From positions 1 through 23,776 of the IMG/VR virus record IMGVR_UViG_3300033064_001526: a DNA stretch of 23,776 nt. One strand, 5' to 3'. Each line of letters begins with the position of its first letter. Positions within the stretch are counted from its first letter, which is position 1. This document shows positions 1 to 23,776 of the stretch, one piece after another. The notes beneath the pieces were generated by a model, which saw only the letters and a program-made list of their open reading frames with translations, did not search any database and had not been told where the DNA came from. The translations under genes and the position numbers were made by a program. The DNA is from a virus.

Positions 1-119
1 ACACCAGTATTCAGCGCAATGGTTCCGCGCTGAATCGATTCGATCAAACTCGACGCCCCCCACAGGGACACCATCCCGCCCATGCCTTGCGGCCCGAGAA
101 GATTCCGTTGGCGTCTCAT
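1..119 (-). CDS. Partial hypothetical phage protein, N-terminal 39 residues only
   Basis: This gene starts with ATG at 119 and runs off the left edge of the window, so only its N-terminus is visible. The start begins MRRQRNLLGPQGMGG and continues with a mildly hydrophobic stretch. Its ATG overlaps the TAA of the tiny upstream ORF (TAATG at 121-117), which suggests translational coupling at the end of the virion operon. Too little is visible to assign a function. Its position after small virion-type genes makes a structural or tail-associated protein plausible, but that is inference from context only. Confidence 0.5.
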   Translation of the reverse strand, partial: MRRQRNLLGPQGMGGMVSLWGASSLIESIQRGTIALNTG

Positions 120-172
120 TAGGCCACCGCCTTAGTTACGTCAGCAACTGGAAACATGTGATGTAGCGTCAT
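119..172 (-). CDS. Very short coupled ORF (17 aa)
   Basis: A 17-codon frame (MTLHHMFPVADVTKAVA) is linked at both ends. Its ATG overlaps the TGA of the upstream gene (ATGA at 172-169), and its TAA overlaps the ATG of the downstream gene (TAATG at 121-117). I see no recognisable domain. It may be a real micro-protein. It may equally be a spacer frame that lets terminating ribosomes reach the next start. The double overlap is directly visible; that it is translated is inference. Confidence 0.35.
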   Translation of the reverse strand: MTLHHMFPVADVTKAVA

Positions 173-516
173 GAAATTCTGTTGCAGTATCCATTTATTA
201 AAATTACGTTGGCCGTGGCCGCAAACGCCTTGACCACCAACGAATTGGTCAGCACCAAGCCCGGCACCACCATCAGGTAACCGCTCTCGGCAGGGATGGT
301 GACTTCAATAAGACCATCGGGCGCGGTCGCTTCACCCCACTCGACGGTCAGCTTCCGAGCCGTGGTGTCGGAGTTGACAGCCCACAGCCATATCTCATCC
401 AGTGCCGTCGCTGATGCAGTATGGATCGTGGTGCCAGCCGTGGCAGTCGCCACTACCTTGATCTGCTTGCCGTTAGTCGAACCACTGAGAACAACTTTGG
501 TAAAGGTGGTAGCCAT
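169..516 (-). CDS. Small virion-type protein (115 aa), function unknown
   Basis: The product is a 115-residue protein rich in Thr, Ala and Val, with alternating small and hydrophobic residues that suggest a beta-sandwich. It has no signal peptide or membrane segment. The Thr/Ala-rich start (MATTFTKVVLSGSTNG) and the low-charge composition are typical of small phage decoration or fibre-associated proteins. I recognise no specific family. It lies downstream of the capsid genes in the same direction, 11 bp after the preceding gene, and its stop overlaps the start of a 17-codon ORF. The ATG is preceded only by a weak GAG-type ribosome site, so expression may depend on coupling. A structural role is inferred from composition and position. 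Confidence 0.65.
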   Translation of the reverse strand: MATTFTKVVLSGSTNGKQIKVVATATAGTTIHTASATALDEIWLWAVNSDTTARKLTVEWGEATAPDGLIEVTIPAESGYLMVVPGLVLTNSLVVKAFAATANVILINGYCNRIS

Positions 517-527
517 AATGTGTGACT

Positions 528-824
528 CTAACTGAACACTTGCGTGGCGAGGATATTGTTTTGGTCATCGACCGCCGTGCCGCCAGCGGCCCAGATGGGC
601 GCAGTGCCAGAGCCTTGCGTCGTCAGCACTAAGCCAGATGTGCCAGCCGCCAGCCGCGCCAGTTGCGTGGCCGATGACGCATAGAACACATCATTCGCCG
701 CTTGCGAGGCAATCGCAATCGCGCCAGCATTAATCGCGATTTCGTTATCTACAATGTCGGCATTCCAAATTGCTGCCGTCACCAGATCGTTTGTCGTGCG
801 TGTGGTCGGTGCGGTATACGCCAT
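528..824 (-). CDS. Small virion-type protein (98 aa), fibre/appendage-like N-terminus
   Basis: This is a 98-residue protein. Its start, MAYTAPTTRTTNDLVTAAIWNADIVDN, resembles the opening of many phage fibre or head-appendage proteins, which read roughly as MAYxxPxTWxxGxxVTAxxLN followed by a DN pair. The rest is Ala-, Gly- and Ser-rich with a repetitive low-complexity feel and ends at residue 98, far shorter than a tail fibre. It could therefore be a stand-alone attachment or head-fibre module. AAGGG precedes the ATG. It sits 9 bp after the upstream gene and 11 bp before the next, within the virion operon. The family likeness is from memory, and the role is inference. Confidence 0.65.
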   Translation of the reverse strand: MAYTAPTTRTTNDLVTAAIWNADIVDNEIAINAGAIAIASQAANDVFYASSATQLARLAAGTSGLVLTTQGSGTAPIWAAGGTAVDDQNNILATQVFS

Positions 825-833
825 ATTAACCCT

Positions 834-1181
834 TTACAACCCTAGTATAGTTGTTACGCCCAGTTCTGATGAACCCGAAACGCCAAGCAACCAATACGCG
901 GATACCAAAAGAAAGGTTTCAACAGAGTATTCGAAGGCATCACCAAGTCCTGATGTGTTTAGCAAATCAAATACGGTGTTGGGGTCGATCACCGTGATTC
1001 GGTCCGCCGCTACGTCATTGACATTGACAGGCAATGCATCAGGAGTAAGCGTTTCAATCGACACGGTTTCGACCATGCCCCCGCTTGGCGTGTTTACTAG
1101 CGAAAACGGAAGCCGGTAAAGTGACCCGTTGGGCAGTTTAGCGAAAAAAATTTCACGGTCGAGTATCGGGCTGCGAGGCAT
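834..1181 (-). CDS. Hypothetical phage protein (115 aa)
   Basis: The product is a 115-residue protein with no motif I recognise. It is acidic in the middle and hydrophobic at the C-terminus: residues about 90-115 contain a Leu/Val/Gly-rich run that could be a short membrane-associated segment or simply beta-structure. A good AGGAG ribosome site precedes the ATG at 1181, 9 bp after the glycosyltransferase-methyltransferase stop. The next gene follows 9 bp downstream. Its place among small virion-type genes suggests a structural or accessory virion role, but the sequence itself does not show this. Confidence 0.6.
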   Translation of the reverse strand: MPRSPILDREIFFAKLPNGSLYRLPFSLVNTPSGGMVETVSIETLTPDALPVNVNDVAADRITVIDPNTVFDLLNTSGLGDAFEYSVETFLLVSAYWLLGVSGSSELGVTTILGL

Positions 1182-1190
1182 AACTAGCTC

Positions 1191-2561
1191 CTAATTCGCC
1201 ATCTTCATGAAAGCGATTGGACTGTACGGGGTTAAACCGATATCCACACAGTGTTTGACAAATTCCTTGGTGTTCATCGGGTAATGTTCAGGGTGTATCT
1301 GATCGTCTAAGATGCCGTTGTTAGAAAACAACAGTCCTCCTGGTTCAAGTCGATCTACCAACTCTTGCAAGGTGCGCTTCCAGTCCGCAATGTGTTCTAG
1401 GCAATCCATCGCAACAATGGCTCCAAATCGAGCACTGCCGAGAGCCGGGACGTCGCCGGTCGAGGAGTTGAAGACAATGGGCAAGCCGTGCTTTTTCGCT
1501 CTCCACTGGAGAAACTCAAAAGTCCCAGTGCCCCCGATATCGCAAGCGGTCACGCGATGGCCGCGTTGTGACAAGGAAAAAGCCGGGATGCCGATACCGC
1601 AACCGAAGTCCAAAATGTTAGCCTTGATCGAATCTCCAATAGCTCCTAAAATGTATTGGGTCATTTGCTTCTTGTGTTCGTTCAAGGTATTGTACCAAAT
1701 CTGTCGAGCAACGCGTTCTTTAGGGAACGTGCGATACCACTCGGCGTCCGACATACCACTGGACTTGCGCCCGTTCATGAATGCTTGGGCGTACGTGGTC
1801 ATTTCTTCAACGTCACGGTACCCGGTCCATTCACACGCGTCGGAAATTAACAGGTTGTACACGTCGTTGTAAACCAAATGCCGCTTAGTCTCTCCGGGGA
1901 TGGAAGACTCTAATGAGTACTGGTTTTTGTTGCGTGACGTGATAACCACCCGTTCGTCGCGAACGTGCCCCAACTCAATGCTAGAGTCAAGCCACACCGT
2001 GAACCCGCAGCTGGCAGCAGATCGGCACAGCTGCACGTCAGTACCATACTCGTGTTCTGCGGAAAAATAAGGCATTGGAATGCGGTCAAACACGCTCATG
2101 CGAACGAGCAAGCACCCACCACCGGCTACATCAACTTCCTGTAGTCCCCCAACAACCTCGTCGTCGCGCAGGAACCGGTAACCGCGTTCTCCCGCCTTCA
2201 TCATAGCAACCGGCATACAGCCCCCGGTCCTCTGATAGTACAGAGCGCCCACAATGTCCTTGTCGTGAGCAATCAACTTGTCGATGAACCCGTAATCGTC
2301 CGTGGGGCCAAGAGTGGCAAATGGGTTAACGATCATGTCGTCATCGAGCATCAGTAGCCAATCGACGTTTAACTTCTGTGCTTCTTCAACAATCGCATTA
2401 CGAGCGCGGAACTGTTCGGACTTGGTGCGGATGCCAATGAAAAAGTCGTAGTCTTGGTGGCGGCGTCCACAATGGAACGCAAACCGCATCCAGTCTTCCA
2501 GGACCTCGGGAGCAACCGTCCCGTAGCAAGGGACGCCAATGAAAATGCTAGGACGCTTCAC
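1191..2561 (-). CDS. Glycosyltransferase fused to SAM-dependent methyltransferase
   Basis: Two enzyme domains share one chain of about 456 residues. The N-terminal half looks like a GT-A fold glycosyltransferase: it opens with a hydrophobic strand leading into VPCYG, and LMLDDDM near residues 71-76 is the metal/nucleotide-sugar DxD site. The C-terminal half carries the class I methyltransferase motif ILDFGCGIG near residues 316-324, an acidic strand end (TACDI) near 341, and a later DCLEH segment. The frame is open upstream to an ATG at 2738. However, GTG at 2561 overlaps the TGA of the zinc-ribbon gene (GTGA) and falls exactly at the start of the domain, so I prefer it; no strong ribosome site is visible. 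A role in decorating virion or host glycans is inference from its place between the capsid and small virion genes. Confidence 0.8.
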   Translation of the reverse strand: MKRPSIFIGVPCYGTVAPEVLEDWMRFAFHCGRRHQDYDFFIGIRTKSEQFRARNAIVEEAQKLNVDWLLMLDDDMIVNPFATLGPTDDYGFIDKLIAHDKDIVGALYYQRTGGCMPVAMMKAGERGYRFLRDDEVVGGLQEVDVAGGGCLLVRMSVFDRIPMPYFSAEHEYGTDVQLCRSAASCGFTVWLDSSIELGHVRDERVVITSRNKNQYSLESSIPGETKRHLVYNDVYNLLISDACEWTGYRDVEEMTTYAQAFMNGRKSSGMSDAEWYRTFPKERVARQIWYNTLNEHKKQMTQYILGAIGDSIKANILDFGCGIGIPAFSLSQRGHRVTACDIGGTGTFEFLQWRAKKHGLPIVFNSSTGDVPALGSARFGAIVAMDCLEHIADWKRTLQELVDRLEPGGLLFSNNGILDDQIHPEHYPMNTKEFVKHCVDIGLTPYSPIAFMKMAN

Positions 2562-2821
2562 CACCGCGCCCCAAACTCTGCCAAAAACTTGTCCCGATGC
2601 GGAAAGTCCAGAATTCCGGCCCGGATTTTGAGCCATTCCCACAAGCTTAGGCCGCGCACTTCTACAACCTTCCGATTGCCGCACTTGGGGCAGCTGCCGC
2701 CTGTGACGAGAGAAGTATGCGTGACCAAATTTTTGCAATCGTTACAACGCAAAATCTTGTCACAGCCCTCTCCGAGCGATTCATAATAATTCCTAGTAGG
2801 CTTCTCTTCAGTAGACGTCAT
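2558..2821 (-). CDS. Small zinc-ribbon protein (87 aa)
   Basis: The product is an 87-residue protein with two CxxC knuckles, CNDC near residues 26-29 and CPKC near 44-47, spaced like a zinc ribbon. A Trp- and Leu-rich C-terminal helix follows (LSLWEWLKIRAGILDF). GGAG precedes the ATG at 2821 with about 9 bp spacing. The stop overlaps the GTG of the glycosyltransferase gene, so the two are probably coupled. Small zinc-ribbon proteins between head genes are common in phages, but the family and partner are unknown to me. DNA binding or a structural metal site are both possible. Confidence 0.7.
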   Translation of the reverse strand: MTSTEEKPTRNYYESLGEGCDKILRCNDCKNLVTHTSLVTGGSCPKCGNRKVVEVRGLSLWEWLKIRAGILDFPHRDKFLAEFGARW

Positions 2822-2841
2822 GTGCGCAACTCCATGAAATT

Positions 2842-2865
2842 GGTGGGGGACCTAAGCCCCCCACC
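2842..2865 (-). terminator. G/C-run hairpin after the decoration-like gene
   Basis: GGTGGGGG (2842-2849) and CCCCCACC (2858-2865) form a perfect 8-bp stem around an 8-nt loop. It lies just after the decoration-like gene and before the zinc-ribbon gene. On the minus strand the stem is followed by AATTTC, a weak U-tract. It probably acts as an attenuator or partial terminator that lowers expression of the downstream genes. It has the same build as hairpins after four plus-strand genes. Confidence 0.55.
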
Positions 2866-2873
2866 GGGTAAAA

Positions 2874-3332
2874 CTACATAGCTTTGACAAACGCGGCACG
2901 AGCAGCGGTCGTAAATCCAGCGGTTGCCCCGATCGCAAAGCCCATCGGGAAGACTATCACAGCAGTCGACGCCGTTGACATCGATTCGAGGCAAAACACC
3001 GAGCCTGCAACGTTGATCGCGAGAGGACGGCCAGCAGCGACTGCCGGAGTGCCGCCCGTAACAGTGCGAACTCGCACCGACGAGTGGTATCCGTACACCT
3101 GCAAGAGGCCGTAGGCACCAGCAGCGATGCTGGCATCTGCGACAACACCAGCAGCAGCCGTACCTGCGTTGGTAGCCCGGGCCGAAGGACGCGTCACGCT
3201 AACGCCGTCAGCGTCCGTGGCGAAATCCCAAATGACACCCTGACCGACCGTGATAGCAGCCGACGAGAACGAGTTGTAGACGACGACGAACACTTTCTCG
3301 GGGTTGTTGCGATTGATGCGCTGGAAAAGCAT
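2874..3332 (-). CDS. Putative head decoration/stabilisation protein (152 aa)
   Basis: This is a 152-residue, Ala/Gly/Val/Thr-rich protein with many short beta-prone stretches and no charged helices. It lies immediately after the major capsid gene, the usual place for a decoration (head-stabilising) protein. It has a strong AAGGAG ribosome site before the ATG at 3332 and is followed by a G/C-run hairpin, both consistent with a protein made in high amounts as part of the capsid unit. I do not recognise a named family, and the call rests on position and composition. Another minor head protein is the main alternative. Confidence 0.6.
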   Translation of the reverse strand: MLFQRINRNNPEKVFVVVYNSFSSAAITVGQGVIWDFATDADGVSVTRPSARATNAGTAAAGVVADASIAAGAYGLLQVYGYHSSVRVRTVTGGTPAVAAGRPLAINVAGSVFCLESMSTASTAVIVFPMGFAIGATAGFTTAARAAFVKAM

Positions 3333-3435
3333 GATCTGACTCCTTATTCACTGACACGCAACTTGCTGCGTCGTTTTTTATTGGACGACCCCTGTCAAAC
3401 CTAAGTCATTTCCGGTTGCGCGCGGAGTGACTCAA

Positions 3436-3453
3436 ACTTAACCCCTCGGGGTC
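3436..3453. repeat. Short palindrome between capsid and decoration-like genes
   Basis: The 147-bp gap between the capsid stop and the next start contains the palindrome ACCCCTCGGGGT near 3440-3451. Read on the plus strand it is followed by a T-run (about 3461-3466); on the minus strand it is followed by TAAGTTT. It may be a bidirectional transcriptional pause or an mRNA 3'-end stabiliser for the capsid message. The stem is short, so this is tentative. Confidence 0.3.
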
Positions 3454-3479
3454 GCCCAATTTTTTAGGACTAACCTATC

Positions 3480-4535
3480 TTACGAAGAGATCGTGGTATC
3501 GATGCCGCCCATGACGCCGTGCTTACGACGGTTAGACGTACCAATGCCGCCGAGCCACAGGATGTGCGAAACCTTCGCGTCCTGGTTCTCGGGTTTCTGG
3601 AATGGAGTCGGCGCGAAATTGGTATCGCGGTCAACCTGAATGTTCATGAACTTCATGTTGAACATATACCACGTGCCGGAACTGGTCGACTGGGTTTCTG
3701 AACCAGCCTGTACGTCAGGCACTCGTTCGTCGTGAGTTACCGGCTTGCCGTAGAAGGCGATGTTGTCGAACGGAATGTCCGCCTTTTGGTACGAAGGGTT
3801 GCGGTGACTTGCCGCCAACGCTTGTTCGTAGAGGGTGTACACGTTCTCATCCACGACGTGCATGTCGGGAGAACCGCCAGGACCACGGCTAGCCTGCAAG
3901 CGCAGAACGCGAATTTCTTTCAGGAAACCGGCGAAGGTCGTAGAGACGCTGTTGGACGTACGATTGCGCCACCACGAATGAGTCAGCTGGTTGATGTTGC
4001 CAACAGAAACCGAAGCAGTTGGGTCATAGGCCACCAGCTTAGGCAACGGGTCGAGGAAAGTTGAACCGTTAACCGACGAAGAGTAAGCCGTCGTAATGCT
4101 GGAGCCACCGGCACCGCACGTCAAACGGTAATTGAAGAACTCCTGAATGCCCATTTCAGCCTGCTTGGTTTTGCTTTCCAGCAGGGACAAAATGCGCGCT
4201 TCGCCACGGTTCTTTTTCTCTTCGAGGCTGGAAATCGCGATCGGCACCGACGCCTGACGCCATTCCCAGAATGCCGAAGTGATGCCGTCCATCGGGGTGA
4301 CGTCGAGCACGTCGTAGCCGCTGTACGAATCGGCTTGACCGAGTTCGTACATCAGCGGGACCTGCATACGGTCACCGATTTCCGAAACGAGCTTGTAGCC
4401 GCCCTCGACCTTGTTACGAAGGTAGTAGATGACAGCGTTGGTTTTGCTAATGTTGTCCTCGAGCGTACGCCGGTAATTAAACAGCGTAGTCGAAAGCAAC
4501 GAATCATATTGCAGAGAGAGTGAACTCGGAGGCAT
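3480..4535 (-). CDS. Major capsid protein (HK97-fold type)
   Basis: The product is a 351-residue protein that forms the icosahedral head shell. The N-terminal region (LLSTTLFNYRRTLEDNISKTNA) followed by YLRNKVEGGYKLVSE, MYELGQADSYSGYDVLDV and SIxSLEEKKNRGEARILSLLESK matches the pattern I know from a common metagenomic phage capsid family annotated as 'phage major capsid protein'. In that family a GGxxxxxPLxY segment is followed by SYSGYDxLD and a tryptophan-containing strand. The length is in the normal range. It follows the scaffold gene by 28 bp and has an AAGGGG ribosome site at proper spacing before the ATG at 4535. The HK97-like fold is established for tailed phages generally; assignment of this protein rests on pattern recognition and gene order. 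Confidence 0.85.
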   Translation of the reverse strand: MPPSSLSLQYDSLLSTTLFNYRRTLEDNISKTNAVIYYLRNKVEGGYKLVSEIGDRMQVPLMYELGQADSYSGYDVLDVTPMDGITSAFWEWRQASVPIAISSLEEKKNRGEARILSLLESKTKQAEMGIQEFFNYRLTCGAGGSSITTAYSSSVNGSTFLDPLPKLVAYDPTASVSVGNINQLTHSWWRNRTSNSVSTTFAGFLKEIRVLRLQASRGPGGSPDMHVVDENVYTLYEQALAASHRNPSYQKADIPFDNIAFYGKPVTHDERVPDVQAGSETQSTSSGTWYMFNMKFMNIQVDRDTNFAPTPFQKPENQDAKVSHILWLGGIGTSNRRKHGVMGGIDTTISS

Positions 4536-4563
4536 TGCGTGTTCCCCTTAACGTCGTTACAGC

Positions 4564-5511
4564 CTAGTCGAAGCGTTCGCCGCGACGGGCTGCGGCAGCG
4601 GACTCCCCAAACGAGGGAAGCTTCCCGGTTGCCGGTGATTTGGATACGGCCTTATCTGAAACGGTACGAGTGTTACCACCGCTCTTACGAGCAGAAGCTA
4701 CCATCCGCTTGGCAGCCTTTTTGGTGGCGTCTCCCTCCTTGCCCGAGCTGGTGGCAAGAATGTAGATATTGTCGAGGTACTCACGTTCACTCATGCCGGA
4801 ACCAACCGGCATTTTCTTCGTGAGAGCAACCATCGCGGACTCATGGTCTTTCCAGTCCGGGTGATCCTTAGCGAACGACCTGAGAATAATTTCGGATTCC
4901 CGGGCGGAAGATTCAGTGATCAGCGTGTTTTGCCCCTCCTGAAGGGGCTTAATGGCTTCGCCAACGATTAGCGACGCCGCGCTGTGAATAGCTTCCCCGA
5001 GACGATCGGCGAGGTCCTCGTATTCTGGACCGAGCGCCTTCCGTACTCCCTCTTTGATCTGATCGCTAACTGCCTCGACAGCGGCTTCCGCTTTGACCTC
5101 AGATTTCGGCTTCACAATTTCGATGCCGAGTTGCTGTGCCAGTTCAGATGCCGCCGCACGTGGATTGGCTTCGTACGCTTTGACGAATTCGGCATAGGGT
5201 GCCAGTCGTTTCCGTTCGCCGGATAACTCCTGGAACTTCTTTGTAGCCGCCCTGTTCAGCTCCTTGCGGAGAGCCGTAGGGTCATCTTTCAGTTCGTCAA
5301 ACTTTGCCTGCCCGATGAGATCGACCTCCTTGCTATCGTCTTCATCGCCAGGATCTGCGTCGTCGCTTTCCTCGTCGCCTTCCGTATCGATTTCTTCGCT
5401 TGCTTCCTCGTCACCTTCGACGCCGGAATCAACGGCTTCTGCTTGGTCCGAAGTATCGGACTGCTCATCAAATTCGTCGGTCTGTTGGTCGTCAGTTTCT
5501 TCGTCAGCCAT
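4564..5511 (-). CDS. Capsid scaffolding protein
   Basis: The product is a 315-residue, strongly charged protein. Residues 1-65 are dominated by Asp and Glu. A long helical, coiled-coil-prone region follows (about 70-200, rich in Glu, Lys, Ala and Leu), then a basic, low-complexity C-terminus ending near RRGERFD. An acidic head, helical middle and basic tail that contacts the capsid protein is the classic scaffold layout, and the gene lies directly upstream of the major capsid gene as expected. AGGAG precedes the ATG at 5511. I see no protease catalytic motif, so a separate or absent maturation protease is likely. Function is inferred from composition and synteny, not from a sequence family. 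Confidence 0.8.
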   Translation of the reverse strand: MADEETDDQQTDEFDEQSDTSDQAEAVDSGVEGDEEASEEIDTEGDEESDDADPGDEDDSKEVDLIGQAKFDELKDDPTALRKELNRAATKKFQELSGERKRLAPYAEFVKAYEANPRAAASELAQQLGIEIVKPKSEVKAEAAVEAVSDQIKEGVRKALGPEYEDLADRLGEAIHSAASLIVGEAIKPLQEGQNTLITESSARESEIILRSFAKDHPDWKDHESAMVALTKKMPVGSGMSEREYLDNIYILATSSGKEGDATKKAAKRMVASARKSGGNTRTVSDKAVSKSPATGKLPSFGESAAAARRGERFD

Positions 5512-5545
5512 GTTCGCAACTCCTACTTAACCGTAGTGGGTTTAC

Positions 5546-5917
5546 TCAGTATTTACTGCTCGATTTACGTTTTCGAATGTTAGCTGCAAGAACTTCTCGC
5601 ATGCCCCCGCTCTTTTTATTAGCGGCGTTACGTGCACTGATAGCTCTAGCCTTGGCTTTGGCGTCGGCTTTACTTGATGCACCCCACGCCCTCAAAGACA
5701 ATGCCAAACGAGTCGGCTTCCCGTTCTTAACCATCGGCCCGGGCGCATTGCCCATTCTCGCAAGGAACGACGCGCGGCGGGGATTGTCGCCAGCCTTAAC
5801 AGGAGCTTTAAGCGTACCACCAGTCTCAGCCTTATAGGAAGCTCGTCCTTTAGCGTTTAACCCGCCTTCAGGATTCTTGCCTTCTTTACGAGTCCATGCA
5901 GCAGTAGTGGTACGCAT
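5546..5917 (-). CDS. Conserved basic phage protein, DUF6321-like (123 aa)
   Basis: The product is a 123-residue basic protein. The segment EGKNPEGGLNAKGRASY near residues 12-28, then the LKAPV stretch, RRASFLARM and NGKPTRLALSLRAWG near 85, match a conserved phage protein pattern that I recall as DUF6321. Its biochemical role is not known to me. The C-terminus is Lys/Arg-rich and may bind nucleic acid. The ATG at 5917 overlaps the TAA of the preceding gene (TAATG), so translation is probably coupled. It sits between portal and scaffold genes, where minor head or packaging-associated proteins often lie. The family name is from memory and should be treated as likely rather than certain. Confidence 0.7.
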   Translation of the reverse strand: MRTTTAAWTRKEGKNPEGGLNAKGRASYKAETGGTLKAPVKAGDNPRRASFLARMGNAPGPMVKNGKPTRLALSLRAWGASSKADAKAKARAISARNAANKKSGGMREVLAANIRKRKSSSKY

Positions 5918-6126
5918 TAGGACCTTTTCCGGCCAAGGACGTTAAGAAGACGATCCATGCCAACCTGCGTTTTTTTGAATTTTTTCATGGCCATACTAGC
6001 ACGACCCCTATCTGCAACCACTTCAGCGGCACGAGTCAAAGTGCGAACATCTTCTTCGCTCTGGTAATCGTTCTGCATCGAGGCGGAACCCACTGGTGTT
6101 TCCTGCGAGTTTTTCTTATGCGCCAT
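5917..6126 (-). CDS. Small basic hypothetical protein (69 aa)
   Basis: This 69-residue protein has a polar N-terminus and a lysine/arginine-rich C-terminal half that is likely helical (residues about 26-60). It has no known motif. GGAG lies just upstream of the ATG at 6126. A TTGACG/TAAAAT pair at 6138-6167 could be a promoter, but its expected transcription start would fall past the ribosome site, so I give that little weight. The stop overlaps the next start (TAATG). It is a plausible minor head or nucleic-acid-contacting protein by context only. Confidence 0.6.
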   Translation of the reverse strand: MAHKKNSQETPVGSASMQNDYQSEEDVRTLTRAAEVVADRGRASMAMKKFKKTQVGMDRLLNVLGRKRS

Positions 6127-6168
6127 GTTAACTCCAAATTTTACAGTATGGTTTAGGTACTCGTCAAG

Positions 6169-6438
6169 CTACTGACGCCGAGACTGTTCGTTCAACTTGT
6201 CCCGACGAGCTGAAGTATCTCCCGGACTGGGGTGATCCCTGAAGTCAAGAACATTCTCGCGCATACCCTTGCGTACGTCTCCCCAACCGGTAACATACTG
6301 GCCGAGACCATTATCGAAATACGGTTCGAACCCTTTGCCTGGGGCGACACGGACATGATGGTCGCGACACCACGGAGAGTCCCCTACCCCGTATGCGATA
6401 CCGCACTTGTCGCACGTAGTTTTTGACTCATTAGTCAC
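6169..6438 (-). CDS. Small Cys/His-containing phage protein (89 aa)
   Basis: The product is an 89-residue protein with an N-terminal CxxC (CDKC near residues 9-12) and a second CxxH (CRDHH near 24-28), a probable four-ligand zinc site. A conserved-looking GFEPYFDNGLGQYVTGWGD segment and a charged C-terminus follow. I recall similar proteins next to phage portal genes but know of no assigned function. The start is GTG at 6438, which overlaps the portal stop (GTGA). GGAGAGG lies upstream inside the portal gene, so it is coupled to the portal. A structural or packaging accessory role is inferred from location. Confidence 0.65.
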   Translation of the reverse strand: MTNESKTTCDKCGIAYGVGDSPWCRDHHVRVAPGKGFEPYFDNGLGQYVTGWGDVRKGMRENVLDFRDHPSPGDTSARRDKLNEQSRRQ

Positions 6439-8318
6439 TGCAACACCTCTCCACCCATCTCAGCCGGAGTCTGGGTAGTGGTAATTCCGTTGTTACCACC
6501 AACTTCTGCACCGGGACTTCCTGCCCCCGCCGCTTGTGCCTGTGCTGCCTGCATCATCATCATTTGCTGCAACACCTGCTGGATTTCAGCAATTTCCGAC
6601 TGGTTGCGCACTCCAAACAGGGACAAGGTTTTTCGCAACAACGTCGGTGACATTGCTAACAACATCGCTAGATCGGGCTTTGTTATCAGGCCAAGCACCT
6701 GAATCCATGACTGTTTCTCGGACTCTTGCGCTACCGGGGACATACTAGACAGGTCGATAGTCACCTGCATGGCGGAGTCACCCAGCTCTTCGACGCCAAC
6801 TTCGTTCCACAAGTTGGCGATTCGCATGATTTCTTCGCCGTTGTTAGCGCTAACGGTTGCGAGGTCTACGTTGCGCTTAACCCAGAACGGCAAAGCCATG
6901 TCTTGACGAATGGTCAACAAGATCAAACGACAAATGTCTGCTAACCACTCCTGCACCTTGGTTCGAATCGAGGACTCGCGCAGCTGGGCGTGTTGGTTGA
7001 TGATCTGCGCCTGTGTCGCCGTCTCGGACTCGGCTACACCGCGTTGATCGCCCGACACACCCGAAACCGTGAGAAAATCGGTTTTGGACTCATCGAGGTG
7101 CCGCCACACATCGGAGGACATCGGGGCGTCCGGGACCGGCGTAAGGGGGTTAGGCATGTTAGAAATAGCCGTTACACCGTCGCCGCCCGTTTCAAGCTTC
7201 TCCAACTCCTCATCATCAATCGCCCCGTTGATGCGCGTGTAGCGCCGGTAAAAACGACGACGGTGAGCGCGCTGGGCATCCCGAGTTTCGTTGACTTCGT
7301 CCTGTGGCCCCAACCACTGGTATACCGGGGGACAGGGGTAGAACGAGTCAAGAACGTCGTAGAACTTGATAAACGACAAAGGCAAGAACTTCCACGGCGC
7401 GGCAGGATCGTCTTCTTCAGCGTCCGAGTCACCTTCGAGCAGAAAACGGTCGTGCCCCTCAGCAATCACGTGACGGAGGCGGCTGCGCAGGTCCCAAATC
7501 TTCCAGACTTTGACCATGCCACTATGTCGGTCAACGTCGTCTGCGGTGTCGTCGTCGGTACGCTCTTCCTGTTTGTCACCGAGCAGGCTAGAAGTCGCTT
7601 TCAAGCCGATAGCTCCCTTCTTGTACAAAGGGTCGCGCTTAACGTCTTCAACGTACATCCATTCGTAGTAGCCGACCCAGTCGTTGCGGGTCATTTTGTT
7701 CTTGTTAGAAATAGACACCCGGAAAGTGCTAGCGGGAATCCTTTTTACAAACAACTGCTCCCCCTTGACCACGTAGTCAGGCTGCATCACGGGGTCGCCC
7801 TTGCTATCCTTCATCTCCTCGGCGGGTTCATCTTCCTTGGCTTTTTCCTTAAGCATCGGTCTTTGTGCATCAGGGTTATCAACCCAGTTAGCCGTGTACC
7901 CGACCTCAATCATACCAAAGCGAAAGTGCGCCTCATGCAGAGCCAGCGAAGTCTCTCCTAGAAAGTCTACATTCGGGTCGTCTACAAAGGTCTGAACAGT
8001 GTCCTGACACAAGACGGCGCGGTCGCGCGCACTAGAACTCATGTCGTCTTCTTTCGAAGGCCGAGGCTCAATCTTGACGTGCGGGTTGTAGAAAATCAAA
8101 GAAGGTTTGTTTGTCTCGATGGTGGAGAACACCAAGTTGATGACATACTTCTTCTTGGCATCGTTTTCACCCACCCCCTGCCACTGACGGCCGAGGTAAT
8201 ATTCTTCGAGCCTGGGGGTGTCATAGCGTTCAGACCACTCCTTGTATTGCTTGTTTGCAGAAACAATTCGGCCCTCCCACTTCTGTACCCGCGATTTTTC
8301 AGACCTGTTAGTCGCCAT
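6435..8318 (-). CDS. Portal protein
   Basis: The product is a 627-residue protein, in the size range of large portal proteins, which form the dodecameric ring at the packaging vertex. The N-terminal region shows the usual order: a helical start, then YYLGRQW, then VINLVFSTIETNKPSLIFYNP, a pattern typical of portals in which an early conserved helix precedes a Pro-rich turn. The middle has a PFSFIKFYD-like LPLSFIKFYDVLDSFYPCPP stretch and the helical region DEVNETRDAQRAHRRRF, matching the stem/clip helices. The C-terminus is Met/Gln/Ala-rich. It lies two genes after the large terminase. GAGG precedes the ATG. Assignment rests on these patterns plus gene order. Confidence 0.85.
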   Translation of the reverse strand: MATNRSEKSRVQKWEGRIVSANKQYKEWSERYDTPRLEEYYLGRQWQGVGENDAKKKYVINLVFSTIETNKPSLIFYNPHVKIEPRPSKEDDMSSSARDRAVLCQDTVQTFVDDPNVDFLGETSLALHEAHFRFGMIEVGYTANWVDNPDAQRPMLKEKAKEDEPAEEMKDSKGDPVMQPDYVVKGEQLFVKRIPASTFRVSISNKNKMTRNDWVGYYEWMYVEDVKRDPLYKKGAIGLKATSSLLGDKQEERTDDDTADDVDRHSGMVKVWKIWDLRSRLRHVIAEGHDRFLLEGDSDAEEDDPAAPWKFLPLSFIKFYDVLDSFYPCPPVYQWLGPQDEVNETRDAQRAHRRRFYRRYTRINGAIDDEELEKLETGGDGVTAISNMPNPLTPVPDAPMSSDVWRHLDESKTDFLTVSGVSGDQRGVAESETATQAQIINQHAQLRESSIRTKVQEWLADICRLILLTIRQDMALPFWVKRNVDLATVSANNGEEIMRIANLWNEVGVEELGDSAMQVTIDLSSMSPVAQESEKQSWIQVLGLITKPDLAMLLAMSPTLLRKTLSLFGVRNQSEIAEIQQVLQQMMMMQAAQAQAAGAGSPGAEVGGNNGITTTQTPAEMGGEVLQ

Positions 8319-8366
8319 CGGTTACCTCAAAGACCGGAACATTATCGTCACGGTCCGGTGTCGCGC

Positions 8367-8780
8367 CTACTTAACCTTGTTACCATGTTTCGGGACAGGA
8401 CGCGATGCGGTGGGGGTGTCTTCCTTATTGACAGCATCAGCAGCTCGTTTACGCTCTATTGCTTCGAGCGCGTCAACCTCACGTTGAGCTTCTGCCTCTT
8501 CTTCGTCGGTAGTCTCCGGTACGCGATTTTGTTCTTCCTCCGTCAACTGACCTCCGACCTCTTCCCGCACCGCAGAGCGAACAACCCGAGCAGCAACTTC
8601 CGGTTTGAGGATATCTTCAGTAGCAGCGACAGCAGCCTCAACCGTGATATATTTGGCGTTAACCATCGAGTTACAGAACTTCTGTCCTACCTCTTGGGCT
8701 TTAGCCAAAGAACTGGCCTCCACAAAGGTGACGATCACCCCCATGTTACCCTTACGGTAGCGCAACGTGAACAAGCTCAT
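8367..8780 (-). CDS. Hypothetical protein between terminase and portal (137 aa)
   Basis: The product is a 137-residue protein. Residues about 1-60 look like a small alpha/beta domain (MSLFTLRYRKG, VIVTFVEASSLAKAQEVGQKFC), and residues 70-125 are a highly charged Glu/Ala/Arg helix that could form a coiled coil. I know no family. It has its own strong AAGGAG ribosome site and, unusually inside this block, a sigma-70-like promoter just upstream at 8819-8847. The 48-bp gap to the portal and 70-bp gap from the terminase are larger than elsewhere in the operon. It may be a minor head-assembly protein. Confidence 0.6.
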   Translation of the reverse strand: MSLFTLRYRKGNMGVIVTFVEASSLAKAQEVGQKFCNSMVNAKYITVEAAVAATEDILKPEVAARVVRSAVREEVGGQLTEEEQNRVPETTDEEEAEAQREVDALEAIERKRAADAVNKEDTPTASRPVPKHGNKVK

Positions 8781-8818
8781 AATTGTTTCTCCTTAAATGG
8801 TGTTACTATGATAGTACA

Positions 8819-8847
8819 TTCTAACGCGGTGGTCGACTACTTGTCAA
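8819..8847 (-). promoter_or_regulatory. Sigma-70-like promoter inside the morphogenesis block
   Basis: On the minus strand TTGACA (8847-8842) and TTAGAA (8824-8819) are separated by exactly 17 bp, so a transcript would start near 8812. That is about 32 bp before the ATG at 8780 and inside the terminase-portal gap. It could give the head genes (portal to capsid) their own transcription in addition to readthrough from the terminase unit. Confidence 0.55.
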
Positions 8848-8850
8848 CCA

Positions 8851-10437
8851 TCATCGACGTCCGTTAGCTTGCTTCTTGCGGAATTCAATCATTCGCGCCC
8901 TAACTCCTTGGAACGACTTGGCCGGACCCTTAAACGACGTACGGGTAGCGGCAGGTCGTGACATAGCCCCGTAACGCAGACTATCGAGCGCATGATCGTC
9001 ACTCCTGGTGTCAATGTCTTCCGGGTCATGCTTAGAAGATACAGCCGCAGACAGTGAACGAATCAGGTAACGGCACGACGGGTGAATAATAAGGCCGGGA
9101 CGTCCGTCTTCCCGCATCTTAAGCAGGTTACGAACCTGATTCCACCCTTGGCGGCGGTCGTTGTCGCCCATCATGATGGGCATGCCTTCGTTAGCGAAAG
9201 TTTCTTGCATGGTCTGACCAGTGATCTTGCCGTCTTTAACCGAGTTAATGTCGGGACCTTTCAACGCTGGGTCGGACACCGCGTAACGGCGAGTAGGGGG
9301 CAGACTACCCCTAGTCCAATGCCCCAAACCTAGAATCTCGTCGTACTCGCGCACCTTGTTACAGACAACGTAGGGCAGCGCGTGGGAAAACTTGAACTCG
9401 TGCCGAATATAGAGGACACCGTCAGGGAGGCAGGCCCACCACAAAATAACACCAGGTTGGATATAACCCCAGTCCATTGACAAAAACCACTCACAGTTGT
9501 CGCCTGGATCGCCAAAATCAGACACGTGCACTTGTGTGGTAAACTCGTCGAAGAAAGTGCCAGCTACGACATCCCAGTCGTTGTAACGAAGCTGTTGAAA
9601 GCGCCACGGTTGCAAAATAGCAAGGTCGGCCTCGTAACGCTTGCCTAGATACGGGTTGTCGTCTAACCCACCCGGAATGTAGTGCCAATCAGCGGGGTTG
9701 TACAGGTCTTTTAAGGCTGGGGCATAGTCGTCCCAGTTCGGGGTGTGTTCGATAAAGAAATCCCGGAGCATTGATGCGGCGGGACCACCTGGGTTGGTAT
9801 AAATGCGGAACCGAGCGCCACCAGCATCTTCGACTTCCTGCTTTGTGGTACGGGCGCGGGTAGATAACTCCAACAAAAACTGAGGCTGGAACGTGACGCC
9901 CTCATCGACGGCAATATCGTCGCGCTCACGACTGAGGTATTTGTCGAGGTCATCCTTGTCATCCAAGTGACCACCCTCGATGACCGCTCCGGTGTCGTGA
10001 AACTTCATTTCACGGGCAGTAATCGAGAACTCTACATTGTGACCGTGGGCGCGGAACATCTTGGCCTCACGCTCCATCAACCGGAAGTGGTGCTTCTCTA
10101 ACTCGCCCCACGTACGGCGGAGAAGAAGTCCCTCGTAATTAGGGATGCGAAGTGCGCGCCGGTACATAGACCAGCGACAAATATGAGACTTAGTAGAACC
10201 AGCAGCACCGCCTCCAAGCAGGTTTCGGGCCGTGCACTCTTCAAACTCGACCTGCTTGGGGAGAGGGACGAACAGGTATTTGAACTTGTAGCTGTCTGGG
10301 TCGCCTTCGATGCCCTGTCGGACCAGCACCGAGTAGTTGGCCTGCCTGACACGGCACGGCTCAGACGAGCACCAATACATGCCGTCAATCTTGACGAACT
10401 TGCCGCCACACCAACAGCACTTGGGTTCGGTCGCCAT
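8851..10437 (-). CDS. terL: Terminase large subunit
   Basis: This is the ATP-driven DNA-packaging motor and nuclease, 528 residues. The ATPase domain shows a Walker A-like loop GGGAAGSTKS (residues 75-84) and a Walker B-like DDIAVDEG (173-180). The nuclease domain shows FLSMDWG near 318-324, with the catalytic Asp at 322, and a C-terminal DDHALDSLRYG motif. The N-terminus carries a Cys cluster (C7, C8, C10, C23, C28) resembling a zinc ribbon, which is not part of the core terminase. The Walker A has Ala-Gly-Ser-Thr where Gly-Ser-Gly is commoner. The ATG at 10437 overlaps the TAA of the preceding gene. Downstream genes are portal and capsid, as expected. Confidence 0.93.
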   Translation of the reverse strand: MATEPKCCWCGGKFVKIDGMYWCSSEPCRVRQANYSVLVRQGIEGDPDSYKFKYLFVPLPKQVEFEECTARNLLGGGAAGSTKSHICRWSMYRRALRIPNYEGLLLRRTWGELEKHHFRLMEREAKMFRAHGHNVEFSITAREMKFHDTGAVIEGGHLDDKDDLDKYLSRERDDIAVDEGVTFQPQFLLELSTRARTTKQEVEDAGGARFRIYTNPGGPAASMLRDFFIEHTPNWDDYAPALKDLYNPADWHYIPGGLDDNPYLGKRYEADLAILQPWRFQQLRYNDWDVVAGTFFDEFTTQVHVSDFGDPGDNCEWFLSMDWGYIQPGVILWWACLPDGVLYIRHEFKFSHALPYVVCNKVREYDEILGLGHWTRGSLPPTRRYAVSDPALKGPDINSVKDGKITGQTMQETFANEGMPIMMGDNDRRQGWNQVRNLLKMREDGRPGLIIHPSCRYLIRSLSAAVSSKHDPEDIDTRSDDHALDSLRYGAMSRPAATRTSFKGPAKSFQGVRARMIEFRKKQANGRR

Positions 10438-10736
10438 TACTGCTGTTTAAGAGTAGCGTGACCAAACTGCTTGTTGATCCGGTCCCTCAAGCCGTCGAGC
10501 ATCGGCCTGAGTCTAAACCCGGGGTTATGGTTGCGAATCATTTCGTCGGTGGGCGGGATCAGCACGTCGTCTTGCTCCCGTGGCACCGGCAAGGCCCGGA
10601 GCGGCTCGGGCATATCACGCCGAGGCGGGTTCATCACTGGGGGCATTCCACCGCCGATAATTCGTGGGTCAGACGGCATCGGGCCGCGCTTAGCCATCAT
10701 CAGGCGCAATATCGCTTCTTGTATGGTTTCGTTCAT
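10437..10736 (-). CDS. Hypothetical protein upstream of large terminase (99 aa)
   Basis: This 99-residue protein has a short helical N-terminus, a Pro/Gly/Met-rich and probably disordered middle (GGGMPPVMNPPRRDMPEP), and a charged C-terminal helix. No family is recognised. It overlaps its neighbours on both sides: its ATG overlaps the TGA of the putative small terminase (ATGA), and its TAA overlaps the large terminase ATG. GAGG precedes the start. Tight coupling to both terminase genes suggests an accessory packaging role, but the sequence shows no direct evidence for one. Confidence 0.6.
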   Translation of the reverse strand: MNETIQEAILRLMMAKRGPMPSDPRIIGGGMPPVMNPPRRDMPEPLRALPVPREQDDVLIPPTDEMIRNHNPGFRLRPMLDGLRDRINKQFGHATLKQQ

Positions 10737-11248
10737 GGTTTCACCTCGACTACTTGCGCATCAATGGCGTCGTTAATTTGTTTTTGTGAGGGAACAGGGA
10801 CAGAGTGAATCGGGTTGGCGGTGTTGTTCGGCATGCCGATGATCAGAGAGAAGGATGTCTGCGGAACCTGCTTGTCGCGTTTCTTCTCCAGAATCCCTAG
10901 CCGATCCATGACCTCCAACGACTCTTCGACATTAGCGTCCTTGATGATGCGGTCAGCGAGAATCTCAGCACCGCCCTCAAGTCGCAGCTTAGCCGCCTTA
11001 GTGGTTGACTGGTAGCGCCACAGGAACTTGCGCAGGATTTCGGGCGACCGCTGCATTTTGGTAGCGATAGCATCAACGTTGCCCAACTCGTGGTATAGCT
11101 CGAGAGCAATTACCTTTTCTTCCATGGTCATGGCGGTGACTTTGAGACTCGGAGCGCGCTTTTCCTTCATCAAGGTAGAGATGGGCTTCAACCCTTTGGT
11201 GCCTTGTGGCTTCTGTGACCACGCCTTTTTTACTTTTCGGTCAGTCAC
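10733..11248 (-). CDS. Putative terminase small subunit (171 aa)
   Basis: The product is a 171-residue basic protein. Residues about 42-80 (MEEKVIALELYHELGNVDAIATKMQRSPEILRKFLWRY, in parts) look like a helix-turn-helix. A predicted helical region (90-125) follows, then a looser C-terminus. Small terminases typically combine an HTH DNA-recognition domain with a helical oligomerisation segment, and the gene lies two positions before the large terminase in the same coupled operon. I do not recognise a specific family, so another DNA-binding protein is possible. The start is GTG at 11248, 3 bp after the regulator gene stop, with no strong ribosome site of its own. Confidence 0.6.
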   Translation of the reverse strand: MTDRKVKKAWSQKPQGTKGLKPISTLMKEKRAPSLKVTAMTMEEKVIALELYHELGNVDAIATKMQRSPEILRKFLWRYQSTTKAAKLRLEGGAEILADRIIKDANVEESLEVMDRLGILEKKRDKQVPQTSFSLIIGMPNNTANPIHSVPVPSQKQINDAIDAQVVEVKP

Positions 11249-11251
11249 GGC

Positions 11252-11449
11252 CTATGCCACCTTGCGTCGCTTCTTGCCGATTCGGTCCAAGTCTTTGAAC
11301 AGCTGGTCGAGGGTGATGCCCATGACTAGGGCAATCTCCCTGGCGGCGGTTAGCGAGGGCCGACGCTTGCCGTTGAAGATTTTCGAGATATGCGCCAGCG
11401 AGTACCCCGAGCGGCGGTGAATGTGCGAGAAGTTGAGTGCGCGTGACAT
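11252..11449 (-). CDS. XRE-type HTH regulator (65 aa)
   Basis: This small DNA-binding protein has one helix-turn-helix of the Cro/C1 (XRE) type. RRSGYSLAHISKIFNGKRRPSL followed by AREIALVMGITLDQLF matches the usual HTH pattern, in which the recognition helix precedes an NGKRxPSL turn. It is hardly longer than the HTH itself, so it has no separate dimerisation or cleavage domain. Two ATGs are possible: 11458 lies only 2 bp after AGGAG, whereas 11449 is spaced 11 bp and is preferred. It is the first gene of the morphogenesis direction and sits beside a dyad-rich control region, so it probably regulates one or both arms. The target is inferred, not shown. Confidence 0.75.
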   Translation of the reverse strand: MSRALNFSHIHRRSGYSLAHISKIFNGKRRPSLTAAREIALVMGITLDQLFKDLDRIGKKRRKVA

Positions 11450-11473
11450 GTAAGGCATCTCTCCTAATTATAG

Positions 11474-11502
11474 AGAATACCACAGACTGAACGGGGAGTC
11501 AA
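11474..11502 (-). promoter_or_regulatory. Sigma-70-like promoter for the regulator/terminase unit
   Basis: On the minus strand TTGACT (11502-11497) and TATTCT (11479-11474) are 17 bp apart, so the transcript would start near 11467. That is just upstream of the AGGAG ribosome site of the XRE-type gene. The hexamers are good but not perfect. Confidence 0.5.
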
Positions 11503-11534
11503 GTAGGAAAGAACCGGACGCCGGGAGAAGGTAA

Positions 11535-11555
11535 AGTCTTAAACTTGCGAAGACT
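11535..11555. repeat. Inverted repeat in the control region
   Basis: AGTCTT (11535-11540) and AAGACT (11550-11555) are perfect inverted arms around 9 bp. It lies between the two minus-strand promoters and could be a weak hairpin or protein site. Confidence 0.3.
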
Positions 11556-11591
11556 GGTTCCCCTACAACCCTTCCCGCACAAGCAGCTTTT

Positions 11592-11621
11592 ATTTTACCA
11601 CAGTTGTTACGATGCTGTCAA
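11592..11621 (-). promoter_or_regulatory. Second sigma-70-like promoter, minus strand
   Basis: TTGACA (11621-11616) is followed after 18 bp by TAAAAT (11597-11592) on the minus strand. It is a stronger match than the promoter at 11474-11502. It lies 20 bp from the 18-bp dyad at 11640-11657, so a repressor on that dyad could affect it. A transcript from here would have a leader of about 130 nt before the XRE-type gene. Confidence 0.55.
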
Positions 11622-11639
11622 GTGTTGGTTCGGTTAAAT

Positions 11640-11657
11640 TTTGAACAATCGTTCAAA
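11640..11657. promoter_or_regulatory. Candidate repressor operator, perfect-arm dyad
   Basis: TTTGAAC-AATC-GTTCAAA has 7-bp perfect inverted arms and a 4-bp centre, the size and symmetry of a Cro/C1-type operator. It lies about 190 bp from the start of the XRE-type gene and just upstream of the minus-strand promoter. A weak rightward TTGAAC/TTTACA pair (17-bp spacing) overlaps it. The pairing of this site with the local regulator is inference. Confidence 0.5.
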
Positions 11658-11801
11658 CGTTACTTTACAAGGTTAGTTCAGGGGACTCAATTGTGGATTA
11701 CTCGTGGAGCGACCTTGGGCGATCCACGCCGTCCCACCTGACCCCCTTCCCAGTTTTCCCGATTTTAAAAAAACGAACATACAGGTAGATATATGTTTGG
11801 C

Positions 11802-11817
11802 CCGTTAACTTTAACGG
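11802..11817. promoter_or_regulatory. Dyad CCGTTAA-CT-TTAACGG, candidate activator site
   Basis: The two 7-bp arms are perfect and 2 bp apart. The site lies about 90 bp upstream of the -24 box at 11905, a usual distance for an enhancer-binding protein of sigma-54 promoters. It could equally be an operator for another regulator. Confidence 0.4.
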
Positions 11818-11904
11818 TTTGTCAATATTTTCAGTAATATCTCGCAACGCGAGTGGACAGTGGGGATATATATAGGGATAGGGCGCGGGGGGGTAGGGGG
11901 CGGC

Positions 11905-11920
11905 TGGCACGACGATTGCA
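11905..11920 (+). promoter_or_regulatory. Sigma-54 (-24/-12) promoter A
   Basis: TGGCACGACGATTGCA matches the RpoN consensus TGGCACG-N4-TTGCW at every fixed position, with GG and GC at the obligatory spacing. Transcription would begin about 12 bp after the GC, giving a leader of roughly 100 nt before the ATG at 12037. No other good promoter is seen for that gene. Confidence 0.75.
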
Positions 11921-12036
11921 ATTACTAGGGTAAGGACGCGCGATCGGCAGGTAGCCGGGAGCGCGCAGAGGGACGCGCGGGGACGCGCGGACCGAATCGG
12001 CGGATTCCCGCCGACCTCACCGAAGGAGATCACACC

Positions 12037-12294
12037 ATGGGTAACTCACTGCCGAAGCTGCCGTCACTGCCGAAGATGAAGTCCGTCAACGCTTGCGAGT
12101 GCGGATGTGGTGGTCGCACGGGTAACCGGTTCGTCCCGGGGCACGACGCGAAGCTCCTCGGCCTGACCAAGCGGGTCGCGGCCGGGGTGATGACGCTGGA
12201 CGAGGTCGCGGAATGGGGCGGCGAGGGCGTCGCCCAGGCCACGGCGAAGGCGATGGGCCTGACGTGGACACGCGCGGAGGCCAAGACGGCCTAA
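12037..12294 (+). CDS. CxCxC-PGHD family protein, copy 1 (85 aa)
   Basis: The product is an 85-residue protein. Residues 5-14 are a Pro/Leu/Lys leader (LPKLPSLPKM). Residues 20-37 hold the core shared by four proteins in this window: C20, C22, C24, T28, F32, P34-G35-H36-D37. Three Cys plus one His at fixed spacing suggest a small zinc site, although metal binding is inference. The C-terminal part (about 38-85) is helical and acidic-to-basic. A GGAG ribosome site precedes the ATG; the gene has its own sigma-54-like promoter upstream and a G11/C8 hairpin right after its stop, so it is a self-contained cassette. I recall similar short motifs in other phage proteins but know of no function. Confidence 0.8.
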   Translation: MGNSLPKLPSLPKMKSVNACECGCGGRTGNRFVPGHDAKLLGLTKRVAAGVMTLDEVAEWGGEGVAQATAKAMGLTWTRAEAKTA

Positions 12295-12300
12295 GACGGC

Positions 12301-12326
12301 GGGGGGGGGGGCAAGCAACCCCCCCC
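12301..12326 (+). terminator. G11/C8 hairpin after copy 1
   Basis: A run of 11 G (12301-12311), a 7-nt spacer CAAGCAA and a run of 8 C (12319-12326) can form an 8-bp all-GC stem, 7 bp after the stop codon. There is no U-tract, so it may act as a pause, processing or 3'-end-protecting element rather than a classic intrinsic terminator. Confidence 0.55.
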
Positions 12327-12396
12327 ATCGACTGAGCATTGAAGGGCAGGTCGGAGCTTCGGTTCCGGCCTTTCCTTGAGCGCATCAGTTGCGACT

Positions 12397-12415
12397 TCAG
12401 ACCTCTGATTGAGGC
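12397..12415 (+). repeat. Cassette repeat R1, copy 1
   Basis: TCAGACCTCTGATTGAGGC occurs identically at 13115-13133. In both places it follows a PGHD-family gene and its hairpin. CCTC-TGATT-GAGG inside it can form a small hairpin. Confidence 0.7.
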
Positions 12416-12450
12416 ATTCCGGTTCCGGGGCCGGAGGACTATTTACGACG

Positions 12451-12470
12451 TCAACGTTCATTCATTCATT
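12451..12470 (+). repeat. Cassette repeat R2, copy 1
   Basis: TCAACGTTCATTCATTCATT occurs identically at 13169-13188, about 36 bp after repeat R1 in each cassette. It contains tandem TCAT units. Together with R1 it marks a duplicated segment. Confidence 0.7.
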
Positions 12471-12489
12471 CGTGCGTTGGTCCCAATCA

Positions 12490-12596
12490 CCAATCACCAG
12501 TCACAGGTCGGTTAATCGGTTAGGTCCAAAGGTAACTGCGTTACTTTTGTTTGTCCCTTTGTCACTTTTTTGGGTTACCAATCACCAACACAGGTC
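12490..12596 (+). repeat. Two imperfect CCAATCACCA-n-CACAGGTC elements
   Basis: CCAATCACCAGTCACAGGTC (12490-12509) and CCAATCACCAACACAGGTC (12578-12596) differ by one indel/substitution area. They lie about 120 and 30 bp upstream of the -24 box of promoter B, so they could be activator-binding sites. Extra CAATCACC strings occur at 12483-12490 and near 13204. Confidence 0.45.
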
Positions 12597-12626
12597 AAAA
12601 ATAATACACGTTGATGATGCTGGCGC

Positions 12627-12642
12627 TGGATCGCGGCTTGCA
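12627..12642 (+). promoter_or_regulatory. Sigma-54-like promoter B
   Basis: TGGATCGCGGCTTGCA keeps the GG and GC dinucleotides at the exact -24/-12 spacing and a perfect TTGCA, but has ATC in place of CAC. It lies about 100 bp upstream of the second cassette gene, the same distance as promoter A from the first. Confidence 0.5.
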
Positions 12643-12740
12643 TTATCGGGGGCGGGGGCGCGCCGCGCGCGGCCACCCCGGCGATCCGAATCGGACGCCG
12701 ACCCGGAGGATTAACCACCGGGAGTCAGTAGGAGAACACC

Positions 12741-13064
12741 ATGATGAAGTCACTACCGAAGCTGCCGTCACTCCCCAAGATGGACCGCGTGAACCGCTGC
12801 GAATGCGGATGCAAGGGGTTGACCGGCAACCGATTCGTTCCGGGCCACGACAGCAAGCTCAACGCCCGGGTGAAGCGGGTGAACGCCAACGTGTTCGACC
12901 CGATGAAGCCGGGCGACGTGACCGCGCAGCTCGACGCGGCGACCAACTGGCTGACGGTGAGCGAAGTCGAGGCGATGGCGGCGGCGATGAAGGCCGACTG
13001 GACCGAGGAGGCGTGGCTCGAGCGCTCCGACGCGGCGACGAGCGCGACGGGCACCGGCAACTAA
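12741..13064 (+). CDS. CxCxC-PGHD family protein, copy 2 (107 aa)
   Basis: This is the closest relative of copy 1. The leader LPKLPSLPKM is identical at residues 5-14, and the core C20, C22, C24, T28, F32, P34-G35-H36-D37 falls at the same residue numbers, with the TGNRFVPGHD stretch identical. After residue 40 the two diverge; this copy is 22 residues longer and its C-terminus is acidic and helical. A weak AGGAG site precedes the ATG at 12741; a second ATG follows directly. The surrounding promoter, hairpin and repeats match those of copy 1, indicating tandem duplication followed by divergence of the tail. Function is unknown; a small zinc-binding protein is the best guess. Confidence 0.8.
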   Translation: MMKSLPKLPSLPKMDRVNRCECGCKGLTGNRFVPGHDSKLNARVKRVNANVFDPMKPGDVTAQLDAATNWLTVSEVEAMAAAMKADWTEEAWLERSDAATSATGTGN

Positions 13065-13074
13065 GCGACCAACC

Positions 13075-13098
13075 GGGGGCGGGACCGACACCGCCCCC
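13075..13098 (+). terminator. GC hairpin after copy 2
   Basis: GGGGGCGG (13075-13082) pairs perfectly with CCGCCCCC (13091-13098) around an 8-nt loop, 10 bp after the stop. No U-tract follows. It is equivalent in position to the hairpin after copy 1. Confidence 0.55.
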
Positions 13099-13114
13099 AA
13101 TTCACCGCATCGAC

Positions 13115-13133
13115 TCAGACCTCTGATTGAGGC
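13115..13133 (+). repeat. Cassette repeat R1, copy 2
   Basis: Identical 19-bp copy of the repeat at 12397-12415. The flanking sequence is also alike (GAC before it, CTCCGG/TTCCGG after it). Confidence 0.7.
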
Positions 13134-13168
13134 GCTCCGGCTCAGGAGGGAGAGAACTGCCTCAAAAT

Positions 13169-13188
13169 TCAACGTTCATTCATTCATT
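13169..13188 (+). repeat. Cassette repeat R2, copy 2
   Basis: Identical 20-bp copy of the repeat at 12451-12470, in the same order after R1. Confidence 0.7.
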
Positions 13189-13387
13189 GGTCACATCACA
13201 TCCCCAATCACCTTTGTCATTTAGTCAAGGGGGTCAAAACCTAAGTCAGCGCGGGCGTCACACGGGTATCGCGCCCCGCTCCCCGCCATCTTCACATGCG
13301 TCGTTCCATGTGTTAACTTTACTTTCAACCCTCTTCCCAAGGTCACCAATGGGATGTTAAACTGGAATACTTTGACAATGCCCGCGC

Positions 13388-13403
13388 TGGAACGGCTCTT
13401 GCA
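13388..13403 (+). promoter_or_regulatory. Sigma-54-like promoter C
   Basis: TGGAACGGCTCTTGCA differs from the RpoN consensus by one base (A for C at the fourth position) with correct GG/GC spacing. It lies about 68 bp upstream of the GTG at 13471 and would drive the 13.5-16.0 kb operon. A GC-rich stretch beginning CCGGGG follows at the expected transcription start. Confidence 0.65.
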
Positions 13404-13470
13404 GTTCCCGGGGCGGGGCGGCGCGCTCCCCGGCGGCGAGGCCGGACACAATGTAACGTTGGGAGGATAA

Positions 13471-13722
13471 GTGAACAACATTGATGATAGTGATGCTGAA
13501 GTCACCAAGGCATTAACCAGAAACGAGATCAAAGACGCGCTGGAGAGAACGGTTGACCACATCCAGTTAAGCGGAATCCTAGACCTGCTAGCGGAGATCG
13601 CACGGGACAAAGCGCAGCACATCGAGAAAACGTGGCAGGACAGGCCGCTGGCATCCAAGTGGACCAGCGCCAGTGACAGGCTCGAACAGATGGCAGGTCA
13701 GATGTGGAAAGAGGCCTTGTGA
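13471..13722 (+). CDS. Hypothetical protein, first gene of operon (83 aa)
   Basis: This is an 83-residue, largely helical, mixed-charge protein (ALTRNEIKDALERTVDHIQLSGILDLLAEIAR, in parts) with no Cys and no membrane segment. I recognise no family. The start is GTG at 13471, with GGGAGGA a few bases upstream. Its TGA overlaps the GTG of the next gene. It is the promoter-proximal gene of a run of eight coupled small genes. A DNA- or protein-binding helical bundle is possible. Confidence 0.65.
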   Translation: MNNIDDSDAEVTKALTRNEIKDALERTVDHIQLSGILDLLAEIARDKAQHIEKTWQDRPLASKWTSASDRLEQMAGQMWKEAL

Positions 13723-13952
13723 AGCCACTGCCGCCGCTCACCAAGGAGGCCGAAGCAACGGTGCACTACGGGGAGGGACGCGTGGATGAGAACACGCCAT
13801 TCACCGAGGTAACGCTGCGGCTCAGGCAACGGCAGGGCGTGGTGCAATTGAGCCACGCAGAGATCGCGGCAACGGTACTGAACGTGCTGCGGACGGTCGG
13901 ATTCGAATGGCTCGAGCTGACCGCAGTCGAGGAACGGGAAGAAGGACAATGA
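13719..13952 (+). CDS. Hypothetical protein (77 aa)
   Basis: The product is a 77-residue protein that begins VKPLPPLTKEAEATVHYGEGR, echoing the Leu-Pro leader of the PGHD proteins. A short alpha/beta-looking body follows (EVTLRLRQRQGVVQLSHAEIAATVLNVLRTVGFEWLEL). No known domain is seen. GTG at 13719 overlaps the upstream TGA (GTGA). A GTG at 13704 in the same frame is possible but has no better ribosome site. Its own stop overlaps the next ATG. Confidence 0.6.
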   Translation: MKPLPPLTKEAEATVHYGEGRVDENTPFTEVTLRLRQRQGVVQLSHAEIAATVLNVLRTVGFEWLELTAVEEREEGQ

Positions 13953-14464
13953 GCGCATTTGCATACAAGCTGCCGCCGCTACCCAAGCTGCCGCGCAACC
14001 GCGAGTCGCACGACGGACTGCGATTGCCACGGACAGCTAAGGCGCGCGACCTGCCCGACCTGCCCGTGATCGACACGCGGTCGGATGGGCCGATCGCGGA
14101 AGACGAGGTCAGCCCCAAGGACAACAACTGGGGCGGGACCAACATCGGCCAGTGGTTTGAGACGACCGACGCGAGACACTCGGTGGGCGGACGCTGCTGC
14201 CGATGCGGTGGACTCAAGCCAGCGTACAAGCTGCGCTACGCGCTCGGGCCATTCGGCCGATGGGAAGGCTGGGCATGCGGTCCGTGCCGCAACGAGCGCA
14301 AGGGAGTTGAGTTCAGCAAGCAAGCGCGCAAAGGCAAGACGCGCAAGGCACCCAACTTCGCCAAGCCGCTGCCCCCGACCGAGTACGAGAAAGCCAGGAC
14401 GTGGCTCAAGAGCAACGAGCACCTGATGGCGTGGGAAGGCGAAGGAGGAGCAACATGGGCATGA
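13949..14464 (+). CDS. Zinc-ribbon-like hypothetical protein (171 aa)
   Basis: The product is a 171-residue basic protein. The N-terminus has a Leu-Pro leader (KLPPLPKLP, residues 7-15) like that of the PGHD-family proteins. The middle contains CCRC near residues 89-92 and CGPC about 23 residues later, a two-knuckle arrangement typical of a zinc ribbon, with aromatic and basic residues between. The C-terminal third is Lys-rich, then acidic. ATG at 13949 overlaps the upstream TGA, with GAAGGA before it. It may bind nucleic acid; no family is recognised. Confidence 0.65.
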   Translation: MSAFAYKLPPLPKLPRNRESHDGLRLPRTAKARDLPDLPVIDTRSDGPIAEDEVSPKDNNWGGTNIGQWFETTDARHSVGGRCCRCGGLKPAYKLRYALGPFGRWEGWACGPCRNERKGVEFSKQARKGKTRKAPNFAKPLPPTEYEKARTWLKSNEHLMAWEGEGGATWA

Positions 14465-14643
14465 AGGTAAGCAAGTGCGACGTCTGCAAGTGTGACCTGA
14501 CCGGCAAGCCGCACGTGGACGGCGCGACACAAATGGGGCCATGGGCCAACATGTGCACCGACTGCCACAACGAAGTCGGATGCGGACTCGGCACGGGACG
14601 CGGCCAGAAGTACGACGGCAACGACAACAAGGAAGGGGGCTAA
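14455..14643 (+). CDS. Small double-CxxC protein (62 aa)
   Basis: This 62-residue protein has CDVC near residues 8-11, a further Cys at 13, and CTDCH near 35-39, a compact probable zinc site. A Gly/Asp/Asn-rich tail follows. AAGGAGG lies 6 bp before the ATG at 14455, which is preferred over the ATG at 14461 that forms an ATGA overlap with the preceding stop. The ends overlap the 171-residue protein by 10 bp. The function is unknown. Confidence 0.65.
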   Translation: MGMKVSKCDVCKCDLTGKPHVDGATQMGPWANMCTDCHNEVGCGLGTGRGQKYDGNDNKEGG

Positions 14644-14646
14644 ATC

Positions 14647-14877
14647 ATGAGCGACTGGGACAACGAAGACATGGACTACGACAACCCGTACGAACGCGAC
14701 GACGTTGAATTCGCGGACCCGGGCGGCAACTCGGCACTGAGGGCGGCAAGCGAGAGCAACCCGAGGAACCTGCCCTGCCCGAACTGCGAGAAGGAGAACC
14801 GGTTGACCCCGGCTGACAGAGCGCGGGGTTACCAGTGCGATGAATGCGCCGACCGCACAGAGAGAGGATACGACTGA
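14647..14877 (+). CDS. Acidic zinc-ribbon protein (76 aa)
   Basis: The product is a 76-residue protein with an Asp/Glu/Tyr-rich N-terminal half and a C-terminal zinc ribbon made of CPNC (about residues 44-47) and CDEC (about 64-67), with RLTPADRARGYQ between them. That spacing is typical of a rubredoxin-like zinc ribbon. The stop (TGA) overlaps the next ATG (TGATG). The acidic arm could mimic nucleic acid or bind a basic partner; this is speculation. Confidence 0.65.
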   Translation: MSDWDNEDMDYDNPYERDDVEFADPGGNSALRAASESNPRNLPCPNCEKENRLTPADRARGYQCDECADRTERGYD

Positions 14878-15116
14878 TGACGCTATGGAACTGGCTCGTC
14901 ACTGGCTCCGACGTACAAACGCTGCCTAAAGACTGGCTGCGCGACAAAATGCCCGCACATGACGACTGGACGCGTAGTCAGCAGCAACCGGGAATGGCGT
15001 TGATAGCGGCGGATACCAAAGCGACCGCTCAACGGCAGTTTTGGGAACGGCTAGCCGATCAGAAACCGCGCGTCGTCAAGAACAACATCAGCCCGTGGAA
15101 AGTGAGCAGCAAGTGA
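14877..15116 (+). CDS. Hypothetical protein (79 aa)
   Basis: This 79-residue protein is Trp-rich at the start (MTLWNWLVTGSDV) with a helical middle and a basic C-terminus. No domain is recognised. ATG at 14877 overlaps the upstream TGA, and its own TGA overlaps the next ATG, so it is translationally coupled on both sides. Confidence 0.6.
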   Translation: MTLWNWLVTGSDVQTLPKDWLRDKMPAHDDWTRSQQQPGMALIAADTKATAQRQFWERLADQKPRVVKNNISPWKVSSK

Positions 15117-15463
15117 TGACAGATATCAGCGACGATTTCAAGATAGGCGACGAAGTTTGGATTCCAGAACTTGATGGGCGCAACAGCGAGTGGAACACAT
15201 GGACCATAGCCGGAGTCAACGAGATCGGCTGGCTGTGGCTCACGCTTAAAACAGCGCGCAACGAAAAAGACGGCGAGAATGTGATCGAGGACTACGGCGG
15301 CTACAACAGCGACATGATCATGGAGCGCGGTCAATTTGACTGGGAACCGCGACTCATAGACGAACGCAGCAGCCTGAACTGGCGCGGTCTGAACTGGAGC
15401 GGCATCGCACCGATTAACGTCAAGATTTGCAAAGTGGCGATAGATAAGAGGTTTGAAGCATGA
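15116..15463 (+). CDS. Hypothetical protein (115 aa), beta-rich
   Basis: The product is a 115-residue protein with the segments IGDEVWIPEL, TWTIAGVNEIGWLWLTL and WEPRLIDERSSLNW. It is Trp-rich and looks like a small beta-barrel of the SH3/Tudor kind, though that fold guess is only from the pattern. It is coupled to both neighbours (TGATG at the start, ATGA at the end). No family is known to me. Confidence 0.6.
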   Translation: MTDISDDFKIGDEVWIPELDGRNSEWNTWTIAGVNEIGWLWLTLKTARNEKDGENVIEDYGGYNSDMIMERGQFDWEPRLIDERSSLNWRGLNWSGIAPINVKICKVAIDKRFEA

Positions 15464-15783
15464 TAGCCGACGAAAACGAACCGATGCCCGAGATCCGCTA
15501 CGTTAACGCTTACGTGGTGAGCCGACGCTACGGCGGACCCGAAGAAGGCGGCTGGTACTACGACTGCGGCACGTTCCTCGACGGAGTGCCGTTCCGACCC
15601 GACATCGAAGGGTCCGAGGAAGCCGCGAAGAAGTTACTGAAAGAGGTGTGGGAACCGGCGTACCCGCCTGACCCGCGCAATAGGCAGGGCCGTTACAGCG
15701 TGAACGGCGGCGACGACCTGGAACTGTACGTTGATGATGAGCGCGGCAGCAACTTTCCGACTGAGAGGCCACACTATGAGTAA
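15460..15783 (+). CDS. Conserved small phage protein (107 aa)
   Basis: The product is a 107-residue acidic protein. YVVSRRYGGPEEGGWYYDCGT near residues 18-38 resembles a motif I have seen in small phage proteins of unknown function (RxYGGPEEGGWWFD type). The C-terminal part contains GRYSVNGGDDLELYVDD, likely beta-strands. ATGA coupling precedes it. No biochemical activity is known for such proteins. It overlaps the next gene by 8 bp. Confidence 0.65.
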   Translation: MIADENEPMPEIRYVNAYVVSRRYGGPEEGGWYYDCGTFLDGVPFRPDIEGSEEAAKKLLKEVWEPAYPPDPRNRQGRYSVNGGDDLELYVDDERGSNFPTERPHYE

Positions 15784-16036
15784 CGACAAGATTCGGTTTT
15801 TGAACGCGGTCACCGGCGACGAGTTGACTCAGGAACAGATGATCGAGAACATTGATCGGTCACTTGAGGCCGCAGCTGCTGACATCACAGCGCTACAGCG
15901 GTTCAAGTCGAACTTCTACGCCGGAAAGTTGAAAGACGGCGACAGCTTCATTGACGTCACTCCGGCCCTAGACGAAGGTTACGACCGCACCGGTCCGGTG
16001 GAGGTGGTGGTAGAGGTCTATTCCGACGAGGACTAG
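15776..16036 (+). CDS. Hypothetical protein, last gene of first operon (86 aa)
   Basis: The product is an 86-residue acidic protein. Residues about 17-45 form a helix with heptad-like spacing (QMIENIDRSLEAAAADITALQRF), followed by a beta-type C-terminus (VEVVVEVYSDED). GAGAGG precedes the ATG at 15776, inside the end of the preceding gene. No family is recognised. It is followed by a regulatory gap rather than another coupled gene, so it closes the operon. Confidence 0.6.
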   Translation: MSNDKIRFLNAVTGDELTQEQMIENIDRSLEAAAADITALQRFKSNFYAGKLKDGDSFIDVTPALDEGYDRTGPVEVVVEVYSDED

Positions 16037-16043
16037 GCGGCTT

Positions 16044-16083
16044 GTCTCCCGGAGAGGTCACCAGTTGTCTCCCCGAGAGGTCA
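16044..16083 (+). repeat. Pair of 17-bp repeats upstream of promoter D
   Basis: GTCTCCCGGAGAGGTCA (16044-16060) and GTCTCCCCGAGAGGTCA (16067-16083) differ by one base and start 23 bp apart, near two helical turns. Each contains a short dyad (TCTCC-C-GGAGA in the first). Three more copies lie upstream of promoter E at 18543-18604. Their position about 30-70 bp before the -24 box suggests binding sites for an activator. Confidence 0.6.
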
Positions 16084-16113
16084 GTCAAAGCGCTCTCTCG
16101 ACGTGGAAGCCGC

Positions 16114-16129
16114 TGGCACGGCGCTTGCA
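16114..16129 (+). promoter_or_regulatory. Sigma-54 promoter D
   Basis: TGGCACGGCGCTTGCA matches TGGCACG-N4-TTGCW perfectly. It is 60 bp before the ATG at 16189 and drives the 16.2-17.6 kb operon. CCCCCCGGGGGGG follows at the expected transcription start. Confidence 0.8.
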
Positions 16130-16188
16130 GCCCCCCGGGGGGGCTGGGCGCTGCCCCGGCGGAACGTGGAGCATGACAAGGAGAAGTG

Positions 16189-16398
16189 ATGTTTGAAAAG
16201 TTGATCGGACAGTGGGTGCACTTCCCGGATTCGAGCGGGAACCTTCACGAAGGAACTATTGTAGCGGCATGGCGCGAGAAAAAGGAAGGAATTCGAATCG
16301 CCGTCCAGTGCAAGAACAACAGGTTTTGCAATGCGTGGCTCGAGAACGTGACGGCAGGGCCGGTGATCAGGCCGAGGGAACTGCAGGGAGGCATCTGA
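16189..16398 (+). CDS. Hypothetical protein (69 aa)
   Basis: The product is a 69-residue protein, beta-rich with an SH3-like look (LIGQWVHFPDSSGNLHEGTIVAAW), then CKNNRFCNAWLENVTAGPVIRP. It has two Cys, about 6 residues apart. ATG at 16189 lies 5 bp after AAGGAG; the GTG at 16186 is only 2 bp away and less likely. The stop overlaps the next ATG (TGATG). No family is recognised. Confidence 0.65.
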   Translation: MFEKLIGQWVHFPDSSGNLHEGTIVAAWREKKEGIRIAVQCKNNRFCNAWLENVTAGPVIRPRELQGGI

Positions 16399-16694
16399 TG
16401 AAGAAAGTTTACTGGACAGTGCGCGTGGTGCAGTTTACAGACCACATTAAATACTCGACCAACCATTTGCCCGGGGTCTGGGTTGAACAGCTCCGGCACT
16501 TGGGCTACTTAAGGGAACTGGCTACATTCGACAGCCCCAACTCCGACGAACGCCTCGTCTTCTACTTCTCATTCCCGGGTTCAACTCGGGGAGTTAACAC
16601 ACAACGCTGGGCCGTGGCAGAAGCTCAACGCATGCGGTCATTCGGCATCAACGCGGTTGCTGCGCCCACTTGTGCGTACGGAGACGAACTATGA
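16398..16694 (+). CDS. Hypothetical protein (98 aa)
   Basis: The product is a 98-residue protein of alternating strands and helices (KKVYWTVRVVQFTDH, VFYFSFPG, WAVAEAQRMRSFGI), consistent with a small alpha/beta domain. No motif is known to me. It is coupled at both ends (TGATG at the start, ATGA at the end). Confidence 0.6.
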   Translation: MKKVYWTVRVVQFTDHIKYSTNHLPGVWVEQLRHLGYLRELATFDSPNSDERLVFYFSFPGSTRGVNTQRWAVAEAQRMRSFGINAVAAPTCAYGDEL

Positions 16695-16981
16695 GAGTCG
16701 CGACCCTAGCCGACTGGCGTAAAAGCCAGATCGTTTCACTCAAGGCGCAACTCCGCGTCGTGACGGTAGAATACGAACGACTCAGGACCCAAGTTGCGGA
16801 CATCAACGTTCTGATCGCTAGTCTCGCCGAAGTCACGCTTGAAAGCAGAACGACGCACAATGACAGCAAGTCGGAACCGAAGGAGTCTAAGCCCAAACGC
16901 AAGTTGTCGCATTCTCACAAACGCGCGTTGATGGCCGGTCTCAAGCGGTGGCAGGCCAAGAAAGGCAAAGGCAATAAATGA
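16691..16981 (+). CDS. Coiled-coil protein with basic tail (96 aa)
   Basis: Residues about 10-50 form a coiled-coil-prone helix (SLKAQLRVVTVEYERLRTQVADINVLIASL). The last 35 residues are Lys/Ser/Arg-rich (KPKRKLSHSHKRALMAGLKRWQAKKGKGNK, in parts), a likely DNA-binding tail. ATG at 16691 overlaps the upstream TGA; its TGA overlaps the next ATG. A small dimeric DNA-binding protein is plausible. Confidence 0.6.
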   Translation: MRVATLADWRKSQIVSLKAQLRVVTVEYERLRTQVADINVLIASLAEVTLESRTTHNDSKSEPKESKPKRKLSHSHKRALMAGLKRWQAKKGKGNK

Positions 16982-17196
16982 ATAGCAGACCGCCGATGAT
17001 AGCGCGGCCCGTTTTCGTGATGTACGTGTCAAAACGTCGTTGCCGCTACAACCCGTCGTTACAACGTTTCAACGATTTGCCGACCGTACTGCAACTCGAC
17101 GTAGCAAACAGATGGTTGACGCGCAACCCGATAGGCGACATGCTCAACTTCGACGACGTGTCGCTGCCACCAGTCAAGAAAAGGAGAAAACGATGA
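16978..17196 (+). CDS. Small basic hypothetical protein (72 aa)
   Basis: The product is a 72-residue basic protein: MYVSKRRCRYNPSLQRFNDLPT followed by VLQLDVANRWLTRNP and a PVKKRRKR tail. It is likely helical and may bind nucleic acid. It is coupled on both sides by ATGA overlaps, with AAGGAGA just before the next start. The family is unknown. Confidence 0.6.
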   Translation: MNSRPPMIARPVFVMYVSKRRCRYNPSLQRFNDLPTVLQLDVANRWLTRNPIGDMLNFDDVSLPPVKKRRKR

Positions 17197-17615
17197 CATT
17201 TTGCCACTGCGTGAAGTCTGACACCGACTTGTGCGAGTTCTGCTCTACGATGTTGTGGGCGACGAAGCTAGAACACCGCCTAAAGTCAGTCACGGAACGT
17301 CTCAGCAACATTGGTGACATCGTCGATGATATGTCCGACGAGAGCCGCATTGAAGAACTGGTGACGGATGCGGTAGAGTCCATTAAAAAAGACCTCGAAG
17401 ACCTTGCCAGCGTCGAATATGTGGACGAAGAGTTGAATAGCGCGGTAACTGACCTTGAAAGGGCGGACGAAACCCTGACCGACGAAATGGACGACATCAA
17501 CACCGAAGTTTCCGAGCAAGCCGATAAACTCAAACGTTTCGTCAACAGCGTTTCCCGGATGACGCTTTGGCAGCGCCTGAAGTGGCTGGCTACCGGATTG
17601 AGTCCCCTGAACTAA
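17193..17615 (+). CDS. Cys-cluster coiled-coil protein (140 aa)
   Basis: The product is a 140-residue protein. The N-terminus carries CHC (about residues 4-6) and CEFC (about 14-17), a possible zinc knuckle. Residues 25-120 are an unbroken acidic coiled coil with repeated Leu/Ile/Val heptads, and the last 20 residues (RMTLWQRLKWLATGLSPLN) form an amphipathic Trp-rich helix that might contact membrane. AAGGAG lies upstream of the ATG at 17193, which overlaps the preceding TGA. It is the last gene of this operon. The function is unknown. Confidence 0.65.
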   Translation: MTFCHCVKSDTDLCEFCSTMLWATKLEHRLKSVTERLSNIGDIVDDMSDESRIEELVTDAVESIKKDLEDLASVEYVDEELNSAVTDLERADETLTDEMDDINTEVSEQADKLKRFVNSVSRMTLWQRLKWLATGLSPLN

Positions 17616-17632
17616 ACTTCGAGGAGGGGTAC

Positions 17633-17661
17633 TTGACAAGGAAGCAAGTCGCGTGTTAAAA
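17633..17661 (+). promoter_or_regulatory. Sigma-70-like promoter before the 17.74 kb gene
   Basis: TTGACA (17633-17638) and TTAAAA (17656-17661) are spaced exactly 17 bp. Transcription would begin near 17669, directly ahead of a G-rich leader (17672-17702) with two GGGGGG runs, and about 70 bp before the GTG at 17741. It lacks sigma-54 boxes, so this unit is probably timed differently from its neighbours. Confidence 0.65.
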
Positions 17662-17740
17662 TGAAGGTCTTCCGGCGGGGGGAGGCGTGGAGGGGGGCGG
17701 CGGCTCCCGAGTTCAATTTTTTTGGAAGGAGGTTAGAACT

Positions 17741-18199
17741 GTGAAGATTCAAATAAACGCACTGGGCGAGGTTTCCGAAGACGACCGGTTACTCTCTTTG
17801 CGCGAAGCCGAGGCACTGGTCGAGTTGGAAAGCCGCGAGGGTATTTTGATTCGCGACTGGAACCGTCTCGACGCCGACTACGGCAGCAACCTGTTTCGTT
17901 TCTACGGGTACACAACTGCGGAAGACACCCGTATTCTTGACTTGGAGATGGAGTTCACTTTCCCGGCCAACGACGGGGATGTGCGAACGCGACTGCGAAG
18001 TTTGTGCGACTCGTTCGGCGCGACGTGGGAAGTAATGGACGTGCGAATCGAGGAGCCGGACGAGCAGCCCGAAGTTCAAGTAGCGTTCAGGCTAAACGTG
18101 TTTGGACAAGATCACGAGGGCGTCGGCAAAGTGGTCAAGCGCTGGCGCGACGAAACTACTAAACGAGGTTTAAACCACTATTGGGTGAGTCTCCTATGA
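17741..18199 (+). CDS. Hypothetical protein (152 aa)
   Basis: The product is a 152-residue acidic alpha/beta protein. A possible ferredoxin-like pattern is seen in LDLEMEFTFPANDGDVRTRLRSLCDSFGATWEVMDVRI and VQVAFRLNVFG, i.e. strand-helix-strand pairs, but I do not know the family. GTG at 17741 follows a strong GGAAGGAGG site. Its stop overlaps the ATG of a 26-codon ORF. It is the first gene under the sigma-70-like promoter at 17633-17661. Confidence 0.65.
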   Translation: MKIQINALGEVSEDDRLLSLREAEALVELESREGILIRDWNRLDADYGSNLFRFYGYTTAEDTRILDLEMEFTFPANDGDVRTRLRSLCDSFGATWEVMDVRIEEPDEQPEVQVAFRLNVFGQDHEGVGKVVKRWRDETTKRGLNHYWVSLL

Positions 18200-18276
18200 T
18201 GACATTTTGGCGACGGTACAAATTTTATCGAGCTTGTGGATTCGGACCGTTCAAATCCCTGTGGAGAGCGTGGTAA
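18196..18276 (+). CDS. Very small Trp/Arg-rich protein (26 aa)
   Basis: A 26-codon frame starts at ATG 18196 and overlaps the TGA of the preceding gene (ATGA). It encodes a basic aromatic peptide built as MTFWRRYKFYRACGFGPF plus a short SLWRAW end. I recall similarly built short basic peptides with a central GF/GL turn in other phages, which supports it being real, but the function is unknown. A second ATG follows at 18199. Confidence 0.5.
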   Translation: MMTFWRRYKFYRACGFGPFKSLWRAW

Positions 18277-18306
18277 CCAAGGTGGCGGCTGACGAGGACA
18301 TCGACT

Positions 18307-18696
18307 ATGCGAAGCATCACGAAATATGACTTAACCCAGACGCTGAGCGTTTTGAACCGTCTCAGCGGCATTGCGCAGCCAGGGCATGACACGCCGGGAA
18401 GCTGGCAAATCGGCTGGGCCTACGGCGGGTGTCAGTTGGAGCGGGTGGCGAATACTGGCGGGGTGCATAGCTTCGGCGGCTTTGGCACGAAGCGCGAAAC
18501 TCTCTCGCGGATGTTAGCTATGATCGACGGCGTCAGAGAGCTGTCTTTCCCGGAGGTCACCGCATTGTCTCCCGGAGAGGTCAACCCGTCTCCCGGAGAG
18601 GTCACGGAAAGTTCCGGCGGGGCGGCACGGCCCTTGCAGCTCTCCGGGGGTGGCAGCACCCGCCGCTTGTCGAGGGTACCGAACAATGACGGTTAA
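18307..18696 (+). CDS. Conserved small phage protein with repeat-derived C-terminus (129 aa)
   Basis: Residues 1-80 resemble a widespread small phage family of unknown function: MRSITKYDLTQTLSVLNRLSG, then AYGGCQLERVANTGGVHSFGGFGTKRE and LSRMLAMIDG. Relatives I remember stop shortly after this point. Here the frame continues for about 45 residues of low complexity, including SPGEV units, because it reads through the 17-bp repeats at 18543-18604, promoter E and the start of the next gene. The tail is therefore probably a by-product of regulatory sequence. Ribosome-site signal is weak. The fold-family likeness is from memory. Confidence 0.6.
   Translation: MRSITKYDLTQTLSVLNRLSGIAQPGHDTPGSWQIGWAYGGCQLERVANTGGVHSFGGFGTKRETLSRMLAMIDGVRELSFPEVTALSPGEVNPSPGEVTESSGGAARPLQLSGGGSTRRLSRVPNNDG
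18543..18604 (+). repeat. Three 17-bp repeats upstream of promoter E
   Basis: GTCTTTCCCGGAGGTCA (18543-18559, degenerate), then two perfect copies of GTCTCCCGGAGAGGTCA (18567-18583 and 18588-18604). The perfect copies are 21 bp apart, two helical turns, and identical to the first copy at 16044-16060. The last copy ends 18 bp before the CGGCAC of promoter E. Confidence 0.65.
18623..18638 (+). promoter_or_regulatory. Sigma-54-like promoter E
   Basis: CGGCACGGCCCTTGCA has the GG and GC at exact -24/-12 spacing and differs from consensus only at the first base. It lies 48 bp before the ATG at 18686 and inside the 3' end of the overlapping upstream frame. CCGGGGGTGGCAGCACCC follows, able to form a GGGTG/CACCC hairpin. 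Confidence 0.6.
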
Positions 18697-18883
18697 AGAG
18701 CTAATCGAAAAGCTGTCCCACGAGCCACTTGATGCCAAAGTGCTGCTGGTGGACCGCGTGGGACGATTAATTGAAGCGCGGCACGTTTCATTCGCGTGGG
18801 CCGAGGAGGGGATCGCCAACGCGTGGATCGAGCGGTCGATGAGGTTGAGCACGGAGGTGCAGACGGCGGTAAAGATTCAGTAA
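18686..18883 (+). CDS. Conserved small phage protein (65 aa)
   Basis: The product is a 65-residue protein. The start MTVKELIEKLSHEPLDAKVLLVD matches a common phage/bacterial small-protein pattern (MTVxELIxxLxxxPxDAxVxVxD) of unknown function. ATG at 18686 is chosen because the match begins there; further-upstream starts would run through the promoter hairpin. It is followed by a 150-bp structured leader rather than another coupled gene, so it forms a single-gene unit under promoter E. Confidence 0.65.
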   Translation: MTVKELIEKLSHEPLDAKVLLVDRVGRLIEARHVSFAWAEEGIANAWIERSMRLSTEVQTAVKIQ

Positions 18884-18904
18884 GCAAGGCGCAGCCTGTG
18901 CTGC

Positions 18905-19017
18905 GTGGAACCCATGACGGGATGCGTAGAGTAGCTGACCCAGCAAGACCAGTGAAAACACCCGGTGTGGGTTCCACGGAGCGCAGGGCGTTCCAACCGC
19001 GAGGATCAACCTTGCGG
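18905..19017 (+). other. Structured leader upstream of PGHD copy 3
   Basis: GTGGAACCCA (18905-18914) and TGGGTTCCAC (18968-18977) are perfect 10-bp inverted arms 53 nt apart. A second hairpin, CCGCGAGG (18997-19004) with CCTTGCGG (19010-19017), has one G-U pair and a 5-nt loop, and ends 4 nt before the AAGGAGG of the next gene. The 150-bp gap has no gene or good promoter. It may be a regulatory 5' leader or a small RNA. Confidence 0.45.
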
Positions 19018-19033
19018 CACCAAGGAGGCAGTT

Positions 19034-19534
19034 GTGAGCAGGAACAGACGTAACAAGAACGTTGGCGGAGCGGACTCGGTCGAAGTGACGAAGGTCACTA
19101 AGTTCGTGACGGACGCAGAAGCGAACGCAGCGTTGGCAGACGTGGCCAAGGTTGTCAGCATGGCTGACCGCAGAGAGGCGGACGCGAAGAAGAAGGCACC
19201 CAAGGCGCTCAAGGCGCTCAAGGATGGGCGCGTCAAGCTGCCGCCGTTGCCGAGGGGCGCGAACAAGCAGAAGCCGCTGGTCCCGTGCGGGTGCGGATGC
19301 GGTTCGCAGACGCGCTCGAAGTTCGCACCCGGGCACGATAGCCGGTTGCGCGGATGGGCACTCCGGGTGGCGCGGAACATGGTGAAGCTAGACGAGATCG
19401 TAACCGTGTACAAGTGCTCGGAGGGTGAGCGCAACGCGGTTGAGGCGCACATCAAGCAGCTGAAGAAGGACGGCCTGTGGGAAGCGCTCAAGGACCCGCA
19501 GGCTCCCGCCAAGAAGACTGCCACCGCTGAATAG
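19034..19534 (+). CDS. CxCxC-PGHD family protein, copy 3 (166 aa)
   Basis: This copy is longer. Residues 1-65 are a Lys/Ala-rich helical arm, residues 68-74 the Leu-Pro leader (KLPPLPR), and residues 85-102 the core with C85, C87, C89, T93, F97, P99-G100-H101-D102. The remaining part (103-166) is helical and basic and continues the family with GWALRVARNMVKLDEI. GTG at 19034 lies at proper spacing from AAGGAGG (19022-19028); the frame continues upstream but only through the structured leader. A GC hairpin follows the stop. The Ala/Lys-rich arm resembles nucleoid-type tails, so DNA binding is a possible role, not shown. Confidence 0.75.
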   Translation: MSRNRRNKNVGGADSVEVTKVTKFVTDAEANAALADVAKVVSMADRREADAKKKAPKALKALKDGRVKLPPLPRGANKQKPLVPCGCGCGSQTRSKFAPGHDSRLRGWALRVARNMVKLDEIVTVYKCSEGERNAVEAHIKQLKKDGLWEALKDPQAPAKKTATAE

Positions 19535-19542
19535 AGAGCAAA

Positions 19543-19568
19543 GGGGGGCGGGGCAACCCGTCTCCCCC
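19543..19568 (+). terminator. GC hairpin after copy 3
   Basis: GGGGG-CGGG pairs with CCCG-n3-CCCCC around a 4-nt loop, 9 bp after the stop. It has no U-tract. Another member of the G/C-run hairpins that follow each PGHD-family gene. Confidence 0.5.
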
Positions 19569-19589
19569 AACTCTTGTCCAAGGATAACC

Positions 19590-20552
19590 ATGGATTCAGC
19601 ACTCATCACCAAACTCAACAAGATCCTCGCCCTGACCAGTTCACCGGTCGAAGGCGAAGCACAGGCGGCGGCAGAACACTTGCAGCGCCTGCTCACCAAG
19701 CACAACTTGGATATCGCAGACCTTGAACAGCGTGGCGCGGCGAAGCGGCCCGAAGTCAAGGAAGGCGGACACGATCTTGGCAAAGCGGCGTTCAAGTGGA
19801 AGCTTGAGCTGGCTGACACCATTGCCGAGCACTTCTTCTGCGTGTCGCTTACCAACCACACCACCAAAACGGTGCAGTTTGCTGGACGGCCCGACAACGT
19901 CGAATCACTCCAAATGCTTTACTCTTGGGTGATCGAGCAGATCAAAGGCATCTCGGCATCCGAGCGACGCATCTACACCGAGAAGACCGGCGAACACGTC
20001 GACCCGCTGCGCTGGCAGGTGAATTTCGGCCTAGGCGTGGTGCAACGACTCGGTGGTCGTCTCAGCGAGATTCGACGTAAGCGGGAGGCCGAAGCTGAAG
20101 CTGCGGCGGGGGGCAATCTCGTGACCGCCCTAGTTGTGAGCCACGCGCGTGAGGTGTCCGACTACCTCGAAGAGAAGTACGGCTACCGCAAAGACGGGCA
20201 GTTGACCAAAAAGGAACGTGCGGCCAAGGAAAGGTGGGAGGCGCACGACCGCATGGTGGACGCCTTCAAGGAAGCCGGAGAGATGGACAAGTACTACGCG
20301 CACCGTCCGTGGGAACGCCCCAAGACGGCGGAGCAACTCGCGGCGGAAGAGAAAGCGCGGGTTAAGGCCGACCGGGACTGGGATCGCAAAGCGGCGAGAC
20401 GCCGAGGCCGACCGTACCGTGAGCAGTCGCACGAGCAGTTGCGTAAGAGTGAGCAGGCGTACGAGGCCCGAGAGTCGGGCCGCAACAACGCAGGCAAGAT
20501 TAACCTGGAACCGTTCCTCGCTGAGGGTGCCAAGAAGGAAGCGTTACGATGA
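19590..20552 (+). CDS. DUF2786-like protein (320 aa)
   Basis: The product is a 320-residue protein. Residues about 4-50 (KLNKILALTSSPVEGEAQAA plus RLLTKHNLDIADLE) match the DUF2786 pattern, where an LL-type helix is followed by GEAxxAxxxAxxLxxKHxL. The middle continues in the manner of the domain usually paired with DUF2786 (FKWKLELADTIAEHFFC, then a VQFAGRPDNVESLQMLYSWV region). The C-terminal 120 residues are a highly charged Arg/Lys/Glu helix. DUF2786 is widespread in phages and bacteria without an agreed function; a nucleic-acid link is only suspected. The gene begins a coupled chain that runs to about 22.2 kb. Confidence 0.75.
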   Translation: MDSALITKLNKILALTSSPVEGEAQAAAEHLQRLLTKHNLDIADLEQRGAAKRPEVKEGGHDLGKAAFKWKLELADTIAEHFFCVSLTNHTTKTVQFAGRPDNVESLQMLYSWVIEQIKGISASERRIYTEKTGEHVDPLRWQVNFGLGVVQRLGGRLSEIRRKREAEAEAAAGGNLVTALVVSHAREVSDYLEEKYGYRKDGQLTKKERAAKERWEAHDRMVDAFKEAGEMDKYYAHRPWERPKTAEQLAAEEKARVKADRDWDRKAARRRGRPYREQSHEQLRKSEQAYEARESGRNNAGKINLEPFLAEGAKKEALR

Positions 20553-21007
20553 CAGACGAGATTAACACACTGTTCAAGCAAAACGATTTTTTCATGCTGA
20601 CGGTTCCCATCAAGGTGGGCCGTCAGTTCGTCTCCGACATCTTGACCACGGCAACTGAGGGAGGTTCTCAATATTGGTTGCAAGGTGGGCGAATTGACCG
20701 GTCCGATGGTAAGGACGGGCTGGAACACCTGTCGGTGCTGCGGATCACCGAGCCGCAAGACGTCGAGGAGGGGGGCGACCCGTTCGATATCAATAACTTC
20801 AGCTCCGGGTTCGAGGCCAACCGCGACGCCGACATTACCCTGCTGACCATCGTGCGCGGACTCCAACGCCTGTTCGAAGCAGGCGTACTACCCGGGCGAC
20901 CCGATATTCGGGGTTGTGTCAGCAGCCTCGACGCAGGCAACATCGACGCCGAGGCGGCCGACGTCATCCTGCAGTTAGGATTCTTCGGGGACACGGTGTA
21001 CGGATGA
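20549..21007 (+). CDS. Hypothetical protein (152 aa)
   Basis: The product is a 152-residue acidic protein. The segment VGRQFVSDILTTATEGGSQYW near residues 22-42 resembles small phage proteins I have seen with an FVxDxLxTAxEGGxxYW pattern and unknown function. The C-terminal half is helical (LLTIVRGLQRLFEAG) and ends in a beta-like stretch. ATGA coupling to the DUF2786-like gene precedes it. No catalytic motif is visible. Confidence 0.65.
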   Translation: MTDEINTLFKQNDFFMLTVPIKVGRQFVSDILTTATEGGSQYWLQGGRIDRSDGKDGLEHLSVLRITEPQDVEEGGDPFDINNFSSGFEANRDADITLLTIVRGLQRLFEAGVLPGRPDIRGCVSSLDAGNIDAEAADVILQLGFFGDTVYG

Positions 21008-21018
21008 GGGGGCAAACA

Positions 21019-21441
21019 ATGAATGACGAAATTGCGACCATCGGAACGGGTTTGACGGTAGCGGGTTTGGTCGCGGCACTGATCAACATCGTGAACGATA
21101 GGCCCGAGCTGGCCCACGCGGTCCCGCTCATGGTACACGAGATGGATAACGACCTGACCTTCAAGTTTCGGGTAGCCGAAGTCGCGGTACGGAGCTACGA
21201 TCGGGTCGAACTAGTCGGTCCGCAACAAAATCGGTTGCACCCGTTGATTGAGCCACCAGGCTCACGCTGCTCAAGCTACCAAGTTCACCGCGATGGGCTA
21301 GACAATAAGTACTGCGTTCAGCAGTGCACTCACAGTAAAGGGCACTTCTCGCGCCATCGTTGGGTTAATGTTGGGCCGATACACGACACCAGAACCGACG
21401 CTAACCGTTGGTTGGCAGCAAATGGGGGAGGGTTCCTCTAG
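21019..21441 (+). CDS. Putative zinc-binding protein (140 aa)
   Basis: The product is a 140-residue protein. The N-terminal 35 residues are hydrophobic (IGTGLTVAGLVAALINIV) and may be a membrane-associated helix or a buried strand. Residues about 84-115 hold SRCSSYQVH, then YCVQQCTHSKGHFSRHRW, a Cys/His cluster of the kind Cx(n)CxHxxGHxxxHxW seen in small phage proteins and likely to bind zinc. ATG at 21019 is preceded by GAGGGGG at good spacing. An in-frame ATG at 21004, overlapping the upstream stop, is an alternative that would add five residues. Confidence 0.65.
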   Translation: MNDEIATIGTGLTVAGLVAALINIVNDRPELAHAVPLMVHEMDNDLTFKFRVAEVAVRSYDRVELVGPQQNRLHPLIEPPGSRCSSYQVHRDGLDNKYCVQQCTHSKGHFSRHRWVNVGPIHDTRTDANRWLAANGGGFL

Positions 21442-21671
21442 TGTCCCCCAATTACCTAACCCCGGCTACACGGCGCGAGATGAAAGACCATATTCGCGAC
21501 ATCAAGCGTACAATTGTCAAGGTGTCGGAGTTGCTAGAACAGATGGTAACTGATCCTAACATGGCCACTACCGTTAAAGCCCGAAGTCTAATCGAAGGAG
21601 CGCTGCACCATTGCGACGCTACTACTCGGGCGCTGGCAGCTCATAAACCCAGTAAGAGAGATAAACGATGA
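21441..21671 (+). CDS. Hypothetical helical protein (76 aa)
   Basis: The product is a 76-residue, mostly helical basic protein (HIRDIKRTIVKVSELLEQMV, then ARSLIEGALHHCDATTRAL). No family is known. GTG at 21441 overlaps the TAG of the preceding gene (TAGTG) and follows GGGGGAGGG at proper spacing; a GTG further upstream at 21408 is less likely. Its TGA overlaps the next ATG. Confidence 0.6.
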   Translation: MSPNYLTPATRREMKDHIRDIKRTIVKVSELLEQMVTDPNMATTVKARSLIEGALHHCDATTRALAAHKPSKRDKR

Positions 21672-22120
21672 AACGAATGACGACGTTAAAAATCGGGCCG
21701 GTGTCGGAAGGCATCAACCTGCCTAGCAAAATCGCCGGAGCGATCTACGCTATGGAGCAACTTTCCATTAACCGCTCATTCCGGATGCGGGTAGACGCCC
21801 AGCGCCGCCGATGGAACCAACTGGTCAACATTGATCAGTCCGTCGCCGAAGACATCTGGTTGATGCTGGAGGAGATTCTTGAAGCACACTTGCCGCCTTA
21901 CTGCAGACTGGTCGAGGTAGACGGGGTTCCGACGGTCCTGCCCGACAACTCGCTAATCGCCGAGGATCTGCATGGAGGCGACATAGGCAGCGTTCGAACG
22001 CAAACCGCGCGCGCTCCGGCCTACGTCCTTGAAGTTAACGACCACGGCAACATGACCTTGTTCTGCCGACGCGCTTCGGGTCGTGGGCATCGTTGGATCG
22101 AGGTCTGGAGCGTTGTCTAA
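21668..22120 (+). CDS. Hypothetical protein (150 aa)
   Basis: The product is a 150-residue protein. The first half is helical with an Arg-rich stretch (SFRMRVDAQRRRWNQLV), and the second half has beta-type segments (CRLVEVDGVPTVLPDN, YVLEVNDHGNMTLFCRR, WIEVWSVV). No motif or family is recognised. It is coupled to the gene before it (ATGA). The TTG of a small membrane protein lies within its last codons. Confidence 0.6.
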   Translation: MKRMTTLKIGPVSEGINLPSKIAGAIYAMEQLSINRSFRMRVDAQRRRWNQLVNIDQSVAEDIWLMLEEILEAHLPPYCRLVEVDGVPTVLPDNSLIAEDLHGGDIGSVRTQTARAPAYVLEVNDHGNMTLFCRRASGRGHRWIEVWSVV

Positions 22121-22220
22121 CGACAAACCCAGCATAGGATGCACTTTCTTAGCCGTGTTGTTCCTGTTAGCGTTTTGGGCTTTCGGGGCTTTATTGGGCT
22201 ACCTTTGGTACGATTCATGA
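22113..22220 (+). CDS. Small single-pass membrane protein (35 aa)
   Basis: This 35-codon frame starts at TTG 22113, overlapping the last codons of the upstream gene, and ends at TGA 22218-22220. Residues about 10-32 (CTFLAVLFLLAFWAFGALLGYLW) form a clear hydrophobic transmembrane segment. A GAGG lies 9 bp upstream of the TTG. GTG at 22083 in the same frame is an alternative start. A membrane role such as lysis or host-envelope modification is possible, but the sequence shows only the membrane segment. Confidence 0.5.
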   Translation: MSNDKPSIGCTFLAVLFLLAFWAFGALLGYLWYDS

Positions 22221-22228
22221 GTCGCCAC

Positions 22229-22258
22229 TTGACAAAAGGGCTAATGGTGTGGTTTAAT
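22229..22258 (+). promoter_or_regulatory. Sigma-70-like promoter before PGHD copy 4
   Basis: TTGACA (22229-22234) and TTTAAT (22253-22258) are 18 bp apart. Transcription would begin near 22265, right at the dyad that surrounds the ribosome site, giving a leader of about 22 nt. Confidence 0.6.
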
Positions 22259-22265
22259 TTGAGTT

Positions 22266-22287
22266 TTCTCGAACGGAGGCTCGAGAA
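22266..22287 (+). promoter_or_regulatory. Hairpin presenting the ribosome site in its loop
   Basis: TTCTCGA (22266-22272) and TCGAGAA (22281-22287) are perfect 7-bp arms. The 8-nt loop ACGGAGGC contains the GGAGG ribosome site, and the 3' arm ends on the A of the ATG at 22287. It could control translation, or be a protein-binding operator overlapping the start. Confidence 0.5.
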
Positions 22288-23099
22288 TGGCGAAAAAGCG
22301 CAAAGTAGTTGACGACGACGACGAACCCGAACAGGACCTAGCGCAACAAGTTTCGTGCACTAACATTGATCACGTCTACCCTCCTAACCCGGAGCCGGAC
22401 GTTAAGTGCTACTGCGGGAAACGGGTCTGGAGGCCGTTCATCAAGCTAGACGATTGCCTACACGCCGGTGAGATTATCAAGATCGGCGACCGGTTGTATC
22501 GGGTTGAGATGGTCAACCAGTCAAGGGCGCACTGCAGGTGCATCACCGCAGGCGAAGCGCTACAACGCATTCAACAGGTCTACCGTGAAGACCCAGACGA
22601 CGAGTCGACGGGCAAGACTATTGACATCTCCCCCCGTTCTGCCTGCGAACGGGTCACGGAGGAAGATTTACAGCAGGGTTCAACGGAAACGAGGAGTGTT
22701 ACCATGGCAAGCAAGGTTGCGTCGATCCCGGTGGCGGGTCGCTCGGTGAGGGAACGTGAAGCGGAACGCAAGGCGAAGTTGGCGCAGAAACCCAAGGGTG
22801 ATGCGCGTCCTTTGACCGGCGCGGCGGCTAAAGCCAAGGCTAACGCTCGGCCTAAGGTCGTCAAGACGGTTCGCGCTTGCGCTTGCGGATGCAGCGGCGA
22901 AACGATGTCGTATTTCATTCCTGGCCATGACGCGCGTTACAAGGGCTGGTTGAAGAAAATCGGTGACGGCCGTACCGATTTGACTGAAGCCAAGAAGTTG
23001 ATGGGTCCCAAAGCGTTCGCTGCTGCTGGTGACTGGAAGAAGAGCGGCAAGGGTTTCAAGCCGTCTATTTCCTACAAAGGCGATAAGTACGTCGGCTAG
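22287..23099 (+). CDS. Two-part protein with CxCxC-PGHD C-terminal domain, copy 4 (270 aa)
   Basis: The first part (residues 1-139) starts basic then acidic, and carries C24, C41-x-C43, C57 and C83-x-C85, a probable metal-binding domain unlike the other copies. The second part begins at M140, with its own GAGGAG site 7 bp upstream of ATG 22704, and carries a Lys/Ala/Arg-rich arm and the family core C198, C200, C202, T206, F210, P212-G213-H214-D215. The frame is open throughout, so this is either a fusion or a gene with an internal start giving a 131-residue PGHD protein. A sigma-70-like promoter and a hairpin with the ribosome site in its loop precede it. Confidence 0.75.
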   Translation: MAKKRKVVDDDDEPEQDLAQQVSCTNIDHVYPPNPEPDVKCYCGKRVWRPFIKLDDCLHAGEIIKIGDRLYRVEMVNQSRAHCRCITAGEALQRIQQVYREDPDDESTGKTIDISPRSACERVTEEDLQQGSTETRSVTMASKVASIPVAGRSVREREAERKAKLAQKPKGDARPLTGAAAKAKANARPKVVKTVRACACGCSGETMSYFIPGHDARYKGWLKKIGDGRTDLTEAKKLMGPKAFAAAGDWKKSGKGFKPSISYKGDKYVG

Positions 23100-23103
23100 C
23101 GCC

Positions 23104-23370
23104 ATGAAGAACGCGTTCTCTGAAAGGGGGGTGTCACCTACTGGTGCGCCCCCCGAACCTTTGCGATCGTGCACCGTCTTCGAAGTTACATACTTCGATA
23201 ACCGCAAAAAGGCATCAGGAGAGCCGCTGGAGGACTGTTACGTGACGGTCCTCTTCGAGTTCAAGGAAGAGGCGCACGACTGGGCTAGCCAGCACAATGG
23301 CCGGGTAGACGAGCGCATCGTCACTAAAACCGAGAGAAACCGCCTTCGTCGTGTACGAAGCATTGTCTGA
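23104..23370 (+). CDS. Hypothetical protein (88 aa), start uncertain
   Basis: The product is an 88-residue protein. The body from about residue 22 (SCTVFEVTYFDNRKKASGEPLEDCYVTVLFEFKEEA, in parts) looks like a small alpha/beta domain, and the C-terminus is Arg-rich. The ATG at 23104 is 4 bp after the copy 4 stop with a poor ribosome site, and the first 18 codons run through a G/C-run hairpin (23126-23154). A downstream start would avoid this but no good ATG or GTG in frame is seen. No family is recognised. Confidence 0.55.
   Translation: MKNAFSERGVSPTGAPPEPLRSCTVFEVTYFDNRKKASGEPLEDCYVTVLFEFKEEAHDWASQHNGRVDERIVTKTERNRLRRVRSIV
23126..23154 (+). terminator. G/C-run hairpin after copy 4
   Basis: GGGGGG-TGT-CACC-TACT-GGTG-CG-CCCCCC forms two stacked stems with a small internal loop, 27 bp after the copy 4 stop. 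It has the same build as the hairpins after copies 1-3 but here overlaps the start of the next gene. Confidence 0.45.
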
Positions 23371-23378
23371 GGTGACCG

Positions 23379-23693
23379 ATGAGTAGGGAGAACAGCGTGG
23401 TTGCGCCACGCCCAGGCTACGAGCATGAGCGCGTATTATTGCTGACAAACATCCGCACGTCGGCAGCCGCTGGTCTAGCCTACGGGACTGGCCTGACACA
23501 TCACACGCCAGAGCGCCTCATTGAGCGCAAAAACAAGGCGCTGCGAGACATACTGACGCACCTAGAACGAGACGGCATCGTCGGTTCCGTCTTGCGGTCA
23601 ATCACTGAAGACGAGATCGGCAGCGCCACGGACTCAGCGACAGCGGAGCGAGCGGTTGAACGGGCAGGAGCGCCACCGAAGGAAGTGAAATGA
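23379..23693 (+). CDS. Hypothetical protein (104 aa)
   Basis: The product is a 104-residue helical protein with Arg/Glu-rich segments (HTPERLIERKNKALRDILTHLERDG) and an Ala/Glu C-terminus. No domain or membrane segment is seen. GAGG lies upstream of the ATG at 23379. Its TGA overlaps a run of three ATGs that opens the next gene. Confidence 0.6.
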   Translation: MSRENSVVAPRPGYEHERVLLLTNIRTSAAAGLAYGTGLTHHTPERLIERKNKALRDILTHLERDGIVGSVLRSITEDEIGSATDSATAERAVERAGAPPKEVK

Positions 23694-23776
23694 TGATGTC
23701 TAAACCAACAGCGCACGACATTCGTGCAGTTGCCGTCGAGCGGCTGCTTCGTAAGGCTTTTGACAACGGCGCGAAG
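23690..23776 (+). CDS. Partial hypothetical protein, N-terminal 29 residues
   Basis: This frame begins with three consecutive ATG codons (23690, 23693, 23696), the first overlapping the upstream TGA, and continues past the window edge. The visible part (SKPTAHDIRAVAVERLLRKAFDNGAK after the Met run) is a charged helix. GGAAG lies upstream. Nothing can be said about function. Confidence 0.5.
   Translation, partial: MMMSKPTAHDIRAVAVERLLRKAFDNGAK

Follow-up and report, generated by a model that had tools for sequence, protein, structure and literature searches.

Predicted sigma-54 promoters along the small-gene arm of an uncultured phage, and a sigma-54 activator gene in its sister phage

The DNA analyzed here, which we call the window, is a linear virus record of 23,776 bases from an uncultured, soil-type phage; it covers 23.8 kb of that phage, and the other ~38 kb lie outside the record. 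Terminase, portal and major head protein are encoded in the left arm (minus strand), and the right arm (plus strand) carries many small genes to which no function is assigned (Table 1). One small-gene family, with the motif CxCGC...PGHD, is found directly after promoters 1 and 2 of Table 1 and again one gene beyond promoter 5; a search for more relatives of these PGHD genes yielded nothing useful. Scans for tRNAs and Rfam families gave no matches.

Table 1. Features of the window; promoters and dyads are predictions, and G001 is the sister phage described in the text.
Feature	Position	Strand	Remarks
Predicted sigma-54 (-24/-12) promoter 1, TGGCACGACGATTGCA	11905..11920	+	20.0 bits; precedes gene 12037-12294
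Predicted sigma-54 promoter 2, TGGATCGCGGCTTGCA	12627..12642	+	14.6 bits; precedes gene 12741-13064
Predicted sigma-54 promoter 3, TGGAACGGCTCTTGCA	13388..13403	+	17.5 bits; precedes operon from 13471
Predicted sigma-54 promoter 4, TGGCACGGCGCTTGCA	16114..16129	+	20.7 bits, window's best; precedes operon from ATG 16189
Predicted sigma-54 promoter 5, CGGCACGGCCCTTGCA	18623..18638	+	14.9 bits; precedes genes 18686-18883 and 19034-19534
Conserved 52-nt promoter block (site and GC-rich start region)	12624..12675	+	repeat family D2
Conserved 52-nt promoter block	13385..13436	+	repeat family D2
Conserved 52-nt promoter block	16111..16162	+	repeat family D2
Conserved 52-nt promoter block	18620..18671	+	repeat family D2
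Terminase large subunit, left arm	8851..10437	-	PHROG 979, E=3.6e-25
Major head protein, left arm	3480..4535	-	PHROG 9953, E=2e-44
Small Cys/PGHD-motif protein, putative sigma-54 unit 1	12037..12294	+	homologues G001:5666-6022 and 2477-3013
Paralogue of 12037-12294 protein, putative sigma-54 unit 2	12741..13064	+	
Run of small, frequently overlapping genes, putative sigma-54 unit 3	13471..16036	+	ORFs
Small-gene run, putative sigma-54 unit 4	16189..17615	+	ORFs
Small gene and PGHD-family gene 19034-19534, putative sigma-54 unit 5	18686..19534	+	
Sigma-70-type promoter TTGACA-18-TAAAAT, heads leftward structural arm	11592..11621	-	11 of 12
Sigma-70-type promoter TTGACA-18-TAAAAT within sigma-54 arm	17633..17662	+	11 of 12
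Putative enhancer dyad TCTCCCGGAGAGGTCA, upstream of promoter 4	16045..16060	+	exact repeat
Putative enhancer dyad TCTCCCCGAGAGGTCA, 23 bp from 16045 dyad	16068..16083	+	
Degenerate putative enhancer dyad, upstream of promoter 5	18545..18559	+	repeat D3
Putative enhancer dyad TCTCCCGGAGAGGTCA, upstream of promoter 5	18568..18583	+	
Putative enhancer dyad TCTCCCGGAGAGGTCA, 21 bp from 18568 dyad	18589..18604	+	
Possible enhancer dyad TCTCGCAACGCGAGTGGACA, promoter 1, looser match	11840..11859	+	GGACA at -49 of site

The preliminary description of this DNA had placed five sigma-54 (RpoN) promoters on the right arm, 48-120 bp before the first gene of a transcription unit, and none on the minus arm. 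We recovered all five on the plus strand, with the same coordinates and sequences and each co-oriented with the next gene, and no minus-strand site exceeded the high-stringency threshold. Measured from the end of each site, the next plausible start is 47-116 bp away, at 116, 98 and 67 bp for promoters 1-3 (starts at 12037, 12741 and 13471) and 59 and 47 bp for promoters 4 and 5 (ATG codons at 16189 and 18686). Four sites lie in gene gaps as described, and the one at 18623 lies within the 3' end of ORF 18307-18696. All five have the -24 GG and -12 GC at fixed spacing in TGGCAC-N5-TTGCW; the bacterial sigma-54 promoter consensus is TGGCAC-N5-7-TTGCT (PMC12316311).

A scan with shuffled controls, the check proposed for these sites, gave a clear excess at high stringency with a sigma-54 matrix that was approximated from the general consensus and is not a published table. 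The five named sites are the five top-scoring matches in the window; five matches exceed 14 bits, whereas 200 shuffles averaged 0.47 and never gave more than 4; three exceed 16 bits against 0.12 in shuffles. The sixth-best match, at 3351 (12.6 bits), lacks the -24 GG. Counting loose consensus matches (three or fewer mismatches) gave no excess, 39 against 40 expected, and so lends the claim no support; the matrix weighs the near-invariant GG and GC. As a natural control, 445 kb of more distant relatives hold 0.16 such matches per 24 kb, no locus having more than one on the same strand, and as an informal positive control the matrix flagged a site before a prpB-like gene adjoining prpR in the viral contig L114.

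Relatives sought through terminase alone included no close ones, and an alignment was needed; a capsid search found a sister phage, G001, whose capsid protein is 75% identical to that of the window. Its record of 61,579 bases (61.6 kb) probably represents a circular genome, since the ends overlap by 127 bases of which 126 are identical, and it is collinear with the window over both arms. The top two matrix matches in G001 both lie on its right-arm strand and precede members of the CxCGC...PGHD family: 6125 (-), with 19.6 bits, is the counterpart of promoter 1 and stands before the orthologous gene, and 3227 (-), with 15.1 bits, is approximately the counterpart of promoter 5 and stands before a homologue of 19034-19534. 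A third site, 5264, on the same arm and strand, has a background-level score of 12.2 bits and is identified by where it lies and by the repeats around it. The GG and GC are invariant across the eight sites of the two phages. Identity between the phages over these eight sites is 0.81 at the twelve consensus positions, a figure that selection by the matrix inflates where the G001 sites are concerned, and 0.47 in the spacer and 0.32 in the 40 bases upstream; downstream similarity, also 0.47, and synteny are unaffected by that choice. Comparison of the two sequences indicates that selection acts on the twelve sigma-54 consensus positions. In the more distant relatives L119, L128, L134, L135 and L137 we found neither an activator gene nor, in the parts read, such sites. 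Chance matching in GC-rich sequence, which would agree with loose matches being no commoner than expected, is hardly credible as the source of the five sites in view of the matrix excess, the identity at consensus positions, the low rate in relatives and the position and strand kept in G001.

G001 also encodes a complete, 392-residue AAA+ protein that matches the Sigma54_activat domain (Pfam E=7.2e-61) and an AAA lid, and alignment shows intact Walker A and B motifs and a GSFTGA loop, a variant also present in several of the aligned Acidobacteriota relatives. The closest solved structures are known sigma-54 activators; a single-sequence structure model of the protein was discarded (mean pLDDT 38). 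Its gene is on the right-arm strand and is flanked on both sides by homologues of window genes, so it is most likely a phage gene and not flanking host DNA. By comparison, activator matches in the viral contigs L113-L115 look like host DNA flanking prophages, those inspected among annotated matches in a phage collection are mostly host-like genes, and an inspected Helicobacter match looks like host DNA. The preliminary description had supposed a nitrogen-, stress- or phage-encoded activator; phage encoding holds for G001 and does not extend to the 23.8 kb of the window, which has no activator gene and in which the flanking genes are adjacent at the syntenic place (the flank match on one side being weak, E=4e-4). 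Its suggestions of a tie to nitrogen or stress, and of an early role for the arm, gained no support. No sigma-54 factor gene was found in the window or G001. The C-terminal domain of the G001 protein, presumed to bind DNA, is conserved without a Pfam match, and it was detected in 46 of 297 Acidobacteriota genomes, at up to 49% identity, and in 0 of 189 Myxococcota genomes; of 60 Acidobacteriota genomes examined for rpoN, 57 carry it. One contig of an Acidobacteriota assembly holds a distant relative of the phage (terminase 37%). From the origin of the activator gene and this distant phage we infer that the host is probably an Acidobacteriota bacterium.

Conserved sequence at four of the five sites belongs to a 52-nt GC-rich repeat family that extends past the -12 element, so these four are not independent and probably share common ancestry by duplication. 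With the inverted repeats in the start regions and a small HTH protein encoded at 11252-11458, such blocks might be operators of a phage repressor or other DNA-binding protein, copied along with duplicated cassettes, their likeness to sigma-54 promoters being incidental. We regard this as improbable, since identity is focused on the twelve positions that define sigma-54 promoters while the spacer varies, all sites face the next gene, and the corresponding arm of G001 carries the sigma-54 activator gene. The sigma-54 reading is supported in that it survives the shuffle control and the sites are conserved in a collinear phage encoding an AAA+ activator, and we think it likely, on this sequence evidence, that the right arm holds at least five genuine -24/-12 promoters, predicted to be activator-dependent.

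Upstream of promoters 4 and 5 only, the window has tandem dyads of the TCTCCCGGAGAGGTCA type, in five copies (including one variant and one degenerate) at 21-24 bp spacing; no clear dyad is seen at promoters 2 and 3. The GGWCA tails of these dyads lie at -57/-34 and at -67/-43/-22, and the best site of G001 has related CCGAGGACA-type repeats, also with GGWCA tails, at -87/-55/-32. Of the ten other sense copies of GAGGACA in G001, three fall no more than ~110 bp from the two remaining sites of that phage, downstream and not upstream of them (P about 5e-5 for this clustering, excluding the copies from which the motif was derived; it was chosen after seeing the first site). The GGWCA repeats shared by both phages, with similar spacing of ~23 bp, suggest one activator type in both, and the dyads look like putative activator-binding sites. 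In viral contigs the exact dyad turned up nine times, each time singly and never repeated, which we treated as chance, and no convincing copies were found around the Acidobacteriota relatives of the G001 activator. Dense two-strand clusters of sigma-54-like sites do occur in the viral contigs L045 and L061, and might suggest decoys that titrate the host RpoN holoenzyme off host genes; for the window we consider this very unlikely, because its sites are single, co-oriented and 47-116 bp before gene starts, and two have upstream dyads.

Besides the two sigma-70-type promoters of Table 1, another near-consensus one (11 of 12) lies within the structural arm, at 8847 on the minus strand. G001 has TTGACA-18-TAGAAT at 3842 (-), in a position similar to that of the window's 17633 and just before the last sigma-54 site of G001, so the order of promoters is similar in both phages. 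Neither the sigma-70-type promoters nor the tandem dyads at two sites appeared in the preliminary description.

We infer from these features that the host RpoN (sigma-54) holoenzyme would transcribe the small-gene arm from the -24/-12 promoters. An AAA+ enhancer-binding protein would bind the upstream dyads, most clearly at promoters 4 and 5, and its GAFTGA-type loop would touch the closed complex, ATP being spent to open the promoter; the arm would then stay silent until that protein is present or becomes active. Sigma-70-type promoters would serve the structural arm and one unit of the right arm, giving two separately controlled programs. In G001 the activator would be phage-encoded, probably taken from an Acidobacteriota-type host regulator, and in the window's phage either the host would supply it or its gene would lie in the other ~38 kb. 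The fullest version, a phage lineage with a private sigma-54 regulon, in which a captured host activator, dyads before the phage's own promoters and ATP-driven timing govern one arm and sigma-70 the other, has in our judgment close to an even chance of being correct. It is also quite possible, though somewhat less likely than not, that the promoters are real, that the window's phage uses only a resident host activator, and that the G001 gene is a recent passenger: the window's syntenic place is without an activator, the G001 gene adjoins another unmatched gene, as an insert would, and G001 has only two strong sites, fewer than the window. Against a purely host-supplied activator are the large part of the window's phage outside the record and the repeats common to both phages.

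Similar sites are not confined to these two phages. One promoter pattern, used to retrieve viral contigs, brought up a 192-kb phage (G799), apparently unrelated, with about twenty of them, which may be sigma-54 promoters or of another class. Most are followed by TGATA, and those at ~91-128 kb point away from a single position near 96.5 kb; neither an activator gene nor a sigma-54 gene was detected in G799. A set of 94 matches was first read as chance, and the set is enriched in further sites. The G799 arrays suggest that such a strategy may have evolved on more than one occasion.

Phage takeover of transcription usually relies on sigma-70 promoters, a polymerase of the phage itself or factors that modify the host polymerase. 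If the sigma-54 reading is true, dependence of an arm on an AAA+ activator would give an almost leak-free switch, infection would possibly be coupled to a host signal, and the system would offer a handle on phages of Acidobacteriota, a major soil group; a limited literature search found no paper focused on such phages. We know of no described phage with an arm read from sigma-54 promoters together with its own activator, and our literature search found neither a phage-encoded sigma-54 activator nor phage sigma-54 promoters. Salmonella prophage Gifsy-1 and the host activator RtcR likewise link a phage to sigma-54-dependent transcription; in that case a host operon is the one whose expression the prophage genes affect, and we found no indication there that sigma-54 drives genes of the phage itself (PMC9879122).

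Among phage proteins, PHROG 7998 resembles the G001 activator in matching the sigma-54 activator domain (E=4e-53). A protein of the gut phage MT121960 also matches that domain and keeps GAFTGA, but it has an altered Walker A (GETGTDKE) and lies beside a primase-like gene, and the part of that genome scanned has no comparable promoters. The G001 protein is like the receiver-less PspF-like activators in its Sigma54_activat domain, AAA lid, Walker motifs and GSFTGA, and shares its C-terminal domain with Acidobacteriota relatives (L219-L230); it differs from both in its short N-terminus and its place inside a phage genome. As with NtrC- or PspF-type enhancers, dyads lie upstream at two window sites, but they lie close in (at about -60 and -83 relative to the presumed start), and at some promoters none can be seen. 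Finally, the window sites share with bacterial sigma-54 promoters the invariant GG and GC, the TTGCA -12 box and the spacing, and differ from them in lying in a phage genome, five within 6.7 kb, each before tiny phage genes.

Sigma-54 promoters precede members of the PGHD small-protein family, in which CxCGC...T...F.PGHD is invariant, both in the window's phage and in its collinear sister G001. The window encodes four members of this family and G001 three; it weakly matches PHROG 5477 (unknown function). Copies of a 77-nt repeat (77% identical) lie 3' of the first two PGHD genes and 5' of promoters 2 and 3; the repeat contains a CCTC-N5-GAGG dyad and may be terminator-like or a distant activator site. 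An intein-like domain (Pfam Intein_splicing match) splits the DEAD/Helicase_C_2 helicase gene of G001.

About twenty YTGGCACG-N4-TYGCA sites, most followed by TGATA, occur in the 192-kb phage G799 and shorter records that share its sequence. Its main site block is oriented outward from a single divergence point at ~96.5 kb, and this group is possibly a second phage lineage with sigma-54-like promoters. Very strong sigma-54-like sites are also densely clustered in four other records; such clusters may represent decoy arrays or an origin, or the record may include bacterial DNA.

Positions of the features described
Feature	Record	Position	Strand
PGHD-family genes	Window	12037-12294, 12741-13064, 19034-19534, 22287-23099	
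77-nt repeat	Window	12397-12473, 13115-13191	
Helicase gene with intein-like insert	L105 (G001)	12814-15282 (52814-55282)	
YTGGCACG-N4-TYGCA sites	G799 (L263-L272)	29353-30767, 91381-109044, 121795-128043	
Shorter records with G799 sequence	G800, G801 (L066, L049)		
Dense cluster	L045/G802	9093-18452	both
Dense cluster	L061	7748-8704	both
Dense cluster	L037	3277-4097	both
Dense cluster	L024	5584-5897	both
Activator-like gene	MT121960 (L260)	19770-20684	

The Acidobacteriota sigma-54 activators related to that of G001 (L219-L230), whose genes in some cases form divergent pairs, share an unnamed C-terminal domain (motif FWxxVYPxxxxREITRxxVRxLVxxGLExxxGNYKxxxxLFNMxxxDYKRFLNFLRxxxC) that gave no Pfam match in the two proteins tested. 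In gut phage MT121960, a sigma-54-activator-like gene retains GAFTGA with a changed Walker A, adjoins a primase-like gene and may have a role in replication.

Follow-up and report, generated by a model that had tools for sequence, protein, structure and literature searches.

The window, by which we mean the whole 23,776-nt stretch of DNA analysed here, is an entire virus record yet fragmentary, with relatives of up to about 60 kb. Structural genes (terminase, portal, and capsid) lie leftward in it and small early-type genes rightward, and the capsid has distant relatives in the Myxococcus phages Mx8 and Mx9 (26–27%). The sole recognised DNA-binding regulator in the window is a 68-residue HTH_3 protein (11252–11458), and neither a PF00158 activator nor a sigma-54 protein is encoded in this 23.8-kb fragment. 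Five sites in the right arm, A to E, all on the + strand, match or resemble the sigma-54 pattern TGGCACG-N4-TTGCW at fixed spacing, with the first base of the pattern set as −26. Two of them, D and E, are preceded by clusters of a repeated dyad.

11905–11920, + strand: sigma-54 site A, exact match, without a dyad array
12627–12642, + strand: sigma-54-like site B, two mismatches, without a dyad array
13388–13403, + strand: sigma-54 site C, one mismatch, without a dyad array
16043–16060, + strand: dyad D1, TGTCTCCCGGAGAGGTCA, centre at about −88 of predicted start D
16066–16083, + strand: dyad D2, TGTCTCCCCGAGAGGTCA, centre at about −65 of predicted start D
16114–16129, + strand: sigma-54 site D, TGGCACGGCGCTTGCA, exact consensus, predicted start near 16140
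16189–17615, + strand: unit downstream of D, five small genes of unknown function
18542–18559, + strand: degenerate dyad E1, TGTCTTTCCCGGAGGTCA, centre at about −98 of predicted start E
18566–18583, + strand: dyad E2, TGTCTCCCGGAGAGGTCA, centre at about −74 of predicted start E
18587–18604, + strand: dyad E3, CGTCTCCCGGAGAGGTCA, centre at about −53 of predicted start E
18623–18638, + strand: sigma-54 site E, CGGCACGGCCCTTGCA, one mismatch, predicted start near 18649
18686–20552, + strand: genes downstream of E (18686–18883; PGHD family, 19034–19534; DUF2786, 19590–20552), a putative transcription unit in its extent

The window contains two exact sigma-54 sites where a second-order Markov model predicts 0.017. 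Allowing up to one mismatch raises the count to five (A, C, D, and E, plus a site at 3352 in the structural arm), where the same model predicts 0.22. By comparison, in 1.6 Mb of DNA from other loci, most of it phage, there is no exact site, and 27 sites carry one mismatch; in a separate whole-record scan of the relatives described below, one of them (G033) has a single exact site.

A repeated dyad upstream of sites D and E

A scan of the whole record found the exact 17-mer GTCTCCCGGAGAGGTCA starting at 16044, 18567, and 18588, as the first-pass annotation had reported, and the one-base and degenerate variants that it had listed are also present: the copy at 16067 carries one mismatch in 17, and the copy at 18543 (GTCTTTCCCGGAGGTCA) differs at 5 of 17 positions. 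The latter is the weakest member and lies outside the 3-mismatch limit of our search. Under a matrix trained only on copies from a related phage (G001, see below) it scores 14.2, compared with shuffle maxima of mean 11.1 and 95th percentile 15.2, and taken alone it is borderline. The four copies with at most one mismatch compare with 0.05 expected, and none of 100 shuffles gave four. There is no further copy within three mismatches in the entire 23,776-nt record, and the check that had been proposed, to look for the 17-mer elsewhere, found none in this record outside the two clusters upstream of sigma-54 sites. With one position left free, the exact 17-mer has four single matches across all viral contigs, in unrelated contexts, which we took as chance.

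The repeat is better read as an 18-bp imperfect dyad (palindrome), TGTCTCCCGGAGAGGTCA, than as a 17-mer. Start-to-start spacings are 23 bp in cluster D and 24 and 21 bp in cluster E, corresponding to 2.0–2.3 helical turns. The proposed spacing of 21–24 bp, near two turns, therefore stands; the same-face placement read into it holds only approximately for copies separated by 2.0–2.3 turns. Cluster D is non-coding, lying between a stop codon at 16036 and the next gene at 16189, and cluster E overlaps the 3′ end of an ORF (18307–18696).

Both clusters are indeed positioned just upstream of promoters D and E, ending 31 bp before site D and 19 bp before site E. When arrays are placed randomly in right-arm intergenic DNA, the probability that both end within 35 bp upstream of a sigma-54 site is P = 0.007, and for this reason the position of the arrays is, by itself, only moderate evidence. 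A partial match to GACCTCT-N4-GAGRC between the arrays and an element upstream of B and C was noticed post hoc, scores below 8 in the joint matrix, and is not relied on.

Dyad arrays and a predicted activator in a related phage

Relatives were gathered by capsid searches, because the terminase used as a single-protein query found none. Among the relatives found, only G001 shares early genes with the window, including a DUF2786 protein (about 51%) and members of the small CxCGC...PGHD family, and the HTH_3 protein is also present in both. G001 is 61.6 kb long, with a capsid 75%, a terminase 55%, and a portal 59% identical to those of the window, and it is a real phage, as genes for a DNA polymerase, a helicase, a methyltransferase, and an HNH protein lie on the same arm. 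The relatives with only the structural module have neither early genes nor arrays in common with the window, and further searches with early proteins yielded no third phage that shares the early module.

Repeat finding in the early region of G001 returned TGTCCTCCGGAGAGTACA, TGTCCTCGGGGGAGTACA, and TGTCCTCGGTGGGATACA, the best of which matches the window unit at 14 of 18 positions. A symmetric matrix trained on the window copies only and scanned over the first 20 kb of G001 placed sites at 3191 (18.5), 6209 (15.9), and 6186 (14.8) at the top, compared with shuffle maxima of mean 11.5 and 95th percentile 15.9. In the other direction, when a matrix built from three G001 copies was run over the window, window copies came out on top, with scores of at most 14.8, under that test's 95th percentile of 15.2. 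Single-site scores are near the noise ceiling, and a test for arrays is stronger. When we required paired sites 18–36 bp apart, each scoring at least 8 under the window-trained matrix, G001 returned only the array at 6241–6169, where Markov shuffles of G001 give 0.03, and no such pair was found in 1.64 Mb of other loci.

The array at 6241–6169 consists of three copies centred at −63, −86, and −118 of a sigma-54-like promoter, TGGCACGGCGTCTGCA; copy spacings in G001 include 22, 23, and 32 bp. The corresponding centres in the window are −65 and −88 for cluster D and −53, −74, and −98 for cluster E, and the array-to-promoter geometry is conserved between cluster D and G001. The G001 promoter lies ahead of a homologue of window gene 12037, and promoter A, which belongs to that gene in the window, is without an array, so that the arrays seem to shift between promoters. 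A joint matrix, in an in-sample test, recovers a second G001 array (3191, 3169, and 3146). A sigma-54-like site at 3242 predicts a start about 26 bp upstream of where this array, 3191–3129, begins, and a weaker dyad at 5238 lies downstream of another sigma-54-like site. Between the site at 3242 and promoter D there is a weak alignment (81% over 32 nt, E 0.04).

G001 encodes a 392-residue protein with a sigma-54 activation domain (PF00158, E 3e-63) and the AAA+ lid PF25601. Its motifs include Walker A (GETGVGKD), GSFTGA, which is an A-to-S variant of the GAFTGA loop, Walker B (FLDEIGEM), the arginine-finger segment FRADLMYRL, and WPGNVRE. By its predicted domains, the protein has the AAA+ module of a bacterial enhancer-binding protein. 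No receiver domain was found in it. The C-terminal DNA-binding domain of enhancer-binding proteins is usually a Fis-type helix-turn-helix; the C-terminal 107 residues of the G001 protein match no known helix-turn-helix family in Pfam. In a low-confidence model, this region forms three helices, two short strands, and one more helix, a layout like that of a winged helix, and the prediction was too uncertain to use.

PF00158 is present in none of the 53 other capsid relatives, many of them fragments. Window gene 22287 has a homologue in G001, with the activator gene some 0.8 kb downstream of it; the window itself ends at 23776, shortly past gene 22287. Window gene 23140 bears a weak likeness to the next gene after the activator in G001, which suggests that an activator, if present in the window phage, would sit elsewhere than it does in G001. 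Matches to PF00158 in contigs L118–L120 look host-derived (for example, beside MiaB) and were dropped, and many "phage" matches to the activator look like mislabelled bacterial records.

Putative enhancer sites and competing readings

We consider it likely that both clusters serve as upstream activating (enhancer) sequences, that is, putative sites for a sigma-54 activator, and we give the same weight to the dyads being bound by some activator of this class. That such a dyad-binding activator would be encoded by the phage has about an even chance. A single activator, a bacterial enhancer-binding protein of the AAA+ ATPase type, would bind the tandem dyads and dock about 53–98 bp upstream of predicted starts D and E. 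From there it would touch host RNA polymerase carrying sigma-54 at the −24/−12 sites, and its ATP hydrolysis would drive promoter opening, such that the 16.2-kb and 18.7-kb units may turn on together. The activator is probably phage-encoded as in G001, with its gene presumably in the missing part of the genome and sigma-54 supplied by the host. The decisive evidence is G001, which carries both the array and the predicted activator gene. The first-pass annotation had left the choice open between one enhancer-binding protein and a repressor; its proposal of a shared binding protein gains support from the G001 dyad array at a nearly equal distance from a sigma-54-like site. We favour an activator over a repressor because the array is conserved near a sigma-54-like promoter in G001, which encodes a putative activator absent from the 53 other capsid relatives, many of them fragments.

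Several observations count against an activator. There are no dyads at sites A, B, and C, the window, a fragment, contains no activator gene, and the element is carried by one relative only. The dyads, centred between −53 and −98, sit nearer the start than is typical; in G001, the second array and the dyad at 5238 lie downstream of sigma-54-like sites, and the C-terminal domain of the predicted activator fits no known helix-turn-helix family.

The activator could instead be an enhancer-binding protein of the host, whose sites the phage has copied, which would couple phage timing to a host signal. In line with this reading, the window has no activator gene, and hosts with sigma-54 usually have several activators; however, G001, with the same dyads, encodes its own predicted activator, the other relatives tested have neither, and the dyads correspond neither to the Nla28 site nor to that of NifA, and we regard a host activator as unlikely. 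A different proposal is that the dyads are lambda-like operators at which the HTH_3 protein (11252–11458) or another phage regulator silences units D and E. Both phages encode the HTH_3 protein (48% identical), and lambda operators are three-site arrays with a spacing similar to that of the 17–18-bp dyads at 21–24 bp, a resemblance in favour of repression. The best argument for it is that G001 dyads lie downstream of two sigma-54-like sites, where a repressor would block polymerase. The window arrays, in contrast, are 19–31 bp upstream and do not overlap the promoters, no dyad scoring at least 8 is found near the HTH_3 gene, where an autoregulated repressor would bind, and a search across the arrays found no sigma-70-like promoter. 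Repression appears quite improbable to us.

An RNA-level or replication element, with the nearby sigma-54 sites coincidental, seems very improbable. Iterons can be tandem repeats of about 22 bp, and both arrays are intergenic, as are the sigma-54 sites; but there are two arrays rather than one, each before a sigma-54 site, and the same geometry recurs in G001. Predicted folding of the arrays is no better than that of shuffled RNA, and an Rfam search returned nothing. A repeat arising by chance or driven by coding, which has hardly any probability left, is already contradicted. Cluster E does lie in frame in the 3′ end of its ORF, where it encodes SPGEV repeats. Coding constraint, an objection that the first-pass annotation had itself raised, is nonetheless excluded, because cluster D is intergenic and the spacings of 23 bp in D and of 22, 23, and 32 bp in G001 are not multiples of three and break the frame. 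Against chance stand the 0.05 copies expected and the conservation of the dyad in G001.

Known systems and implications

The arrangement that we favour, activator dyads ahead of sigma-54 sites, is close to that of NtrC/PspF/NorR-type promoters, which likewise have −24/−12 matches to TGGCACG-N4-TTGCW and two or three upstream dyads; a predicted activator of this class is encoded here as well, though in the close relative G001. The present system differs in being carried by a phage and in having closer dyads, with centres from about −53 to −98 in the window and from −63 to −118 in G001. The usual enhancer distance of 100–150 bp (PMC7057263) is typical but not obligatory. FleQ of Pseudomonas acts from promoter-proximal sites without looping (PMC6120874), and at some promoters, according to the same paper, which cites Jyot 2002, it uses sites that lie, atypically, downstream of the RpoN site. 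The proximal sites of FleQ are like those in the window, and its downstream sites are like those that may operate in G001; FleQ is a host flagellar regulator, and the likeness drawn here is one of site position. Nla28 of Myxococcus xanthus recognises tandem CT[C/G]CG[C/G]AG half-sites (PMC9765219), and in both cases tandem GC-rich sites accompany sigma-54 promoters, but this half-site does not occur in the window arrays at one mismatch. The NifA site TGT-N10-ACA has no occurrence in the window.

Predicted sigma-54 activation domains borne by phages already exist: PHROG 7998 (phrog_7998) contains such a domain in phage proteins and has no assigned function, and the gut phage Phage DP SC_2_H4_2017 encodes a PF00158 protein. 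In the 38.7 kb of the latter that was scanned, there is no match to TGGCACG-N4-TTGCW within two mismatches. We found no description of a phage-encoded sigma-54 activator system in the open-access literature searched, and the combination of an activator, conserved arrays, and sigma-54 promoters in one phage lineage appears new.

More broadly, and at somewhat less than an even chance, the lineage may run its own sigma-54 regulon, with its own ATPase bearing an unrecognised C-terminal domain, arrays that shift between promoters, and several early or middle operons made to rely on ATP-driven opening of their promoters. G001 also carries PurZ-like, dATP/dGTP-diphosphohydrolase, and DpoZ-like genes, and because of these its DNA may contain 2-aminoadenine, a speculative idea to which we assign a much lower probability than to the regulon. 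If such DNA were harder to open, active melting could compensate.

The proposed system comprises one protein and three arrays and is directly testable, and it could yield a self-contained activator–enhancer pair for laboratory use. Known phage takeovers of host transcription employ new sigma factors, anti-sigma factors, repressors, or whole polymerases. If our reading is true, an ATP-driven sigma-54 activator brought by the phage together with its enhancer arrays would give a different timing of expression, in which the genes stay tightly off until the activator is made.

Sequences flanking the sigma-54 sites

A conserved element lies approximately 245-288 bp 5' of two predicted sigma-54 (-24/-12) sites, B (12627) and C (13388), and of their equivalent in the related phage G001.

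Window 12397-12473 and 13115-13191; G001 (locus L020) 5555-5453: conserved non-coding element TCAGACCTCTGATTGAGGC...

The window and G001 copies match at 77% over 103 nt (E = 1.6e-12), and the element gave no RNA-fold signal. On the other side of the promoters, the -12 elements are followed by GC-rich, partly palindromic runs (window 16128-16146 and other sigma-54 sites), which at site D reads CAGCCCCCCGGGGGGGCTG; such runs are unusual where DNA must melt.

Two of the four genes of one small-protein family are the first gene downstream of a sigma-54 site.

Window 12037, 12741, 19034 and 22287: small CxCGC...PGHD proteins (phrog_5477), four copies

Sigma-70-like promoters

A second shared element is found 5' of two near-perfect predicted sigma-70-like promoters (TTGACA-18-TAAAAT), one directed at the structural genes and the other at gene 17741.

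Window 11592-11691 (minus) and 17597-17662 (plus): common element of 22-23 nt, ATTGAGTCCCCTGAACTAA...

Another sigma-70-like form, CTTGAC...GGTGTGGTTTAAT, occurs once in the window (22220-22260) and several times in L009, and is perhaps a host-specific promoter consensus.

Possible modified DNA in G001

G001 (locus L022) 1507-4137, 4137-4814 and 5702-6976: a PurZ-like protein, a dATP/dGTP diphosphohydrolase (PF18909) and a UDG-PolA polymerase that matches DpoZ

The PurZ and DpoZ matches fall below the NCBIfam cut-offs. Judged from these gene sequences, the G001 genome may contain 2-aminoadenine.
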